Shown here piece after piece: positions 1-64,000 of a stretch of 64,000 nt of DNA. Both the position numbers and the translations under genes were made by a program. Below the pieces are notes generated by a model. It was given only the letters and a program-made list of their open reading frames with translations. It ran no database searches and had not been told where the DNA came from. The DNA is from Ketogulonicigenium vulgare WSH-001 (lineage in GTDB: Bacteria; Pseudomonadota; Alphaproteobacteria; Rhodobacterales; Rhodobacteraceae). The DNA lies in contig NC_017384.1 in NCBI RefSeq assembly GCF_000223375.1, positions 558,001 through 622,000 of the forward strand. Direction: 5' to 3'. Positions within the stretch are counted from its first letter, which is position 1. Each line of letters starts with the position of its first letter.

Positions 1-841
<841 letters not shown>

Positions 842-845
<4 letters not shown>

Positions 846-1297
846 TCGAGATTGACGGCATCGATCGTCAAATCCTGCGCCTGCTGGTGCAGGATGCAAG
901 CCAGCCCGCCAGCGCCATCGGGCGCAAGCTGGGCCTGTCGCAACCCGCCGCATGGCGGCGCGTCAACCGGCTGCAAGAGGCGGGTGTGATTGCGCGCAAA
1001 CGCCTTGTGCTGGACAAAGAAGCGCTGGGCTTTGGCGTGACGGTGTTTCTGGGCGTCAAGCTTGCCGCGCGCGGGCGGGTGGGTGTCGATGATTTCGAGC
1101 GCGCCGTGACCGCCATCCGCGAGGTGCAATTGGTCGAACATGTGCTGGGCCTGTTCGATTACCGCCTGCGTGTCGTTGCCCGCGATCTGGCTGATTTTGA
1201 ACGTGTGTTGCGCCGCCGTATCCTGACCTTGCCCGGCGTCGGCAATGTCGAGGCGAATGTCCTGCTGTCCGAGGAGCGCTTGCCCGGCCCGCTTTAA
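842..1297 (+). CDS. Lrp/AsnC family transcriptional regulator (second of a pair)
   Basis: Also 151 residues, with the same layout: N-terminal HTH (DGIDRQILRLLVQD, GLSQPAAWRRVNRLQEAG) and a C-terminal RAM domain ending near residue 145. It is a diverged paralogue of the gene it overlaps by 4 bp, with identical length, which suggests an old tandem duplication maintained as a coupled pair. Its stop overlaps the 3' end of the convergent monooxygenase gene by 4 bp. It likely acts with its neighbour on ilvC; this is inference from position. Confidence 0.9.
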
Positions 1298-2457
1298 CGC
1301 ACGCCAAGGCCAAGGCGCATCAGGGCTTGGCGGATCACTTTCGGCCCGTGGATCGCCCGCAACCCTCGCGCCCGCAGCGCGCCAATCCCCGGCAGTGCCG
1401 CGATCGAGGCATGGTTCAGCGCCGCAACCCCCGCCATCCGCAGCGCGATATCCGCTTCGCGCCGGCGGGCATAGGCGCGCAGCATTGTCCCACCGCCAAG
1501 GCCCGCGGGCGTCGCCAGATCCAGCAGCGCGGCAAGATCGGCCAGCGACATGTTCAGCCCTTGCGCGCCGATAGGCGGCATGACATGCGCGGCCTCGGCC
1601 ATCAGCGCCACACGCGGCGCGGTGATATGGGCGGCGCGCTGCGCGATGATCGGCCAAAGTTGCCGTTTTGACGCCAGCGCCATCTGCCCCAGCACATCGG
1701 CGGATCGATCCTGCGCGGCGGCGATGAAAGCGGCGTCGTCCAGCGCCATCAGGTCTTCGGCGCGCGCCCCGTTTTCCATCCAAACGACCGAGGAACAGGG
1801 TTTGCCGTCCCGATCCGGCAGCGGCACCAGCGTGAACGGCCCGCCACTGCGGTGCACCTCGATCGAGACATTGTCATGCGGCTGGCTATGCGTGACGGAG
1901 AACACCACCGCCTTTTGGGCGAAACTGCTGGCCCGCGCCTTGATCCCGGCCTGTTCGCGCACGTTTGATGCGCGCCCGTCCGCCCCGATCAGCAGGCGCG
2001 CTCTCACGATACCGTCCGATAATTGCACGCGCACATCTGCATCTTGGGCAAGGTGGCTTTCATAGCGCGTCGCAAAGCGGATCTGCACCTGCGGCAGCGC
2101 GGCGATCCGTTCCAGCAGCTTTGCCCGCAGCAGCGCATTGGGGAAATTCCAGCCAAAGGGCTGGTCGGAAATCTCGTCGCTGACGAAATCGGCGGATACC
2201 GCTGGCTGCTTGGCGGCATCGACGATGCGCATGACGCGCAAATCCGCGGCATCCCCCGCGATCAGTGGCCAGACGCCCGCCTGTTCCAGCAGCGCGCGGG
2301 CGGGCTGCAAAAACGCGGTTGTGCGTTGATCATTTTGGGCCGCGACGGCCGGAGCAGGGTCGGCCAGCACGACGGTATAGCCCGCCGCACCAAAGGCGGC
2401 CGCCGCTGTCAATCCCGCCACGCCGCCGCCTGCGATGACGATATCGACGCTAGACAT
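1294..2457 (-). CDS. UbiH/UbiF/Coq6-family FAD-dependent monooxygenase
   Basis: 387 residues from the ATG at 2457, which is the start that places the FAD-binding GGGVAG motif near residue 10. The internal GADGR motif and a C-terminal EAAHVMPPIGAQGLNMS segment match the Ubi-H signature of ubiquinone hydroxylases, with Glu where GDAAH normally has Asp. The family hydroxylates the polyprenyl-phenol ring during ubiquinone synthesis at the inner membrane. The start lies 8 bp inside the upstream HAD gene, so both are probably one transcript. Which ring position it hydroxylates cannot be told (UbiH, UbiF or UbiL type). Confidence 0.85.
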   Translation of the reverse strand: MSSVDIVIAGGGVAGLTAAAAFGAAGYTVVLADPAPAVAAQNDQRTTAFLQPARALLEQAGVWPLIAGDAADLRVMRIVDAAKQPAVSADFVSDEISDQPFGWNFPNALLRAKLLERIAALPQVQIRFATRYESHLAQDADVRVQLSDGIVRARLLIGADGRASNVREQAGIKARASSFAQKAVVFSVTHSQPHDNVSIEVHRSGGPFTLVPLPDRDGKPCSSVVWMENGARAEDLMALDDAAFIAAAQDRSADVLGQMALASKRQLWPIIAQRAAHITAPRVALMAEAAHVMPPIGAQGLNMSLADLAALLDLATPAGLGGGTMLRAYARRREADIALRMAGVAALNHASIAALPGIGALRARGLRAIHGPKVIRQALMRLGLGVR

Positions 2458-3118
2458 GTTGCAACTGCGACAGGAAATTCCCGACATCGGGCGCAGAAAA
2501 ATCAATATGTGGCGCGACCGAGGTTGATCCGACCAGCACCGTCCGCATCCCCATGCTATTGGGCACCAACAGGTTGCGGGGGTCATCTTCGAACATGGCG
2601 GCGCGGGTCGCATCAAAGCCCGCATCGCGGATCACGATGTCATAGGCGGCGCGTTCGGGTTTTGGGCAATAGCCGGTTTGCGAGATGCCGAAAACACCGT
2701 CGAACAACCCGTCCAGACCGCGCGCTTTCAGTACTTTGTTCGCATAGCCTTGCGCCGCATTGGTAAAGATAATCTTGCGACCGGGCAGGGCCGCGATCTG
2801 CGTCGCCAGCTGCACATCGGCGCAAAGACATGAAAAATCAATATCATGCACTTCGTCTAGGAAAGGCTCGGGCGCGATGCCATGTTCGGCCATCAAACCC
2901 GCCAGCGTCGTGCCATAGCGATGCCAATAGCCATCGCGCAATGTGTCCGCATCCGCCGGGCTCAGGCGCAGCTCGCGGATCACATAATCCCGCATCCGGG
3001 CACGGATTTGGTCAAATAATGTCGCCTCTGGCGGATAAAGGGTATTGTCGAGGTCAAAGACCCAGACATTCACGTGATTCATGACTGCGCGCGGGGCGGG
3101 CTTTAGAATTTCGCTCAT
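2450..3118 (-). CDS. HAD-superfamily pyrimidine 5'-nucleotidase-like hydrolase
   Basis: 222 residues. The HAD motifs are present in order: FDLDNTLYP with nucleophile Asp22 and acid Asp24, IIFTNA for motif II, the Lys in CPKPERAAYD for motif III, and MFEDDPRNL for motif IV. The cap topology and length match the SDT1/PHM8-like pyrimidine nucleotidase group, which dephosphorylates nucleoside monophosphates in the cytoplasm. It overlaps the UbiH-like gene by 8 bp. The substrate is assigned only by family resemblance. Confidence 0.8.
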   Translation of the reverse strand: MSEILKPAPRAVMNHVNVWVFDLDNTLYPPEATLFDQIRARMRDYVIRELRLSPADADTLRDGYWHRYGTTLAGLMAEHGIAPEPFLDEVHDIDFSCLCADVQLATQIAALPGRKIIFTNAAQGYANKVLKARGLDGLFDGVFGISQTGYCPKPERAAYDIVIRDAGFDATRAAMFEDDPRNLLVPNSMGMRTVLVGSTSVAPHIDFSAPDVGNFLSQLQHV

Positions 3119-3216
3119 GATCCTGTGCTAGTCTTGGGCGGGCGCGTTGACAAGCCTGCATTCCAGTTGAACCGCGCGTCCCGCTGGCCTAAGACTTGCT
3201 GAAACTGGAGGCGGAT

Positions 3217-3876
3217 ATGACGGAAAATAAGCCAAATCAGGGGGATGCTTACGGTCAGATCCTTGAGGCGATTGACAGCGGCATTTATCGCCCCGGTGAC
3301 CGTCTGGTCGAGAATGAATTGGCCGAACGTTTCGGCATGTCGCGCACCCCGATCCGCGAGGCGTTGCAGCGCCTTGAGACTCAGGCGCTGCTGTCGCGCG
3401 ATGGACGCTCGCTGATCGTCGCCTCGCTCGATCATAACCAATTGTCTGAGCTTTATGTGGTGCGCAGCACGCTTGAGGGGCTGGCCGCCCGTCTTGCCGC
3501 CCGCCACGCCACGCCCGAGGAAGTCCGCGTCCTGCGCGAGATGTTGGAGGATGATCTGCTGCTGACAGGTGATCCGGCGGCGCTGGCGCGTACGAACCGG
3601 CGGTTCCACCGTCAAATTCACCTCGCCTCGCACAACCGGTTTTTGGTGCAGCAGTTGGATCTTGTGCATCGCTCGATGGCGCTGCTGGCCAGCTCGTCGC
3701 TGGAGGTTGAGGGGCGCTCGCAGGCTGCGATGGACGAACATGCCGCTGTTGTCGTCGCGATAGAGGCGGGGGACGGCGAAACGGCCGAGGCGGCGCTGCG
3801 CGAGCATATTTCGCGCGCCTATCGCACTCGGCTCAAGGTCGATGCGCTAAAGGCCGAGAATAGCGGGCTTTTATAG
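3217..3876 (+). CDS. GntR-family transcriptional regulator (FadR/VanR subfamily)
   Basis: 219 residues from the ATG at 3217, chosen because GGAGG at 3207-3211 sits 5 bp upstream; an in-frame start at 3196 lacks such a site. The N-terminal winged HTH contains the classic RFGMSRTPIREALQRLE block, and the C-terminal all-helical FCD ligand-binding domain spans about residues 75-205, with the metal-ligand-type positions (NRRFH, and H in DEHAAV and REHI). Such proteins repress catabolic genes until a carboxylate effector binds. Its stop abuts the stop of the convergent glycosyltransferase, and no clear target lies beside it. Confidence 0.88.
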   Translation: MTENKPNQGDAYGQILEAIDSGIYRPGDRLVENELAERFGMSRTPIREALQRLETQALLSRDGRSLIVASLDHNQLSELYVVRSTLEGLAARLAARHATPEEVRVLREMLEDDLLLTGDPAALARTNRRFHRQIHLASHNRFLVQQLDLVHRSMALLASSSLEVEGRSQAAMDEHAAVVVAIEAGDGETAEAALREHISRAYRTRLKVDALKAENSGLL

Positions 3877-5514
3877 TCACGAGCTGGCAGGCGGCTTGTA
3901 AAATCCGTGCTGCGTCTTGTCCCAGTAATGCGGCCGGGTCACCATTTCGGCCAGCGCCTTGATCAGCGCAAGCGTCGCCAGCGGGAAATACAGGTGCATC
4001 GTGGGGGCCCATGGGATCAGCCAAGCTTTGCGCGCGCGGATCGCACCAATGGAAAAGGTGACGAGCTGCACGAGTTCCGCCGCAATAAACGCGCTGGCGG
4101 CAAAAACCAGCACCCATGCAGGCAGCAGGCCGGTTAAGGGATGCGGGATTTGCAGCACGATCAACCACATGGACCACAGCAGCGGCGCCAGTAGTGTCTG
4201 CACCAGCATCCCCAGCAGCATGATTTGCAGCACCAAAAACCGCCGCGCGCCCAGATCCCGCAGCAGCGCAGCGGGATCGCGCATATGCGTCGCCCAGGTC
4301 ATCGCGAATCCCTTGAGCCAGCGCGAGCGTTGTTTCACCCAAGGCCATGCCCGCCCGTTCGCCTCTTCCATCGTGGTGATGTCGATAATCTCGGTGCGAT
4401 AACCGGCGCGGGTGATACGCACGCCCAGATCGGCATCCTCGGTCACATTATGGGCGTCCCACCCATGCAGCGCGCGGATGACGGATTCGCGTAAAAACAG
4501 CGTCGTGCCACCCAATGGCACAACAAATCCCAGCCGCCCAAGGCCGGGCAGGAACAGGCGGAACCAGACCGCATATTCCAGCGTGAAACAGCGGGTTATA
4601 AAATTCGCATTGGCATTGAAGTAATCCAATTTGCCTTGCAAACACGCGACTTGCGGCCCGCGCATTGCAAATTCGGCGGCGACGCGGCGCAGATGATCGG
4701 GGGCGGGGTTGTCCTCGGCGTCATAGATGCCGATCAGGCTGCCGCGCGCTTGCGGCAGGGCATAGTTCATCGCGCGGGGCTTGGTGCGGATGGTGCCCAG
4801 CGGCGCCTCGATCACGCGCACCCATGCGGGCAGGCATACGGCCCGCAGCGCGCTGCGGGTCATCTCGTCATGATCCTCGGTCAGCAGGCACAGATCCAGC
4901 CGGTCGCGCGGATAATCCAGCTTTTCAAACCGGGCCAGCAAATGGCCTGCGATATCCTCTTCGAACAGCAGGGGGACGAAGATGGTAAAGACGGGCAGCT
5001 CGTCATCGGGCAGGGGCGGCGGGGCGGGCGGCAGGCGACCTGCGGCCAGCGCACAGACCAGTTTTAGCAGCGCGTTCGCGATGCACAGGCCGCCCGCGAT
5101 GATACAAAGGGCGGCAAAACTGGGGCCGGGCGCAATGGCCAGCGCCGCCACCACGGCCAGCGCGGTATATTGCAGCCCATAGGAATGCAGGATCGTGCGG
5201 CAGCTTTGTGCAAGGGGCAGCAGGCGTTCGGCGGCAGAGATGGCCTGGCGTTGATAGAGGGGGGCGACCTCACGCTCGAAAACGCGCGGCGGCAGCATGT
5301 GCAGCGCGGTGCGGCCAAAGACTTGTCGCAGTCGGATCAGCGCGGCAGCATCTGGTGCGCCGCTGGTGGCGACGATGACCGCAGCGCCCTGCCTGCGCCA
5401 TGGCATAAGGCCCATTGCCGCAGCCTCGTCCGCGCCAAAGCGGTCCAATAATTCCGGATCTGGCCGACCGCCCGGCAGTTGATCTGTCGCAAAGCCTGCG
5501 GCGCTATCCGCCAT
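3877..5514 (-). CDS. Membrane GT2 glycosyltransferase with N-terminal MshEN-like domain
   Basis: 545 residues. Residues about 20-95 resemble the GspE/MshE N-terminal (MshEN) fold. Two membrane segments follow (about 113-155), then a processive GT2 domain with the metal site YDAED (264-268), the TED base motif (358-360) and QRSRW (395-399, QxxRW), and 3-4 C-terminal membrane helices from about 425. This is the bacterial cellulose-synthase/NfrB-like architecture, expected to polymerise and export a polysaccharide across the inner membrane. MshEN domains in other proteins bind c-di-GMP, so allosteric control is plausible. No partner secretion genes are adjacent, and a hairpin sits directly before the start codon. 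Confidence 0.85.
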   Translation of the reverse strand: MADSAAGFATDQLPGGRPDPELLDRFGADEAAAMGLMPWRRQGAAVIVATSGAPDAAALIRLRQVFGRTALHMLPPRVFEREVAPLYQRQAISAAERLLPLAQSCRTILHSYGLQYTALAVVAALAIAPGPSFAALCIIAGGLCIANALLKLVCALAAGRLPPAPPPLPDDELPVFTIFVPLLFEEDIAGHLLARFEKLDYPRDRLDLCLLTEDHDEMTRSALRAVCLPAWVRVIEAPLGTIRTKPRAMNYALPQARGSLIGIYDAEDNPAPDHLRRVAAEFAMRGPQVACLQGKLDYFNANANFITRCFTLEYAVWFRLFLPGLGRLGFVVPLGGTTLFLRESVIRALHGWDAHNVTEDADLGVRITRAGYRTEIIDITTMEEANGRAWPWVKQRSRWLKGFAMTWATHMRDPAALLRDLGARRFLVLQIMLLGMLVQTLLAPLLWSMWLIVLQIPHPLTGLLPAWVLVFAASAFIAAELVQLVTFSIGAIRARKAWLIPWAPTMHLYFPLATLALIKALAEMVTRPHYWDKTQHGFYKPPASS

Positions 5515-5516
5515 CG

Positions 5517-5541
5517 CTGTCCCCGTAAGTTACGGGAACAG
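5517..5541 (-). promoter_or_regulatory. Hairpin over the ribosome-binding site of the glycosyltransferase
   Basis: On the minus strand CTGTTCCCGTAA and TTACGGGGACAG form a 12-bp near-perfect inverted repeat with a single-base centre and one G-T pair. Its 3' arm carries GGGGA, the only Shine-Dalgarno-like sequence, and ends 2 nt before the ATG at 5514. It could be an operator palindrome or an RNA hairpin masking initiation. Confidence 0.5.
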
Positions 5542-5582
5542 CAGAACGATTATTGGTAAATAAAGTGTGAACAGAGAGAGGC

Positions 5583-6743
5583 TTAGCTGGCCTTCTTTTG
5601 GTCCATGGCATCGGCGAAACGCTCGAACAGGTAATAGCTGTCTTGCGGGCCGGGGCTGGCTTCGGGGTGGTATTGCACCGAAAAGACCGGACGGTTCAGC
5701 ATGCGGATACCGCAGTTCGAGCCATCGAACAGGCTGACATGCGTCTCGATCACGCCTTCGGGCAGGGTCTGGCTGTCGACGGTAAAGCCGTGGTTCATCG
5801 AGGTGATCTCGACCTTGCCGGTTTCCACATCCTTGACGGGGTGGTTCGCGCCATGGTGGCCGTGGTTCATCTTGACGGTCTTTGCCCCCAGCGCCAGCGC
5901 CAGCATCTGATGGCCAAGGCAGATCCCGAACAGCGGCACGTCGCTGCGCTCCAGCACGCCTTGGATCATCGGCACGGCATAGGCACCGGTTGCGGCCGGA
6001 TCGCCCGGGCCGTTTGACAAGAAGACGCCATCGGGGTTCAGCGCCAGCACGTCATCAGCGGTCGCCGAAGCGGGCAGCACGGTGACATCGCAGCCGGCCG
6101 AGGCAAGACAGCGCAGGATGTTACGCTTGGCACCATAGTCAATCGCGACGACTTTGTGGCGCGCGGCGGTCTGGGGGGCGTAGCCTTCGGGCCAGGCCCA
6201 GCGCATCTCGTTCCAGGTATAGCTTTGGGCGCAGGTCACATCCTTGGCCAGATCCAGACCGACCAGACCGCGGAAGCCGCGGGCGGCGGCGACCAGCGCC
6301 TCGACGTCAAAGTTGCCTTCGGGATCATGGGCGAGGGCGACATGCGGTGCGCCTTGCTGGCGAATGGCGCGGGTCAGGCGGCGGGTATCAAGGCCGCCCA
6401 TGCCGATGCGGCCCTTTTTCGTCAGCCAGGCTTCCAGATCGCCCTGTGCACGCCAGTTCGACGGCTGGGTCGGGTCCCATTTCACGATCATGCCGGCGGC
6501 CACGGGATCTCCGGTTTCGTCATCCTCGGCGGTGGTACCGGTGTTGCCGACATGGGGGAAGGTAAAGGTCACAACCTGACCCGCATAGGACGGGTCGGTC
6601 ATGATTTCCTGATAGCCGGTCATAGCGGTGTTAAAGCACAGCTCGGCCACTGTCTGGCCGGTTGCGCCAAAGCCGAAGCCGTAAAAGACGGTGCCATCTG
6701 CCAAAGCAAGGCAGGCCGTCGGTTTCTTGGCAGTGTTCGACAT
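5583..6743 (-). CDS. carA: Carbamoyl-phosphate synthase small subunit
   Basis: 386 residues from the ATG at 6743, the normal CarA length; longer in-frame extension upstream would run into the promoter. The N-terminal CPSase small-chain domain begins CLALADGTVFYG. The C-terminal class I glutamine amidotransferase has Cys275 in FGICLGHQM and His359/Glu361 in YHPEAS. It releases ammonia from glutamine for carbamoyl phosphate, feeding pyrimidine and arginine synthesis. carB is not in the window, so the two subunits are not adjacent here. A promoter lies at 6784-6812. Confidence 0.97.
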   Translation of the reverse strand: MSNTAKKPTACLALADGTVFYGFGFGATGQTVAELCFNTAMTGYQEIMTDPSYAGQVVTFTFPHVGNTGTTAEDDETGDPVAAGMIVKWDPTQPSNWRAQGDLEAWLTKKGRIGMGGLDTRRLTRAIRQQGAPHVALAHDPEGNFDVEALVAAARGFRGLVGLDLAKDVTCAQSYTWNEMRWAWPEGYAPQTAARHKVVAIDYGAKRNILRCLASAGCDVTVLPASATADDVLALNPDGVFLSNGPGDPAATGAYAVPMIQGVLERSDVPLFGICLGHQMLALALGAKTVKMNHGHHGANHPVKDVETGKVEITSMNHGFTVDSQTLPEGVIETHVSLFDGSNCGIRMLNRPVFSVQYHPEASPGPQDSYYLFERFADAMDQKKAS

Positions 6744-6783
6744 CGCGCGCGTCCTTTTCCAAACCGAAAGATAAATCGACGGG

Positions 6784-6812
6784 TAACTAGTGCCGCGCGC
6801 GATCAGGGTCAA
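6784..6812 (-). promoter_or_regulatory. Putative carA promoter
   Basis: Read on the minus strand, TTGACC (6807-6812) is followed by a 17-bp spacer and TAGTTA (6784-6789). The implied transcript starts about 34 nt before the carA start codon. It is arranged back to back with the promoter for the YqeY gene. Confidence 0.6.
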
Positions 6813-6839
6813 GGGATTGGCGCTGTATTTCGTCGGGTT

Positions 6840-6868
6840 TTGACCTTTGGCATGGGGCACCCTATCTA
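6840..6868 (+). promoter_or_regulatory. Putative promoter of the YqeY-family gene
   Basis: TTGACC at 6840-6845, a 17-bp spacer and TATCTA at 6863-6868 give a good sigma-70-type match. The start codon at 6899 would have a leader of roughly 24 nt with GAAAGGA at 6886-6892. Confidence 0.6.
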
Positions 6869-6898
6869 ATGATGCAAAGCCAGATGAAAGGACATCCC

Positions 6899-7357
6899 AT
6901 GGACCTGCGCGAAAAGACGACCGCAGCCGTGAAAGACGCCATGCGCGCCCGCGACAGCGCGCGCCTGTCGACCCTGCGCCTGATCAGCGCCGCCATCAAA
7001 GACCGCGACATCGATGCACGCGGCGAGGGCAAAGACGCGATCAGCGATGCCGATATCACCGTGCTGCTGGCGAAAATGGTGCGCCAGCGTCAGGAAAGCG
7101 CCAGTGTCTACGACAGCGGCAACCGCCCCGAGCTTGCTGCCAAAGAGCGGGCCGAGATCGCCGTGATCGAAGAATTCCTGCCGCGCCAACTGGACAGCGC
7201 CGAGGTCGAGGCCGCGATTGCCGCCGCGATTGCCGCGACCGAGGCTGCCAGCCTGCGCGATATGGGCCGGATCATGGATTATCTGCGCGTGAATTATGCG
7301 GGGCAGATGGATTTTGGCAAAGCGGGCGCGATCATCAAAGCCCAGTTGAACGGTTAA
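6899..7357 (+). CDS. yqeY: GatB/YqeY-domain protein
   Basis: 152 residues from the ATG at 6899, which has GAAAGGA 6 bp upstream; two earlier in-frame ATGs lack a site and would overlap the promoter. The helical YqeY domain is recognisable (LREKTTAAVKDAMRARD, then RPELAAKERAEIAVIEEFLP), matching the C-terminal tRNA-binding domain of GatB as a stand-alone protein. Its role is uncertain; free YqeY proteins are thought to act in tRNA-dependent amidation or tRNA binding. Divergent from carA, and 3 bp before the next gene, so likely co-transcribed with the flavin-dependent oxidoreductase. Confidence 0.92.
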   Translation: MDLREKTTAAVKDAMRARDSARLSTLRLISAAIKDRDIDARGEGKDAISDADITVLLAKMVRQRQESASVYDSGNRPELAAKERAEIAVIEEFLPRQLDSAEVEAAIAAAIAATEAASLRDMGRIMDYLRVNYAGQMDFGKAGAIIKAQLNG

Positions 7358-7360
7358 CAG

Positions 7361-8350
7361 ATGCAGCATTATTCGATTCTGGATCTGTGCCAGGTCACCG
7401 AGGGCTCGACGCCCTCGCAGGCCTTGGCCAATTCCGCAACGCTGGCGCAACTGGCCGAGGCGAATGGCTATCACCGCTTTTGGCTGGCCGAACACCATAA
7501 CATGCCGGGGGTCGCGAGTGCCGCGACCGCCGTCGTGATCGGCCATGTCGGCGCGGCCACCAAAACCATCCGCCTTGGCGCGGGCGGGATCATGCTGCCG
7601 AACCACTCGCCTTTGGTGATTGCCGAGCAGTTCGGCACGCTGGCGCAGCTATTCCCGGGCCGTGTCGATCTGGGTCTTGGCCGTGCGCCGGGCACCGATC
7701 AGGTGACCGCCCATGCCCTGCGCCGCAATATGTCGGCGGATGACACCTTTCCGCAGGACGTGGTCGATCTGATGACCTATTTCTCGGATGATGCGGGTCA
7801 GTTGCGCGTGCAGGCGGTGCCTGCGGCGGGGACGAATGTGCCGGTCTGGGTGCTGGGCTCCAGCCTTTATGGCGCGCAATTGGCGGCCTATCTGGGGCTG
7901 CCCTATGCTTTTGCCTCGCATTTCGCGCCTGACCATCTGGCGCAGGCGGTGGATGTCTATCGCCGCACCTTCCGTCCGTCCGAGCATCTTGAAAAGCCCT
8001 ATTTCATGATGGCGATGGGGCTTTATGCGGCAGAAAGCGATGCCGAGGCAGAGTTCCTGAAAACTTCGCAGGTGCAGACCTTTGCGCGGCTGCGCACCGG
8101 CATGCCGGGCCTGCTGCCGCCGCCGCGCAATGACATTGCAACGCTCTATCCGCCGTCGATCCTGCAGGGCGCGGATCATGCCTTGTCGGTGTCTGCCGTG
8201 GGCGGCCGCGACAAGCTGCGCGCCGATATCGGCCGCCTGATCGACGCCTTTGCCCCGGACGAGATCATGGCTGCAGGCGCGGTTTATGATTTCGAGGCGC
8301 GCAAGCGTTCGCTGGAAATCGGGGCCGAGGTGATGCGCGACTTTATCTGA
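7361..8350 (+). CDS. LLM-class (luciferase-like) flavin-dependent oxidoreductase
   Basis: 329 residues with the bacterial luciferase-like TIM barrel throughout. Recognisable blocks are [15 protein letters not shown] at residues about 40-54, [22 protein letters not shown], and [16 protein letters not shown], typical of the single-component YhbW/alkanal monooxygenase-like group that uses FMNH2 supplied by a separate reductase. It starts 3 bp after the YqeY stop and converges on the TetR gene at 8357. The substrate is not predictable from sequence. Confidence 0.9.
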
Positions 8351-8356
8351 CGCCTC

Positions 8357-9001
8357 TTAGGGCGTCAGAAGTTTGCGGAACAACAGTTCTAGATGGGCGG
8401 CGGCATCGGGAAACGGGTCGTCGCCCGACAGGATCGCGCGGGTCTGCGCGTCGAAATCGGCGTAATGCTGCGTCAGCGCCCAGATCGTGATGATCAGATG
8501 CACCGGATGCATCCGCGCGATGCGCCCCTCGTCCATCCATTTCGATAGAATCGCGGATTGCGCCTCGACCAGCTCGCGCAGATCGGTTTCCAGCACGGAT
8601 TTGATATGCGGCGCGCCTTGGATCACCTCGGTCGCAAACAGGCGGCTTTCTTGCGGGAAATCGCGGGCCATGGCCAGCTTGGCGCGGATGTAGCCCATCA
8701 GCTCGTCCATCGGATCGCCGTTCGGGTCCAGCATCCGGAACGGGTTCAGCCATTCCACCAGCAGATCGGCAAGGATCGTGGTGTAAATTTCTTCCTTGGA
8801 ATGGAAATAATACAGCAGGTTCGGCTTTGAGAGGCCCGCGACCTGCGCGATCATATCAACCGTCGCGCCGCGAAAACCGTTCTGGGAAAACACCTCGAGC
8901 CCGGCTTTTAGAATCAGGGCGCGGTTCTTGCGCTGGATACGGCTGCGCTTTGGTGCGGGGGTTGTCTCGCTGACGACGGGGCTATTCATCGGCATTCCCA
9001 C
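8357..9001 (-). CDS. rutR: RutR-like TetR-family repressor of the pyrimidine operon
   Basis: 214 residues. An N-terminal TetR HTH spans about residues 22-68 (LEVFSQNGFRGATVDMIAQ, then GLSKPNLLYYFHSKEEIY), and the C-terminal domain resembles the RutR/YcdC effector domain (ARDFPQESRLFATEVIQGAP). RutR senses uracil and thymine and represses pyrimidine-use genes. Here it is divergent from hyuC-hydA and its transporter, with a 12-of-14 match to the RutR box between them, which supports the assignment. The start ATG at 9001 follows Rhodobacterales habit; a second ATG lies three codons downstream. Confidence 0.85.
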   Translation of the reverse strand: MGMPMNSPVVSETTPAPKRSRIQRKNRALILKAGLEVFSQNGFRGATVDMIAQVAGLSKPNLLYYFHSKEEIYTTILADLLVEWLNPFRMLDPNGDPMDELMGYIRAKLAMARDFPQESRLFATEVIQGAPHIKSVLETDLRELVEAQSAILSKWMDEGRIARMHPVHLIITIWALTQHYADFDAQTRAILSGDDPFPDAAAHLELLFRKLLTP

Positions 9002-9114
9002 CTAAAGAGCCATTGTGCCGGTTTGGCACTTGCTGCATTTTTGCGCGAAGTTACGGGTCGGTGTTTGTTTTCTCATCGCTATTCATCTTCCGCCTTGGTT
9101 TTCAGCAGCGGCCC

Positions 9115-9145
9115 TTGACCCGATACGTCTCGTAAATGCTAGATT
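9115..9145 (+). promoter_or_regulatory. Candidate promoter of the pyrimidine-degradation operon
   Basis: TTGACC at 9115-9120 and TAGATT at 9140-9145 are spaced by 19 bp, longer than optimal. The RutR-type operator starts 4 bp after the -10 hexamer, a placement suited to steric repression. The promoter call rests mainly on this arrangement. Confidence 0.35.
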
Positions 9146-9148
9146 CAC

Positions 9149-9164
9149 TTTACCGTTTGGTCAA
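9149..9164. promoter_or_regulatory. RutR-type operator
   Basis: TTTACCGTTTGGTCAA matches the known RutR box TTGACCAnnTGGTCAA at 12 of 14 defined positions, with the right half-site perfect. It lies in the spacer between the TetR gene and hyuC, 76 bp before the hyuC start codon. Confidence 0.7.
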
Positions 9165-9239
9165 ATCGCTTGGCCCGCAGCCGGACCCTGTAGCGTTACA
9201 GCGACTGCGTGGAACGACACAGAATTCAAGGAACTATCT

Positions 9240-10490
9240 ATGGCAAGCCCGGCAGCTAACCTCAAGGTAAATGGCGCGCGCCTTTGGGACAGCTTGATGG
9301 AAATGGCAAAAATCGGCCCAGGTGTGGCCGGTGGCAATAACCGTCAAACCTTAACCGACGCTGATGGTGAGGCCCGCCACCTCTTTAAAACATGGTGTAT
9401 CGCTGCGGGTGCGACAATTGGTGTCGATAAAATGGGCAGTATCTTTGCCCAAATTCCGGGCACTGACCCGCAGGCCGCGCCGGTTTACATCGGCAGCCAC
9501 CTTGATACCCAACCGACGGGCGGCAAATTCGATGGCGTTTACGGCGTTCTGGCGGGCCTCGAGGTGCTGCGCAGCATCAAGGATCTGGGCATCAAGACCC
9601 GCCACCCCATCGTCGTGACCAATTGGACGAACGAGGAAGGTTCGCGTTTCGCGCCCGCCATGCTGGCCTCGGGCGTCTTTGCAGGGATTCACGATCTGGA
9701 TTACGCCTACGATCGCCGCGACGCGGATGGCCTGCGCTTTGGCGATGAACTGGCGCGCATCGGCTGGATCGGCGAGGAAGAAGTCGGCGCCCGCAAAATC
9801 CATGCGATGTTCGAGCTGCATATCGAACAGGGCCCGATCCTCGAGGCCGAGGAGCTGGACATCGGCGTTGTTACCCATTGTCAGGGCCTGTGGTGGCTGC
9901 AGGTGACGCTGCTGGGCAAGGATGCGCATACCGGCTCGACCCCGATGCTGATGCGCCGCAATACGGGCCTTGGCATGGCACGTATGATCGAGCTGGTGCA
10001 GACCATCGCGATGGAGGCGCAGCCCGGTGCCGTGGGCGGGGTGGGGCAGATCAATGTCTATCCCAATTCCCGCAATGTGATCCCCGGCAAGTCGGTCTTT
10101 ACCATCGACTTTCGCACCGCCGATCCGGCAAAGCTTGCCGCCATGCGCGCGCGGTTCGAGGATGAGGCCCCCGCCATCGCCGATGCGCTGGGCCTGTCGA
10201 TCGAGATTGAACCCGTCGGCCATGTCGATCCCGTGACCTTCGACCCCACCTTGGTCGAGCGTGTCCGTGCCGCCGCGGCCCGCCTCGGCTATGACCACAA
10301 GGATATGATCTCGGGCGCGGGCCATGATGCCTGCTGGATCAGCAAGGTCGCACCGACTGCGATGATCTTTTGCCCCTGCGTTGACGGCCTGTCGCATAAC
10401 GAGGCCGAGGAGATCACCCCCGATTGGGCGACCAAAGGCACTGATGTTTTGCTTCACGCAGTGCTTGAAACCGCTATCATCACGGCGTGA
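9240..10490 (+). CDS. hyuC: Zn-dependent N-carbamoyl-beta-alanine / N-carbamoyl-amino-acid amidohydrolase
   Basis: 416 residues from the ATG at 9240, with AAGGA 7 bp upstream; the open frame continues upstream but only through the regulatory region. M20-family metal ligands are visible: GSHLDTQPTGG (His87, Asp89), Asp98, the NEEGSRFAP glutamates (132-133) and a C-terminal HNEAEE histidine. It hydrolyses N-carbamoyl-beta-alanine to beta-alanine, CO2 and ammonia, the last step of reductive pyrimidine breakdown. It heads the operon with dihydropyrimidinase and an uptake system. An allantoate or ureidosuccinate substrate is possible, but the hydA partner favours ureidopropionase activity. Confidence 0.9.
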   Translation: MASPAANLKVNGARLWDSLMEMAKIGPGVAGGNNRQTLTDADGEARHLFKTWCIAAGATIGVDKMGSIFAQIPGTDPQAAPVYIGSHLDTQPTGGKFDGVYGVLAGLEVLRSIKDLGIKTRHPIVVTNWTNEEGSRFAPAMLASGVFAGIHDLDYAYDRRDADGLRFGDELARIGWIGEEEVGARKIHAMFELHIEQGPILEAEELDIGVVTHCQGLWWLQVTLLGKDAHTGSTPMLMRRNTGLGMARMIELVQTIAMEAQPGAVGGVGQINVYPNSRNVIPGKSVFTIDFRTADPAKLAAMRARFEDEAPAIADALGLSIEIEPVGHVDPVTFDPTLVERVRAAAARLGYDHKDMISGAGHDACWISKVAPTAMIFCPCVDGLSHNEAEEITPDWATKGTDVLLHAVLETAIITA

Positions 10491-10526
10491 TGGGCCTTGG
10501 CCTCGAAACGAAAGAAGGAAAGACCA

Positions 10527-10778
10527 GTGAAGAAATACCTGATATCCGTCGCTTTTCTGCCGCTGCTGGCAGGCTGTGTGGTCATCCAGCCCGCCGTGCC
10601 GCGCGAGCCTGAGCCGCTGCCCGCAAATGTCGCTGCCGCCTTGCCCGCAGGCGCACCCGAAAGCGTTGTCATCCAGAATTCCGACGGCTGCTATCTTTAC
10701 TCGGTCGAAGTGACCACCCCGCCCAGCGGCTATCCGCTGCGCGATGGCGCGGGCAACCCGATCTGCGCTGCGCGATAA
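10527..10778 (+). CDS. Small lipoprotein inside the pyrimidine operon
   Basis: 83 residues from a GTG at 10527, which has AAGGA 7 bp upstream; starting here gives the clean lipoprotein signal KKYLISVAFLPLLAGC, with the lipobox LAGC at about residues 14-17. The mature part is short, Pro-rich at first and contains a second and third Cys (DGCYLY, NPICAAR), perhaps a disulfide. No function is recognised. It sits between hyuC and hydA, so it is probably exported and anchored in the envelope while being co-expressed with pyrimidine catabolism. Confidence 0.75.
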   Translation: MKKYLISVAFLPLLAGCVVIQPAVPREPEPLPANVAAALPAGAPESVVIQNSDGCYLYSVEVTTPPSGYPLRDGAGNPICAAR

Positions 10779-10785
10779 GATTTGC

Positions 10786-10811
10786 GCCCGCGCGGGCTTC
10801 CTCGCGCGGGC
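10786..10811 (+). terminator. Intercistronic GC hairpin before hydA
   Basis: GCCCGCGCG (10786-10794) and CGCGCGGGC (10803-10811) form a perfect 9-bp stem with an 8-nt loop. No T-run follows, so a full stop is unlikely; it may protect the upstream mRNA or attenuate entry into hydA. Confidence 0.5.
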
Positions 10812-10865
10812 GATAATAAGGACCGGGAAAACCCGGCCATTTCCAACAGTTGTCGAGGACTCCGT

Positions 10866-12317
10866 ATGACCACGGTCATTAAAGACGGAACCATTGTCAC
10901 GCATGAACTGACCTATACTGCCGATGTGCTGATCGAGAATGGCGTGATCGCCGCGATTGGCGCAGGGTTGCAGGGCGATCAGGTGATTGATGCGGCAGGG
11001 TGCCTGATCATGCCGGGGGGGATTGACCCCCATACCCATCTGGAAATGCCCTTTATGGGCACGTTCTCGATCGATGATTTTGAAAGCGGCACCCGTGCGG
11101 CGCTGGCGGGCGGCACCACGATGGTGGTGGATTTCGCGCTGCCTGCGCCGGGTCAGTCGCTGCTGGATGCGCTGGCACTGTGGTCGAACAAGACGGCGCG
11201 CGCCCATTGCGATTACAGCTTTCACATGGCGATCACCTGGTGGGGCCAGCAAGTCTTTGACGAGATGGCGGAAATCACCGCCCGCGGCATTACCAGTTTC
11301 AAGCATTTCATGGCCTATAAGGGCAGCTTGATGGTCAATGATGACGAGCTGTTCGCCAGTTTTCGCCGCATCGCGGATCTGGGCGGCCTCGCGATGGTGC
11401 ATGCCGAAAACGGCGATATCGTCGCCGAAATGTCCGCAAAGCTGCTGGCCGATGGCGTCACCGGTCCCGAAGGCCACGCGTTTTCGCGCCCCACGCAGGT
11501 CGAGGGCGAGGCCACGAACCGCGCCATTATGATCGCCGATATGGCGGGCGTGCCCCTCTATGTCGTCCACACCAGTTGCGAGGAAAGCCACGAAGCGATC
11601 CGCCGCGCGCGCCAATCCGGCAAACGCGTCTGGGGCGAGCCGCTGATCCAGCATCTGGTGCTGGACGATTCTGAATATCTGCACCCTGATTGGGACCATG
11701 CCGCGCGCCGCGTCATGTCGCCGCCCTTTCGCGGCAAGCAGCATCAGGACAGCCTGTGGGCGGGGTTGGCTGCGGGGTCGCTGTCTTGCGTTGCGACCGA
11801 TCACTGCGCCTTTTCCACAGCGCAAAAGCGCTTCGGCCTAGGTGATTTCACCAAGATCCCGAACGGTACCGGCGGGCTCGAGGATCGGATGCCGCTGCTG
11901 TGGACTTATGGTGTCGGCACGGGGCGGTTGACGCCCAGCGAATTCGTCGCCGCCACATCGACCAATGCCGCGAAAGTTTTGAACTGCTATCCGCAAAAGG
12001 GCGCGGTGGCGGTCGGATCGGATGCTGATCTGGTGATCTGGGACCCAAAGGCGACAAAGGTGATTACCGCCAGCGCGCAACAATCCGCCAGCGATTTCAA
12101 CGTGTTCGAGGGGATCACCGTCACCGGCCTGCCGCGTATGACACTCTCGCGCGGGGTGATCGCCTATGCCGAGGGCAAGGTTCTCGCGGCCGAGAGTCAC
12201 GGTGCCTTTGTGCCGCGCAAGGCCAATCCCGATGTGAACCGCGCGCTTTCTGCCTGGAAAGCCGTATCCAACCCGCGCGCCGTCCTGCGCGCCGAACTGC
12301 CTGCGACGGGGGTATAA
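10866..12317 (+). CDS. hydA: Dihydropyrimidinase (D-hydantoinase)
   Basis: 483 residues from the ATG at 10866, with GAGGA 6 bp upstream. The binuclear-zinc amidohydrolase motifs are in place: HTH at His56/His58 (GGIDPHTHLEMPF), the carbamylated Lys152 in FMAYKG, His in MVHAENG and VVHTSC, and Asp in VATDHCAF. It opens the dihydrouracil or dihydrothymine ring to N-carbamoyl-beta-alanine, the substrate of the hyuC product. The stop is immediately followed by the ATPase ATG at 12318. The NAD(P)-dependent dihydropyrimidine dehydrogenase needed before this step is not in the window. Confidence 0.95.
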   Translation: MTTVIKDGTIVTHELTYTADVLIENGVIAAIGAGLQGDQVIDAAGCLIMPGGIDPHTHLEMPFMGTFSIDDFESGTRAALAGGTTMVVDFALPAPGQSLLDALALWSNKTARAHCDYSFHMAITWWGQQVFDEMAEITARGITSFKHFMAYKGSLMVNDDELFASFRRIADLGGLAMVHAENGDIVAEMSAKLLADGVTGPEGHAFSRPTQVEGEATNRAIMIADMAGVPLYVVHTSCEESHEAIRRARQSGKRVWGEPLIQHLVLDDSEYLHPDWDHAARRVMSPPFRGKQHQDSLWAGLAAGSLSCVATDHCAFSTAQKRFGLGDFTKIPNGTGGLEDRMPLLWTYGVGTGRLTPSEFVAATSTNAAKVLNCYPQKGAVAVGSDADLVIWDPKATKVITASAQQSASDFNVFEGITVTGLPRMTLSRGVIAYAEGKVLAAESHGAFVPRKANPDVNRALSAWKAVSNPRAVLRAELPATGV

Positions 12318-13091
12318 ATGGCTCCGGTCATTACTGCGAACAATTTGAACCTGATCTTTCAAACCGGCGACGGGCCTGTGCAGGCGCTGAAAGATGTGAA
12401 TCTGAATATTGAAAAGGGCGATTTCGTCAGCTTTATCGGCCCATCGGGCTGCGGCAAGACGACGTTTTTGCGCGTGATCGCGGGGCTCGAGCAGCCGACG
12501 GGCGGTGCGATCACCGTCAACGGCATGACCCCGGACGAGGCGCGCCGCGCCCGCGCCTATGGCTATGTCTTTCAGGCGGCGGGGCTTTACCCATGGCGCA
12601 CGATTGGCGCGAATGTGCGCCTGCCGCTGGAGATCATGGGCTTTCCCAAGACCGAGCAGGATATGCGGGTGCAGCGCGTGCTGGAGCTGGTGGAACTTGC
12701 CGGTTTTGAAAAGAAATACCCGTGGCAATTGTCGGGCGGGATGCAGCAACGCGCCAGCATTGCCCGCGCGCTGGCGTTCGATGCCGATATCCTGCTGATG
12801 GACGAGCCGTTCGGTGCGCTGGATGAAATCGTCCGCGACCGCCTGAACGAGGAATTGCTCGGCCTATGGGCGCGCACCAAAAAGACCATCGGTTTTGTCA
12901 CCCATTCGATCCCCGAGGCAGTCTATCTGTCGACCAAGATCGTGGTGATGTCGCCGCGCCCCGGCCGCATCACTGACGTGATCGAAAGCACCCTGCCGCG
13001 CGAGCGTCCGCTGGAGATCCGCGACAGCCCCGAATTCATCGCCATCGCGCATCGCGTGCGCGAAGGCCTGCGCGCGGGGCATGTGGAATGA
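12318..13091 (+). CDS. ABC transporter ATP-binding protein (SsuB/ThiZ-type), pyrimidine operon
   Basis: 257 residues with Walker A GPSGCGKTT (41-49), Q-loop FQAAGLYPW, signature LSGGMQQRAS and Walker B LLMDEPFGALDE. It is of the nitrate/sulfonate/taurine (COG1116) class that pairs with NMT1/THI5-type binding proteins, as here. It energises uptake from the cytoplasmic side. It begins on the base after the hydA stop, so it depends on coupling, and overlaps the next permease by 4 bp. The likely cargo is a pyrimidine or its breakdown product, from context. Confidence 0.92.
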   Translation: MAPVITANNLNLIFQTGDGPVQALKDVNLNIEKGDFVSFIGPSGCGKTTFLRVIAGLEQPTGGAITVNGMTPDEARRARAYGYVFQAAGLYPWRTIGANVRLPLEIMGFPKTEQDMRVQRVLELVELAGFEKKYPWQLSGGMQQRASIARALAFDADILLMDEPFGALDEIVRDRLNEELLGLWARTKKTIGFVTHSIPEAVYLSTKIVVMSPRPGRITDVIESTLPRERPLEIRDSPEFIAIAHRVREGLRAGHVE

Positions 13092-14059
13092 CCCTGCCAC
13101 GTGAAGGGATAGTCAATGTGGCGGCGATCCTGACGGTGGTGGCAGGGCTGCTGCTCCTCTGGACGCTCGCCGTCATCCCGATGAACATCCGCGAGGCGCT
13201 GACCGAGGCCGAGCGGGCAGGCGCCGCCATCACCCCCGCCACCGCGCCCGAGCGTCGCGATGCCGGCGCGCTGTCGCTGGTCGTGCAAAACGCGGGTCAA
13301 ATCGGGCTGACCTATGCGCAGGATCGCCCGCGTCTGCCGTCGCCCGCGCAGGTGATCCGTGAATTCTATAACAGCACCCTGGACGAAGAGATGAACGGGC
13401 GGCGCGGTATCGTGCGATCGGGCAGTCTGTCGAATGCGGGGCTGGTGCTGCATACGCTAAAGACCATTGAAACAACGCTTTACGGCTTTGTTCTTGGGGC
13501 GGTGCTGGGGATCGCGTTGGCGGTGGGTATCGTCTATTCAAGGGCGATGGATCTGTCGGTGATGCCTTGGGCAATCATCAGCCAGACCATTCCGATTGTG
13601 GCGCTGGCGCCGATGATCGTGTTGCTGCTGTCATCTGCGGGGATCACCGGCCTTGTGCCGCGCGCGATCATCGCGGCCTATCTGTCGTTCTTTCCGGTGC
13701 TGGTCGGCATGGTCAAAGGGCTGCGCGCGCCTGATCATATGCAGTTGGATCTGATGCGCACCTATAATGCTTCGGCGGCGCAGGGGTTCTGGAAGCTGCG
13801 GCTGCCGATGGCGGTCCCCTATCTGTTCGCCTCGCTGAAAGTCGCGATTGCGGGGGCGCTGGTCGGGGCGATCGTGTCGGAGCTGTCGACCTCATCCACC
13901 CAAGGCCTCGGCGCGCGGATGTTGCAGGGGTCCTATTACGGGCAAACCGTACAGATCTGGGCGGCGCTGCTGGCGGCGGCGATTTTGGCGGCGGCGATGG
14001 TCGGCGTGGTCGGCGTCGCCGACCGGCTGGTGCGCCGCGCGATGGGGGGTGCGGCATGA
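13088..14059 (+). CDS. ABC transporter permease 1, pyrimidine operon
   Basis: 323 residues, longer than a usual SsuC permease. One membrane helix (about 11-31) is followed by roughly 100 non-membrane residues, then the BPD_transp_1 core from about residue 120 with several helices and an EAA-like loop (RTYNASAAQGFWKLRLPMA). The extra segment should be periplasmic. ATGA overlaps tie it to the ATPase before and the second permease after. The two unequal permeases probably form a heterodimer. Confidence 0.88.
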   Translation: MTLPREGIVNVAAILTVVAGLLLLWTLAVIPMNIREALTEAERAGAAITPATAPERRDAGALSLVVQNAGQIGLTYAQDRPRLPSPAQVIREFYNSTLDEEMNGRRGIVRSGSLSNAGLVLHTLKTIETTLYGFVLGAVLGIALAVGIVYSRAMDLSVMPWAIISQTIPIVALAPMIVLLLSSAGITGLVPRAIIAAYLSFFPVLVGMVKGLRAPDHMQLDLMRTYNASAAQGFWKLRLPMAVPYLFASLKVAIAGALVGAIVSELSTSSTQGLGARMLQGSYYGQTVQIWAALLAAAILAAAMVGVVGVADRLVRRAMGGAA

Positions 14060-14892
14060 TGCTGACCCTGCTTGCACTGGTGATCTGGCTGGGCGCTTGG
14101 GCGCTGAACCACCGGCTGTCGCGCCTCAACGCCCCTTGGGTTGCGACCGTGGCCCCAATCATCTTTGGCGTCACGCTGCTGCTGATGTGGGAATTGCTGG
14201 TGCGGGGGCTGAATGTCTCGGGCGTCATCCTGCCGCCTCCCAGCGCCATCTGGGTCAGCTTTATGCGCAACCTGCCGACCCTGTGGCAGGATCTGGTCCA
14301 GACCGTGTTCAAAGGCGCGCTGTCCGGCTATGTCATTGGCGTCATTGCGGCTTTTGTCGTGGCACTGCTGGCGGACCGGTTTGCCTTTTTGCGGCGCGGC
14401 CTGCTGCCGGTCGGCGGCTTTTTGTCCGCGCTGCCGATTGTCGGTACGGCGCCAATTTTCGTCATGTGGTTCGGCTTTGGCTGGCAGTCAAAGGCGGCCG
14501 TGGTCGTCGCCATGGTGTTCTTTCCACTGCTGGTGAATATCGTCGCGGGCCTGCGCGATACCACCGTGCAGCAGCGCGATCTGATGACGACCTATGCGGC
14601 GGGCTATTGGCAGGTGCTGCTGAAACTGCGCCTGCCAGCGGCGATGCCGTTCATTTTCAACGGGCTGAAAATCTCGACCACTCTGGCGCTGATCGGCGCG
14701 ATTGTGGCGGAATTCTTCGGCTCGCCGACACAGGGCCTTGGCTTTCGGATCGACGCCTCGCGCGGGCGGCTGGCGCTGGATGTCGTGTGGTCGGCCATTG
14801 TGATGTCGGCCATCGCGGGCAGCCTGTTCTATGGGCTGGTCGCACTTGTCGAGCGGGCGGTGACGTTCTGGCACCCCTCGCAACGTAAATAA
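14056..14892 (+). CDS. ABC transporter permease 2, pyrimidine operon
   Basis: 278 residues with about six membrane helices and a BPD_transp_1 core; the EAA loop is TTYAAGYWQVLLKLRLPAA, which should dock on the ATPase. It resembles SsuC/ThiX permeases. It overlaps the first permease by 4 bp (ATGA), and the binding-protein gene follows after 43 bp. It is the second half of the membrane channel of the same transporter. Confidence 0.9.
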   Translation: MMLTLLALVIWLGAWALNHRLSRLNAPWVATVAPIIFGVTLLLMWELLVRGLNVSGVILPPPSAIWVSFMRNLPTLWQDLVQTVFKGALSGYVIGVIAAFVVALLADRFAFLRRGLLPVGGFLSALPIVGTAPIFVMWFGFGWQSKAAVVVAMVFFPLLVNIVAGLRDTTVQQRDLMTTYAAGYWQVLLKLRLPAAMPFIFNGLKISTTLALIGAIVAEFFGSPTQGLGFRIDASRGRLALDVVWSAIVMSAIAGSLFYGLVALVERAVTFWHPSQRK

Positions 14893-14935
14893 CAACAAGA
14901 AAACCATAACCTCCCAACCAACAGAGAGAGCGAAA

Positions 14936-15922
14936 ATGATCAAGAACATCTTACTGGCAGGTGCCGCGCTGGGCGCAATCGCCGCCCCCGCCATGGCGCA
15001 AGACGCGCTGACCCTGCAACTGAAATGGGTCACACAGGCGCAATTCGCGGGCTATTACGTCGCGCTGGAAAAGGGATTTTACGAGGCCGAGAACCTTGAT
15101 GTCACCATCCTGCCGGGCGGCCCCGATGTGGCCCCGCCGCAGGCGCTGGCGGGCGGCGCGGCGGATATCATGACAGACTGGGTGCCCTCGGCGCTGGCGG
15201 TGCGCGAAGGCGGCCTTCCGGTCGTGAATATCGCGCAACCCTTTGCCAGCTCGGGCCTGATGCTGACCTGTTGGAAAGACGCGGGCTTTACCGGCCCGCA
15301 GGATTTCAAAGGCCATACAATCGGCGTCTGGTTCGGCGGCAATGAATATCCCTTCCTGAACTGGATGAGCGCCGAAGGCATCTCGGTTGATGGCGGCGAA
15401 GATGGCGTGACGATCCTGCGTCAGGGTTTCAACGTCGACCCGCTGCTGCAGCGTCAGGCCGATTGCATTTCGACCATGACCTATAACGAATATGGCCAAG
15501 TGCTGGAGGCTGGCGTCAGCCCCGACGAGCTGACCAATTTCGTCTTCGAGGATCTGGGCGTTGCCACGCTGGAAGACGGCCTTTGGGTGTTGGAAGACCG
15601 CCTGTCGGACGAGGCCTTTGTCGATTCTCTGGTGCGGTTCGTGCGCGCCTCGATGGAGGGTTGGAAATACGCCGAGGCGAACCCCGAGGAAGCCGCCGCC
15701 ATCGTGCTGGAATTCGACGAGACCGGCGCCCAGACCGAGGCGCATCAGGTCTTTATGATGAGCGAGATTGCCAAGCTGACCGCAGGCTCGAACGGCGCGC
15801 TGGACCCGGCGGCGTTTGACCGCACGGTTGAAATGCTGATGCAGCCCGGCTCGGACCCGGTCATCACCGCCGTGCCCGAAGGCGCATGGACGCATGTCAT
15901 CACTGACGCGGCCCTGAACTAA
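14936..15922 (+). CDS. ABC transporter substrate-binding protein (NMT1/THI5-like)
   Basis: 328 residues with a Sec signal peptide (IKNILLAGAALGAIAAPAMA, cleavage near residue 21). The mature protein starts with the NMT1/THI5 pattern LTLQLKWVTQAQFAGYYVAL, as in binding proteins for hydroxymethylpyrimidine, riboflavin or nitrate-like ligands. AGAGAG precedes the start. It captures the substrate in the periplasm for the two permeases. A pyrimidine-type ligand fits both fold and operon, but it is inference. A rho-independent terminator follows at once. Confidence 0.9.
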   Translation: MIKNILLAGAALGAIAAPAMAQDALTLQLKWVTQAQFAGYYVALEKGFYEAENLDVTILPGGPDVAPPQALAGGAADIMTDWVPSALAVREGGLPVVNIAQPFASSGLMLTCWKDAGFTGPQDFKGHTIGVWFGGNEYPFLNWMSAEGISVDGGEDGVTILRQGFNVDPLLQRQADCISTMTYNEYGQVLEAGVSPDELTNFVFEDLGVATLEDGLWVLEDRLSDEAFVDSLVRFVRASMEGWKYAEANPEEAAAIVLEFDETGAQTEAHQVFMMSEIAKLTAGSNGALDPAAFDRTVEMLMQPGSDPVITAVPEGAWTHVITDAALN

Positions 15923-15930
15923 AACGACGT

Positions 15931-15962
15931 GGCATGGCGGCGAACCCGCCATGCCCCCCTTT
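15931..15962 (+). terminator. Intrinsic terminator ending the pyrimidine operon
   Basis: GGCATGGCGG and CCGCCATGCC (15931-15940, 15946-15955) form a perfect 10-bp stem with loop CGAAC, followed by CCCCTTT. The T-tract is short, so termination may be partial. Confidence 0.7.
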
Positions 15963-15994
15963 ACGCAAGGCACGGCTACAGCTATCGGAGCGCC

Positions 15995-16717
15995 ATGTCA
16001 CAGCGCATTTCCAAACCCCGTCTTCATCCCGATGGCACGCCTTGGCGGAACTTCTACGGTCGCATTCGCGGTAAAACGCTGCGCCCCGCGCAAGAGGCGC
16101 GCCTGAGCGATCTTGACCCGCTGTCGCCCGGCGCGGTCACCTATGAGGAAAACCCCCAGCGCCTGCCGCTGGATTTGCAGGCGCGCTTTGGTGATCGCCC
16201 GATCTGGTTGGAAATCGGTTTTGGCGGCGGCGAGCATCTGGTGCATATGGCCGCCACCCATCCCGATATGGCGATCATCGGGGCCGAGCCCTATGTGAAC
16301 GGCGTCGCCATGCTGCTGCGCAAGATTGATCTGGCGGGCGTATCGAACCTTGCCGTTTTCCCCGGCGATGTGCGCGAGCTGTTCGACGTCATCCCCGATG
16401 GCGCGATTGCCAAGGCCTTCCTGAATTACCCCGATCCATGGCACAAGGCGCGCCACCATCGCCGCCGGTTTGTCACGCCCGATTATCTTGCGCCGCTGCA
16501 TCGCGTGCTGGCCAAAGGTGCCGAATTCCGTGTCGCGACGGACATTCCCGATTATGTGCGCCAGACGCTGGAAGAAGTGCCGCCCGCAGGCTTTGCCCGC
16601 GTCGATCATCCGATGGATCAGCCGTGGTCGGATTGGATCTCGACCCGGTATGAGCAAAAGGCCCTGCGCGAGGGGCGCTTCCCCAACTACATGACCTTTA
16701 TCCGGGACGATGCCTGA
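15995..16717 (+). CDS. trmB: tRNA (guanine46-N7)-methyltransferase
   Basis: 240 residues from the ATG at 15995, with GGAG 4 bp upstream. The SAM-binding motif [15 protein letters not shown] at about residues 72-86, the catalytic [15 protein letters not shown] block and the C-terminal TRYEQKAL motif are typical of TrmB. It methylates G46 of tRNA variable loops using S-adenosylmethionine, in the cytoplasm. The stop overlaps the cmk start codon (TGATG), so the two are co-translated. Confidence 0.95.
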
Positions 16718-17325
16718 TGATTTTCACGATCGCGATTGACGGCCCGGCTGCGGCGGGCAAGGGCACCTTGGCCAAGGCCTTGGCCGCCCATTACAATATG
16801 CCGCATCTGGATACCGGATCGCTCTATCGTGCGGTGGCGGTCAAGGTGCTGGCGGGGGTCGCGCCTGCGGATGCCGCCCGCGCGCTGACCCCTGCCGATC
16901 TTGCCGCACCGAACCTGCGCAGCCCCGAGGTTGGCGCCGAAGCCTCGCGCGTCGCGGCTATCCCCGAGGTGCGCGCCGCGCTGCTGGCGTTCCAGCAGCG
17001 TTTCGCGCTGCAAGAGGGCGGCGCGGTGCTGGACGGCCGCGATGTTGGCACGGTCATTGCGCCCGATGCGCCGGTGAAACTGTTCGTCACCGCCAGCGAT
17101 ATATCGCGGGCCGAGCGACGCCTGTCGGAATTCAAACGCGCGGGCGTTGATACCGATTTTGAAACCGTGCTGCGCGATATGCAGGACCGCGACGCGCGCG
17201 ATGCGGCGCGTGATGCCGCGCCTATGCTTGCCGCTGATGATGCGATCACCATCGACACATCGGAACTGACCGCCGAGGAAGTGCTGGCCGTCGCCATTGA
17301 TCTGATCGACGAAATCCGCGGTTAA
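16717..17325 (+). CDS. cmk: Cytidylate kinase
   Basis: 202 residues, slightly shorter than the usual 220-230. The P-loop is [14 protein letters not shown] at about residues 9-22; [11 protein letters not shown] is the typical Cmk nucleotide-monophosphate motif, and [21 protein letters not shown] is the family signature. It phosphorylates CMP and dCMP with ATP. It overlaps trmB by one base and converges on the DUF1489 gene with a 4-bp overlap. The shortness reflects a compact insert between the NMP-binding and LID regions. Confidence 0.95.
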
Positions 17326-17756
17326 ATAACCCCGAATTCCGCCAATGCCGCCGAGAGTTTCGGCGGCAGCGCATCATCTGCCGCGCGTTTGGGGTCAAGA
17401 TCGGCAGGCGCATCGCCGCCCGCAAAATAGCGCCAGCCTTGGAAGGGGCGGCGCGGCGTTGGCGTCACGCGGATCAGTTCTGGCTCTAGCACCATGGCGC
17501 AGCGCTCGATCCCGTCGCTGCCGGTGACGCGGTCAAAGCGGACGAGTTTCTGGCGGCACAGGATCACCCCTTTGATCACCCAATAGACCGAACCTTCAGA
17601 GCTGAGGATCTCCGCCTCGCGCTTGGGCCACATACGGGTGATGTGGCGCGGCAGGCCGTCGGCGGTCTGCGCCTGCGGCAGGCTTTGCCACGCGGCCAGA
17701 TCGCCCACATCCTCAGTGCCGACGGAAAGTTTAATGATATTGAGCGAACCAGCCAT
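17322..17756 (-). CDS. DUF1489-family protein
   Basis: 144 residues with the conserved alphaproteobacterial DUF1489 pattern: [19 protein letters not shown] near the N-terminus, then [15 protein letters not shown] and [10 protein letters not shown]. No signal peptide or membrane helix is present, so it should be cytosolic. Its biochemical role is unknown. It lies convergent to cmk and 51 bp downstream of the P-type ATPase stop on the same strand. Confidence 0.88.
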
Positions 17757-17807
17757 CTGCGCCTCCGTTATCCAGAGGTTGTAACCTTGGGGCGCGGCAG
17801 GTGCAAT

Positions 17808-19943
17808 TCACCCCTTTTTGTCCGGCGAGAACCGCAGCAGGCGCAGCGCGTTCAGCGTGACCAGCACGGTTGCGCCGGTATCGGCAAGGATCGCCACCCA
17901 AAGACCGGTATAACCAAGCACCGATGTCACAAGGAAAATTCCCTTCAGCCCCAGCGCCAGCGCGACGTTTTGATGGATATTCCCCATCGCCGCGCGCGCG
18001 AGTGCGATCAGGCCCGGAATATCCTGCACACGGCTGCGCAGGATCGCCGCATCGGCGGTTTCCAGCGCCACATCCGTGCCGCCACCCATCGCCACACCGA
18101 CGCTGGCCTGTTTCAGCGCGGGCGCGTCGTTAATGCCGTCCCCGACCATCATCACGCCACCCGCCCCCGACAGATCGCGGATTGCGGTCAGCTTATCCTC
18201 GGGCCGCATTTCGGCGCGGAACGCCGTGCCAAGCGTTTCTGCAATCGCGGCGGCGGTGCGGGGGTTGTCGCCGGTCAGGATGGTGGTGCTGATCCCCATT
18301 GCGTGCAGACGGGCGATGGCTGCGGCGGCATCCGCGCGCGGCTCGTCCCGCATGGCGATCAGACCCAGCGCAGCGCCGCGGCGATAGACGGTAACGACGG
18401 TCTTGCCCTCGGCCTCCAGCGCGGCGGCTTGCTCCATCACATCCGTGCCGATCACGCCATCCGCCAGTGCCGTGCGGGGCGAGGTTACAAAAGCGGGCGC
18501 GCCCGCAACCTCGGCGGTGACACCCATGCCGGTCAGATCGCGCGCGCCGCTGGCCGGCAGCACAGGCAGATCCGCTGCCCGCGACAGGATTGCACCGGCG
18601 AGGGGGTGCGAGGAGCCACGCTCGACCGCCGCAGCGACGGACATCACCTCGTCCACATTGGCGGTCAGGGGGATGATATCGGTGACTTTGGGCGTGCCCT
18701 CGGTCAGGGTGCCGGTCTTGTCAAAGGCGATGGTGCGGATGGCGGCGGCGGCCTCGATCACGGCGCCGCCTTTCATCAGCAGGCCGTTGCGCGCGCCTGC
18801 CGCCATGGCCGAGGCGATGGATGCGGGGACCGAGATCACCAGCGCGCAGGGGCAGCCGATCAGCAAAAGGGCAAGGCCGCGATAGACCCATGTCCCCCAA
18901 TCCTGTCCCATCGCCAGCGGCGGCACCACGATCACCAACAGCGAGGCCAACACGATCAGCGGCATATACCAGCGGCTGAAGCGGTCAATGAACCGTTCGG
19001 TCGGGGCGCGGGCCTCTTCGGCCTCCTCGACCAAGCGGATAATCCGGGCGATGGTATTGTCGCTGGCCTGCCGCGTGACGCGGATGCGCAGGGCGGCCTG
19101 GGTGTTGATCGCGCCTGCGAAGACATCCTCGCCGGGGCCGCGCGTGCGGGGTATGCTCTCGCCGGTGACGGGGCTTTCGTCAATGCCCGAGGTGCCCTCG
19201 ATAATCTCGCCATCTGCGGCGATCCGCTCGCCGGGGCGGGCCTGGATGATATCGCCGATGTTCAGCGATGCGGCGGGCACCTCATGCGTGTGATTGCCGT
19301 GTTCGCGCAGGGCGGTGCGGGGGACAAGCTGCCCCAGCGCGCGAATGCCCTGACGCGCGCGGTTGGTCGCAACGCCCTCTAGCACTTCGCCTACGGCAAA
19401 CAGGAACACCACCAGCGCGGCCTCCTCGGCGGCGTTGATGAACAGCGCGCCCACGGCCGCAATGGTCATCAGGCTTTCAATCGTAAAGGGCTGGCCCGTG
19501 CGCAGCGCGGCAGTGGCGCGGCGGGCGACGGGGATCAGCCCGGTCAGGCAGGCGAGTGTAAAGGCCAGCGGTCCCACTGCCGGGAACAGCCATTCGGCCC
19601 CCCAAGCCAGTGCCAGCAGCACGCCCGTCAGGATCACAAGGCGACCCTTGCCGGTCTGATACCACGTGCGGTCGCGGTCTGCGGGGTCGTCATGATCGTG
19701 GCCGTGGCCGTGGCCATGTTCATGGTCGTGCTTTTTCACGCCCGCGATCCCGTAACCCAGATCGCGCACCGTGCTTTCCACATCCGCCGCATTGGCCCCG
19801 CCTTGCAACGCCAGTTTCAGCCGCTCGCTGATGACGGTCACCTCGACATCTGCGGTGCCGGGCAAACGCTCGACCGCGGTTTTGATCTTGCGCGCGCAAC
19901 CGGCGCAATCCATGCCGGTGATATTCCATTCATGTGTCGTCAT
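17808..19943 (-). CDS. Zn/Cd/Pb-type P1B heavy-metal-translocating ATPase
   Basis: 711 residues from the ATG at 19943; an alternative start at 19976 adds 11 residues but would sit on the predicted transcription start. Order: HMA domain with MDCAGC, a His-rich linker (HDHEHGHGHGHDHDD), about eight helices, CPC in GCPCALV, phosphorylation motif DKTGTL, HPLAGA, and GDGINDAPAL. It exports divalent soft metals from the cytoplasm. CPC together with a ZntR-like MerR gene, divergent, points to Zn2+/Cd2+/Pb2+ rather than Cu+. Transcription is probably from the MerR-type promoter at 19986-20016. Confidence 0.92.
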   Translation of the reverse strand: MTTHEWNITGMDCAGCARKIKTAVERLPGTADVEVTVISERLKLALQGGANAADVESTVRDLGYGIAGVKKHDHEHGHGHGHDHDDPADRDRTWYQTGKGRLVILTGVLLALAWGAEWLFPAVGPLAFTLACLTGLIPVARRATAALRTGQPFTIESLMTIAAVGALFINAAEEAALVVFLFAVGEVLEGVATNRARQGIRALGQLVPRTALREHGNHTHEVPAASLNIGDIIQARPGERIAADGEIIEGTSGIDESPVTGESIPRTRGPGEDVFAGAINTQAALRIRVTRQASDNTIARIIRLVEEAEEARAPTERFIDRFSRWYMPLIVLASLLVIVVPPLAMGQDWGTWVYRGLALLLIGCPCALVISVPASIASAMAAGARNGLLMKGGAVIEAAAAIRTIAFDKTGTLTEGTPKVTDIIPLTANVDEVMSVAAAVERGSSHPLAGAILSRAADLPVLPASGARDLTGMGVTAEVAGAPAFVTSPRTALADGVIGTDVMEQAAALEAEGKTVVTVYRRGAALGLIAMRDEPRADAAAAIARLHAMGISTTILTGDNPRTAAAIAETLGTAFRAEMRPEDKLTAIRDLSGAGGVMMVGDGINDAPALKQASVGVAMGGGTDVALETADAAILRSRVQDIPGLIALARAAMGNIHQNVALALGLKGIFLVTSVLGYTGLWVAILADTGATVLVTLNALRLLRFSPDKKG

Positions 19944-19985
19944 CCGAGTCGTGCCGCCTTCAGGTCTTGCTTTCATCGAATCAGG

Positions 19986-20016
19986 AAACTAATTGCTCTA
20001 GCAACTAGAGGTTCAA
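19986..20016 (-). promoter_or_regulatory. MerR-type promoter with 19-bp spacer for the metal ATPase
   Basis: On the minus strand TTGAAC (20011-20016) and TAGTTT (19986-19991) are separated by 19 bp containing the perfect inverted repeat CTCTAG-TTG-CTAGAG. An overlong spacer carrying a dyad is the hallmark of MerR-family activation by DNA untwisting. It lies between the ATPase and the divergent merR gene. Confidence 0.8.
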
Positions 20017-20026
20017 GGGGTAAATC

Positions 20027-20458
20027 ATGCTGACGATCGGAAAGTTGGGGAAAGCGGCGGGCGTCAAAGTGCCGACGATCCGCTATTACGAACAGATCGG
20101 CCTGTTGCCCGATGTCGGGCGCAGCGCGGGGAACCAGCGGCTTTATGGCACTGACGTGCTGAACCGGCTGCGGTTCATCCGCCACGCGCGCGATCTGGGC
20201 TTCCCGCTCGAGGATGTGCGCGAACTCCTCAGCCTGTCCGACCAGCCCGACCATTCCTGTGCGGCGGTCGACACAATCGCGGTGCGCCAATTGGCCGAGG
20301 TGCGCGACCGGATCAGCCGGTTGCAGGCTCTGGAGGCCGAGCTTGCCCGTATGATCGCGCAGGACGCCCATACCACCATCGCCGATTGCCGCGTGATCGA
20401 GGTTTTGGGCAACCATGACCTGTGCAAGCATCACGACCACGCCGAGACCGCGCATTAA
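20027..20458 (+). CDS. MerR-family metal-responsive regulator (ZntR/CadR-like)
   Basis: 143 residues. The N-terminal winged HTH reads LTIGKLGKAAGVKVPTIRYY, followed by a dimerisation helix. Candidate metal ligands are Cys78 (SCAA), Cys121 (ADCRV) and Cys133 with His130, His135 and His136 (GNHDLCKHH), close to the ZntR/CadR layout. It should activate the divergent P1B ATPase on binding Zn, Cd or Pb. Its stop TAA is directly followed by the ATG of bioM, an unusual linkage of metal resistance and biotin uptake. Confidence 0.9.
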   Translation: MLTIGKLGKAAGVKVPTIRYYEQIGLLPDVGRSAGNQRLYGTDVLNRLRFIRHARDLGFPLEDVRELLSLSDQPDHSCAAVDTIAVRQLAEVRDRISRLQALEAELARMIAQDAHTTIADCRVIEVLGNHDLCKHHDHAETAH

Positions 20459-21166
20459 ATGGCGCCCGTCACGCTGGATTTCAAATCGCTAACCTATAGC
20501 CCGTCGGATGCGCCGCTGTTCACCGGTTTTTCGCTGACGTTGCAGCAGCATCGTGTTGGCGTTGTCGGTCGCAACGGTGCGGGAAAATCGCAGCTTTTGC
20601 GTCTTGCGGCGGGTCTGATCGCCCCCGATCAGGGCGAGGTGCGGCTGGAAGGCGTCGATATCGCGCGCCAACGCGCCCGCGCGATTGAGCTGGTCGGCGT
20701 GATCTTTCAGAACCCCGATCACCAGATCATCTTCCCGACCGTGGACGAGGAAATGGGCTTTGGCCTGCGCCATCTGCCCAAGGCCGAGGCCGAGGCCCGT
20801 ATCGACGCGGTGCTGGCACAGTTTCAGCGCCAGCCGTGGCGGGGCCGGGCAGTGCAATCGCTGTCGCATGGGCAAAAGCAATTGCTGTGCCTGATGGCCG
20901 TGATCGCGATGCAGCCGAAATTGATCGTGCTGGATGAGCCGACCTCGGGCCTTGATCTGGTGACGCGGCTGCGGTTGCTGCGCGTGCTGCGCGATCTGCC
21001 GCAGGACGTGCTGCACGTGACCCATGACCTCGAGGCGCTGGCGGGTTATGATCGCGTGATCTGGCTGGATCGCGGCCAAGTGCTGCTGGACGGCCCGCCC
21101 AATACCGTGCTGCCCGCCTATATCGCCGATATGCAAGAGCGCGCCGATGCTGAGCCTGACCACTGA
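20459..21166 (+). CDS. bioM: Biotin ECF transporter ATPase
   Basis: 235 residues with Walker A GRNGAGKS (37-44), the Q-loop FQNPDHQII characteristic of ECF/CbiO-type ATPases, signature LSHGQKQLL and Walker B LIVLDEPTSGLD. It energises the BioN-BioY module at the inner membrane. Translation starts immediately after the merR stop. The downstream bioN overlaps its last 20 bp. Assignment as BioM rather than another ECF ATPase rests on the adjacent bioY. Confidence 0.93.
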   Translation: MAPVTLDFKSLTYSPSDAPLFTGFSLTLQQHRVGVVGRNGAGKSQLLRLAAGLIAPDQGEVRLEGVDIARQRARAIELVGVIFQNPDHQIIFPTVDEEMGFGLRHLPKAEAEARIDAVLAQFQRQPWRGRAVQSLSHGQKQLLCLMAVIAMQPKLIVLDEPTSGLDLVTRLRLLRVLRDLPQDVLHVTHDLEALAGYDRVIWLDRGQVLLDGPPNTVLPAYIADMQERADAEPDH

Positions 21167-21767
21167 AGTTCCGACCCCCTTCCATCGCCTGCCGGCGGCC
21201 CTCAAGCTGACGGCGTTGGCGGTGTTTATGGTGGTGGTGATGCTGGCGTTTTCGCCGCTGACCTTGGCGATCGCCGCCATCGCCGTGCTGATCTTGCATA
21301 TGATTGGCGGGCTAGCCCTGATGCGGCAGGCGATGCGGCTGCTGCGCCCGATCTGGATATTCGTTGTGGTGATCGTGGTCTGGCACGCGGTGTTCGGGAC
21401 GTTGACCAGCGGGCTGCTGATCGCGGGGCGCATTATCACGCTGGTTGCGGCGGCCAATCTGGTGACCATGACGACGCCCCTGCAAGAGATGATGCGCGTG
21501 ATCGCGGGCCTTTTGCGCCGCATTGGCGTGCCCGCAGGACTGCGCAGCCAGATCGCAACGGCGGCGGCGCTGGTGATCAGCTTTGTCCCGCAGCTTTCCG
21601 CCCGGGCGGGCCAGATGCGCATGGCTTGGCGCGCGCGCAGCACAAAGCGGGCAGGGTGGCGATTGGCGCTGCCTTTGGCCCTTTCTGCGATTGACGCAGC
21701 CGATCAGGTCGGCGAAGCATTGCGCGCCCGCGGTGCCATTGACAGCGATAGCCGCGACCAGACCTGA
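21147..21767 (+). CDS. bioN: Biotin ECF transporter transmembrane coupling protein
   Basis: 206 residues with about five membrane helices. The two EcfT signature motifs are present: Ala-Arg-Ser at 163-165 (WRARSTKRAG) and Ala-Arg-Gly at 194-196 (ALRARGAID), which contact the ATPases in the Rhodobacter BioMNY system. It starts 20 bp inside bioM, so it is translationally coupled. It links BioM to the biotin-binding BioY. Confidence 0.93.
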   Translation: MLSLTTEVPTPFHRLPAALKLTALAVFMVVVMLAFSPLTLAIAAIAVLILHMIGGLALMRQAMRLLRPIWIFVVVIVVWHAVFGTLTSGLLIAGRIITLVAAANLVTMTTPLQEMMRVIAGLLRRIGVPAGLRSQIATAAALVISFVPQLSARAGQMRMAWRARSTKRAGWRLALPLALSAIDAADQVGEALRARGAIDSDSRDQT

Positions 21768-21776
21768 ACGGAGCCC

Positions 21777-22325
21777 ATGTTGGAACGCAATCTTGCGATG
21801 ATCGCCCTTTTTGCCGCGCTGATCGGGGCTTTGGCCTTTGTGCCGGCGCTGACCTTGCTGAATGGGGTGCCGATCTCGGCCCAAAGCATGGGGATCATGC
21901 TGGCGGGCGCCGTTCTGGGGCCAAAACGTGGCGCGCTGGCGGTGCTGCTGTTTCTGGCGCTGGTCGCGCTGGGCCTGCCGCTGCTATCGGGCGGGCGCGG
22001 CGGTCTGGGGGTGTTTATGGGGCCGACGATTGGCTATCTGGTCGCCTTTCCCATCGGCGCATTCGTCACCGGCTGGATCGCGGGCCAGTTCCGCGCGCCC
22101 ATGAGCCTGCCTGCCGTGCTGACAGGCGCGCTGATCAGCGGCGTGGTGATCGTGAATTTCATCGGCGCGCTGGGCATGTGGTGGAAACTAGAGACCAGCT
22201 TTATCGGCGCATTGGCGATGACCACGCCCTTTTTGCTGGGGGATATCATCAAAGCGGTGCTGACGGCGGTGATCACCGCCGCCGTGGCACAGGCGCGTCC
22301 CAGCCTGATCAAACAGCGCGCCTAA
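21777..22325 (+). CDS. bioY: Biotin ECF transporter substrate-binding subunit
   Basis: 182 residues, very hydrophobic, with about six membrane helices. The BioY signature GVPISAQSMGIMLAGAVLGPKRG is split near residues 30-50, followed by LSGGRGGLGVFMGPTIGYL. It binds biotin at the outer face of the inner membrane and, with BioM and BioN, imports it at high affinity. It starts 9 bp after the bioN stop with CGGAG just upstream. A biotin-specific regulator (BioR) site was not seen. Confidence 0.94.
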   Translation: MLERNLAMIALFAALIGALAFVPALTLLNGVPISAQSMGIMLAGAVLGPKRGALAVLLFLALVALGLPLLSGGRGGLGVFMGPTIGYLVAFPIGAFVTGWIAGQFRAPMSLPAVLTGALISGVVIVNFIGALGMWWKLETSFIGALAMTTPFLLGDIIKAVLTAVITAAVAQARPSLIKQRA

Positions 22326-22332
22326 GCACCGA

Positions 22333-23127
22333 TCAGGCGTCGATGCGGCTGGCGATCAGGGCGATGGCGCGCTGATAGACGCCCGCCGCATTCCATTCTT
22401 GGATCACCCTGAAATTCGGGCCACCCTCGGCATAGCTCTGGCCGGTCTGCCAGCCCTTTTGGCGCAGAAAATTCGCGGTGGAATACAGCGAATCTGCGCG
22501 GTTCGTCATATCGACGATGCCATCCCCGTTGCCGTCGACACCGTAAGCCAGAATATTGCCGGGCAGGAATTGGGTATGGCCCAGCTCGCCATGCATCGCG
22601 CCGGTGGAATTCGGGCTGATCGCGCCGCGATCCACCAATTGCAGCGCGGCCAGCGCATGGGGCGTGAAGAATGCGGGGCGGCGGCAGTCATAGGCCAGCG
22701 TCGTGATCGCCGAGACCACGTTGCTGTCGCCCATGAAATTGCCAAAGCCGGTCTCCATCCCATGGATCGCGACGATGATGCTAGAGGGAACGCCATAGGT
22801 CAGTTCCAGTTGCAGAAAGAAATCGCGGTTATTCTCGATCTGGCGGCGACCTTGGGCGACGATGGTGTCGCCGCCGCGAATGCGCATGAACTCGTCCAGC
22901 TCATAGCGGAAACTGCGCTGGTTGCGGTCGGCGTTAATGGTTCGGGTCGCATAGGTCGCACTATCGAGCGCCGCCAATCCTCGCGCGCCGACGCCGTTTT
23001 GCGCCGCATATTGCGCAAATTCGCGCTTCCACGCGCCAAAACCTGCGGCGGTATCACCGCAGGTCAAGGCCGCCGCCGGGCCTGCAAGCAGCGCGCCCAG
23101 CAGGAATGTCAAAGCCGTCTTCCGCAT
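22333..23127 (-). CDS. Lytic murein transglycosylase (MltB-type, SLT_2)
   Basis: 264 residues with a Sec signal peptide (RKTALTFLLGALLAGPAAA). The SLT_2 domain covers most of the mature protein, with the catalytic Glu125 in AIHGMETGFGNFMGDS and the downstream GELGHTQFLPGNILAYGVDG block. It cleaves peptidoglycan glycan strands in the periplasm, producing 1,6-anhydromuropeptides. It lacks a lipobox, so it is probably soluble, and it lacks a C-terminal peptidoglycan-binding domain. It converges on bioY, with 7 bp between stops. Confidence 0.92.
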   Translation of the reverse strand: MRKTALTFLLGALLAGPAAALTCGDTAAGFGAWKREFAQYAAQNGVGARGLAALDSATYATRTINADRNQRSFRYELDEFMRIRGGDTIVAQGRRQIENNRDFFLQLELTYGVPSSIIVAIHGMETGFGNFMGDSNVVSAITTLAYDCRRPAFFTPHALAALQLVDRGAISPNSTGAMHGELGHTQFLPGNILAYGVDGNGDGIVDMTNRADSLYSTANFLRQKGWQTGQSYAEGGPNFRVIQEWNAAGVYQRAIALIASRIDA

Positions 23128-23301
23128 GATCTTCCCCCCAAAATGTATGGCCGCATCATACCGGCCGAAATCCGCATGGCTAGAAAACTTTTGCCGATCA
23201 TGGGTTTGTGACTATTTTTCGCTAGAGGGTGTCAGATTGTCGCACTATCGTGGGCGCGGGAATGCGCGGGCCCTAAAAACCCGTGTCCAAAGGAGGAAAG
23301 A

Positions 23302-24171
23302 ATGAACAAGCTCATCTCGTCCCTGTCTGTCGCCGCCCTGTTTGCAGCTGCCGCCCCCGCTATGGCGGCCGAGCCAGTCGAACTGTGGCGCACCACCGGC
23401 TTTACGGCACCTGAATCGGTCTCTTATGACCCCGGCACCGACGCATTCTATGTGACCAACGTGAACGGCGACGCCGAAGGCGCGGCTGGCTTTATTTCGA
23501 AACTGAACCGCGACGGCACCATCGCCGAGGAACGCTTTGCCGAAGGGCTGACCCGCCCGCTGGGCACTGCAATCGCGGATGGCGTCCTGTATGTGGCAAC
23601 CGTGAATTCGATTGCCACGGTTGATCTAGCATCGGGCGAAGTCACCCAATATCCCGCGCCCGAAGGCACCAATATGCTGAACGGTATCGATGTGGCCGAA
23701 GATGGCACGGTCTATGCGACCGACACGATGGCCGGTTCGATCTATGCGCTGCAGGACGGCACTGTCAGCCTGTGGCTGCAAGATCCGGCGCTGGCGGGTA
23801 TCAACGGCATCGAAGTGGATGGCGAGCGTCTGATCATTGTCCGCATGGGCGATCTGTCGAACGGCTTTGCCAATATCTCGCCCATTGGCGATGCCAAGCA
23901 GATCAATATCGCATCCAAAGAAATCAGCGATTTCGGCCAGACCGAGATCGGTATTTTCGACGGTGTTGATATGGCCGAAGGCGGCGTTCTTGCGGCAGAT
24001 TACGCCGGCGGCAAGCTGGTCTTTATCCCCGAGGAAGGCGCCCCCGAGACGATCCTTGATACCGGGATGCTCAGCTTTGCCGACCACCATTACTATCCCG
24101 AACTTGATGGTCTGGTGATCGTGCCGGTGACGCAGTCGAATGTCGTCATCGCCTATAGCTGGCAGCAATAA
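23302..24171 (+). CDS. Periplasmic SMP-30/NHL-like beta-propeller protein
   Basis: 289 residues with a Sec signal peptide (NKLISSLSVAALFAAAAPAMA). The mature part shows repeated propeller-blade patterns (ESVSYDPGTDAFYVTN, NGIDVAEDGTVYATD, DGVDMAEGGVLAADY), as in SMP-30/gluconolactonase-like folds. AAGGAGG at 23290-23296, 5 bp before the start, is a perfect Shine-Dalgarno, implying strong translation. No pathway partner is adjacent, so it may be a lactonase or a structural propeller; the substrate is unknown. A strong terminator follows. Confidence 0.8.
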   Translation: MNKLISSLSVAALFAAAAPAMAAEPVELWRTTGFTAPESVSYDPGTDAFYVTNVNGDAEGAAGFISKLNRDGTIAEERFAEGLTRPLGTAIADGVLYVATVNSIATVDLASGEVTQYPAPEGTNMLNGIDVAEDGTVYATDTMAGSIYALQDGTVSLWLQDPALAGINGIEVDGERLIIVRMGDLSNGFANISPIGDAKQINIASKEISDFGQTEIGIFDGVDMAEGGVLAADYAGGKLVFIPEEGAPETILDTGMLSFADHHYYPELDGLVIVPVTQSNVVIAYSWQQ

Positions 24172-24176
24172 TGAAA

Positions 24177-24209
24177 AGGGCCGCCCGATGGGGCGGCCCT
24201 GATCCTTTT
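24177..24209 (+). terminator. Intrinsic terminator after the beta-propeller gene
   Basis: AGGGCCGCCC and GGGCGGCCCT form a perfect 10-bp stem with loop GATG (24177-24200), followed by GATCCTTTT. It lies in the 50-bp gap before the convergent metG stop. Confidence 0.85.
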
Positions 24210-24221
24210 AGCGCGTAAGGT

Positions 24222-25931
24222 TTAGCGCGTTCCGGCAAAGCGCACTTGCCAGTCTTCGCGCTGCTCGTCGGTGATTTTGCCGAACAGCACCTCGGGCACC
24301 TCAAATGCATGGCCTGCGGGCAGGGCCGTCAGGAAACCGGTGATATCTGTGGGCCATTGATCATCCGCGGTCTTCATCGCCGCCAGCATCGTGGCCGATG
24401 CATCGGGGATAAAGGGCGCGGATAGCACGGCATAAAGACGGATCAGGTTCAGACCCAGACGCGTCTGCATGGCGGCGGTCTCGGTATCGGTTTTGATCGT
24501 GGTCCAGGGACCTGCCGATTGCAGGTATTCATTGCCCGCAACCCAGATCGCGCGCAGCTCGGATGAGGCTTTGCGCACCTCCATCGCATCCATAAAGCCC
24601 TCATAGGCCTGAAGGCGCTGGGTCAGCTCGGCGATCAGGGCGTTCTCACGCGCGCCCCAGGTGCCACCCTCGGGGATGACTTCGCCGAATTTGCTGCGGC
24701 AGAATTTGGTGACGCGGCTGACAAAATTGCCCAGCACATCGGCCAGATCCTTGTTCACTGACATCTGGAAATTGTCCCAGGTGAATTCGGAATCCGAGGT
24801 CTCGGGCGCATGTGACAGCAGCCACCAGCGCCAGTAGTCAGCGGGTAGGATCGACAAAGCCTGATCCATGAACACGCCGCGCCCGCGCGAGGTCGAGAAT
24901 TGGCCGCCGTCATAATTCAGATAGTTGAACGACTTGATGTAATCGACCAGCTTCCACGGCTCGCCCGAACCCAGGATCGTGGCGGGGAAGGTCAGCGTGT
25001 GGAAGGGGACGTTATCCTTGCCCATGAACTGGGTATAGGTCACGTCATCGGCGCCCTTGTCGGTGCGCCACCAGCGCTCCCAATCCACGCCCTTACCGGC
25101 ATCAACCCATTCTTGCGCGCTGGCGATATATTCGATGGGGGCGTCGAACCAGACGTAAAAGACTTTGCCCTCCATGCCGGGCCAGTCCGCATCGCCCTTT
25201 TTCACCGGAATGCCCCAATCCAGATCGCGCGTGATGCCGCGATCTTGCAGCCCGTCGCCATCCGTCAGCCATTTCTTTGCGATCGAGGTCGTCAGCACCG
25301 GCCAGTCGGTCTTACTGTCGATCCATGCCGCGATCTTGTCCTGCAGCTGGCTTTGGCACAGGTAGAGGTGCTTCGTCTCGCGCATTTCCAGATCGGTCGC
25401 GCCCGAGATCGCCGAGCGCGGGTTAATCAGATCGACCGGATCAAGCTGCTTGGTGCAATTGTCGCATTGATCGCCGCGCGCGTCGGGAAAGCCGCAATTG
25501 GGGCAGGTGCCCTCGATATAGCGGTCGGGCAGATAGCGGCCATCGGTCGGCGAATACATCTGCATTTCGGTCACTTCGCGGATAAAGCCGCGCTCGGCCA
25601 GAACGCCTGCGAAATGCTGGGTCAGCTTGTGGTTCTGCGCGCTGGACGAGCGGCCGAAATGGTCGAACGACAGGCGGAAGCCTTTCGCGATCTCGGCCTG
25701 CACATCATGCATCTCGGCGCAGTATTCCGCGACGGGTTTACCGGCTTTGGCGGCAGCAATCTCGGCGGGCGTGCCGTGTTCATCGGTTGCGCAGAGGAAC
25801 ATCACCTCATGACCGCGCCCCCGCTGATATCGCGCATAAAGATCCGCAGGCAGCTGGCTTCCCACCAGATTGCCCAGATGCTTGATCCCGTTGATATAGG
25901 GAATAGCCGAGGTGATAAGATGCCGTGCCAT
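24222..25931 (-). CDS. metG: Methionyl-tRNA synthetase
   Basis: 569 residues from the ATG at 25931, which gives the canonical MetRS N-terminus ([21 protein letters not shown]-like HLGN at 18-21). The open frame upstream overlaps the divergent reductase gene. A CPNC/CDNC zinc knuckle inserts in the connective region, the KMSKS equivalent is QFSTSRG, and the anticodon-binding helical domain is C-terminal. No C-terminal tRNA-binding extension is present, giving a compact alphaproteobacterial form. It charges tRNA-Met. Confidence 0.96.
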
Positions 25932-26004
25932 AGTCCGTCCGCCGCTAATTTTGTCATTGATTACCCCTAGTCGTTCCAAAGGGCCAGAGGGCAGCGCAAT
26001 CGGC

Positions 26005-26032
26005 TTGCATCCCGCTTTGGGCCACCTAGTGT
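26005..26032 (+). promoter_or_regulatory. Possible promoter of the aldo/keto reductase gene
   Basis: TTGCAT at 26005-26010 and TAGTGT at 26027-26032 are separated by 16 bp, about 20 bp before AAGGGATG and the start codon at 26058. A modest match only. Confidence 0.35.
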
Positions 26033-26057
26033 GCGGGAAACGCATAAGGGATGACGG

Positions 26058-27098
26058 ATGAAACAGCTGGAACTGGGCAAAAGCGGGATCGTGGTATCGG
26101 ATTGGTCCTTGGGCAATATGACCTTTGGCAATCAAACCGATGAGGCCGAGGGCTTTCGCCAGCTTGATATGGCGCGTGCGGCGGGCATCACCTTTTTCGA
26201 TACAGCCGAGATGTATCCCGTAAACCCAGTCACCCCCGAAAGCGTCGGCCGCAGCGAGGAATTTCTGGGCCGCTGGCTTGCGGCGCGCGGGCGCGGTGAT
26301 GCGGTGATCGCGACCAAAGTCACCGGTGTTGGCCGCCAGCAAGTGCGCGGCGGCGAGGGGTTTGACAGCAAGATCATCCGCCGCACCCTCGAGGACAGCC
26401 TGCGCCGCTTGCAGTTAGAGACCATTGATATCTATCAGACCCACTGGCCGCAGCGCGGCTCTTATGCGTTTCGCCAGAACTGGAGCTATGATCCCTCTGG
26501 GCAGGACCCGGCGGGCAATATCGCGCATATGGATGGGGTGCTGGGCACGCTGAAAGATCTGCAGCGCGAGGGGAAAATCCGCGCCTTTGGTCTATCGAAT
26601 GAAAGCGCTTGGGGCACCACGCGCTGGGTGGATCGCGCCGATGCGCAAGGCGCGCCGCGCGTGCTGACGATCCAGAACGAATATTCGCTGCTGAACCGGC
26701 TGTTCGACACCGATCTGGCCGAAGTTGCGGTGAACGAGGGGGTGACCCTGCTGGCCTATTCACCGCTGGCAGCGGGATTGCTGACCGGCAAATATCAAAA
26801 CGGCGCCATTCCCGCAGGCTCGCGTCGCTCGCTGGTGGCCGATCTGGGCGGGCGCGTGACGCCGCGCGTCTTCGATGCGGTGCAGGCCTATCTGGATATC
26901 GCAGCGGGCGCGGGGCTAGACCCCGTGCAAATGGCGCTGGCCTGGTTGCGCAGCCGTCCGTTCCCGTTGATCCCGATCCTCGGGGCGACCACTGCCGCGC
27001 AGCTCGAGGTGCAACTCGCCGGTTACGATCTGCGCCTGAGCAGCGATGTGCTGGACGCGATCGAACAGACCCACCGCGCCCATGCGATGCCTTTTTAA
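26058..27098 (+). CDS. Aldo/keto reductase (Tas-like)
   Basis: 346 residues, a full AKR TIM barrel. The catalytic tetrad is visible: Asp and Tyr in [12 protein letters not shown], Lys in IATKVTG, and His in YQTHWP. The inserted WPQRGSYAF stretch and the overall length match the Tas/AKR11-12 group, which uses NADPH to reduce small carbonyls. It is divergent from metG and overlaps the convergent DUF983 gene by 4 bp. The physiological substrate is unknown. Confidence 0.92.
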
Positions 27099-27505
27099 TC
27101 GGGCAGCTTATCGCTAAAGCCGTGCATCTTGCGCGACCATTGCAGGCCAATGAACGCCCCCTTGATGCGCGGCAGCAAATACAGCGCCAGCAGCACCACG
27201 CCAATTGAAAAGGTCAAGGCCATGACAATCGGCGCGGGCCGAAAGGCCGACCAGACGATATGCAGCGCGACCGCCATAATATGGCCGACCAGCAGGATTG
27301 TCAGATAGGCGGGGCCATCATCTGCGCGCTGGTGAAACATTTCCGCGCCGCAAGCGGGGCAGTGATCGGCAACCTTCAGATAGCCGGTCAACAATTTGCC
27401 CTTGCCGCAAGCGGGGCAACGGCGACGCCAGCCGCGTGACAGGGCGGGGCCAATCGGGCGCTCGGCGGTCATCGGTTGGGGAGGTGTAATCGTTTCTGCG
27501 GTCAT
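27095..27505 (-). CDS. DUF983-family membrane protein
   Basis: 136 residues from the ATG at 27505, chosen because AAAGG lies 7 bp upstream; another in-frame start is 5 codons earlier. Two CPAC zinc-ribbon-like pairs (RCPACGKGKLL and HCPACGAEM) in the N-terminal half precede two membrane helices and a basic C-terminus, as in DUF983 proteins. The family is widespread in alphaproteobacteria, but its role is not established. Confidence 0.88.
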   Translation of the reverse strand: MTAETITPPQPMTAERPIGPALSRGWRRRCPACGKGKLLTGYLKVADHCPACGAEMFHQRADDGPAYLTILLVGHIMAVALHIVWSAFRPAPIVMALTFSIGVVLLALYLLPRIKGAFIGLQWSRKMHGFSDKLPD

Positions 27506-27679
27506 CTGCAGACCTTTCAAATACGGATGCCCACGGCTTTACGCCTGATGGAACGCGGGGGAAAGTCAGATATTTCGCGCAACCCGCGACGGAAAAATCC
27601 GCACCCGCCGTTTTAAGGGCAGTTCAAAGGCAAAACATCGTCTTTGGAACACCCGCGCAAAACGCGAAAGGATAAGCAC

Positions 27680-28477
27680 ATGGCCTATAAACTGATTGCC
27701 TCTGGCGCAATTGCAACCGCTGTTGCCGCGCTGGCTGTCGCCGCTTTTGGCACGACCGCTTCGGCGCAACCCGCACCCGCCCCTCAGGCAGCGCCCGAGG
27801 CGGGGTCCGATGCGGCCCCGCGCGGCTTCAGCCTGCCGCCGTTCGAGGTGCTGGACGTGAACGGTGACGGTCAGATCGACGCCGCTGACTTTGACGCGAT
27901 GGAGTCTCAGCGTGCCGCCGAACGTTTCGCCGCGATTGACACGAATGGCGATGGCGCTATCTCGCCCGAGGAACTGGCCGCTGCACCTGAAAGCCTGCGC
28001 CAAGCCCGTGCGCTGGCCCGTGCCGATGCGCTGATTGCCCGCCTTGATAGCAATGGCGATGGCGTGCTGTCGGCCGAGGAAATCGCCGCTGCACCGATGC
28101 AGCGCGGCTTTGAGGGTCGCCCCGGCCCCCGTGGCCACGCCAATGCCCCCGAAGGCCGCGCCCCCGAAGGCCGCGCGCGCGGCCCGATGCAAGATGGCCC
28201 CATGCACGGCGGCCCGATGCAGGCCGGTCCAATGCAGGGTAGCCCGATGCAGGGTAGCCCGATGCATGGCGGTCCGCGTGGTCCCGGCATCGCGCGCATG
28301 ATCCAAGCGCTGGACACCGATGGCAATGGCGCAATCTCGGCCGAGGAATATGCCGCCGCGCCCGAACGCCTGCGCGAGATGCACCGGGGGATGCGCGGGG
28401 CCGCGGGTGAGATGCCCCAAGACCGCCACCAAGGCCACCATCAAGACCGCCGCGATGATCGCGGCCCGCGCGACTAG
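27680..28477 (+). CDS. Exported EF-hand protein with Met/His-rich repeats
   Basis: 265 residues from the ATG at 27680, with GAAAGGA 7 bp upstream. A signal peptide ends near ASA-Q at residue 29-30. Four canonical EF-hand loops follow: DVNGDGQIDAAD (59-70), DTNGDGAISPEE (87-98), DSNGDGVLSAEE (123-134) and DTDGNGAISAEE (212-223). Between loops 3 and 4 are about six copies of a GPM(Q/H)xG pentapeptide (168-199), and the C-terminus is rich in His, Asp and Arg. It should bind calcium in the periplasm and perhaps other metals. The ECF sigma gene follows after 3 bp. Confidence 0.85.
   Translation: MAYKLIASGAIATAVAALAVAAFGTTASAQPAPAPQAAPEAGSDAAPRGFSLPPFEVLDVNGDGQIDAADFDAMESQRAAERFAAIDTNGDGAISPEELAAAPESLRQARALARADALIARLDSNGDGVLSAEEIAAAPMQRGFEGRPGPRGHANAPEGRAPEGRARGPMQDGPMHGGPMQAGPMQGSPMQGSPMHGGPRGPGIARMIQALDTDGNGAISAEEYAAAPERLREMHRGMRGAAGEMPQDRHQGHHQDRRDDRGPRD
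28181..28276 (+). repeat. 15-bp tandem repeats encoding GPM(Q/H)xG
   Basis: About six imperfect 15-bp units within the EF-hand gene encode consecutive GPMQDG/GPMHGG/GPMQAG/SPMQG-type pentapeptides. Two neighbouring units, AGCCCGATGCAGGGT, are identical, suggesting recent slippage or duplication. Confidence 0.75.
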
Positions 28478-28480
28478 GCG

Positions 28481-29155
28481 ATGCGCATGGTGCAAGGCCC
28501 GGGAATCAGGTATTCTCGGGCCAGCCCGATGGGGAAATCGCAACCGGTGAAGATGCAGCAACTCTTCCGCTTTTCCGCGCCCGAGCCGCAGCGCCTTGAC
28601 GCAGACGCGCAGCTGCTGGCCGCTTTTGCGCGCGGTGATGGCGTGGCTGCCGGTGCGCTGACGGCGCGCCTTGCGCCGCGGGCCTATGGTCAGGCCTATC
28701 GGATGCTGGGCGATGCGGCCGAGGCCCAAGATGTCGCGCAAGAGGCCCTGTTACGTCTGTGGCGCGCCGCGCCCACATGGCGTTATGGCGAGGCGCGGGT
28801 CAGCTCGTGGCTGTATCGCGTGGTTGCCAATCTATGCACGGACCGTCTGCGCCGCAGGCGGATCATGGCAGTGGATAGCGAGGCGGCCGAGCCGGTCGAT
28901 CCCGCGCCATCCGCCGAGGCGCGTTTGCTGCATATTGCACGCGAAAAGGCCTTGTCCGACGCCTTGGCGGCCCTACCTGCAAGACAGGCCGAGGCCGTCG
29001 CGCTGCGCCACCTCGAGGGGCTGTCCAACCCCGAGATTGCCGAGATTATGGATATTACAATCGAGGCGGTCGAAAGCCTGACCGCGCGCGCCCGCCGTGC
29101 CTTGGCCACCGCCTTGCATGGGCGAAAAGAGGAATTGGGATTCGCAGATGAGTAA
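28481..29155 (+). CDS. ECF-type RNA polymerase sigma factor
   Basis: Up to 224 residues. No start has a good Shine-Dalgarno; 28481 is used because it lies 3 bp after the EF-hand stop, but ATGs at 28529 and 28553 are equally possible and the fold only begins at about residue 41. Region 2 is LRLWRAAPTWRYGEARVSSWLYRV with preceding AEAQDVAQEALL; region 4 is LPARQAEAVALRHLEGLSNPEIAEIM. It directs RNA polymerase to extracytoplasmic-stress promoters. The overlapping downstream gene is a likely anti-sigma. Confidence 0.88.
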   Translation: MRMVQGPGIRYSRASPMGKSQPVKMQQLFRFSAPEPQRLDADAQLLAAFARGDGVAAGALTARLAPRAYGQAYRMLGDAAEAQDVAQEALLRLWRAAPTWRYGEARVSSWLYRVVANLCTDRLRRRRIMAVDSEAAEPVDPAPSAEARLLHIAREKALSDALAALPARQAEAVALRHLEGLSNPEIAEIMDITIEAVESLTARARRALATALHGRKEELGFADE

Positions 29156-29486
29156 CGCATCAGATGATAAAATCCTGCAACAGGTCTTTGATGATGTTGC
29201 CGCGAAACCTATTGAACTGCCCGAGGGGTTTTTGGCCGCGGTGCAGCAAGGCGCGCTTGCGGCGATGCCGGCGGGCCCCGCCAATGACATTGCCCCGCCG
29301 CGTCCCGCCGCCCCACGCCACATGATGCAAAAGTTTTCCGCCCTTGGTGCCTTGTGCGCCGCAGCGGTTTGCGGTCTGTGGATCGGGGCGGTGCTGCCGC
29401 AGGTGATCGGGGTGGGCCAAGCCTCGGCCGCGATCACGGTGCCGCTCTATCAGGATCTGGATGTCTATGCCCTATTGGAGGAATGA
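29148..29486 (+). CDS. Putative anti-sigma factor, single-pass membrane protein
   Basis: 112 residues from the ATG at 29148, which overlaps the sigma gene by 8 bp. The N-terminal 55 residues are soluble and Asp/Glu-rich (SNASDDKILQQVFDD). One membrane helix follows (FSALGALCAAAVCGLWIGAV), then a short C-terminal tail. This topology and tight coupling suit an anti-sigma factor that holds the sigma at the membrane. No conserved zinc-binding anti-sigma motif (HxxxCxxC) is present, so the assignment is contextual. Confidence 0.65.
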   Translation: MSNASDDKILQQVFDDVAAKPIELPEGFLAAVQQGALAAMPAGPANDIAPPRPAAPRHMMQKFSALGALCAAAVCGLWIGAVLPQVIGVGQASAAITVPLYQDLDVYALLEE

Positions 29487-29489
29487 TTG

Positions 29490-30050
29490 ATGACTGAGGG
29501 AAAAATCTCAGCCACGCCAAAGGGGTGGACACGCTGGTTGCTGTTTGGATCGCTGACCTTGAACCTGCTGTTTGTCGGGGTCGGGGTGGGCGGTGTTCTT
29601 AGCCTTAAACGTCATGTCGCGGGGGGCGCACCACCGGCTAATATGCAAATGCTGACCGTCGGCCCGCTGTCGCGCGCGCTGACCCCCGAAGACCGCGACG
29701 AAGTGCTGGATTTTGTGCGCAGTGGTCGCAATCCCGACATTATGTCGCCGCGCGATATGCGCGCTGATGGGGTGTTGATGATGGATACCCTGCGCGGCGC
29801 GGATTTCGATCCTGCCGTGCTCGAGGCGATTTTTCAGCGGCAAAATGCATCGGATATTGCGATGCAGGGCGCGCTGCAACAGGCCCTATTGCAACGTCTG
29901 TCCCAGATGACACCCGACGAGCGTAACGCCCTTGCCGATCGCCTGACCGCTGCATTCGAACGCTCTCACCGCGCTTTTGGACGCGGAGAGAACCGCGATG
30001 GAAATCAGGGCAATGATCCCGCGCCCGCACCCCAAGAGGGGCGCCGCTAG
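29490..30050 (+). CDS. Periplasmic heavy-metal sensor-like protein (CnrR/Spy-type)
   Basis: 186 residues from the ATG at 29490, with GGAGGA 7 bp upstream. An N-terminal anchor helix (WLLFGSLTLNLLFVGVGVGG) precedes an all-helical periplasmic domain with an LTPEDRDEVLDFVR block and a LSQMTPDERNALADRL block, the pattern of CnrR/Spy/CpxP-type four-helix sensors. The tail is acidic and Pro-rich. It sits directly after the sigma and putative anti-sigma genes, as in Cnr-type signalling, so it may be the sensing arm. The effector is unknown. Confidence 0.75.
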   Translation: MTEGKISATPKGWTRWLLFGSLTLNLLFVGVGVGGVLSLKRHVAGGAPPANMQMLTVGPLSRALTPEDRDEVLDFVRSGRNPDIMSPRDMRADGVLMMDTLRGADFDPAVLEAIFQRQNASDIAMQGALQQALLQRLSQMTPDERNALADRLTAAFERSHRAFGRGENRDGNQGNDPAPAPQEGRR

Positions 30051-30052
30051 CG

Positions 30053-31471
30053 CTATTGCGCCGCTATCGCGCGATTACGGCCCATGCCTTTCGCGCGATA
30101 CAATGCCTCATCCGCGGCGGCGCAGATTTCGTCCAATGTCAGTTGGGTGTCATAGACGGCGCAGGCAGGAATGCCTGCTGCCACCCCCGCTGATATCGTG
30201 ATCGGCACATCCAGCGCGGCATCGGGCGCCTCTCCTTGCAGCAGGGGCAGCATCACCCGCACCGGCGTGGTTGATATTTTGCGCAGCAGCCGTTGCGCCA
30301 CGCCCATGGCCTGCTCGACATCCGTATCGGGCATGGCGACCAAGAATTCCTCGCCCCCAAACCGGATGGTCATGTCGATGGCGCGCAGATTGCTACGGAT
30401 CTGCTGCGCAATCCCGACTAGCACCTGATCACCGATCATATGGCCATAGCTGTCGTTGACCGATTTGAAATGATCGATGTCGATCATCATGATGGAATAG
30501 GGACGGCCCTCGTCCCGCGCGCGCTGCGACAGACGGATCAGGCGCGGCAGGGCATAGACGCGGTTGTGCAGGCCGGTCAGTTGATCGGTAATCGCCGCCT
30601 CTAGCTGTGAGCGCATGCGATTGCGCAGCTTTTCGGCGCGGTTCTTGCTGTGGATCAGACTGCGGGCGCGATGAGCCAGTTCCTCTTCGCTGACATCGGT
30701 AAAGACCTGATCGGATGCGCCGAGGTCCAGCGTCGTCGCCGCAAGTTCATTCGCGCCGCTGTCCAGCAGCACCAGCGTCGGCGTGTGGCGTGTCGCGGAT
30801 TTGCCGCGCGCGGCGGCGATCTGGCGGCAGATATCGCGCGCATCACCATCGGTGCCGTCGATCACGAACAGGTCCGGCACCTGCACATAGGGGTCCAGTG
30901 GCAAATCATCTGGCGCCAGATAAATAGGACGGCCCGGCCAGCGTTGCAGCAGATTGCGCAGGCGTTGCGGCTGGTCCTCGGGCAGGAGGGTGCTGACAAC
31001 GGCGATGCGGCCCGCCGCGGAAAAGCCCGCCTGCGCCTCGGCAAAGCCGATGGCGGTATCCCCCTCGACATCATCGCGGGGTTGCAGATCGCGCAGCAGA
31101 TCGCGTTGGCGCAGCGTCGCGCGCAGCTTTGCATGCAACACCTCGGCGGGGAAAGCGCCCGAGATCACATCATGCGCGCCCGCGCGCAGCGCCCCGATCC
31201 GCTCGGACGGGGCATTGCTGTCGCTGATGGCGATAATCCACGCCGGCAAGGGGCCGGCCAGCGCCTGCAGGCGCACCAAAAGCGCGCCCCATTGCGCAAT
31301 GCCGCCGTCGAGGCGTAATAAAATCACATCCGGCCGTAGGGTGCCGGCGTGCAAGAGCGCCTCGTCGGCGGTCGCGGCATCGATAATGCGGTAATGCGCG
31401 CTGGCCAGCACATGGCCCAGCGCCGCGCGCCGCGTCGCATCGGCATCCACCACAAGAATTTCGCCAGACAT
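30053..31471 (-). CDS. PleD-like diguanylate cyclase (REC-REC-GGDEF)
   Basis: 472 residues from the ATG at 31471 (AGGAG upstream). Two receiver-like domains (about 1-125 and 150-275) precede a GGDEF domain (about 290-465) with active-site GGEEF (372-376) and an intact RxxD inhibitory site, RAID (363-366). It should make c-di-GMP. The first receiver has Arg53 where PleD-type proteins carry the phosphoacceptor Asp (PDVILLR), while the second retains Asp205 (PDLFVID). Control by phosphorylation, if any, would therefore be through the second domain. It converges on the heavy-metal-sensor gene. Confidence 0.9.
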   Translation of the reverse strand: MSGEILVVDADATRRAALGHVLASAHYRIIDAATADEALLHAGTLRPDVILLRLDGGIAQWGALLVRLQALAGPLPAWIIAISDSNAPSERIGALRAGAHDVISGAFPAEVLHAKLRATLRQRDLLRDLQPRDDVEGDTAIGFAEAQAGFSAAGRIAVVSTLLPEDQPQRLRNLLQRWPGRPIYLAPDDLPLDPYVQVPDLFVIDGTDGDARDICRQIAAARGKSATRHTPTLVLLDSGANELAATTLDLGASDQVFTDVSEEELAHRARSLIHSKNRAEKLRNRMRSQLEAAITDQLTGLHNRVYALPRLIRLSQRARDEGRPYSIMMIDIDHFKSVNDSYGHMIGDQVLVGIAQQIRSNLRAIDMTIRFGGEEFLVAMPDTDVEQAMGVAQRLLRKISTTPVRVMLPLLQGEAPDAALDVPITISAGVAAGIPACAVYDTQLTLDEICAAADEALYRAKGMGRNRAIAAQ

Positions 31472-31556
31472 CACGTCAATCTCCTGACAGAGAGAGCTTT
31501 GATTCACACTTCGTAGAAAATGGTTAATATAGTGTTTCGAAGGTTCGGAGGACGCG

Positions 31557-31856
31557 ATGCAGCGCAGCAGACAGGCAATAAACCGCGAAGCGGCAGAGGT
31601 GATCGGCATTCAGGCCTTGGGCTGGCTGGCGACGCAGGATGATATTTTGATGGCCTTTCTGGGGGCCACGGGTGCCAGTATGGACGATCTGCGGCGGGGG
31701 GCGACGGACCATGCCTTTCTTGCGTCGGTTCTGGGGTTCCTTGGCAATGACGATGACTGGATTCGCGCCTTTTGCGACGAGGTGGGGCTGCCCTATGAAC
31801 AGCCGATGCTGGCCATGCAGATGCTGGCGGGGCCATCCATGATGCATTGGACCTGA
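31557..31856 (+). CDS. DUF3572-family protein
   Basis: 99 residues; GGAGGA at 31547-31552 lies 4 bp before the start. It has the DUF3572 pattern AEVIGIQALGWLATQDDILMAF at its N-terminus (residues about 13-34), then VLGFLGNDDDWIRAFC. It is soluble and helical; no function is established. It is divergent from the diguanylate cyclase and 76 bp upstream of ftsY on the same strand. Confidence 0.88.
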   Translation: MQRSRQAINREAAEVIGIQALGWLATQDDILMAFLGATGASMDDLRRGATDHAFLASVLGFLGNDDDWIRAFCDEVGLPYEQPMLAMQMLAGPSMMHWT

Positions 31857-31932
31857 ACCTCGGGGCTTTCCAAACGGGGGCAGAGCGCTTAGGTCTGCGA
31901 GCAATCGCCGCCACCGGCCATAGAAGGTGCCT

Positions 31933-32886
31933 ATGTCATTATTCAGCAAGCTCAAAGATCGGTTGTTCAAATCCTCGACACGCCTTGATGCGGGGATCGA
32001 GGGGATCGTTGCCGATGCGCCCGCTGCCAGTGCCGCGGACGAGGCGCGCCGCACCGTTGATGATGCGATGCTGGAAGAGCTGGAAGAGCTGCTGATCACC
32101 GCCGATATGGGGGTCGAGACCGCAACGCGCGTCACCGCCAATATCGGTGATGCGCTGCACGGGCGCCGCCTGACCACGCGCGAGATCAAAGAGGCGCTGG
32201 CCCGCGAAGTGGGCCGCATTATGGAGCCTGTCGCCCGTCCGCTGCCGATCTACCCGAAAAAACCGCAAGTTGTTCTGGTGGTTGGGGTGAATGGATCGGG
32301 CAAGACGACCACGATCGGCAAGCTGGCCAGCCAGTTCAAGGCGGCGGGCAAGCAGGTCGTCGTGGCCGCAGGCGATACATTCCGCGCCGCCGCGGTCGAG
32401 CAATTGCAGGTCTGGGGCGAGCGCGCGGGCGTGCCCGTGCTGACCGCGCCCGAAGGGTCCGATCCGGCCAGCCTTGCGTTCGATGCCATGACCCGCGCCG
32501 AGGAAATTGGCGCGGACCTTTTGCTGATCGACACCGCTGGCCGCTTGCAAAACCGTCAGGATCTGATGGAAGAGCTAGCCAAGATCGTCCGTGTCATTCG
32601 CAAGAAAGACCCCAGCGCGCCCCATAATACGCTGCTGGTGCTGGATGCGACCACCGGACAAAACGCCGTGATGCAGGTCGACATTTTCCGCAAGATCGCC
32701 GATGTTTCGGGTCTTGTGATGACCAAGCTGGACGGCACCGCGCGGGGCGGGGTGCTGGTGGCACTGGCCGATAAATTCGGTCTGCCGATTCACGCGATTG
32801 GGCTGGGCGAGCAGATCGACGATCTGGCGCCCTTTGACCCGCAGGAATTTGCCCGCGCCCTTTGCGGACTTGAGGAACTGAAATGA
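31933..32886 (+). CDS. ftsY: Signal-recognition-particle receptor FtsY
   Basis: 317 residues from the ATG at 31933, preferred because AGAAGG lies 5 bp upstream; a GTG two codons earlier overlaps it. The N domain occupies about 20-100, and the SRP GTPase follows with G1 GVNGSGKTT (118-126), RAAA in DTFRAAA, DTAGRLQ and TKLDGTARGG. The long acidic A domain of E. coli FtsY is missing, as is common in alphaproteobacteria. It docks ribosome-SRP complexes at the inner membrane. It overlaps ispZ by 4 bp. Confidence 0.96.
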   Translation: MSLFSKLKDRLFKSSTRLDAGIEGIVADAPAASAADEARRTVDDAMLEELEELLITADMGVETATRVTANIGDALHGRRLTTREIKEALAREVGRIMEPVARPLPIYPKKPQVVLVVGVNGSGKTTTIGKLASQFKAAGKQVVVAAGDTFRAAAVEQLQVWGERAGVPVLTAPEGSDPASLAFDAMTRAEEIGADLLLIDTAGRLQNRQDLMEELAKIVRVIRKKDPSAPHNTLLVLDATTGQNAVMQVDIFRKIADVSGLVMTKLDGTARGGVLVALADKFGLPIHAIGLGEQIDDLAPFDPQEFARALCGLEELK

Positions 32887-33506
32887 CCGATACCGCTCCC
32901 AAACCCGCGCGCAAACCGCTGAACCCGATCCTAAAGCAAGTGTTGGATCTGGGGCCGACAGTCTTTTTCGTCGTGCTATACTTCCTTATCAAAGATGACG
33001 TTTTCGTTATCGGCGGCACGGAATATTCCGGCTTTATCATGGCCAGCGTGTTCTTCATTCCCGTACTGCTGGCCTCGATGGCGGTGCTGTGGGCGCTGAC
33101 ACGGCAGATCAGCCGCATCCAGGTTTTCACAGCCTTTATGGTGATTTTCTTTGGCGCGCTGACGGCTTGGTTCAATGACGAGCGGTTTTTCAAGATGAAA
33201 ACCTCGATCGTTTACGGCCTGTTCGCGGTGCTGCTGGGGATCGGGCTGCTGCGCGGGCGTAGTTATCTGCAATGGGTCATGTCCGACGCCCTGCCCATGG
33301 CGCCCGAGGGATGGATGATTTTGACCCGCCGTCTTTGCCTGTTCTTTGCGGGCATGGCGGTATTGAATGAACTGACCTGGCGCCTTTTGTCTGATAGCGC
33401 CTGGGTAATGATCGAAAGCTTTGGCTTTCCGCTGCTGATGTTCGGATTTTTGTTCTGGCAGTTCACGTCGCTGGCGCCATATCTGCCCGATGATGAGGCG
33501 AAATAG
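32883..33506 (+). CDS. ispZ: Septation protein A / YciB family
   Basis: 207 residues with about five membrane helices. The family pattern is clear: NPILKQVLDLGPTVFFVVLY at the start, the TAWFNDERFFKMKTSIVYGLFA block in the middle, and a C-terminal NELTWRLLSD. IspZ/YciB proteins act at the inner membrane in envelope synthesis and cell division. It overlaps the ftsY stop by 4 bp (ATGA), so it is co-translated with it. The metZ promoter begins a few bases after its stop. Confidence 0.93.
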   Translation: MTDTAPKPARKPLNPILKQVLDLGPTVFFVVLYFLIKDDVFVIGGTEYSGFIMASVFFIPVLLASMAVLWALTRQISRIQVFTAFMVIFFGALTAWFNDERFFKMKTSIVYGLFAVLLGIGLLRGRSYLQWVMSDALPMAPEGWMILTRRLCLFFAGMAVLNELTWRLLSDSAWVMIESFGFPLLMFGFLFWQFTSLAPYLPDDEAK

Positions 33507-33511
33507 CGTTC

Positions 33512-33540
33512 TTGACGCTGGGGGCGGGCAGGTCTATGCC
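33512..33540 (+). promoter_or_regulatory. Putative metZ promoter
   Basis: TTGACG at 33512-33517, a 17-bp spacer and TATGCC at 33535-33540. Transcription would start near 33547, immediately before the riboswitch aptamer at 33549. An inverted repeat GGCGGGCA/TGCCCGCC (33523-33544) covers the spacer and -10. Confidence 0.55.
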
Positions 33541-33548
33541 CGCCGGAC

Positions 33549-33608
33549 GACGTGGTGATTTGAACGACCCAGATTGCGGGCCACGCTAAACATTCCGCTA
33601 AAGAGGGG
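33549..33608 (+). ncRNA. SAM-II riboswitch aptamer
   Basis: The conserved SAM-II layout is present: P1 strand CGTGG (33551-33555) followed by TGATTTG, an AGATTGCGG core, closing P1 strand CCACG (33581-33585) running into GCTAAA, and a second GCTAAAGAGGG at 33597-33607 that forms the pseudoknot side. The metZ gene lies 72 bp downstream, a classic SAM-II target. It should bind S-adenosylmethionine and turn metZ off when methionine is plentiful. A second CGTGG at 33641-33645 could compete for the closing P1 strand. Confidence 0.88.
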
Positions 33609-33680
33609 GCCTGGTCCTGCACCCGACCCTATCTAATTGACGTGGGTTTTGTTGCCCCGAGATTCGGGGTGGAGGAACAG

Positions 33681-34859
33681 ATGAGCGACTGGAACAAGCG
33701 CACCAAAGCCGTGCATAGCGGCATCCGCCGCAGCCAATATAACGAAGTCTCCGAAGCGATTTTCCTGACCCAAGGCTTTGTCTATGACAGCGCCGAGCAG
33801 GCCGAAGCGCGCTTTTTGAAAGCCTCGCGCGAGGAATTCATCTACGCGCGCTATGCGAACCCGACCACCGCGATGTTCGAAGACCGCATCGCCGCGCTCG
33901 AGGGGGCAGAGGATGCTTTCGCGACTGCATCGGGCATGGCGGCCGTCAATGGTGCGCTGATGGCGGGGATCAGCGCGGGCGATCACATCGTCTCGGCGCG
34001 GGCGCTGTTTGGCTCGTGTATCTATATTCTTGATCAGGTGCTGGCGAAATTCGGCGTCGAGATCACTTATGTCGACGGCACCAATCTGGACGAATGGCGC
34101 GCCGCTATCCGCCCCGATACCAAGATGGTGTTTTTCGAGGGCGTCTCGAACCCGACGCTGGAAGTCATTGATATCGCGGCCGTGGCCGAGCTGGCCCATG
34201 CGGTCGGCGCGCGCGTTGTGATCGACAATGTGTTCGCGACGCCGGTCTTTTCGAACGCGATCGCGCAGGGCGCGGATGTGGTGGTCTATTCGGCGACCAA
34301 ACATATCGATGGCCAAGGCCGCGTGCTGGGCGGCGTCGTGCTGGGGCAGCGCGACTATATCCGCGGCGTGCTGGAACCCTATATGAAGCATACGGGCGGT
34401 GCGATGTCGCCGTTCCACGCTTGGCTGCTGCTGAAGGGCCTCGAGACGATGGACCTGCGCGTGCGCGCGCAAACGGCCTCGGCGCTGGAAATTGCCAAGG
34501 CGCTGGAAGCTGATCCCAAAGTGCAGCGCGTCATCTATCCGGGTCTGCCCAGCCATCCGCAGCACGAGATCATGATGAAGCAGACCGGCGGCTATGGCAG
34601 CACGCTGCTGGCGTTGGATCTGGGCAGCCAAGAGGCGGCGTTCCGGTTCCTCAATGCACTCGAGATCTGCATCATCTCGAACAATCTGGGTGATGCGAAA
34701 TCCATCGCGACCCATCCCTATACGACGACGCACCAAAGCCTTTCGCCCGAGAAAAAGGCCGAGGCTGGCATCACCCCCGGCATGGTCCGCGTCTCGATCG
34801 GGCTAGAGGATACCGGCGATCTGATCGCCGATTTCCTGAACGCCGCAAGCGTCGCCTGA
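33681..34859 (+). CDS. metZ: O-succinylhomoserine sulfhydrylase
   Basis: 392 residues from the ATG at 33681, with GGAGGA at 33671-33676. A Cys/Met-metabolism PLP enzyme: PLP Lys207 in YSATKHIDGQGR, phosphate-binding ATASGMAAV, substrate loop YARYANPTTAMFE, and the C-terminal SIGLEDTGDLIADF. It makes homocysteine from O-succinylhomoserine and sulfide. The gamma-lyase/synthase relatives are similar, but the upstream SAM-II riboswitch supports biosynthetic MetZ. A hairpin CCCCGA-GAT-TCGGGG lies just before its Shine-Dalgarno. Confidence 0.93.
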   Translation: MSDWNKRTKAVHSGIRRSQYNEVSEAIFLTQGFVYDSAEQAEARFLKASREEFIYARYANPTTAMFEDRIAALEGAEDAFATASGMAAVNGALMAGISAGDHIVSARALFGSCIYILDQVLAKFGVEITYVDGTNLDEWRAAIRPDTKMVFFEGVSNPTLEVIDIAAVAELAHAVGARVVIDNVFATPVFSNAIAQGADVVVYSATKHIDGQGRVLGGVVLGQRDYIRGVLEPYMKHTGGAMSPFHAWLLLKGLETMDLRVRAQTASALEIAKALEADPKVQRVIYPGLPSHPQHEIMMKQTGGYGSTLLALDLGSQEAAFRFLNALEICIISNNLGDAKSIATHPYTTTHQSLSPEKKAEAGITPGMVRVSIGLEDTGDLIADFLNAASVA

Positions 34860-34864
34860 TATAA

Positions 34865-34898
34865 AAAACCGCGCAAGGAGAGATCCTTGCGCGGTTTT
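34865..34898. terminator. Bidirectional intrinsic terminator between metZ and an MFS gene
   Basis: AAAACCGCGCAAGGA and TCCTTGCGCGGTTTT (34865-34898) form a perfect 15-bp stem with loop GAGA. The A-run on one side and T-run on the other make it work on both strands, serving metZ and the convergent transporter gene whose stop is at 34899. Confidence 0.93.
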
Positions 34899-36068
34899 CT
34901 ATGTGCGTCCCGTCACGCGCGGGGCCAGTAGGATCGTCACCAGTATCGGTATGATCAACATGCCGAACACCAGCTGCAAACTATAGGCCTGCGCGATCCA
35001 GCCAAATAGCGGCGGGATGCCGATGCGCGCCAGTGTCAGCGTTGCGGCCAGCGCGGCGATCCCATCGCCGCCGTCCAGCCCCGAACGCGCATTCGCGATC
35101 GCCACTGCGACGGGAAAGACCATCGCCGCCGAAAAGCCCAGCAGCACAAAGGCCAGCGCCGCCGCCCAAATGGTAGGGCTGGCCAGCAACAGGATGATCG
35201 CCAAGATCCCCGCCACCGCCGCGCCGCGCAGGATGGTGCCATCGCTGATGCGGCTGCGCAGGCTGTCGCCGGTCATCCGCATGACGAACATCGCGACCGA
35301 CATACAGCCATAGACCAGCGTCGCGGTGGCCGGATCGAACAGGTTCACCTCGCGCAAGAAGAAGATACCCCAGTCATAGGCGGCCCCCTCGAGCAGCACG
35401 AGGCCCCAGATCGTCACGCAAAGCAGCAGGATAAAGCGGTTCGGAAAGGCAAAGCGCGGCTTGCCGGTGGTGACGGGCGCGGCGGGCCAGCTTTTGGGGG
35501 CAAAGCGGCGGATGCCGAACCAGGCCGCACAGATCGCCAGCAGCGCCATCGCGCCCATATGCACCTGCGCCGAGGCTCCCGCCCACTGCATCCCAGCCGA
35601 GATCGCGCTGCCAAGGATCATCCCCGCCGACCAGAACCCGTGCGAGCGGGCGAGGACTTTTTTGCCGCTATCCGCCTCGATCCGCAGCGAGACTAGGTTT
35701 TGCGACACTTCCAGCACGGTGTTGTTCGCGCCCATGACAAAGAACAGCAGCACAAGGCCGGGGATGGGCGCAAAGCTCATCAAAAACACCACCAGCGACA
35801 GGATGGTGATGCCGATTGTGGCGGCAAGCGGCGGCGTCAGGCGCGCGGCGATCCGGTTCGCCAGCGGGGTGGACAGCAATCCGCCGACCGCGCTGCACAG
35901 GATAATGGTGCCAAGCGCCCCCTTATCCAGTGACAGGTTGGCCGCAAGATCGGGCAGGCGCGAGAATAGCGTGACGAACAGGATGGCGTTGCAGCCAAAA
36001 ATAATGGCTGGGGCAAAAATGGCGGGCATGATGGTCCAATGGGGTAAATTGCGGGCCACGGCTTGCAC
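34899..36068 (-). CDS. MFS transporter
   Basis: 389 residues with about 12 membrane helices. The N-terminal half shows FVTLFSRLPDLAANLSL then TPLANRIAARL, the loop 2-3 region of the YbjJ-like major-facilitator group. The start at 36068 is a GTG without a good Shine-Dalgarno; another GTG lies 3 codons later, so the N-terminus is uncertain. It lies downstream of the LacI gene on the same strand with an 80-bp gap and could be part of the same regulon. The substrate is unknown. Confidence 0.85.
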   Translation of the reverse strand: MQAVARNLPHWTIMPAIFAPAIIFGCNAILFVTLFSRLPDLAANLSLDKGALGTIILCSAVGGLLSTPLANRIAARLTPPLAATIGITILSLVVFLMSFAPIPGLVLLFFVMGANNTVLEVSQNLVSLRIEADSGKKVLARSHGFWSAGMILGSAISAGMQWAGASAQVHMGAMALLAICAAWFGIRRFAPKSWPAAPVTTGKPRFAFPNRFILLLCVTIWGLVLLEGAAYDWGIFFLREVNLFDPATATLVYGCMSVAMFVMRMTGDSLRSRISDGTILRGAAVAGILAIILLLASPTIWAAALAFVLLGFSAAMVFPVAVAIANARSGLDGGDGIAALAATLTLARIGIPPLFGWIAQAYSLQLVFGMLIIPILVTILLAPRVTGRT

Positions 36069-36148
36069 GAAACCATGACGAATTTATGTCGCGCTTTGCA
36101 TCGTGGCGCGGGAAATGTCACGCGCTAACAGATGACGTCGCGGATAAT

Positions 36149-37159
36149 TTAAATGGCGGTAACCGTGCCGCCCGGCAACAGGGTCGATCCTTGCATCACG
36201 GTCAATACGGGCGCGGCGGGATCGGCCAGACGGCGCAGCAATGCATTTGCCACTTCACGCCCCAGCGCGGCACGGTCGACATGCATTGTGGTCAGGCTGG
36301 GTTTTGTCATCTGGCTCCACGCGAGGCTGTCAAAACCGCTGACAGATAGATCGCCAGGCACCGATAGCCCAGCATCGCGCGCGGCCTGGATCAGGCCCAT
36401 CGCCACCAGATCATTGACGCAGATCGCCACAGACCACGCGGGCCGCCCCTTGGCGAACAGGGCGGTGAAATAGTCAAAGGCGGTTTCCTGACGGTCGTGG
36501 TCCAGTGCGATCAGCGTGGCGCTGGCATCCGGGACATCGGCCAATGCCTCGTGCATCCCCTGTTGCCGCCGCTGGGAACTGGGGCGGCTGGGGGCAAAGA
36601 CGAAGGCGGTCTTGCGATGGCCAAGGCCCAGAATATGGCGCACCATCAGCCGTGCGCCCGCACGATCATCGGCCATGACCGCATCGAACCGCATCTCGCC
36701 ATCGCGGTTGAACACCTGCACGAAGGGGCCGGTCTGTTGCAGATATTGCATCAGTTCGGCATCGGGGCGGGCGTAAAAGATGACTGTGGTGGTCGAGCCG
36801 ATGCTGTCGTGGATCTCGCGCAGTTGCGCCGCCGTCACATCGCGTTCCATGATCAGATGCGGAAACAGCCGCAGGCCGCTTTCCAGCGCTGCGGCCTGAA
36901 AGCCGTCAAACGTCTCTTGAAAGATCTGATGCAAGCCGCCGGTCACCGGGTTCATCGGCAAGATCACCGCGACGCGCTGCGCGTCATTGCCCGCCGGATG
37001 GTCATAGCCCAGGCTATAGGCGATGGACATGATCCGCTCGCGCAGCTCGGGTCTGATCCCCGGCGCACCCGATAGCGCGCGCGAGACCGTGCTGATACTG
37101 ACATCCGCCTGGCGGGCGATATCGGATTGATTGATCTTACGGTCGGGCATGTTTGGCAT
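36149..37159 (-). CDS. LacI-family transcriptional regulator
   Basis: 336 residues from the ATG at 37159, preferred because GGGAG lies 5 bp upstream. The HTH is NQSDIARQADVSISTVSRAL (residues about 11-30) with the hinge helix after it, and the periplasmic-binding-protein-like sensor domain follows. The palindrome ATTGCGCAAT (37194-37203) lies 35 bp upstream of its start, and near-identical TTTGCGCAAA sites lie at the divergent promoter of the catabolic locus (42675-42684). It probably represses both itself and that locus until the substrate or a derivative binds. Confidence 0.9.
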   Translation of the reverse strand: MPNMPDRKINQSDIARQADVSISTVSRALSGAPGIRPELRERIMSIAYSLGYDHPAGNDAQRVAVILPMNPVTGGLHQIFQETFDGFQAAALESGLRLFPHLIMERDVTAAQLREIHDSIGSTTTVIFYARPDAELMQYLQQTGPFVQVFNRDGEMRFDAVMADDRAGARLMVRHILGLGHRKTAFVFAPSRPSSQRRQQGMHEALADVPDASATLIALDHDRQETAFDYFTALFAKGRPAWSVAICVNDLVAMGLIQAARDAGLSVPGDLSVSGFDSLAWSQMTKPSLTTMHVDRAALGREVANALLRRLADPAAPVLTVMQGSTLLPGGTVTAI

Positions 37160-37193
37160 GACCACTCCCTACAGATAAGCGCCCACCTTGCCA

Positions 37194-37203
37194 ATTGCGC
37201 AAT
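37194..37203. promoter_or_regulatory. Candidate LacI autoregulatory operator
   Basis: ATTGCGCAAT is a perfect 10-bp palindrome with the central CG usual for LacI operators, within the 59-bp gap between the MFS stop and the lacI start. An overlapping AATGCGCAAA follows at 37201-37210. It shares TTGCGCAA with the sites at 41994 and 42675. Confidence 0.6.
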
Positions 37204-37218
37204 GCGCAAAGGGCGGGT

Positions 37219-38442
37219 CTATTCGGCAATAATTCCCCGCTTTGCCGTGGCGAACTGGCGCGAGAGGACAACCAGCACCGCCATCATCAGCGCGCAGCCC
37301 AGCGTGAAGGTTTGGCTGAGGCCCAAGCGGCTGGCCAGTGCGCCCATGCCGATGGCGCCAAGGGCGGGTGCGACGCGGAATGTCATGCCGAACAGGCCCA
37401 TGATGCGGCCGCGCATCGCCTCAGGCGCGGTGACCTGCAGTGCGGTTTGGATCGAGACGCCGCCCGCTGCAATCGCGCCGCCATAAAACCCGGCGGCAAT
37501 CAGTGCCACCGGGGTCGAGGCGGACCACCCCAGTCCCAGCCCCGCCAGCGTTGCAATCCCGGTTCCCACAAACGACAGCCGCACCACGCCGCGGATGCCG
37601 CCGACCATATTCGTCAGCCCCGCCACAATCGCGCCAAGACCCATGGCGGAGCTGAGCTGCGCCAAGGTGCGCGCATCACCACCCAGGCGTAGATCGGCAA
37701 GCTCGGGCAACAGCTCGCCAATCGGGCGCAGGAACAGCGCGGCGCTGGCAAAGATGATAAACATCGGCGCGCAGGCGGGCGAGGCCATGATATAGTGGAA
37801 CGCCTCGGCCAGACCGTTGATAATGCCCTTTTGTCCGGTCATCCGTACAGTGGGGCGGAAGCGGACAAGGAACAGGCCGAGCAGGCTGAACACCATCACC
37901 AATGCGACGCTGCCATAGCTGGCCTGAATGCTGGCGCCTGCAATGATGATGCCCGAAATCGCCGGTCCGATAAAACGCGAGACGTTGAACAGGATCGAGC
38001 TGATCGAGACGGCGGTGCCCATTTGCGGCCGGTCCGTCACCGCGCCGACCGCTGCGTGATGGGCGGGCTGCGACAGGCCTGCAATAATCCCGTTCGTCAT
38101 CATGATCGCACAGAGCAGCCAGACACTTGCCAGTCCCATGCCCACCATGGCCGCCGTGCTGACCATCAGCACGACCGAGGCCATGGTGGATGCCATCAAG
38201 ATCCGCCGCAAATCCAGCCGATCCGCCAATTGTCCGGCCCATGGCCCGACCAGCATCGCCGGGATCATATCCGCCGCCACGACAATGCCGACCCAGGCGG
38301 TATCATGCGTCAATTGCCATGCGTGCCAGCCGCTGGTGGTGCGCAGCATCCAATAGGCCAGCGAACTTGCCAGCGAGGATAGGGTGAACAGCACAAAGCT
38401 GGGGTTGCGCATCAATGTGCGAAAGTCTTGCCGGAGGGCCAC
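37219..38442 (-). CDS. MFS transporter (MFS_3 / EntS-like)
   Basis: 407 residues with about 11-12 membrane helices. The N-terminal SLASSLAYWMLRTTSGWHAWQLT and the PWAGQLADRLDLRRIL loop are typical of the MFS_3 group that includes EntS-like exporters. It lies 24 bp after the D-threonine-aldolase-like gene and is likely the last gene of the minus-strand arm of the LacI locus. It may export a pathway intermediate or import a related compound. Confidence 0.88.
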   Translation of the reverse strand: MALRQDFRTLMRNPSFVLFTLSSLASSLAYWMLRTTSGWHAWQLTHDTAWVGIVVAADMIPAMLVGPWAGQLADRLDLRRILMASTMASVVLMVSTAAMVGMGLASVWLLCAIMMTNGIIAGLSQPAHHAAVGAVTDRPQMGTAVSISSILFNVSRFIGPAISGIIIAGASIQASYGSVALVMVFSLLGLFLVRFRPTVRMTGQKGIINGLAEAFHYIMASPACAPMFIIFASAALFLRPIGELLPELADLRLGGDARTLAQLSSAMGLGAIVAGLTNMVGGIRGVVRLSFVGTGIATLAGLGLGWSASTPVALIAAGFYGGAIAAGGVSIQTALQVTAPEAMRGRIMGLFGMTFRVAPALGAIGMGALASRLGLSQTFTLGCALMMAVLVVLSRQFATAKRGIIAE

Positions 38443-38466
38443 GACAGGCTCCTGAAATGGGGGTGT

Positions 38467-39522
38467 CTATCGCGTAGCGCCGCGCGCCGAGACTTGCCAG
38501 ATGTCTTGCACCCCGTCGCCGCGAACCACGGTGATTGTGTCATGCAGGTTACTGACCGGACAGACATGGTTCGGTATGATGCGGATTTTTTCACCGATCT
38601 TGGGCGCAGGCAAGGCAGGGTCGATACGGACGATGCCATGTTCCTCGGTCAGGCGTTCGATCACCGCATCGGGGTAGTCACGTAGGTAACCATAGCCCGG
38701 ATGCGCCGCGCCGCTGAGGTCACTGGTCAGGGTTTTCGTGCCTGCGTCAATGATGAAATGGCCGGGCTTGGGCGTGCTGATGACGGTGGCAATGACATGC
38801 AGGGCGCAATCGTCAACGCTCGCCGCGCCGGCTGCGATCATATTGCGGTCGTTATAAATATAGGTGCCAACCCGCAGTTCATCGACGCCGCCAAGGCTAT
38901 GGGTCTGATAGGCCTTGGGCGAGCCGCCGACGGACAGGGGAGGCACGTCCAGCCCCTGGGCCCGCAGCAGCGGCTTTAGCGCCGCCATGAACGTCACCGT
39001 CTGCGCGCTGGCGGGATAGGTCATCAGCCCCGCAAGGCGCAGGCCGGGGGTGGCCAGCACCTGTTGCATCAGCGCAAGCGCAGCCTCTGGCGCGACAACG
39101 CCGGTACGGCCCATGCCGCTGTCGAATTCGACCAAAATGCCAATCTCGGCCCCCGCAATCGCGGCGGCGGCAGCGGCGGTTTCAATCGCCATCGGGCTAT
39201 CGGCGGCGACGGTAAAGCGCGCTTTGCCTGCCAGCGCGCCGAGCCGCGCCGCCTTTTGCGGCCCGATCATCGGATAGGAAATCAGAATATCACTGGCACC
39301 GCTGCCCAGCATCGCCTCGGCCTCGGTCAGCTTTTGACAAGTGATGCCGGCGGCGCCCAGATCCAGCTGCATCTGTGCCAAGGCATTGATCTTATGCGTC
39401 TTGATATGCGGGCGCAGGCGGATGCCATGGGCGTCGCAATAGTCCTGCATCCGCTTCAGATTGGCTTCTACGATGGTCAGATCAACGATGACGCCGGGGG
39501 TCTCGATCTCTTGCCAGCTCAT
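38467..39522 (-). CDS. D-threonine aldolase / 3-hydroxy-D-aspartate aldolase-like PLP enzyme
   Basis: 351 residues of the fold-type III alanine-racemase-like D-TA family. The PLP lysine is Lys41 in RPHIKTHK, the substrate barrel contains EFDSGMGRTGV and YPASAQ, and the C-terminal metal-binding pair is in PNHVCPVSNL (His and Cys). These enzymes split D-beta-hydroxy-amino acids to glycine (or another amino acid) and an aldehyde, or dehydrate them. It overlaps the ABC ATPase by 4 bp. Which hydroxy-D-amino acid it acts on is unknown. Confidence 0.88.
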   Translation of the reverse strand: MSWQEIETPGVIVDLTIVEANLKRMQDYCDAHGIRLRPHIKTHKINALAQMQLDLGAAGITCQKLTEAEAMLGSGASDILISYPMIGPQKAARLGALAGKARFTVAADSPMAIETAAAAAAIAGAEIGILVEFDSGMGRTGVVAPEAALALMQQVLATPGLRLAGLMTYPASAQTVTFMAALKPLLRAQGLDVPPLSVGGSPKAYQTHSLGGVDELRVGTYIYNDRNMIAAGAASVDDCALHVIATVISTPKPGHFIIDAGTKTLTSDLSGAAHPGYGYLRDYPDAVIERLTEEHGIVRIDPALPAPKIGEKIRIIPNHVCPVSNLHDTITVVRGDGVQDIWQVSARGATR

Positions 39523-40595
39523 GCCTGTACCTCGGGGATGCGCAGGCCCGTCTCGCGGTCGAACAGGTGTAGTTTGCCGGGGGCTGCGGTCACGCGCAAT
39601 TGGGTGTTATCGGCAATGGCCGTGCGTTCGCGGAACATCATCGTCGCAGCCGCCCCACCAAGCGTGCCATAAACATAGGTGTCCGAGCCGGTCTGCTCGA
39701 CAATCGTGCTGGTGAAGTTCAGACCCTCGTCTGCGGTCACTTGCAAATGCTCGGGCCGGATGCCGATGGTCAGGGTCGCGCCTTCGCGCAGATGATAGCC
39801 AGCGGGCAAGGGGATCGCACCGGCGCTGGCGTCATCCATCACGATCTGGCCGTGCGTATAGGTTGCAGGCAGCATATTCATCGCAGGCGATCCGATAAAG
39901 CCGGCAACGAAAGTGGTCTGCGGGCGGTCGAACAGGTCCAGCGGTGTGCCCACCTGCTCGATCCGGCCCGCGTTCATCACCACGACACGGTCGGCGAGTG
40001 TCATCGCCTCGATCTGGTCATGGGTGACATAGATGGATGTCGTGCCGACCTTTTTATGCAGGGCCTTGATCTCCGTGCGCATCTGCACGCGTAGCTGTGC
40101 GTCCAAGTTGGACAAAGGCTCGTCATAAAGGAACAGGCTGGGGGCGCGCACGATCGCGCGGCCCATCGCCACGCGCTGGCGTTGCCCGCCCGAAAGCTGA
40201 CGCGGAAAACGGTCGAGGTAAGGGGTCAGGTTCAGCACGCCCGCCGCCCAATCGACCTTGCGCGCGATCTCATCAGCAGGTTCGCCGCGCAGTTTTTGGC
40301 CATAGCTGATATTGTCGCGCACGTTCAGATGCGGGAACAAAGCATAGGATTGAAACACCATCGCGATATTGCGCTTTTGCGGCGGCACATCGTTATACAG
40401 CTTGCCGCCCACGACCATATCGCCCGATGTCAGATCCTCAAGGCCCGCAATCATCCGCAGCAGCGTGGATTTCCCGCACCCCGAAGGGCCGACCAGCACG
40501 ACGAATTCGCCCTCAGAAATTTTCAGGTCGATCCCGTGCAGCACGTTATAGGCGCCATAGGATTTGGTGATTTTATCAAGTGTGAGATCAGCCAT
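39519..40595 (-). CDS. CUT1-type ABC transporter ATP-binding protein (UgpC/MalK-like)
   Basis: 358 residues: nucleotide-binding domain (Walker A GPSGCGKST at 36-44, signature LSGGQRQRVAMGRA, Walker B LFLYDEPLSNLD) plus a C-terminal TOBE/OB regulatory domain from about residue 240. This is the CUT1 ATPase class. The matching binding protein and permeases are on the other arm at 42765-45798, separated by the divergent promoter. The start is one base after the SDR stop. It energises uptake of the locus substrate. Confidence 0.92.
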   Translation of the reverse strand: MADLTLDKITKSYGAYNVLHGIDLKISEGEFVVLVGPSGCGKSTLLRMIAGLEDLTSGDMVVGGKLYNDVPPQKRNIAMVFQSYALFPHLNVRDNISYGQKLRGEPADEIARKVDWAAGVLNLTPYLDRFPRQLSGGQRQRVAMGRAIVRAPSLFLYDEPLSNLDAQLRVQMRTEIKALHKKVGTTSIYVTHDQIEAMTLADRVVVMNAGRIEQVGTPLDLFDRPQTTFVAGFIGSPAMNMLPATYTHGQIVMDDASAGAIPLPAGYHLREGATLTIGIRPEHLQVTADEGLNFTSTIVEQTGSDTYVYGTLGGAAATMMFRERTAIADNTQLRVTAAPGKLHLFDRETGLRIPEVQA

Positions 40596-41384
40596 TTAGC
40601 CCTCCAACGTCAGTTCTTTGGCCATCTGATGGTTGCCGGCCATCAGCCCGCCATCCACCGGAATGATCGCGCCCGAGATGAAGGCCGCACCCTCGGATGC
40701 AAGAAAGGTGATCGGTTTCGCGATATCTTCGGGAGAGGCGACGCGGCCCAGCGGATACCAGCGTTTCAGCCCGTCCATGACATCGGGCTTGCGCGCAAGA
40801 CGGCTGTCCCATGCGGGGGTGCGCACGGTGCCGGGGGCGATCATATTGGCGCGGATATTATGTGGCCCGTATTCGGTCGCCATGGTGCGCACCAAACTGA
40901 CCAGCGCGCTTTTTGCGGCGCTATATCCCGGCTGCCCGAAGGTCGCGAGGCCGTTGACGGAGCCCACAACCGTGATCGAGCCGCCCAGCGCCTTCAGATC
41001 ATCAATTGCGGCATAGATCGTGTTGAACTGGCCGCCGACGTTATCTGCAACCTCGGTGCGGAACACGTCGGGCGTGGATTTGTCCATCGTGGTGGTCGAC
41101 CCGCCGGTATTGGCGTTGGCGACGACGATGGAAATCGGACCAAGCTTGGCCCGCGCCGCATCGACGGCGGACTTTACAGCCGCGGCGTCGCGAATATCGG
41201 CGGCGGCACCGGCAACCTCGAACCCTTCGGCTTGCAATTTGGCGACGGCGGCCTCGACCGCCTCGGCCTTGATATCCATCAAGATCACCTTGGCGCCTTC
41301 GGCCAGAAAATCGCGCACGATGGCCGTGCCAATTCCGCCCACCGCACCGGTGACCAGCGCAACTTTACCTTCCAGCAGTTTCAT
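40596..41384 (-). CDS. Short-chain dehydrogenase/reductase
   Basis: 262 residues. The Rossmann glycine motif is GAVGGIG (13-19), followed by NANTGG, catalytic Ser142 in GSVNGLA, and Tyr154/Lys158 in YSAAK. The C-terminal SGAIIPVDGG motif is the standard SDR ending. It oxidises or reduces an alcohol or carbonyl with NAD(P). It overlaps the cysteine-rich gene by 4 bp and is followed at once by the ABC ATPase, so it belongs to the same transcript. The substrate is presumably a sugar-like or hydroxy-acid intermediate. Confidence 0.92.
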   Translation of the reverse strand: MKLLEGKVALVTGAVGGIGTAIVRDFLAEGAKVILMDIKAEAVEAAVAKLQAEGFEVAGAAADIRDAAAVKSAVDAARAKLGPISIVVANANTGGSTTTMDKSTPDVFRTEVADNVGGQFNTIYAAIDDLKALGGSITVVGSVNGLATFGQPGYSAAKSALVSLVRTMATEYGPHNIRANMIAPGTVRTPAWDSRLARKPDVMDGLKRWYPLGRVASPEDIAKPITFLASEGAAFISGAIIPVDGGLMAGNHQMAKELTLEG

Positions 41385-42595
41385 TCACTCTCTCCTGTCA
41401 AGACCGCGCGCGGTTCAATCGCCCCAAGGGATCTGCCGATCCGCTCGACGCCTGCGCGTCGCATATGTCCGTAATTGTAAAAGCCGAAATCGCGGATACC
41501 GCTGTCGGCCATGGTTTTGATCGTGCCCGCAAAGCTGCCCTCGGACCGGTGTTCGGGCGAGGTGGGCCGCAGCACCACGCGCATATCGCTATGGCCGATC
41601 TGGCGCTTGACGGCGGCCACATCGGTCATCACGCGATCGGCAGGGGCATAGAAACAGACCTCTAGCCCATCGGCGGCGCGATCAATGGCGGCAAGGTCCG
41701 TGCCCTCAATCCATGACAGCGCCAGGGGCTGGTTGACCGATGGGATGACATGGACGGCGGCGTCCTTGCGCACCTCGGCGCGGATTTGCGCGATCAGCGA
41801 TGTGACCACCGTGCAGCGCCAGCGCATAAATGCCGCCAGATCAGCATCGAACAGCAGCTCGGTTTCCAGCCATTGGCGGTCGGTCGGGGCGAAGGGCTCG
41901 ACTTCCGCAGACAGGCTTTCATTGACGCGGGCCATGACACGGGTCTGCAAATTTTCTACATCAATGCCCGCAAGTTTTGCACAACTTTTGCAATTTGCGC
42001 AAAAACATAGCCCTAAATAAAATTCGGCGCGGGGCGACTCGCCGATCAGCGCGAATTCGTGATGGTAACCATGGCGGAATGGCAGCCAGCCGGGCGTCTC
42101 GAGGGTCAGGCCTTTGATGTCATATTGCGCCGCAAGCTGGGTGCACAGCGTCACCGCATAGTCGCGCGCCGCGGGCGAGGAGGGGCACAGGCTGTAGATC
42201 AGCCCGTCGCCAAAGGCGTTGCGCGTGATGCTGTCGGGGTGCTGCGCGCCGATACGGCTGTTGTGCATCAGTACGGCCCAGGCTGTGACGTCCAGCGCGC
42301 TGTTCTGGCAAAAATCAGCAAAAACGTTGTTTTCTTGGGCTAATTTTCCGATCTCTGGTTTGATCGTGCCGAATTTCGCATCGTCGATCTGACAGTGCAG
42401 CACGCCATCCTCGGGGAAATAGACTTTGCCAGAGGTGCCATGTGGCCGCGTGAATTTGCCTGCGTGATAGGCGGCGGCGATGGTGATTGTGTTCAGCCGC
42501 GCGCGCGCGAATTCCTGGTCCAATGCGCCGGGGTCCGATTCGGCCAAGTCCCACGTATAGGCATAAAGGGCGCGATAGGCTCGGGGGCTGGTCAT
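41381..42595 (-). CDS. Unrecognised cytoplasmic Cys-rich protein, possibly glycosidase-like
   Basis: 404 residues from the ATG at 42595; a longer frame to 42655 would cross an operator-like site. There is no signal peptide. Features seen: an aromatic N-terminus (LYAYTWDLAES), GLTLETPGWLPFRHGYHHEF near 162-181, a Cys-rich CFCANCKSC (197-205), and a C-terminal FYNYGHM. The layout recalls putative TIM-barrel glycosyl-hydrolase-like families that carry a similar Cys motif, but I cannot assign it. It heads the minus-strand arm of the LacI locus and overlaps the SDR gene by 4 bp. Confidence 0.75.
   Translation of the reverse strand: MTSPRAYRALYAYTWDLAESDPGALDQEFARARLNTITIAAAYHAGKFTRPHGTSGKVYFPEDGVLHCQIDDAKFGTIKPEIGKLAQENNVFADFCQNSALDVTAWAVLMHNSRIGAQHPDSITRNAFGDGLIYSLCPSSPAARDYAVTLCTQLAAQYDIKGLTLETPGWLPFRHGYHHEFALIGESPRAEFYLGLCFCANCKSCAKLAGIDVENLQTRVMARVNESLSAEVEPFAPTDRQWLETELLFDADLAAFMRWRCTVVTSLIAQIRAEVRKDAAVHVIPSVNQPLALSWIEGTDLAAIDRAADGLEVCFYAPADRVMTDVAAVKRQIGHSDMRVVLRPTSPEHRSEGSFAGTIKTMADSGIRDFGFYNYGHMRRAGVERIGRSLGAIEPRAVLTGESE
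41994..42003. promoter_or_regulatory. Intragenic LacI-type palindrome
   Basis: TTTGCGCAAA, identical to the intergenic site at 42675-42684, lies inside the Cys-rich gene (codons 198-201), about 680 bp from it. It could be an auxiliary operator for looping or a chance effect of Phe-Cys-Ala-Asn codons. Confidence 0.35.
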
Positions 42596-42627
42596 AACAA
42601 CGTCCGCTTGCTGATTTCTGGATTCGA

Positions 42628-42637
42628 TTTGTGCAAA
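42628..42637. promoter_or_regulatory. Second candidate LacI operator, minus-strand side
   Basis: TTTGTGCAAA differs by one base from TTTGCGCAAA. It lies 33 bp upstream of the start codon of the minus-strand arm, where it could block that promoter. Confidence 0.45.
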
Positions 42638-42674
42638 ACTTCGCATATGTTGCAAGGCTAGGCATGATTTTCGA

Positions 42675-42684
42675 TTTGCGCAAA
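42675..42684. promoter_or_regulatory. Principal candidate LacI operator
   Basis: TTTGCGCAAA is a perfect palindrome with a central CG, located between the divergent arms and 9 bp upstream of a TTGACA -35 element. It shares TTGCGCAA with the palindrome upstream of the LacI gene itself. Confidence 0.65.
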
Positions 42685-42692
42685 CAAATTTA

Positions 42693-42722
42693 TTGACAGG
42701 CGCAAAACCGCAAACCTAGCCT
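42693..42722 (+). promoter_or_regulatory. Promoter of the plus-strand ABC/catabolic operon
   Basis: A perfect -35 TTGACA (42693-42698) is followed, after 18 bp, by TAGCCT (42717-42722). The spacer contains GGCGCAAAACCGCAAA, partial copies of the operator sequence. The binding-protein start codon is at 42765, with an AGGAG just before it. Confidence 0.5.
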
Positions 42723-42764
42723 GAGACATAATCAAAAGAAGACCCATCCCAACAGGAGAACACC

Positions 42765-44000
42765 ATGACCCCTCGTCTGACCAAACCCGTGCTGGGTCGG
42801 TCGCTGACCTCTGCCGCCGCGCTGTCGCTGGTGGCGGGGGCGGCCTTTGCCGACACTGTGCGCGTGACCATTCCCGAATACAGCGCCAATACGATGCCCT
42901 ATTTTCAGGCCGCTGCCGCTGATTTCATGGCTGCCAACCCGGACACCACGATTGAACTGGAAATGGTGCCTTGGGCCTCGCTGCAGCAAAAGCTGGTGAC
43001 GGATATCTCGGGCGGGGTGAATTCCGACCTTGCGGTGATCGGCACGCGCTGGATCTTGGATTACGCGGAACTGGGCGTGATCGAGCCGCTGGACAGCTAT
43101 ATCACCCCAGATTTCGCGGGCCGTTTCTTTGACGTGTTCCTGACGCCTTCGATCATCGACGGCACCAATTACGGCCTGCCGATCGCCGCATCCGCCCGTG
43201 CGATGTTCTATAATACCGATATTCTGGCGGCTGCCGGCTATGATGCGCCGCCCGCGACATGGGAAGAAATGCTCGAGGTGGCGCGCGCCATCCGCGCCAG
43301 CAATCCCGATGTCATTCCCTTTGGTCTGCAGGGCAAATCGACCGAGACCGACGTCTATTTCTATTACCCGATGTGGAGCTATGGCGGCGAAATCCTGACC
43401 GATGGCGCCAGCGGCGTGAACACCGAAGCGGGCCTGACCGCGCTGACCACCTATCAAACCATGATCAACGAGGGGCTGACCCAACCGGGCGTCACCGATT
43501 ACGCCCGCGCCGATATCGAGAACCTGTTCAAACAGGGCCGCTCCGCCTTTGTCATCACCGGGCCGTTCCTGTCGAACCAATTGGCCGAGCAAGCGCCCGA
43601 TCTAAACTATGGTATCGGCCGTGTGCCTGCGGGCACCACAACCGCCACCTATGGCGTGACCGATTCCATCGTCATGTTCGCGAATTCGGATGTGAAGGAC
43701 GAGGCTTGGGCCTTTCTTGATTTCCTGTTCACCACCGACCAACGCGTGAAATTCGACGAGGCCGAGGGCTTTTTGCCCGTGAACGTTGAAGAGGCCGCAC
43801 AGCCGCAATTCGCCGATAACGAGGACCTAAAGGTCTTTACCGAACTGCTGGCCAACGCCCAATTCGCGCCGCTGGTCGGCGGTTGGGAAGAGATCGCCGA
43901 TGCGACCATCACTCAGTTGCAGTCGGTCTACCTTGGCCAAACCACGCCCGAAGCTGCCTTGGCCGCGATCGAGGCCAGCGTGAACGCCATCCTGCCGTAA
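42765..44000 (+). CDS. CUT1-type ABC transporter substrate-binding protein
   Basis: 411 residues with a signal peptide ending near AFA-DT (residue 28). The mature protein has the SBP_bac_1/UgpB-like pattern (RVTIPEYSANTMPYFQAAA, then MVPWASLQQKLVTDISGG). AGGAG precedes the start. It is the periplasmic receptor of the LacI locus and the first gene of the plus-strand arm. Family members bind sugars, glycerol-phosphate diesters or other polyols. The ligand here is unknown; the downstream enzymes suggest it contains amide-linked or amino groups. Confidence 0.92.
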   Translation: MTPRLTKPVLGRSLTSAAALSLVAGAAFADTVRVTIPEYSANTMPYFQAAAADFMAANPDTTIELEMVPWASLQQKLVTDISGGVNSDLAVIGTRWILDYAELGVIEPLDSYITPDFAGRFFDVFLTPSIIDGTNYGLPIAASARAMFYNTDILAAAGYDAPPATWEEMLEVARAIRASNPDVIPFGLQGKSTETDVYFYYPMWSYGGEILTDGASGVNTEAGLTALTTYQTMINEGLTQPGVTDYARADIENLFKQGRSAFVITGPFLSNQLAEQAPDLNYGIGRVPAGTTTATYGVTDSIVMFANSDVKDEAWAFLDFLFTTDQRVKFDEAEGFLPVNVEEAAQPQFADNEDLKVFTELLANAQFAPLVGGWEEIADATITQLQSVYLGQTTPEAALAAIEASVNAILP

Positions 44001-44011
44001 CTGGCCCAAGG

Positions 44012-44031
44012 TCAGGGCGCTCGCGCCCTGA
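44012..44031 (+). terminator. Intercistronic hairpin after the binding-protein gene
   Basis: TCAGGGCG and CGCCCTGA form a perfect 8-bp stem with loop CTCG. There is no T-run, so it probably stabilises the upstream mRNA and lowers permease expression relative to the binding protein. Confidence 0.55.
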
Positions 44032-44054
44032 TCCCCCAACTGCAGGACGAAAAG

Positions 44055-44966
44055 ATGACCGCAGCTACTGCTATACCGACGCGCAAACCACCCGCCCACC
44101 GGCTGACCGCGCCTTACCTGTTGATCGCGCCTTCATTCTTGCTGGCGGCCTTCATCGTTTTTTATCCGCTTTATGCGCTAATCAATACGTCGATGCGGTC
44201 GGTAAACCGCTTTGGCATGATCCAAGGCCTGAATGATTTTGCCAATTACACCGCCGTTTTTGCCGATCCGCAGTTTCAGGCAGCGGCCTGGCGATCGCTG
44301 GTCTGGACGGGCGCGATCATCGTCGGGACGATCATCATCTCGATGGGCGTCGCGCTGCTGCTGAACCGCAAATTCCATGGCCGCGCGCTGGCGCGGGTCA
44401 TTGTGATCCTGCCATGGTCGGTCTCGCTGTCGCTGCTGACGGTGGTGTGGCGCTGGGCGCTGAACGCCGAATCCGGCCTGCTGAATCACCTGCTGATGCA
44501 GCTGCATATCATCGATGCGCCGGTGGTCTGGCTCGGTAACGGGCAGATCGCCTTTACCGTGCAGATCGTCATCGGGATTCTGGTCTCGATCCCGTTCACA
44601 TCCTCGCTGCTGCTGGGCGGGCTGTCGTCGCTGCCCAGCGATATCTATGAGGCCGCCGAGATGGAGGGCGCCACCCCCTGGCAGCAGTTTTGCACCATCA
44701 CCCTGCCGCTGATGCGTCCGTTCCTGAATATCGCGGTCGTGCTGAACATGATCAACGTGTTCAACTCTTTCCCGATCATCTGGATTCTGACCGAAGGCGG
44801 CCCCGCGAATTCCACTGATATTCTGGTGACTTACCTTTACAAGATCGCTTTCAAATACGGCAAGCTGGGCGAGGCCTCGGTCGTCTCGCTGCTGATGATC
44901 GTCTTTTTGCTGATCTGTTCGGTCATCTATCTGCGCCTGATCTCAAAGGAGCAGTCCAATGCGTAA
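44055..44966 (+). CDS. ABC transporter permease (UgpA/MalF-like)
   Basis: 303 residues with six membrane helices and a BPD_transp_1 domain. The EAA loop, IYEAAEMEGATPWQQFCTITL, is near residue 200. The N-terminus precedes the first helix at about residue 20, as in UgpA. It pairs with the permease whose start overlaps its last 8 bp, and with the ATPase on the opposite arm. It forms half the inner-membrane channel. Confidence 0.93.
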   Translation: MTAATAIPTRKPPAHRLTAPYLLIAPSFLLAAFIVFYPLYALINTSMRSVNRFGMIQGLNDFANYTAVFADPQFQAAAWRSLVWTGAIIVGTIIISMGVALLLNRKFHGRALARVIVILPWSVSLSLLTVVWRWALNAESGLLNHLLMQLHIIDAPVVWLGNGQIAFTVQIVIGILVSIPFTSSLLLGGLSSLPSDIYEAAEMEGATPWQQFCTITLPLMRPFLNIAVVLNMINVFNSFPIIWILTEGGPANSTDILVTYLYKIAFKYGKLGEASVVSLLMIVFLLICSVIYLRLISKEQSNA

Positions 44967-45798
44967 TCGTATAACGTTCAAAGCCTCGGCCCTGACATGG
45001 CTGTTGCTGGCGCCGCTGGTCGTTGCGAACCTGTTTCCCTTTGCGGTGATGATCTCGACCGCGCTGACGCCGGGCGATGTGGTGCTGTCGGGGCAGACAC
45101 GCTGGGTGCCGGTGCGCCTTGCCTGGAACAACTTTACCGAAATGTGGGTCACCACCGGCTTTGGTCAGGCGCTGGCGAATTCGATGATGGTTGCGGTGAT
45201 GACGACGCTGCTGACGATCCTCGTCTCGGTCCCCGCCGCCTATGCGATGTCGCGGATGCCGTTCAAAGGGATGACGGGCTTTCGCATCTTCATGCTGGTG
45301 ACGCAGATGTTCTCGCCGGTGGTGCTGGTCATTGGCCTGTTCACGCTGATGGTCCAGATGCGGATGCTGGATTCGCTGCCCGTCCTGGCGGTGCTGTATT
45401 GCTGTTTCCACATCGCCGTCGCGATCTGGATGTTGCAAAGCTATTTCGCCTCGATCCCGATCGAGCTGGAACATGCGGCCTGGCTGGAGGGAGCTAGCAA
45501 GTTCCACACGCTGCGCACCGTTTTCATGCCACTGGCGGCGCCCGCGACTGCGGTTGTCGCGCTGTTCACCTTTATCGGCGCGTGGAACGAATATGCGCTG
45601 GCGCTGGCGCTGCTGCGATCCGCCGAGAATTACACCTTGCCACTGCGCATCTCGGCCCTCAGCGGTGGGCGCTATCAGATCGAATGGCATTACGTGATGG
45701 CCGCGACATTCGTGGCGACGATCCCGGTATCGGTGATCTTTATCTGGCTGCAACGCCACCTGATTTCCGGCCTCGCAGGCGGGGCGGTCAAAGGCTGA
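44959..45798 (+). CDS. ABC transporter permease (UgpE/MalG-like)
   Basis: 279 residues with six membrane helices. The EAA loop is IELEHAAWLEGASKFHTLR near residues 170-188, and the C-terminus ends with the typical short RHLISGLAGGAVKG. It is the second half of the channel. It overlaps the first permease by 8 bp, and AAAGGA just after it serves the RidA gene 11 bp downstream. Confidence 0.93.
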   Translation: MRNRITFKASALTWLLLAPLVVANLFPFAVMISTALTPGDVVLSGQTRWVPVRLAWNNFTEMWVTTGFGQALANSMMVAVMTTLLTILVSVPAAYAMSRMPFKGMTGFRIFMLVTQMFSPVVLVIGLFTLMVQMRMLDSLPVLAVLYCCFHIAVAIWMLQSYFASIPIELEHAAWLEGASKFHTLRTVFMPLAAPATAVVALFTFIGAWNEYALALALLRSAENYTLPLRISALSGGRYQIEWHYVMAATFVATIPVSVIFIWLQRHLISGLAGGAVKG

Positions 45799-45809
45799 AA
45801 GGAAAGACC

Positions 45810-46196
45810 ATGCCAAAAACCATTGAATATTTGACATTTGCGGGCGCAACCGGCGGCTCGCCCCTCAGCCCGGCTGTGCGCACTGGCGATTTCGTCTGGG
45901 TCTCGGGGCAGATCCCGGCGGGCGCGGATGGCGTGATTGTCGGGCACGAGATCACCGCCCAAACCAAGCAGGTCATGGCCAATATCGAGAAGGCACTGGC
46001 GCTGGCGGGCTGCACGCTGGACGACATTTGCAAGACCACCGTCTGGCTGCAGGACGCCCGCGACTTTCGCGCCTTTAACACCACCTATGCCGGCTTTTTC
46101 ACCAAAGGTCTGCCCGCCCGCACCACCAGCGAGGCGCGGCTGATGGCCAACATCCTGATCGAAATCGAAGCCGTGGCGTATAAGCCGCAGGACTAA
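45810..46196 (+). CDS. RidA/YjgF-family reactive-imine deaminase
   Basis: 128 residues, full RidA length, from the ATG at 45810 with AAAGGA 6 bp upstream. The trimer-interface pattern is present: VWVSGQIPAG, KALALAGCTLDDICKTTVWL and Arg104 in LPARTTSEAR, the residue that binds the carboxylate of the substrate; Glu120 follows. RidA hydrolyses enamine/imine intermediates released by PLP enzymes such as the D-threonine-aldolase-like protein of this locus. It is within the plus-strand operon, suggesting the pathway makes a reactive aminoacrylate-like intermediate. Confidence 0.92.
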   Translation: MPKTIEYLTFAGATGGSPLSPAVRTGDFVWVSGQIPAGADGVIVGHEITAQTKQVMANIEKALALAGCTLDDICKTTVWLQDARDFRAFNTTYAGFFTKGLPARTTSEARLMANILIEIEAVAYKPQD

Positions 46197-46229
46197 AGGC
46201 GCGCAAGTGCCAAGGAAGGAAAGAATAAA

Positions 46230-47441
46230 ATGTCGCAAATTCAGGGTCGTAAATACGATCTGGTGCTGAAAGGCGGCCATCTTTTGGATGCGCGCAACGG
46301 CATCGACGACAAGCGCGATATCGCCATTTTGAACGGCAAGATCGCCGCTGTGGCTGAAAGCCTTGATCCCGCAGGGGCGCGCGTGCGCGATATGGCGGGT
46401 TGCTATGTGATGCCCGGCCTGATCGACATCCACACCCATGTCTATCACAAGGCGACCTCTCTTAGTGTTGACCCCGATATGATCTCGCGCCGCTCTGCCA
46501 CGACGACCTTGGTCGATGCGGGGTCGGCGGGTGCGGGCAATTACGACGGCTTTCGTGACTTTGTGATGAAGCAGTCCGATTACCGTATCCTCGCTTTCCT
46601 TAACATTTCCTTTCCGGGCATTTTTGGCTTTGACCACAATCTGTTCATCGGCGAGGCGACATTGGCCGAAATGCTGCCCGTCGACCGCTGCATCGCCAAG
46701 ATCGAGGCGAACCGCGACAAGATCGTCGGTGTAAAGGTGCGCATCGGCGGCCCCGCGACCGGTCGCCTTGGCCTTGGCGCGCTGGAGTTGGCGCTCGAGG
46801 CGGCCGAGGCTGTCGGCCTGCCGCTGATGACCCATATCGGTGGCCCGCCGCCCAGCTATGCCGAGGTGGTCGCGATGCTGCGGCCCGGCGATATCCTGAC
46901 CCATTGCTATCGCCCCGATCCAAATTCGGCGCTGGGCGCTGATGGGCAATTGCTGCCCGAGGTGCAGGCCGCCCGCGAGCGCGGTGTGTTGTTTGATATC
47001 GCCCACGGTATGGGGGCCTTTGGTTTCGAAGTGGCCGAGAAATCTTTGGCCTTGGGGTTCAAGCCCGACCTGATTTCCAGCGATGTGCATGTCGTCAGTC
47101 TGGGCGGCCCTGGCTATGATCTGCTGCATACGATGAGCAAGCTGCTGAACTGCGGTATGTCTGTGGCCGAGGTTGTCGCGGCCTCCGCGAATGCGCCCGC
47201 GCTGGCGGTGCGTCGGCCGGAACTCGGCCATTTGGGTGTCGGCGCGATTGCCGATATCACCGCGCTGCAGGTCGTGGACGCCGGTTTCACCTTTACCGAT
47301 GTGCGCGGGCAGACGCGCAAGGGCGATCGCCTGTTCCATCCGATGGCGGTTTATCAGGCCGGGCGCGAGGCGGAAATCGCGCGGCGCACCTTTGAAGAGC
47401 CGTTCTTTCATCTGCAACCCTGCGCCTGCGGAGGGCATTGA
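46230..47441 (+). CDS. EF_0837-type amidohydrolase (dihydroorotase/D-aminoacylase-like)
   Basis: 403 residues. The metal-binding motif GLIDIHTHVY has His68 and His70; Lys169 in GVKVRIGG is the likely carbamylated bridging lysine; His residues follow in THIGGPPP and THCYRPDP, and the catalytic Asp in SSDVHV. This is the amidohydrolase/deacetylase family typified by EF_0837, whose relatives deacetylate N-acyl substrates or act near amino-acid-derived acids. An AAGGAAAG lies before the start. The stop overlaps the cutC start (TGATG). Confidence 0.88.
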   Translation: MSQIQGRKYDLVLKGGHLLDARNGIDDKRDIAILNGKIAAVAESLDPAGARVRDMAGCYVMPGLIDIHTHVYHKATSLSVDPDMISRRSATTTLVDAGSAGAGNYDGFRDFVMKQSDYRILAFLNISFPGIFGFDHNLFIGEATLAEMLPVDRCIAKIEANRDKIVGVKVRIGGPATGRLGLGALELALEAAEAVGLPLMTHIGGPPPSYAEVVAMLRPGDILTHCYRPDPNSALGADGQLLPEVQAARERGVLFDIAHGMGAFGFEVAEKSLALGFKPDLISSDVHVVSLGGPGYDLLHTMSKLLNCGMSVAEVVAASANAPALAVRRPELGHLGVGAIADITALQVVDAGFTFTDVRGQTRKGDRLFHPMAVYQAGREAEIARRTFEEPFFHLQPCACGGH

Positions 47442-48190
47442 TGCCATTGGTCGAAATTTGCGTCGAAAACGTCGACGAGGCATTGGCCGCCGAGGCCGCG
47501 GGCGCGGACCGGATCGAGCTTTGCGCGGCGCTCGGGACCGAAGGGGGGATCACCCCCTCGGTCGGATTGGTGCAGGTGGCGCAGACCTATCTGGAACAGG
47601 TGCTGATCTATCCGATGGTGCGCCCGCGCGGCGGCGATTTCGTGTATACAGCATCGGAATTTGAATCGATGCTGGGCGATATTTCGGCCTTTCGCGCAGC
47701 TGGCATACCCGGTGTGGTGGCCGGTTGCCTGATGCCGGACGGCACCATTGATCTCGACCGGATGCGGGCGATTGTGGCGGCGGCGGGCGGGATGGATGTC
47801 ACCTGTCACCGCGCCTTTGACATGACCCGTGACCCGTTTGAGGCGCTCGAGGCGCTGATCGCCGCCGGTGTCAGCCGCGTCCTGACCACCGGCCAACAGG
47901 CGCGCGCTGCGCTGGCGCTGCCGCTGCTGCAGAATCTGATCCGCGCCGCGCGCGGGCGGATCATCATTCTGGTCTGCGGTGATCTGACCCCCGCTGATAT
48001 CGACCCCGATGGCACGCTGGCAGGCGGTTACGAGTTCCATTTTGGCGCCGGAAAACAGGTCGATAGCCCGATGATCTATCGCAATCCCGCCGTCTTCATG
48101 GGCAAGGATGCCGAAAGCTCTGAATTCACCCGCCGTGTGGCGGATGAACAGGCGCTGCAGCACAAGATTGCGGCGGCAAAGGGCCTATGA
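47441..48190 (+). CDS. cutC: CutC-family TIM-barrel protein
   Basis: 249 residues. The CutC pattern is clear: LVEICVENVDEALAAEAAGADRIELC is split across the first 35 residues, then GGITPSVGL, YPMVRPRGGDFVY, and the DVTCHRAFDMTRDP block. The family was named for copper homeostasis, but the direct biochemical role is unsettled, and it often sits beside carbohydrate genes. Here it ends a catabolic operon, overlapping the amidohydrolase by one base, which argues for an enzymatic role. It overlaps the convergent ATPase by 6 bp. Confidence 0.93.
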   Translation: MPLVEICVENVDEALAAEAAGADRIELCAALGTEGGITPSVGLVQVAQTYLEQVLIYPMVRPRGGDFVYTASEFESMLGDISAFRAAGIPGVVAGCLMPDGTIDLDRMRAIVAAAGGMDVTCHRAFDMTRDPFEALEALIAAGVSRVLTTGQQARAALALPLLQNLIRAARGRIIILVCGDLTPADIDPDGTLAGGYEFHFGAGKQVDSPMIYRNPAVFMGKDAESSEFTRRVADEQALQHKIAAAKGL

Positions 48191-48901
48191 GGCCAGCAAA
48201 TGCTGTCCGTAGTCACTGGTCAGCGCGCGGGCTTTCAGCGCGCTGACATCGGCCATCTCCTGCACCTCGCCGTGGCGCAGCACGGCCAAACGGTCGCAAA
48301 GGAAAGACACGACCGACAGGTCATGCGCCACCAGCAGATAGGTCAGCCCGCGCGATTGGCGCAGGGATTTCAGCAGATTCAAGATCTCGGCCTGCACCGA
48401 GACATCCAGCGCCGAGGTCGGCTCGTCCAGCAGCAGGATCTGCGGCTCTAGCATCAGGGCGCGGGCGATCGCGACGCGCTGGCGCTGGCCGCCCGACAGT
48501 TGGTGCGGCAGGCGAAAGCGGAAATGCGCCCCAAGGCCGACGGCTTGCAGCACATCGCTGATCCGCTCCTCGCGCCGGTCCATTTTGTGGATCTGCAGCG
48601 GCTCCATCAGCGTGGCATGGACGGTTTTGCGCGGATGCAATGAGCCATAGGGGTCCTGAAACACCATCTGCATCAGGCGGGGACCGGCGCGCATCTTGCC
48701 GTTTTCCGCGATCTTATCCGCGACGGTCATCTTGCCGGTCCAGCTATCCACTTGCCCGGCCAGCGCTTTCAGCACCGTCGACTTGCCCGAGCCGCTTTCA
48801 CCGACCAGCGCGAAACTTTCGCCCCGCGCGATATCCAGGTTCATGCCTTTGACGACGCGGGTCTCGCCATAGAAAATATCAAGGTTGTCCAGACGGATCA
48901 T
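48185..48901 (-). CDS. Peptide-type ABC transporter ATPase (DppF/OppF-like)
   Basis: 238 residues, shorter than usual for DppF because the C-terminal oligopeptide HPY domain is missing. Walker A is GESGSGKST (34-42), Q-loop FQDPYGSLHPR, signature LSGGQRQRV, and Walker B LLLDEPTSALD. It starts 4 bp inside the first ATPase (ATGA), forming the standard pair of peptide ATPases. Its 3' end overlaps cutC. Confidence 0.92.
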   Translation of the reverse strand: MIRLDNLDIFYGETRVVKGMNLDIARGESFALVGESGSGKSTVLKALAGQVDSWTGKMTVADKIAENGKMRAGPRLMQMVFQDPYGSLHPRKTVHATLMEPLQIHKMDRREERISDVLQAVGLGAHFRFRLPHQLSGGQRQRVAIARALMLEPQILLLDEPTSALDVSVQAEILNLLKSLRQSRGLTYLLVAHDLSVVSFLCDRLAVLRHGEVQEMADVSALKARALTSDYGQHLLAS

Positions 48902-49734
48902 TTGACGCCCTCCAGCATGGCGCGATCAAGAACGGGCAGCACGTCGCGTGTCTCGTCCAGTTGCGGCTGCGAGGCGAGCAGCCCGCGCGTATAGGGATGT
49001 TGGGCCTGATCCAGCGCGCCCGCCGCGCATTCCTCGACAATCTTGCCCTGATACATGACCAGAACGCGATCGCACCAGCGCGAGACCATGCCAAGGTCGT
49101 GGCTGATCATCAACAGGCCCATGCCGCGGCGGCGCACCAGATCATCCATGATCTCCAACACTTGGCCGCGCACGGATACATCAAGCGCCGAGGTCGGCTC
49201 GTCCGCGATCAGCAGGGCGGGCTCCATAATCACCATCATGGCGATCATGACGCGCTGCCCCATGCCGCCCGAGACCTCGTGCGGATAAAGTTTCGCGACA
49301 CGCTCCGGGTCGTGAATGCGCACCGATTCCAGCGCGGCGATGACGCGGGCGTGGCGTTCCTTGCGGGTGAATTTGCCGTGGAAGGACAGCACTTCACCAA
49401 TCTGCGCGCCGATGGTCATCACCGGGTTCAGCGAGAATTTCGGGTCCTGCATGATCATCGACATCTGCATCCCGCGCAGATGCCGCAGCTTTGATTCGGG
49501 TTGGCCCAGGATGTCTTGGCCCTTGAATGTCAGCCGATCTGCGGTGACGCGGCCGGGGGGCGGGATCAGCCCCATCATGGCGCGCCCGGTCATGGATTTG
49601 CCCGAGCCGCTTTCGCCCACAATGCCGACCCGCTCGTTCCCGACGGACAGCGAGATGCCTTTGACGACCTCGACCATGCCCGTCTCTGACGGGAAGGCGA
49701 CGCGCAGGTTCTGAACTTCGATCAGAGTGCTCAT
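48898..49734 (-). CDS. Peptide-type ABC transporter ATPase (DppD/OppD-like)
   Basis: 278 residues from the ATG at 49734, the start that yields a proper ABC N-terminus (TLIEVQNLRVAFPSETGM). Upstream frame only reads through the permease. Walker A is GESGSGKSM, Q-loop MQDPKFSLNP, signature EVSGGMGQRV, Walker B LIADEPTSALD, then a partial oligopeptide C-terminal tail. It overlaps both its neighbours by 4 bp. Signature Gly-Gly-Met-Gly-Gln deviates slightly from the common SGGMRQR. Confidence 0.92.
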   Translation of the reverse strand: MSTLIEVQNLRVAFPSETGMVEVVKGISLSVGNERVGIVGESGSGKSMTGRAMMGLIPPPGRVTADRLTFKGQDILGQPESKLRHLRGMQMSMIMQDPKFSLNPVMTIGAQIGEVLSFHGKFTRKERHARVIAALESVRIHDPERVAKLYPHEVSGGMGQRVMIAMMVIMEPALLIADEPTSALDVSVRGQVLEIMDDLVRRRGMGLLMISHDLGMVSRWCDRVLVMYQGKIVEECAAGALDQAQHPYTRGLLASQPQLDETRDVLPVLDRAMLEGVK

Positions 49735-50636
49735 CCTTTGGTCTTTCCTTTGGGGTCCAGAATATCGCGCAGCCCGTCGCCAAAGAAACAAAAGCCAAGG
49801 CTGACGATGACGATGGCAAGGCCGGGCATGGTGGCGACCCACCATTGGTCGATGATGAAATCCCGCCCGCGCGAGATCATCGCCCCCCATTCGGGCAGGG
49901 GCGGCTGTGCGCCAAGGCCGATAAAGCCAAGCCCCGCCGCCGTCAGAATGATCCCCGCCATATCCAGCGAGGCGCGCACGATGGTCGATGACAGGCACAT
50001 CGGCAGGATATGCTGAAAGATCACGCGGATATGCGAGGCACCCTGCATGCGTGCGGCGGTGATGAAATCGGCACCGCGCAGCGTGATCGCCTCGGCTCGC
50101 GCGATACGGGCATAGACCGGCCAGCTGGTGATGGCGATGGCGATCACCGCGTTCTGAATGCCCGGCCCCAGCGCGGCGACAAACGCCAGCGCAAGGATCA
50201 GGCGGGGCAGGGACAGGAAAATATCGGTGACGGCCATCAGCACGCGATCCCACCAACCGCCCAAATAGCCCGCAGCCGCGCCCAAAATCAGACCGATCGG
50301 CGCAGAAATCACCGCCACCATCACGACGATGGTCAGCGTGATGCGCGCCCCAAAAATCACGCGGGAATAGATGTCGCGGCCGAGCTCATCCGTGCCCATC
50401 CAATGGCTGGTCGAGGGCGGCAGCAGGCGCTGCGACAGCGTGCCAAACAGCGGGTTATGCGTCGCAAGCAGTGGGGCGAATGCCGCAACCAGCAGCAGGA
50501 TCAGAATGATGACCGCGCCCACCATCGCCAGCGGATTGCGGCTAAAGGCGCGCGCCATGCGGTAAGCTTGGCCCAGCCGGAACTGAACCATGTTTTCGGG
50601 CGTCTCGGACAGCAACCATTCGCGTCGTGTTGTCAT
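49731..50636 (-). CDS. Peptide-type ABC transporter permease (DppC/OppC-like)
   Basis: 301 residues from the ATG at 50636, which has AAGGGGG upstream. An OppC-type N-terminal membrane helix (about 36-58) is followed by the BPD_transp_1 core with GTDELGRDIYSRVIFGAR, the DppC signature, and EAA loop RAEAITLRGADFITAARMQG. It pairs with DppB, 10 bp upstream, in the inner membrane. Confidence 0.94.
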   Translation of the reverse strand: MTTRREWLLSETPENMVQFRLGQAYRMARAFSRNPLAMVGAVIILILLLVAAFAPLLATHNPLFGTLSQRLLPPSTSHWMGTDELGRDIYSRVIFGARITLTIVVMVAVISAPIGLILGAAAGYLGGWWDRVLMAVTDIFLSLPRLILALAFVAALGPGIQNAVIAIAITSWPVYARIARAEAITLRGADFITAARMQGASHIRVIFQHILPMCLSSTIVRASLDMAGIILTAAGLGFIGLGAQPPLPEWGAMISRGRDFIIDQWWVATMPGLAIVIVSLGFCFFGDGLRDILDPKGKTKG

Positions 50637-50646
50637 ACCTGCCCCC

Positions 50647-51693
50647 TTAGCGCGCACGCGGGTCGAGCAAGCTGTAAAGCAGGTCGGACCCTTTGTTGAT
50701 AATGATGAAAACCGCGCCGATCACCAAGGTGCCGCCCAGAACGGCGTTCATATCGGCGTTCAGCAGGGCGGTGGTGATGTAATTGCCGATACCGGGCCAG
50801 CTAAAGACGGTCTCGATCATGACGGACCCTTCCAGCAGCGCGGCATAGGACAGGCCGACCACCGTCACCAGTTGGATGCGGATCGGGCGAAAGGCATGGC
50901 GCCACAGGATGATGCGGGGCGGGGCACCTTTGACGCGGGCGGTCAAAATGAATTCCTGCCCCAGCTGTTCCAGCATGAAACTGCGGGTCATGCGCGAAAT
51001 ATAGGCCAGCGAGAAAAAGCCAAGGATCGCGGCGGGCAGGATGATGCGGCGAAACGCGCTGTGGAAACTTTGCATATCGCCCGCCAGCAGGCTGTCGATC
51101 AGCAACAGGCCCGTGCGCACCGGCACCATGCCGTCCAAAAAGATATCAATCCGCCCCGGCCCGCCGACCCAGCGCAGCCGTGCATAAAAAATAACCAAAC
51201 CGACCAGACCCAGCCAGAATGCGGGAATCGCATAGCCGGCAAGGCCGACGACACGGATGACCTGATCGATCCATGTGCCCTGCCGCCACGCCGCATAAAC
51301 GCCCATCGGCACGCCCAGCACCACGCCAATGATGATCCCCAGCGTTGCCATTTCCAGCGTGGCGGGGAAGACGCGCGACAGATCCTCGGCCACGGGACGC
51401 CCGGTCGAGACGGACCGTCCCAGATCCCCTTGTAAAACATCCAGAATATAGCTGCCGAATTGCACGATCATCGGGCGATCAAGGCCCATAGCCTCGCGCG
51501 CGGCATTATACGTCTCGGTCGAGGCGCGATCGCCCACCACCGCCAGCACCGGATCAATCGGGATCACGCGCCCGATGAAAAAGGTGATAGCCAGCAGGCC
51601 GATAAAGGTGATCGCGACGGTCAGCAGCAGCCCGGCAAGGCCGCGCGCCCGGTTCGAGATCCGTTTTCCGAAAGCGGCAAGGCTTGGGCTCAT
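50647..51693 (-). CDS. Peptide-type ABC transporter permease (DppB/OppB-like)
   Basis: 348 residues with about six membrane helices and a DppB-type N-terminus (VAITFIGLLAITFFIGRVIP). The conserved GDLGRSVSTGRPVAED and EAA loop EQLGQEFILTARVKGAPP are present. It is the first gene of the minus-strand transporter operon, divergent from the XRE-cupin regulator gene across a 127-bp spacer with an inverted repeat. Confidence 0.94.
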   Translation of the reverse strand: MSPSLAAFGKRISNRARGLAGLLLTVAITFIGLLAITFFIGRVIPIDPVLAVVGDRASTETYNAAREAMGLDRPMIVQFGSYILDVLQGDLGRSVSTGRPVAEDLSRVFPATLEMATLGIIIGVVLGVPMGVYAAWRQGTWIDQVIRVVGLAGYAIPAFWLGLVGLVIFYARLRWVGGPGRIDIFLDGMVPVRTGLLLIDSLLAGDMQSFHSAFRRIILPAAILGFFSLAYISRMTRSFMLEQLGQEFILTARVKGAPPRIILWRHAFRPIRIQLVTVVGLSYAALLEGSVMIETVFSWPGIGNYITTALLNADMNAVLGGTLVIGAVFIIINKGSDLLYSLLDPRAR

Positions 51694-51755
51694 CTGGCGA
51701 TCATCCTATTCTCCGATAAGGGCGGCAGGCGCGAAATTTTATATGTCTGATTTCG

Positions 51756-51788
51756 TTTGACGATGTGATTTATTTTGATACCGTCAAA
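51756..51788. promoter_or_regulatory. Inverted repeat, candidate XRE-cupin operator
   Basis: TTTGACG (51756-51762) and CGTCAAA (51782-51788) form a 7-bp perfect inverted repeat with 19 AT-rich bases between, centre to centre about 26 bp. It lies between the divergent permease and regulator genes. The regulator's binding there is inferred from position. Confidence 0.5.
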
Positions 51789-51820
51789 GAAATTTTACCA
51801 GACCTTTACGTGGGAATGTC

Positions 51821-52474
51821 GTGAAAGGGAATGCCGCCATCGCAGAACATGCGCCCGAACCCGTCCGTGAAACCCGTGCCAGCCTTGGCGGGGATCGACC
51901 GGTTTACGGTAGCCGCATTCGCGAGCTACGCAAGAAAAACGGCCTGACGCTGCAACAGCTCTCAGATCGCGCCGGGCTTTCGGTTGGATTTTTGTCACAA
52001 TTGGAGCGGGACAAGGCCGTGCCGTCGCTGCCGTCGCTGCGGTCGCTGGCGCGGCTGGCGCAGGTGCTGCAGGTGGATATCGACCATTTCATTTCGACCC
52101 CGCGGCCCAGCGACAGCCTTAGCCGTGCGGCGGGCCGGGACAGTTTCGGCACCGGTCCCGGCCGCGCGCGATACGAGCGGGTGACGACCGTGATGCCCGG
52201 CAGCAATCTGACCGGCATCATCATCCACATGCCCCCCGGCTGCCGCCTAGAGACGACATCCCACCCCGGCGAGGAGTTCATCCTGATGCTGGAAGGTGAG
52301 ATCGAAGTAACCCTTGGCGATGTGACGATGCGCATGGTCAAGGATGACGCGCTGCATTTCATGGGTGACGTGCCCCATTCCAGCCGCACCATCGGCAAGG
52401 CTGAGGCACGCCTTTTGTGGACAGGCACCGCGCCCAATATTTTTCCAACCGTTCTTTCGGGTCCAACCGAGTAA
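51821..52474 (+). CDS. XRE-cupin transcriptional regulator
   Basis: 217 residues from a GTG at 51821; no better start precedes the HTH. The XRE HTH spans about 30-90 (RIRELRKKNGLTLQQLSDRAG, 32-52, then SQLERDKAVPS). The C-terminal cupin, about 115-205, has PPGCRLETTSHPGEEFILMLEG. Such regulators bind amino acids, polyamines or related ligands in the cupin and control neighbouring uptake genes. It lies between the transporter's two halves (permeases on one side, binding protein 15 bp downstream), so it probably controls the whole transporter. Confidence 0.92.
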   Translation: MKGNAAIAEHAPEPVRETRASLGGDRPVYGSRIRELRKKNGLTLQQLSDRAGLSVGFLSQLERDKAVPSLPSLRSLARLAQVLQVDIDHFISTPRPSDSLSRAAGRDSFGTGPGRARYERVTTVMPGSNLTGIIIHMPPGCRLETTSHPGEEFILMLEGEIEVTLGDVTMRMVKDDALHFMGDVPHSSRTIGKAEARLLWTGTAPNIFPTVLSGPTE

Positions 52475-52489
52475 TAACAGGAGAGGGTT

Positions 52490-54076
52490 ATGAATTTCTT
52501 GAAAACCGGCCTCGCCGTCAGTCTGCTGGCCGTGATGGCCAGCCAGTCTGCCGCCGAAACGCCCGCCAATGCGCTGGTCGTCGCGCAGAATATCGACGAT
52601 ATCGTCACCATCGACCCGGCCTCGGCGTACGAGTTCACCTCGGGCGAATATGTAGCGAATACCTATGACCAGCTGGTGCGCTATGATGCGGTCGACACCA
52701 CCGTTTTGGCCGGTGCGCTGGCCGAAAGCTGGGAGGTTGACGCCGAGGCCAAGGCGATCACCTTTACCCTGCGCGAAGGCGTGACCTTCTCGTCCGGCAA
52801 TCCGGTGACGGGTGCGGATGTGGTGGGCTCGTGGACGCGCGTTCTGACGCTGAACAAAGCGCCCGCTTTCATCCTGACCCAGCTTGGCTGGACGGTCGAT
52901 AATATCGCCGAAATGGTCACCGCCGATGGCAATACTGTCACCGTGCGTTATGCAGGCGATTTCGCACCGGCTTTCGTGCTGAACGTGCTGGCCTCGCGCC
53001 CCGCGTCCATCGTCGATTTCACCACCGCCATGGCGAATGAAGTCGATGGCGATATGGGTCATGCCTGGCTGAACCAGAATTCGGCAGGCTCGGGTCCCTT
53101 CGTGCTGCGCCAGTTCAACCCCGGCCAGATGATCGCGCTGACCGCGAACCCGAATTACTACGCGGGCGCCCCCGCGATGGAACAGGTCATCATCCGCCAC
53201 GTCCCCGAGGCCGCAACCCAGCGTCTAATGCTGGAAACCGGCGATGTGGATATGGCGATGAACCTGACGCCTGACCAGGTTGCCGGCCTCGCGGGCACCG
53301 AGGGCGTCGAGGTCGAGACCTTCCCGCAGGCGGCTGTTCACTGGCTGTCGTTCAACCAAAAGGACGAGGATCTGACCAACCCCGCCGTTTGGGAAGCCGC
53401 CCGCTATCTGGTGGATTACCAAGGCATGGCCGACACGCTGCTGAACGGTCAGATGATCGTGCACCAAGCGTTCTGGCCCACCGGCTATCCGGGCGCGGTC
53501 GAGGATAACCCCTTTACCTATGACCCTGAAAAAGCGGCGCAAATTCTGGCAGACGCCGGCGTCGAGCTGCCGATCCGCGTCACGCTGGATGTGATCAACT
53601 CGAACCCGTTCACCGATATGGCGCAGGCGCTGCAAGCCAGCTTTGCCCAAGCCGGGATCGAATTCGAGATCCTGCCCGGCACCGGCAGCCAAGTGATCAC
53701 CCGCTATCGCGAGCGCTCGCACGAGGCGATGTTGCTGTATTGGGGCCCCGACTTTATGGACCCGCATTCGAACGCCAAGGCTTTCGCCTATAATGCGAAT
53801 AACGACGACGATCACTATGCCTCGACCACCACATGGCGCAACGCATGGATGCCGCCTGCGGAAATGAGCGAGCTGACCATGGCCGCCCTGACCGAGGCTG
53901 ACCCCGAGGCGCGCCTTGATATGTACCGTGATCTGCAGCGTCAGGTGCAGGCGGAATCGCCGATCGTTGTGATGTTCCAAGCCGTCAAACAAGTCGCGAT
54001 GGCCGATAATGTCGAAGGCTTCGTCAACGGCGCATCCTCCGACTACGTCTACTACCGTCTTGTGACAAAAGAATAA
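52490..54076 (+). CDS. Peptide-type ABC transporter substrate-binding protein
   Basis: 528 residues with a Sec signal peptide (FLKTGLAVSLLAVMASQSAA, cut near residue 22). The SBP_bac_5 fold follows: DIVTIDPASAYEFTSGEYVA, then the family motif KAITFTLREGVTFSSGNPVT. AGGAGAGGG lies just before the ATG. It is transcribed with the XRE-cupin gene and serves the permeases and ATPases encoded divergently. Ligands in this family include di- and oligopeptides, nickel and opine-like compounds; the ligand here is undetermined. Confidence 0.93.
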   Translation: MNFLKTGLAVSLLAVMASQSAAETPANALVVAQNIDDIVTIDPASAYEFTSGEYVANTYDQLVRYDAVDTTVLAGALAESWEVDAEAKAITFTLREGVTFSSGNPVTGADVVGSWTRVLTLNKAPAFILTQLGWTVDNIAEMVTADGNTVTVRYAGDFAPAFVLNVLASRPASIVDFTTAMANEVDGDMGHAWLNQNSAGSGPFVLRQFNPGQMIALTANPNYYAGAPAMEQVIIRHVPEAATQRLMLETGDVDMAMNLTPDQVAGLAGTEGVEVETFPQAAVHWLSFNQKDEDLTNPAVWEAARYLVDYQGMADTLLNGQMIVHQAFWPTGYPGAVEDNPFTYDPEKAAQILADAGVELPIRVTLDVINSNPFTDMAQALQASFAQAGIEFEILPGTGSQVITRYRERSHEAMLLYWGPDFMDPHSNAKAFAYNANNDDDHYASTTTWRNAWMPPAEMSELTMAALTEADPEARLDMYRDLQRQVQAESPIVVMFQAVKQVAMADNVEGFVNGASSDYVYYRLVTKE

Positions 54077-54081
54077 TCCAA

Positions 54082-54111
54082 AAAGGCGGGCGGCAATGGT
54101 CGCCCGCCTTT
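54082..54111 (+). terminator. Intrinsic terminator after the peptide-binding protein gene
   Basis: AAAGGCGGGCG and CGCCCGCCTTT form a perfect 11-bp stem with an 8-nt loop. The T-run is three bases. Confidence 0.8.
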
Positions 54112-54165
54112 CCCATTGGGCCAAAACCGCCTATCAACGCTTGAAACCACAGCAAGGGTTAGGCC

Positions 54166-54546
54166 ATGGGATTCTTTGTATTTCTGCACAGCGCGACATC
54201 TTATCTGGGTTTCCTGTGGACCCTGTTCTGGGTCGGCGGGATCTTGTTCGGCGCGGGTGATATTGCGCGCTTCCCCACTATGTATCGCAAATGCATCTAT
54301 CTGCCGATGATGGTGCTGACGGGCCTTTCGGCCGTTTTCGGCATTATCGTGACGCTGTTCGGCCCGTGGCTAATGTGGGTTTTCCCCTGGGTCGGCTTTG
54401 CCGGGATCGCTGTCCACAACATCCTTGGCGCGAAAAGCCGCCGTGCCCTTTATGCCATGCAAACCGGAACCGCGTTGAAATTCGCCGCGATCCAACTGCT
54501 GGTGCTGATCATCGTGCTGATCTTGATGATCTGGAAACCTTTCTAA
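54166..54546 (+). CDS. Small four-helix membrane protein of unknown function
   Basis: 126 residues with four predicted membrane helices (about 10-30, 44-65, 68-88, 104-123) and very little soluble sequence. I do not recognise the family. It begins about 55 bp after a terminator, so it may have its own promoter, and its stop overlaps the convergent creatininase-family gene by 4 bp. There is no signal peptide beyond the first helix and no catalytic motif. Confidence 0.6.
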   Translation: MGFFVFLHSATSYLGFLWTLFWVGGILFGAGDIARFPTMYRKCIYLPMMVLTGLSAVFGIIVTLFGPWLMWVFPWVGFAGIAVHNILGAKSRRALYAMQTGTALKFAAIQLLVLIIVLILMIWKPF

Positions 54547-55295
54547 GGTTCGATGACCGCAATGCCGTGCCGATGCAGGAAAGCTGCAATGATCGGCGCG
54601 GCATTTGCCGCGATGCCCTCGATGAACGCGCGGCCTTTGTTTGCCGTCGCGGGGCGGGGATCGCCGAACACCCCGCTGGGGTTGAAACTGCGCAACTGCA
54701 TCGGCTCGGCCCCAAAGGTCGCCGGAAACGTCGGATAGCTGGGGGCGGCATCCGCCATCCGTACCGCATCCGGCCGCAGCGCCAACATCATCGAGGTTTC
54801 GACCTCATCCGCGTGATAGAAATGCGGCGCGGCAGGGGTGCTGTCGCAGTGTTTCTCTGCCAGCTCGGCAAGGCCCGGATAATCCAGATGCAGGCAGGGC
54901 AGCCCGCCGCCTGCCAGATCGCGCGCCGCCAGCAACATCGGTTCATGATTGCCGAAATGCCCATTCAGCAAGATCAGGCTAGACACCCCCATCTCTTGCA
55001 GGCCCTTGCCGATATCGGTGATCGCCGCGCGCAGCGTGGCGGGCGACAGCGACAGCGTGCCGGGGTAGGCGGCATTGTTCCACGCATCGCCATAAGGCAT
55101 TGCAGGCAGCAGCAGCGCATCAAGCGGATCTGCAATCGCCCGCGCCACACCCAGCGCCAGATCGGCATCCACCGTCAGCGGCAAATGCGCGCCATGTTGT
55201 TCGACCGCGCCCAAAGGCAACACGGCGACAGTCGGTCGCGTGAGGCGGGCCTCGACATCGGTCCACGGCGTAAAGGCGAAATCAAGCGCGGGCAT
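54543..55295 (-). CDS. Creatininase-family amidohydrolase
   Basis: 250 residues. The family metal-site motifs are present: PLGAVEQHGAHLPL with Glu/His, GDAWNN, NGHFGNHE and the later HADEVETSMMLAL. Creatininase-family enzymes hydrolyse cyclic amides or N-formyl groups using two divalent metals, e.g. creatinine or a formamidopyrimidine. It is 3 bp downstream of the cytidine deaminase gene on the same strand, which suggests a nitrogenous base-derived substrate. Confidence 0.9.
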   Translation of the reverse strand: MPALDFAFTPWTDVEARLTRPTVAVLPLGAVEQHGAHLPLTVDADLALGVARAIADPLDALLLPAMPYGDAWNNAAYPGTLSLSPATLRAAITDIGKGLQEMGVSSLILLNGHFGNHEPMLLAARDLAGGGLPCLHLDYPGLAELAEKHCDSTPAAPHFYHADEVETSMMLALRPDAVRMADAAPSYPTFPATFGAEPMQLRSFNPSGVFGDPRPATANKGRAFIEGIAANAAPIIAAFLHRHGIAVIEP

Positions 55296-55298
55296 CTC

Positions 55299-56234
55299 TC
55301 AGTTCCATTCCAAAATCGTCAAAGACGCGTCCGGCGCAACCGCCGCCAGCAGATCGGCACTGGCACGGGCCAGATCGACAACCGCGCCTTTGGGCCGCGC
55401 GAACCATGCACGCGCAATATCGCCATAGCTATGCCCGTGATCCAGCAGCATGATCAGCGCCGCCTGCGCGGGCATGATGGTCGGGTTATAGGCGCAGCTT
55501 TCAATGCTGGTGCCCCAAACTTGGGTGCCATCGCCCAGTTCCAACACCAGCGCCGAGGGGCAGTGGCTATAGGGCACATGCGCGCGATTGCCCGCATGGA
55601 TCAGCAGATCGCGGGCAGGGCCATCGGCCAGCGCCAGATCATGCGCGACATGGCCGGGGATCGCGCCTGCGGTTTCGAGCGCGGCGGGGTTGAACGGAAA
55701 GGGCAGCAGGTCATCCATCACATAGGTGCCGCCGCGCGGGTCGATCAGGCGCAAATCTGGCGCGCTCTCGAATTCCGTCAGGAATTGGCGGCAGTGCCCG
55801 CAGGGATGTGCCGCCGTCAGCGCGATATGTGACAGGCTTTCACCGCGCAAAAAGGCGCGGGTGGTGACAAAACCCTCGCCATGGATCGCCTGTCCCAGAT
55901 GCGCGCCCGGAAATTCGATATTCCCACCGAGTGTCAGCGCACCACTGCCCGCCGCACGCCCGACGGTGCCAACGTGAAAGCCTGAAATCGGCGGCGTCGC
56001 GACTTTTTCCGCATCGGGCAGCAGCAGGAGCATCAATTCCTCGACCCCCGATAGGCCATGGCGGGCGATGACGCTATCTGCGTGATCAGCCGTTATCCGG
56101 CGGCCTTCATGACGCAGATAGGCGTGGTCCGCCAGCGGCGACAGAGCGTCGGCGCGGATGGCGTCTTGGTGGTCCGATAGCTGCAAAAGGCGCGCGGGCA
56201 CATCAGGATTTGCGGGGATACGCGTGGCGAACAT
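55299..56234 (-). CDS. cdd: Two-domain cytidine deaminase (E. coli-type)
   Basis: 311 residues from the ATG at 56234, with AGGAAAGACC upstream; the open frame further up overlaps the divergent gene. The first domain is catalytic: HGE at 118-120 (usually HAE) and zinc Cys145/Cys148 in PCGHC. The second, about 200-311, is a degenerate deaminase copy without the zinc site. This is the homodimeric E. coli-type Cdd, which converts cytidine and deoxycytidine to uridine. It is transcribed with the creatininase-family gene and divergent from the nucleoside operon. Confidence 0.9.
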   Translation of the reverse strand: MFATRIPANPDVPARLLQLSDHQDAIRADALSPLADHAYLRHEGRRITADHADSVIARHGLSGVEELMLLLLPDAEKVATPPISGFHVGTVGRAAGSGALTLGGNIEFPGAHLGQAIHGEGFVTTRAFLRGESLSHIALTAAHPCGHCRQFLTEFESAPDLRLIDPRGGTYVMDDLLPFPFNPAALETAGAIPGHVAHDLALADGPARDLLIHAGNRAHVPYSHCPSALVLELGDGTQVWGTSIESCAYNPTIMPAQAALIMLLDHGHSYGDIARAWFARPKGAVVDLARASADLLAAVAPDASLTILEWN

Positions 56235-56306
56235 GGTCTTTCCTGCCTCTATTTGCGGCGAATGCCAGCCGTGCATGCGTGCCGCCTGTTGTCTGAGTTT
56301 GACATT

Positions 56307-56326
56307 GGCGCAAGGCTGCGCCTTTT
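56307..56326. promoter_or_regulatory. Hairpin with T-run in the cdd/mtaD-like intergenic region
   Basis: GGCGCA and TGCGCC (56307-56322) with loop AGGC are followed by TTTT. It lies just downstream of a TTGACA (56299-56304). It could be a short attenuator on the plus strand or an operator for the divergent pair. Confidence 0.4.
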
Positions 56327-56357
56327 CTATGTAACCCTTTGACGGACTTCGGACAGT

Positions 56358-57698
56358 ATGACCAGTTTTTTGCTGATAAATGCCCATGTTTTGACGGTAG
56401 ATGCCGCAGATACAGCCTATGAAAAGGGCTGGGTCGCGGTCAAAGATGGGCGCATCGCAGGCACCGGCGCGATGGGCTCCGAGCCTGCGGGCTATGCCGA
56501 TATTCGTGACCTGTCGGGCCATCTGGTGATGCCCGGCCTTGTGAATGCGCATACCCATACGCCGATGGTGCTGTTTCGCGGCGTCGCCGAGGGGCAAAGC
56601 CTGCTGACGATGGACGGCTGGTATAATGCCATCCGCGAGCCGGAACTGTCGCTGGTCGCCGAAGATATCCCGCCCGCCGTTGCGCTTTCTTGTGCCGAGA
56701 TGCTGCTCTCCGGCACCACCACCTTTTGCGAGCAATATTTCTTTGCCGAGGAAATCGCCGGTGCCGTCCGGCAGGCAGGCCTGCGCGGCGTCATCGCCTA
56801 TGGCATCGTTCAACTGGGCGATCCCGATGTGGGCAAGCGCGAGCTGGCCCTGGCTGAGGCTTTCCTTGCCGGGCAGCGCTCGCCCGACGGCCGCGTGATT
56901 CCGTGGTTTGGCCCGCATGCCCCCTATGTCGATAATACCGAGGACCTGCTGCGCGCCGAGGTCGAAGTGGCCAACACCTATGGCGCGGGCCTGCATATGC
57001 ATATGGCCGCCGGCCCCGAAGATAATGACATATCGCTAAAGCTATATGGCAAGACAGCCGCTGTAGCCCTTGAAGAAACAGGTTTTTTCAACGGCAGGGT
57101 GCATGTGGCGCACTGCCTTGACCTGTCGGACGAGGATATCGCCGTCTTTGCCCGCGCGCCTGCCGCCTCGGTCGCCTATTGCGCGACGGCGGGCCTGAGG
57201 TCAGGGCGCGAGGGGATCTGCCCCGTTGTCACCTTGCGCGCGGCGGGCGTTCCCGTCGGCATCGGCACCGATAATGTCGCGGCGAATAATTCCTATGATA
57301 TGGTGCAGGAAATGCGCGTCGCGGGCCTTGTCGCCAGCCACCGCGAGGGCGTGGCGCAGGTCATCTCTAGCCGCGATCTGATCCGTATGGCCACGATCGA
57401 GGGCGCAAAGGCGCTGGGTCTGGACCATGAAATCGGCTCGTTGGACATCGGCAAAGCTGCTGATATCATCAGCATCGACATGCGTGGCCCGGGCTGGTCG
57501 CCGACACCGGATGTGGAAACGGCGCTTGTATATTCAGGCTCGGGGCGAGATGTGCAGGATGTATGGGTCGCGGGCGAGGCGCTGGTCGCAAATCGCAAGC
57601 TGGTCCGGACAGATTACGAAACCGTTCGCGCGCAATATGAGGCGACCCATCAGACGTTCTGGGCGCGTGTGCGTGCGGCAAAGACAAAGGCGAATTAA
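56358..57698 (+). CDS. MtaD/TrzN-type amidohydrolase (nucleoside or base deaminase-like)
   Basis: 446 residues. Amidohydrolase subtype III ligands are seen: HTH at His65/His67 (GLVNAHTHTPMVL), His in LHMHMAAG, His in VHVAHCLDL and Asp in GIGTDNVAANN. The usual HCPxSNxKLGSG loop is altered to YCATAGLRSG, so the substrate pocket may differ. Relatives deaminate S-adenosylhomocysteine, methylthioadenosine, guanine or triazines. It heads the nucleoside transporter operon, so a nucleoside or base substrate is most likely. Confidence 0.88.
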   Translation: MTSFLLINAHVLTVDAADTAYEKGWVAVKDGRIAGTGAMGSEPAGYADIRDLSGHLVMPGLVNAHTHTPMVLFRGVAEGQSLLTMDGWYNAIREPELSLVAEDIPPAVALSCAEMLLSGTTTFCEQYFFAEEIAGAVRQAGLRGVIAYGIVQLGDPDVGKRELALAEAFLAGQRSPDGRVIPWFGPHAPYVDNTEDLLRAEVEVANTYGAGLHMHMAAGPEDNDISLKLYGKTAAVALEETGFFNGRVHVAHCLDLSDEDIAVFARAPAASVAYCATAGLRSGREGICPVVTLRAAGVPVGIGTDNVAANNSYDMVQEMRVAGLVASHREGVAQVISSRDLIRMATIEGAKALGLDHEIGSLDIGKAADIISIDMRGPGWSPTPDVETALVYSGSGRDVQDVWVAGEALVANRKLVRTDYETVRAQYEATHQTFWARVRAAKTKAN

Positions 57699-58646
57699 GT
57701 GAGAAACCCTGTTATTTTCGACTCGGACGGTGGTGTTGACGACGCGCAGGCGCTGCAAATGTTGCTGGCGGGCGGCGTTGTGCCGATGGCGATCACCTCG
57801 GTTTTCGGCAATGTCAGCCTGGCGGCTGCGACGCGCAACCTGCTGACCGTGCTGGAAGTCACCGGCCATGGCGGTGTGCCGGTCTATACGGGCGCTGCGG
57901 TGCCGATGGTGCAGCCCGTCATTGATGCGACGCATATCCACGGCGAAGACGGCCTTGGCGGCGCGCCGCGCCCCGCATCGATCCCTGCGCCCGCTGGCGA
58001 TGATGCCGTGACCTTCCTGCGCGAGACCTTCCGCAATAGCGCCGCCAATGGCACCAAGACCGACATCATCATGATCGGCCCGCTGACCAACCTTGCACTG
58101 GCGCTGCGCCTCGAGCCCGCGATCACTGCCGGTATCGGCCGCCTGACCATTATGGGCGCGACGGTTTATGGCCGCGGTAACACCACCCCCGCCGCCGAAT
58201 TCAACATCTGCGCCGACCCCGAGGCGGCTGCCGTTGTCTTCCAGGCGGATATCGACACGATCGTCGTCCCGTGGGAGCCCTGCACCACCCATTTCATCAG
58301 CCGCGACGCGGCCCGCGCCATGATCGCCGCCGAGGCGCCCAGCTTTGTGCGTGATTTCTCGTCCGCGCTGCTGGAACATGCCTGCAAGACCGATGAATTC
58401 TACGGCGGCGACGGCAAGTTCAAATATGTCGATCCCTTTGCGATTGCGGTTTATCTGAACCCAGACCTCGTGATCAAAACCATCAAGGCCTCGGTCGATG
58501 TCTCGCTGGCGCTGGGCATCACGCGCGGCATGACGGTGGTTGATCCCTCGGGCCGCCTTGGCACGCCGATGATCACGCTGGTCGAGACGGGCGATGTGAC
58601 GCAGTTGACCGCCGCTTATAAGGCGTCGATTTCTTATCACGCATAA
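57699..58646 (+). CDS. Nucleoside hydrolase (inosine/uridine-preferring family)
   Basis: 315 residues starting at a GTG on the base after the previous stop, with AAAGGCG upstream. The calcium-binding DSDGGVDDA motif (Asp8, Asp10, Asp14, Asp15) is at the N-terminus, FGNVSLAAATRN follows, and EFNICADPEAA is the nucleoside-binding segment. It cleaves ribonucleosides to base and ribose in the cytoplasm. With the upstream deaminase and downstream importer, it forms a nucleoside salvage or catabolic route. Confidence 0.93.
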   Translation: MRNPVIFDSDGGVDDAQALQMLLAGGVVPMAITSVFGNVSLAAATRNLLTVLEVTGHGGVPVYTGAAVPMVQPVIDATHIHGEDGLGGAPRPASIPAPAGDDAVTFLRETFRNSAANGTKTDIIMIGPLTNLALALRLEPAITAGIGRLTIMGATVYGRGNTTPAAEFNICADPEAAAVVFQADIDTIVVPWEPCTTHFISRDAARAMIAAEAPSFVRDFSSALLEHACKTDEFYGGDGKFKYVDPFAIAVYLNPDLVIKTIKASVDVSLALGITRGMTVVDPSGRLGTPMITLVETGDVTQLTAAYKASISYHA

Positions 58647-58664
58647 CCAACAGGAGATTTTCCC

Positions 58665-59693
58665 ATGTCCATCCTGATCACCCGTCGCGGCTTTGGCGCG
58701 ACGCTGATGGCCAGCACCGCGATTGCCGCTTTTGCAGGCAGCGCAACGGCCCAGGCTGCGACCCGTGTGGCCTTTGTGGTGCACGGCCAGCTTGGTGATA
58801 AAAGCTTCCTCGACTCGGCTGCGGCCGGTCTTGCCCGCGCAGCCGAAAGCCTGCCGGTCGAGACGACCGTGATCGAGCCGGGCAATGACCGCTCGCGCTG
58901 GGAGCCGGCGCTGGCGGATGCGGCTGATCAGGGCTACGACATCATTGTCGTGGGGACATGGGAAATGACCGGTTTCGTGGTCGCGCTGGCACCCGAATTT
59001 CCCGATACCAAATTCATCATCTTTGACGACGCGCCCGATTTCGCGGCCGCCAGCCTGCCCAATGTGCTGGCGATCACCTATCGCACCTCGACCGCGGCTT
59101 TCCTTGCGGGCTATGCGGCGGCCAAGGTCAGCCAAACCGGCAAGATCGGCGAGATTTTCGGTGTCGAAGGCGCGACCATTTTGGAATTCGCGGTCGGCTT
59201 TGAGCAAGGCGCCCGCCATGCCAACCCCGAGGTCGAGCTGATCCGCGCGGTCGCAGGCAGCTTTACCGACCCCGCCAAGGGCAAGGAACTGGCGCTGACC
59301 CAGATCGCGCAGGGCGCGGATGTGATCTTCCCCATCGCGGGCGGCACCGGCATCGGCGCGCTGCAAGCGGCGCGGGACGAGGGCAAACTCGCCGTCGGCG
59401 TCGATAGCGATCAGGCCCTGATTTTCGAGGCGACGGACGAGGCACAGGCGAAAGCCATCTTCACCTCGGTCGAGAAGAAGGTCGGCGACTCGCTTTATCT
59501 GGTGCTGGAGCAGACGCTGGCGGGCACCGCGCCCTATGGCTCGACCATCGTGCTGGGTCTGCAAGACGGCGCGGTCGGCATCTCGAAAAACGCCTATTAC
59601 GAGGCGGTTGTCCCCGCTGATGTGCGCGCCGAGGTGGATGCGCTAGAGGCGCAGATCATCGCCGGCGAGATCACCGTCGAGACGATGATGTAA
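58665..59693 (+). CDS. BMP-family nucleoside-binding protein
   Basis: 342 residues with an N-terminal signal that resembles a Tat sequence (TRRGFGATLM, then a hydrophobic stretch ending near AQA). The BMP/PnrA-like fold follows: AFVVHGQLGDKSFLD, then the AYRTSTAAFLAGYAAAKV-like segment and PIAGGTGIGAL. AGGAG precedes the ATG. BMP proteins bind purine or pyrimidine nucleosides for an RbsA-type ABC importer, which is encoded next. It is probably not a lipoprotein, unlike many Gram-positive homologues. Confidence 0.92.
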   Translation: MSILITRRGFGATLMASTAIAAFAGSATAQAATRVAFVVHGQLGDKSFLDSAAAGLARAAESLPVETTVIEPGNDRSRWEPALADAADQGYDIIVVGTWEMTGFVVALAPEFPDTKFIIFDDAPDFAAASLPNVLAITYRTSTAAFLAGYAAAKVSQTGKIGEIFGVEGATILEFAVGFEQGARHANPEVELIRAVAGSFTDPAKGKELALTQIAQGADVIFPIAGGTGIGALQAARDEGKLAVGVDSDQALIFEATDEAQAKAIFTSVEKKVGDSLYLVLEQTLAGTAPYGSTIVLGLQDGAVGISKNAYYEAVVPADVRAEVDALEAQIIAGEITVETMM

Positions 59694-59704
59694 TAAAGGC
59701 AGAT

Positions 59705-59733
59705 GCGCCCGCGGGGATATCCCTCGCGGGCGC
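59705..59733 (+). terminator. Strong intercistronic hairpin after the nucleoside-binding protein gene
   Basis: GCGCCCGCG-GGG (59705-59716) pairs with CCC-T-CGCGGGCGC (59721-59733), a 12-bp stem with one bulge and loop ATAT. A tandem repeat and the ATPase start follow 30 bp later. Probable mRNA-stabilising or attenuating element. Confidence 0.65.
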
Positions 59734-59736
59734 GCT

Positions 59737-59759
59737 GCGTTTAAGGGTGCGTTTAAGGG
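59737..59759 (+). repeat. Tandem repeat duplicating the ribosome-binding site
   Basis: GCGTTTAAGGG occurs at 59737-59747 and 59749-59759, 12 bp apart. The second copy gives AAGGGA 6 bp before the ATPase ATG at 59766; the first gives a decoy AAGGG. Confidence 0.7.
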
Positions 59760-59765
59760 ACAGAT

Positions 59766-61310
59766 ATGCAACCGGTCATCGAGGCTGTTGATATCCGCAG
59801 GGTCTATCCCGGCGGTACTGTTGCCAATGACGGCGTGAACCTGCGCGTCCAGCCGGGCGAGGTCCATGCCGTCGTGGGCGAGAATGGCGCGGGCAAATCC
59901 ACGCTGATGAAAATCCTGTTCGGGACGGAAAAGCCCGATGGCGGCAGCTTGCAGATATTTGGCAAGCCGGTGGCGTTCTCTGGCCCGCGCGATGCGATTG
60001 ATATGGGCATCGGCATGGTGTTTCAGCATTTCTCGCTGGTGCCGTCCTTTACCGTCTATGAAAACGTCGTGCTGGGGTCTGAACCCAAATCCGGTATCAT
60101 CTTTGACCGCGCCGCTGCCATTGCGCGTGTGCGCGAGCTGTCGAGCCGCTTTCGCCTGAATGTCGACCCCGAGGCGCGCGTCGATACCCTGCCGGTCGGC
60201 CAACAGCAGCGTGTCGAGATTCTGAAATCCCTCTATCGCGATGCAAAGATCCTGATCCTCGACGAGCCGACCGCCGTCCTTGCGCCGCAAGAGGTCGAGG
60301 AGTTGTTTGCCGCCGTCCGCGCCCTGACGGCGCAGGGGCGCACGGTCATCTTCATCGCCCATAAACTGCCCGAGGTTCTGGCGATTTCCGACAGCATCAC
60401 CGTGATGCGCGCGGGCCGCACGGTGGGGCAGGTGCGCGCAGCGGAGGTGACCGAGGATAGCCTTGCGACCCTTATGGTCGGGCGGCAGGTGCACCTGCGC
60501 GCGGCGCGCACCGCCCATATCGGCGATGTGATTGCATCGGTCGAGGGCCTTGATCTGCGGTCGGAAAAAGGCACGGCGCTGGTGCAGAACCTGCATCTGT
60601 CGGTGCGCGCGGGCGAGATTCTCGGCCTCGTCGGGGTCGAGGGCAACGGGCAGGCCGAGGTGCTAGAGGCGATCGCGGGTCTGCGCCCCGTCGCGGGCGG
60701 TCGCATCACCTTGGCGGGGCAGGTGCTGGACGGCCAATCGGTGCTGGCGCGCCGTAGCATGGGCGTCGCCTCGATCCCCGAGGATCGCTTGGCCGAGGGG
60801 CTGGCGCCCCATTCCACCATTGCCGAAAACCTTGTGGCGACGCGGCTGGATGATCCGCGTTTCGTGCGGCGGGGTCTGCTCAACCTGCGCGCGATCCGCA
60901 AAAATGCCGTGGACAGGATCACTCAATTCGCCATCCGCGCGGGCGGGCCGGATTACACTGTCGCGACGCTATCGGGCGGCAATATGCAAAAGGTCGTCGT
61001 GGCGCGCGAACTTGCGACGCAGCCGGCGCTGTTGCTGGTGAACCAGCCGACACGCGGCGTTGACCTCGGTGCGACCCAATTCATTTGGGAGCGGTTGACC
61101 GAGGCAAGGGACGGCGGCGCGGGCGTGTTGCTGGTGTCCGCCGATCTGTCGGAACTGATGGCTCTGTCGGATCGGCTGGTGGTGTTCTATCGCGGCCAGA
61201 TCGTCGCCGCGCTGCCAAATACCGAGGGTCTCACGCCCGAGGCTTTGGGCCGCTATATGCTGGGCCTGACCCGTCAGACGCCCGAGGACATCACGGCGGG
61301 ACTGCAATGA
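59766..61310 (+). CDS. Nucleoside ABC transporter ATPase (RbsA/NupA-like, two domains)
   Basis: 514 residues with two fused nucleotide-binding domains. The first is intact (Walker A GENGAGKST, signature VGQQQRVEIL, Walker B ILILDEPTAVL). The second has GVEGNGQAE in place of Walker A and VNQPTRGVD in place of Walker B, a degeneracy typical of this family, and signature LSGGNMQKV. It powers nucleoside import with the BMP protein and the two permeases that follow with ATGA overlaps. Confidence 0.94.
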   Translation: MQPVIEAVDIRRVYPGGTVANDGVNLRVQPGEVHAVVGENGAGKSTLMKILFGTEKPDGGSLQIFGKPVAFSGPRDAIDMGIGMVFQHFSLVPSFTVYENVVLGSEPKSGIIFDRAAAIARVRELSSRFRLNVDPEARVDTLPVGQQQRVEILKSLYRDAKILILDEPTAVLAPQEVEELFAAVRALTAQGRTVIFIAHKLPEVLAISDSITVMRAGRTVGQVRAAEVTEDSLATLMVGRQVHLRAARTAHIGDVIASVEGLDLRSEKGTALVQNLHLSVRAGEILGLVGVEGNGQAEVLEAIAGLRPVAGGRITLAGQVLDGQSVLARRSMGVASIPEDRLAEGLAPHSTIAENLVATRLDDPRFVRRGLLNLRAIRKNAVDRITQFAIRAGGPDYTVATLSGGNMQKVVVARELATQPALLLVNQPTRGVDLGATQFIWERLTEARDGGAGVLLVSADLSELMALSDRLVVFYRGQIVAALPNTEGLTPEALGRYMLGLTRQTPEDITAGLQ

Positions 61311-62359
61311 CACAATTTTACACCGAGCTTTCCCGCGCGCTGCTGGCGCTGGCTGTCGCGCTGGTCGTGGCACTGCTGATTATCATCGCGACCTCATCCG
61401 ACCCTGCAAATGCCTTTACGCAATTGCTGACCGCGCCGCTGACGTCGAAACGCACGATCGGTTATTGGATGGATGACGTGGCAAAGCTGACGCTGACCGG
61501 CCTTGCCTTCAGTCTGGTATTCCAAGCGCGGCAGTTTTCGATGGGCGTGCAGGGGCAGGTCTATATCGGTGGCATGTTCGCCGCTTGGGTTGCGCTGTCG
61601 CCGCTGGGGACCACGGTGCTTGCGATCCCGCTGGGGCTGATCGCGGGCATGATCGGCGGCGCTGCCTATGGCTTTATCCCCGGCTATGCCAAGGCTAAAT
61701 TCGGCGCGAACGAGATCGTCTCCTCCCTCATGCTGAACTATATCGCCATCAAAGTGGTCAATTGGGTGACGCGCGCACATCTTGCACCCGAGGGCAGCGG
61801 CCAATTGATGTCGCCGCCATTTCCGCCCGAGGCGACCTTTCCCGCGCTGGTGTCCGGCACTCGTCTGGATCTGGGGCTGGTCATCGCGCTGGTGATGGTG
61901 ATTGTGGTGTGGTTCACCCTCTATCGCACGCGCTGGGGGCTAAAGTTGCGGCTGGTGGGCGATAATGCCACTTTCGCCGCCTATGCCGGTATCAAATCGA
62001 ACGCGGTGATGATCGCCGCGATGACGGCGGCAGGCGCAATCGGGGGCCTGTTGGGCTCGGTCTTTGTACAGGGCCGCGCCTATGGCAAGATTACCGAGAA
62101 TTTTGACGGCAACCTTGCGTTCGAAGGCATCCTGATCGCCATCGTCGCCAAGAACCGCCCCCTTGCAGTGCCTTTCGTCGCGCTGGCCTATGGCTACTTA
62201 CGCCAAGGCGCGCAGCTGATGGGCAACCGCACCGACGTGCCCAATGAAATGATCGCCGTCGTGCAGGCGCTGGTCATCTTGCTGGTCGCCTCCAGTTTCA
62301 CCATTCCCGGTCGCCGCGCGCTGGCGCGCCTTTTGCGCCGCAAGGAGGCCGCGCAATGA
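61307..62359 (+). CDS. Nucleoside ABC transporter permease 1 (BPD_transp_2)
   Basis: 350 residues from the ATG at 61307, overlapping the ATPase stop by 4 bp. About nine membrane helices, with the BPD_transp_2 pattern FQARQFSMGVQGQVYIGG near residue 75 and the KFGANEIVSSLMLNYIAIKV segment characteristic of the BmpA-associated nucleoside permeases (YufP/NupB-like). It overlaps the second permease by 4 bp. Confidence 0.93.
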   Translation: MTQFYTELSRALLALAVALVVALLIIIATSSDPANAFTQLLTAPLTSKRTIGYWMDDVAKLTLTGLAFSLVFQARQFSMGVQGQVYIGGMFAAWVALSPLGTTVLAIPLGLIAGMIGGAAYGFIPGYAKAKFGANEIVSSLMLNYIAIKVVNWVTRAHLAPEGSGQLMSPPFPPEATFPALVSGTRLDLGLVIALVMVIVVWFTLYRTRWGLKLRLVGDNATFAAYAGIKSNAVMIAAMTAAGAIGGLLGSVFVQGRAYGKITENFDGNLAFEGILIAIVAKNRPLAVPFVALAYGYLRQGAQLMGNRTDVPNEMIAVVQALVILLVASSFTIPGRRALARLLRRKEAAQ

Positions 62360-63297
62360 TGGATATTATCGGAGCCGTCTTTTCGGTCACATTCCTTGCC
62401 ATGGTCATCCGCCAGATGACGCCGCTGCTGCTGGCGACGCTGGGCGGGCTGATCGCGGACCTCTCGGGCGCGCTGAATGTTGCGCTGGAAGGCATGATGC
62501 TGATTTCCGCGCTGACGGCGGTGCTCGTCTCGGTGCATTACCCTTGGTATGTGGCGGTGCTGGCGGGGATGAGCGCGGGGTCGGCGCTGGGCCTGATGAT
62601 GGCGTTCTTCCACCTGCGCATGCGCGCCGATATCATTCTGGTCGGCTTTGCGGTGAATATCGTGGCGACCGGCGGCACGGTTTTCGCGCTGTCGCTGGCG
62701 ACGGGCGGCGATAAAGGCACCTCGATCAATCTGGTGTCCAAGGCCATTCCGGCGGTGAATCTGCCGTTCCTGCGCGATATTCCCGTGGTGGGGCAGCCCC
62801 TGCACGGGATGCTGTCGGGCCATTCGGTGCTGACATGGTTTGCCTTTGCCTCCGTCTTTGGACTGTGGTTCTTCCTCTACCGGATGCGCGGCGGGCTGTG
62901 GCTGCGGGCGGTGGGCGAATATCCCGCGGCCCCTGCGGCTGCGGGGATCAAGGTCGATACCGTGCGTATGTGGGGGCTAATCGCCTCGGGCGCATTCGCG
63001 GGGCTGGCGGGGGCGCAGCTGGCGATGTTCAACTATGTCGGCTTTACCCGTGACATGACGGCGGGACGGGGGTTCATCGCGCTGGGGGCCGTGCTGCTGG
63101 GCGCGCGTCATCCGGTCGGCGCCTGCGTTGCGGCGCTGCTCTTCGGCTTTTTCGACGCGCTGTCATTCGTCATTGCCACCCGGGCGCAGAATTTCCCGGC
63201 CGAGCTGATCCAGGCGATGCCCTTTGCCGTGACCATTGTGGCGCTGATCTTTTTCGCATGGCGCGCCCAAAAGGCCAAAGCCCTGCGCGGCGCCTGA
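62356..63297 (+). CDS. Nucleoside ABC transporter permease 2 (BPD_transp_2)
   Basis: 313 residues with about eight to nine membrane helices. The YufQ/NupC-like permease motifs ATLGGLIADLSGALNVALEG and LRAVGEYPAAPAAAGIKV are present. It is the last gene of the operon; no clear terminator is seen in the 74-bp spacer that follows. Confidence 0.93.
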   Translation: MMDIIGAVFSVTFLAMVIRQMTPLLLATLGGLIADLSGALNVALEGMMLISALTAVLVSVHYPWYVAVLAGMSAGSALGLMMAFFHLRMRADIILVGFAVNIVATGGTVFALSLATGGDKGTSINLVSKAIPAVNLPFLRDIPVVGQPLHGMLSGHSVLTWFAFASVFGLWFFLYRMRGGLWLRAVGEYPAAPAAAGIKVDTVRMWGLIASGAFAGLAGAQLAMFNYVGFTRDMTAGRGFIALGAVLLGARHPVGACVAALLFGFFDALSFVIATRAQNFPAELIQAMPFAVTIVALIFFAWRAQKAKALRGA

Positions 63298-63371
63298 GGG
63301 GGCAAAGCAAAGCGTGCCTTGGCGGGGTCGCTGTGATAGGCCTTGCAGATTGACTTTTTGCGGGGCGCGCT

Positions 63372-63785
63372 ATGCTGGACCATATCTTTTTAACCGTCAA
63401 CGATCTGACGCGCGCCATTGCCTTTTATCAGGCGGTGCTGCCGCATGTCGGCATCACCCAGCGCCATGATTATGACGGCAAGGACGGCCCTGCCGGTCAC
63501 CCTGATCTGAAGGGCTTTGGCACACAGGGGCGTATTTCATTCTGGTTGCGGCAGGGGCAGCCCGCGCCGCAGGCGGTGCATGTTGGCTTTCTGGCCCATT
63601 CCGAAGCCGAAGTCCGGGCCGCTCATGCTGCCGCCCTTGCGGCGGGCGGCACCGAAATTCACCCGCCCGGCGCGCAGCTGCATTACGATCCGCGCTATTT
63701 TGCGGCACAACTGCGCGACCTCGACGGCTATACGCTGGAATTCGTCTACAAAAGCTGGCAGCACGCCCGCGTTGTTACGGGATGA
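63372..63785 (+). CDS. VOC-family (glyoxalase/bleomycin-resistance-like) protein
   Basis: 137 residues, a single VOC fold: LDHIFLTVNDLTRAIAFYQAVL at the start and DLDGYTLEFVYKSW at the end, with His3 and Glu128 as likely metal ligands. Typical of small glyoxalase-like proteins of unknown substrate. The Shine-Dalgarno is weak. It overlaps the convergent partial gene by 11 bp. No genomic clue to its substrate. Confidence 0.85.
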   Translation: MLDHIFLTVNDLTRAIAFYQAVLPHVGITQRHDYDGKDGPAGHPDLKGFGTQGRISFWLRQGQPAPQAVHVGFLAHSEAEVRAAHAAALAAGGTEIHPPGAQLHYDPRYFAAQLRDLDGYTLEFVYKSWQHARVVTG

Positions 63786-64000
63786 TGCGCGAATATTTCG
63801 TGCCTTCAATCGTCGCACCCACGCGCAGTCCGCTTTGGGCAAAGACGACGGCAATCACAGGCGCGCTCGAGGTAGTGGTATCCGTGCGCAGCATATCGCC
63901 ATTCTCGGCAATCGCATATTCGACATCGGCACCCGCCGCCCAGCCATAGCCGGTGCGGAATTGCCCCAGCGCGTCCTGCGTCATGAAAAACAGCACATGA
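63775..64000 (-). CDS. SYLF/YSC84-type protein, C-terminal fragment (cut by window edge)
   Basis: The last 75 codons of a gene that begins beyond the window. The visible part reads LGQFRTGYGWAAGADVEYAI, then SAPVIAVVFAQSGLRVGATIEGTKYSRIIP split at the end, matching the C-terminal pattern of SYLF/YSC84-like proteins in which an F-x-x-GL-x-x-G-x-x-x-EG segment closes the domain. These are usually exported lipid-binding proteins. The N-terminus, including any signal peptide, is not available. The stop TAA is at 63775-63777. Confidence 0.6.
   Translation of the reverse strand, partial: HVLFFMTQDALGQFRTGYGWAAGADVEYAIAENGDMLRTDTTTSSAPVIAVVFAQSGLRVGATIEGTKYSRIIP

Follow-up and report, generated by a model that had tools for sequence, protein, structure and literature searches.

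A LacI-controlled divergent locus of Ketogulonicigenium vulgare and its possible role in the breakdown of an N-acetylated amino sugar through an aldosaminate

Gene content and conservation of the locus

The window analysed here is a stretch of 64,000 nucleotides from Ketogulonicigenium vulgare WSH-001, and the locus occupies positions 36149-48190 in it. The original prediction had described a LacI-controlled, divergently transcribed locus, and this was confirmed, since all the genes named were found: twelve genes in two divergent arms, in each of which adjacent genes overlap or have at most 54 bases between them. The last gene of the minus arm encodes a LacI-family repressor (36149..37165; PF00356, PF13377). 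The same arm encodes an MFS transporter (37219..38442; PF05977 MFS_3, E 5.8e-36), a fold-type III PLP enzyme (38467..39522; PF01168, PF14031), a CUT1-type ABC ATPase of the UgpC type (39519..40595; NF008653, 489.9 bits, cut-off 432), an SDR dehydrogenase (40596..41384; PF13561) and a cysteine-rich protein, cysGH (41381..42655). The plus arm encodes the solute-binding protein of a CUT1-type importer (42765..44000; PF01547), ABC permeases A (44055..44966) and B (44959..45798; both PF00528), a RidA-family protein (PF01042, E 2.2e-28), the amidohydrolase AmiH (46230..47441) and a CutC-family protein (47438..48190; PF03932, E 7.1e-59). The RidA gene is nested in a longer open reading frame, and its coordinates were corrected to 45807-46196. 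The MFS transporter, whose top match was MFS_3, also matched efflux-type models at scores below their cut-offs and may therefore be an exporter. Candidate LacI operators lie at 42628..42684, TTTGTGCAAA at 42628 and TTTGCGCAAA at 42675, and may serve the repressor. The TTGCGCAA core is found between both arms in 6/6 other window-type loci; this 10-mer also occurs within cysGH at 41994, where it is explained by the codons for F-C-A-N-C (read by eye).

To compare gene neighbourhoods, 83 relatives of cysGH were found by a scan and 80 were kept, and genes were counted per locus from tblastn; the loci share descent, so that the counts are not independent, and in 21/80 the available sequence ends less than 8 kb from cysGH. 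The order of the twelve genes is identical in six of them (L002, L004, L006, L007, L008 and L014), all in other alphaproteobacterial genomes and with LacI at the equal position, which supports the reading proposed below. The MFS and CutC genes were each found in 6/80 loci, for CutC all of the window type. The SDR gene lies directly downstream of cysGH in 63/80 loci (an SDR at any position was counted in 64/80, the extra one being L052, whose SDR gene is distant and on the other strand), and a deacylase (51/80), RidA (45/80) or a PLP dehydratase (44/80) is often present within 8 kb. Two types of dehydratase occur across the 80 loci, one or the other and never together. Similarly, AmiH (20/80) and an OngB-type D-aminoacylase (31/80) never share a locus, which also speaks for the proposed reading; in 25 loci with an NMT1-type importer and otherwise similar architecture, this exchange of deacylases is seen as 8 OngB, 13 AmiH and 4 with neither. 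The binding protein is 45-52% identical to those of L048, L057, L067, L069 and L075. Thus, the homologues recur together in relatives, which favours the original prediction, and the gene grouping is more than chance.

Predicted functions of the enzymes

The PLP enzyme had been labelled as D-threonine-aldolase-like, with C-C cleavage as one possible reaction. Its alignment to AxDTA, BhcC and D-threo-3-hydroxyaspartate dehydratase placed the PLP lysine at Lys41 and the metal ligands at His319 and Cys321 (His319-Val-Cys321). According to an earlier study, a His-x-Cys metal site belongs to dehydratases and His-x-Asp to AxDTA, and D-serine dehydratase 3anu has the His-Cys site (PMC4401734); the same site was seen in our alignment for D-threo-3-hydroxyaspartate dehydratase 3wqc. 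Among solved structures, D-threonine aldolase 4v15 matches the sequence best; it and BhcC 6qkb gave the top scores and are of fold-type III like the window enzyme, but both have a His-x-Asp site, whereas 3wqc and 3anu share the His-Cys site with the window enzyme at a lower overall sequence score. Moreover, His-x-Cys is kept in 13/13 short homologues and in 14/14 long homologues sampled (of 29 long ones found), in favour of the reading below, and the window enzyme belongs to another subfamily than the long dehydratase form. By its metal site the enzyme is a predicted dehydratase, probably of beta-hydroxy-D-amino acids (aldosaminates). Since it carries His-x-Cys and not the His-x-Asp of the aldolase, C-C cleavage is unlikely and was rejected for this enzyme, and the aldolase-like label was not borne out.

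cysGH had been described as cysteine-rich and unrecognised. The protein is indeed present, but its AlphaFold2 model (pLDDT 90.5; residues 1-20 below 50), which is of high confidence, suggests a glycosidase-like (beta/alpha)8 barrel that had been missed. The first Foldseek matches were the C-terminal domain of PgaB (E 8.4e-12), which we take to be GH153, and Cwp19, with GH42 enzymes lower; this is fold similarity alone, with sequence identities near 9-15% and TM-scores, normalised to the query length, near 0.5, and no Pfam family over its cut-off was seen to be common to cysGH and PgaB, Cwp19 or GH42. The match to GHL10 (PF02638) is weak, with 16.0 bits for the window protein below the cut-off of 27.9. 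At E <=0.1 this family matched 23/64 cysGH members, the best of which (E 3.1e-07) might exceed the cut-off, and 0/10 other members checked singly reached it (best 17.1 bits). The cysGH alignment, made from the window protein and 63/80 loci (17 were omitted by choice, including long N-terminal open reading frames and near copies), has 38 invariant columns in its 64 sequences. The order of the cysteines (Cys157, Cys217/219/222) resembles that in the zinc cluster of GH42. In clan GH-A the nucleophile acid is expected after strand beta7, where the model of cysGH has Arg363. No export signal was recognised in cysGH by eye. Its start is uncertain, being either 42655 or Met21 at about 42595: 65/80 relatives align only from residue 20-31 onward, which would fit Met21, and 15/80 align further upstream, including the window-type L004 (residue 1) and L006 (residue 8).

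AmiH passes NF006689 (PRK09237; 393.9 bits, cut-off 371) and is below the cut-off of EF_0837 (TIGR03583; 265.4 vs 432.15 bits), and its nearest solved chain by sequence is 2ogj. As it occupies the place of the OngB-type D-aminoacylase, we predict an N-acetyl-aldosaminate deacetylase; open-licence papers gave no match for Atu3266/EF0837/acetyl-R-mandelate. With regard to the SDR, the closest solved relatives are generic SDRs, which counts against our reading, so that its proposed role as an N-acetylhexosamine 1-dehydrogenase rests on context. The surroundings of CutC were inspected in 20 genomes, at a single site in each, chosen from 69 CutC-bearing genomes (19 from the family or class of the window and 1 elsewhere in the phylum); in the window genome this site was the second CutC copy. 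Among open-licence papers, titles and abstract starts dealing with an enzymatic CutC or with its presence in amino-sugar operons gave no sugar function, and a search for CutC with COG3142 gave no match. CutC was also considered as the missing aldolase, with evidence neither way.

Proposed pathway and its likeness to the ong pathway

We propose with moderate confidence that the LacI-controlled operon pair catabolises an N-acetylated 2-amino-2-deoxy sugar, that is an N-acetylhexosamine or a small conjugate, via an aldosaminate. The CUT1-type ABC importer would take up the sugar or conjugate, cysGH may release or process it, and the SDR would oxidise C1 of the N-acetylhexosamine to the lactone or aldonic acid (N-acetyl-aldosaminate). 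AmiH would strip the acetyl group to leave a 2-amino-2-deoxyaldonate, a beta-hydroxy D-amino acid, which the PLP enzyme would dehydrate in the manner of D-serine dehydratase, and RidA, a predicted enamine/imine deaminase, would hydrolyse the enamine/imine to 2-keto-3-deoxygluconate (KDG) or -galactonate (KDGal). A kinase and a KDPG aldolase encoded outside the cassette (Entner-Doudoroff enzymes) would finish the route. The comparative evidence fits the original prediction in its general chemistry, in which an N-acylated amino sugar is imported, deacylated and dehydrated and RidA clears the enamine, and not in its C-C cleavage.

The rest of the genome and some of the relatives bear on this proposal in both directions. 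Kinase and aldolase are absent from the 12 cassette genes, which counts against it; a single gene of the KDPG aldolase family, next to an Edd-like one, counts for it, and the best model of a PfkB gene outside the cassette is KdgK (223.7 bits, below the cut-off of 400). The genome also encodes a NagA-like protein (228.7 bits against a cut-off of 225.65), so that a classical amino-sugar route may exist, which again counts against it. So do 8 of the 59 loci whose flanks extend 8 kb in each direction, in which dehydratase, deacylase and RidA are all absent (L049, L050 and L059 are also without SDR) and four loci (L047, L054, L070 and L079) with cysGH beside a dehydratase and without deacylase or SDR.

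The nearest described system is the ong pathway, through which Pseudoalteromonas prydzensis uses chitin oxidatively, chitin oxidation having been described in 2022 (PMC9537276, PMC12017989). According to the main source, it acts on N-acetylglucosaminate through a deacetylase (OngB), a PLP dehydratase (OngC) leading to KDG, RidA, which is needed for growth, and KdgK (PMC9537276). The window resembles it in having a deacetylase, a fold-type III PLP enzyme expected to lead to a 2-keto-3-deoxy sugar acid, RidA and a dedicated repressor, and in the D-amino-acid-like breakdown of an amino-sugar acid that we propose. On the other hand, ong has an OngB-type GlcNAc1A deacetylase (Ser292, Gln298), a PLP enzyme of the long D-serine-deaminase type, SSS and TonB transporters and an RpiR regulator, where the window has AmiH, a short BhcC-type enzyme, a CUT1-type ABC importer and LacI; the described ong cluster includes KdgK and GH20, whereas the cassette has neither kinase nor GH20 and has SDR, cysGH and CutC in addition. 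At the level of families, the PLP dehydratase (PF14031, PF01168, HxC) and RidA (PF01042) are present in the window cassette, and RpiR, the SSS transporter, TonB receptors and GH20 are not among the families of its 12 genes. The full GlcNAc1A-deacetylase motif (S-S-S...Q) occurs in only 4/32 OngB-type loci (L038, L044, L045 and L060), which have PfkB with the OngB-type gene and no SDR; this pattern, together with an SDR in every locus that has a 2-keto-3-deoxygalactonate-type kinase, counts for our reading. A plain GlcNAc1A (ong) cluster was rejected for the window, as OngB is missing. By analogy, the cassette resembles the Ong logic with different enzymes; the earlier statement that no described pathway has this exact set holds for the gene set but not for the sequence of deacylase, PLP dehydratase and RidA, which Ong shares.

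Alternative readings and wider meaning

The cassette might instead handle N-acyl-D-amino acids or hydroxy-D-amino-acid conjugates, freed by AmiH, dehydrated by the PLP enzyme and cleared as enamines by RidA. The OngB-type enzymes replaced by AmiH are D-aminoacylase relatives, OngC also accepts D-serine and D-threonine (PMC9537276), and an amino-acid permease lies near cysGH in several Duganella/Rugamonas loci (9/81, some with a dehydratase). Against it, in L079 a minus-strand open reading frame lies between permease and cysGH, which therefore do not necessarily share an operon. We regard this reading as unlikely, given the CUT1-type importer, the glycosidase-like barrel and the SDR, and other cysGH loci carry a 2-keto-3-deoxygalactonate-type kinase (DGOK; 18/80, with SDR in 18/18 and a GH31 gene in 10), an aldolase (9/80) or GH31 relatives (11/80).

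Redox-assisted glycoside cleavage, in which the SDR or, in alphaproteobacterial loci, GFO/IDH/MocA would oxidise a ring carbon and cysGH would cleave the keto-glycoside, accords with the position of the SDR gene directly downstream of cysGH, with GFO/IDH/MocA genes within 8 kb in 27/80 loci and with Arg363 in place of the expected acid. It leaves the dehydratase and RidA unexplained, and the four full-motif loci have cysGH without SDR and without GFO, which makes it quite improbable. Cleavage by the PLP enzyme into glycine and an aldose is hardly credible: its top solved match is an aldolase, but Cys321 stands at the position of the aldolase Asp and the window protein is gapped over the AxDTA segment that contains His193.

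Returning to the amino-sugar pathway, a wider version is conceivable but speculative. The cysGH loci may oxidise GalNAc without prior phosphorylation (GalNAc to N-acetylgalactosaminate, galactosaminate and 2-keto-3-deoxygalactonate), beside the route that chitin degraders use for the GlcNAc acid; the window cassette would be the alphaproteobacterial version with deacetylase and dehydratase replaced. In this version cysGH would represent a new family of glycosidases for amino-sugar (aldonate) glycosides, and CutC would be an enzyme of amino-sugar metabolism and not a copper protein. By title, open-licence papers gave no such galactosaminate pathway, which is weak evidence of absence; those listed deal with haloarchaeal glycosaminoglycan, prostate glycans, sea-cucumber chondroitin and insect glycosaminoglycan.

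If these readings are true, the D-amino-acid-style breakdown of amino-sugar acids would be a strategy that Alpha- and Betaproteobacteria use in modular form, beyond the chitin-oxidation route found mainly in Gammaproteobacteria. Its deacylases and dehydratases would be interchangeable, and it would probably reach N-acetylgalactosamine. The cysGH family would gain a function hypothesis, and the function of CutC would become testable together with the CutC neighbourhoods.

Layout and conservation of the cassette

The divergent catabolic locus of the original prediction is present as 12 genes on two arms at window positions 36149-48190. From the centre outward, the minus arm carries the genes for cysGH (a Cys-rich glycosidase-like protein), SDR (a proposed N-acetylhexosamine 1-dehydrogenase), a CUT1-type ATPase, the PLP enzyme, an MFS protein and LacI, and the plus arm carries in order a binding protein, two permeases, RidA, AmiH (an amidohydrolase) and CutC, with overlaps or gaps of at most 54 bases within each arm. 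Peptide-type ABC transporter genes lie straight after CutC at 48185-54076, with the ATPase and permeases encoded on the minus strand and the family 5 binding protein on the plus.

A single scan with cysGH over named genomes found 83 relatives, of which 80 were kept. The cassette is real and conserved across genomes: the twelve-gene set recurs in identical order in two Maritimibacter MAGs and four Martelella (L002, L004, L006, L007, L008, L014). cysGH itself is rare (6 of 398 genomes in the phylum sample, counting the window's own). The neighbourhood comparison proposed in the original prediction bore out recurrent co-occurrence with cysGH: SDR lies immediately downstream in 63 of the 80 loci, and RidA, the PLP dehydratase and a deacylase lie within 8 kb on either side in 45, 44 and 51, respectively, though the genomes are related and such counts hence not independent. 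Among the 59 loci with the full 8 kb on both sides, the numbers are 38, 38 and 42, with none of the three in 8. By arithmetic on the window's genome (3.28 Mb; PF14031 at 3 places, PF01042 at 10), the chance of meeting these families in a random 17 kb stretch is about 1.6% and 5%, respectively.

Two candidate LacI operators, TTTGTGCAAA at 42628 and TTTGCGCAAA at 42675, are located near the divergent starts, and the core TTGCGCAA was found between the arms in all six other loci of this type. They would be compatible with a single repressor governing both arms. The core 10-mer also occurs within cysGH, at 41994 in the window and likewise in L002, L006, L007 and L008; conserved codons account for that copy, which cautions against over-reading the candidate operators. 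The one at 42628 falls in the cysGH reading frame if translation starts from TTG at 42655, and this start is uncertain, as the alignment begins at residue 20-31 in 65 of the 80 relatives and further upstream in 15.

Comparison with the oxidative chitin route

For the Ong pathway of Pseudoalteromonas prydzensis, PMC9537276 describes that N-acetylglucosaminate is deacetylated by OngB, glucosaminate is converted to 2-keto-3-deoxygluconate (KDG) and ammonia by OngC, growth requires the RidA protein OngD, and KDG is phosphorylated by KdgK. With slightly better than even confidence, our best reading of the cassette is that it breaks amino sugars down oxidatively, as a variant of this already known route. 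At its core stands an enzyme family that has no assigned function.

The PLP enzyme had been labelled D-threonine-aldolase-like, which holds in that its nearest solved relative is the D-threonine aldolase AxDTA (4v15), but its metal site is dehydratase-like. The aligned metal ligands are His319-Val-Cys321, and this His-x-Cys is shared by D-threo-3-hydroxyaspartate dehydratase, whereas AxDTA, 7dib and BhcC (6qkb) have His-x-Asp. According to PMC4401734, two enzymes have His and Cys where AxDTA has His and Asp, namely D-serine dehydratase and a protein predicted to be an aldolase/racemase, whose activity is unproven, and both lack the proposed base of AxDTA, His193; the window enzyme is gapped across the stretch containing this residue. 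His-x-Cys was conserved in every short homologue (13 of 13) and in each long homologue sampled (14 of 14). An aldolase role was set aside on the metal site and the gap, and the enzyme is filed, from its sequence, as dehydratase-like.

Deacylases are mutually exclusive among the 80 loci (AmiH in 20, OngB-type D-aminoacylase in 31, both in none), as are the short (14 loci) and long (30 loci) forms of the dehydratase. The main argument that AmiH may perform the job of OngB is that deacylases swap within one group of 25 loci, which share an NMT1-type importer and mostly also carry GFO/IDH/MocA genes (OngB in 8, AmiH in 13, neither in 4).

PMC12017989 gives Ser292 and Gln298 as marks of the GlcNAc1A deacetylase. 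Of 32 OngB-type loci (31 named plus L104; positions counted from the YPY motif), the Ser-Ser-Ser...Gln motif is found in four, namely Andreprevotia lacus, two Chitiniphilus and Chitinolyticbacter albus, all of which have a PfkB kinase and no SDR. The PfkB of L045, the sole one tested of the four, has KdgK as its best model (338.7 bits, below the cut-off of 400). The motif differs in the remaining 28, where L061 keeps Ser without Gln, and SDR is present in all of them. PfkB occurs in 6 of the 80 loci, five without SDR; the exception, L064, has a more distant PfkB. If the acid is formed extracellularly, e.g. by an LPMO, a dehydrogenase would be unnecessary, and if the sugar is imported unoxidised, SDR would produce the acid. 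We infer that the presence or absence of SDR tracks whether the acid is made inside or outside the cell.

Identity of the sugar

SDR is present in 18 of 18 loci with a kinase of the 2-keto-3-deoxygalactonate kinase family (DGOK). A GH31 gene occurs in 11 loci, 10 of which also have DGOK (tblastn); in the eleventh, L062 of Lysobacter, the kinase gene shares a sequence cluster with a Pfam-confirmed DGOK. Next to cysGH, this locus (L062:1198-9923) encodes a TonB receptor, a GH31 protein and a protein with a GH109 domain. GH109 is an alpha-N-acetylgalactosaminidase family, and the gene set points to alpha-linked N-acetylgalactosamine as a source. The only GH31 protein tested, from L068, matches 6m76 (E 7.6e-122) and 7f7r, named a GH31 alpha-N-acetylgalactosaminidase (3.2e-121), with the next kind of GH31 far weaker (5e-56). 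Among the open-licence papers listed in literature searches, none appeared by its title to describe an oxidative N-acetylgalactosamine route.

The window binding protein shares 45-52% identity with its counterparts in five Beta loci that have DGOK and/or an aldolase (L048, L057, L067, L069, L075), and 45-54% with the binding proteins of seven loci that have neither; a related ligand is therefore likely, but this does not fix the sugar. The window's genome has a PfkB with KdgK as best model, below the KdgK cut-off, and one KDPG-aldolase-family gene adjoining an Edd-like gene (Edd named by eye). The same genome encodes a short DGOK-family protein (L090:5227-5922, 231 aa) right after urease accessory genes (by eye), unusual in length and place. 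From this gene content, we lean towards a substrate of gluco configuration, or else towards downstream enzymes that are tolerant.

CutC and the cysGH family

In 20 sampled CutC places, one per genome, a ROK-family gene is nearby in 7 (in four with only about 30% identity to the query), 3 of which also have NagA and an AgaS-type gene, and an Asparaginase_2 gene immediately adjoins CutC in 3 further places. Thus 10 places have at least one of these genes and the other 10 have none. One NagA scored above its model cut-off, and the AgaS-type and ROK genes scored below. The second CutC of the window's genome adjoins a ROK gene that scores best, though below cut-off, with the model for N-acetylglucosamine kinase. 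According to a 2019 paper, E. coli cutC mutants are sensitive to copper wholly through loss of the sRNA MicL. Taken together, the neighbourhoods and this explanation suggest that CutC, including that at 47438-48190, has a part in amino-sugar metabolism.

cysGH gave no match in NCBIfam at E 0.01, chance-level matches only to PDB sequences and weak GHL10 matches only in Pfam. With its AlphaFold2 model (mean pLDDT 90.5, pTM 0.90), Foldseek returned the PgaB C-terminal domain and Cwp19 on top, and fucosidase, GH42 enzymes, GH156 sialidase and others lower, at about 9-15% identity. Residues invariant in 64 sequences include His64, His131, Asn132, Glu186, His195, His198, His199, Glu200, Tyr336, Tyr393 and Asn394. 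Glu186 lies at the end of strand beta4 in the model, the place of a clan GH-A acid/base, but strand beta7 is followed by Arg363, so that the model lends no support to a standard retaining mechanism. The cysteine order resembles that of the GH42 zinc cluster. We give an even chance to the prediction that cysGH is a glycosidase for an amino-sugar or amino-aldonate glycoside. In Rugamonas, a minus-strand ORF of polysaccharide-deacetylase-type look by eye (L079:8887-9864) separates an amino-acid permease from cysGH.

Four distant paralogues (L105-L108, 26-35% identity) keep all eleven listed residues, and three keep all four cysteines; Glu317 and Glu332 are absent from all four and Arg363 from three. 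L107 and L108 lie near ABC importer, GFO/IDH/MocA and RidA genes. These paralogues suggest a broader enzyme family acting on other substrates.
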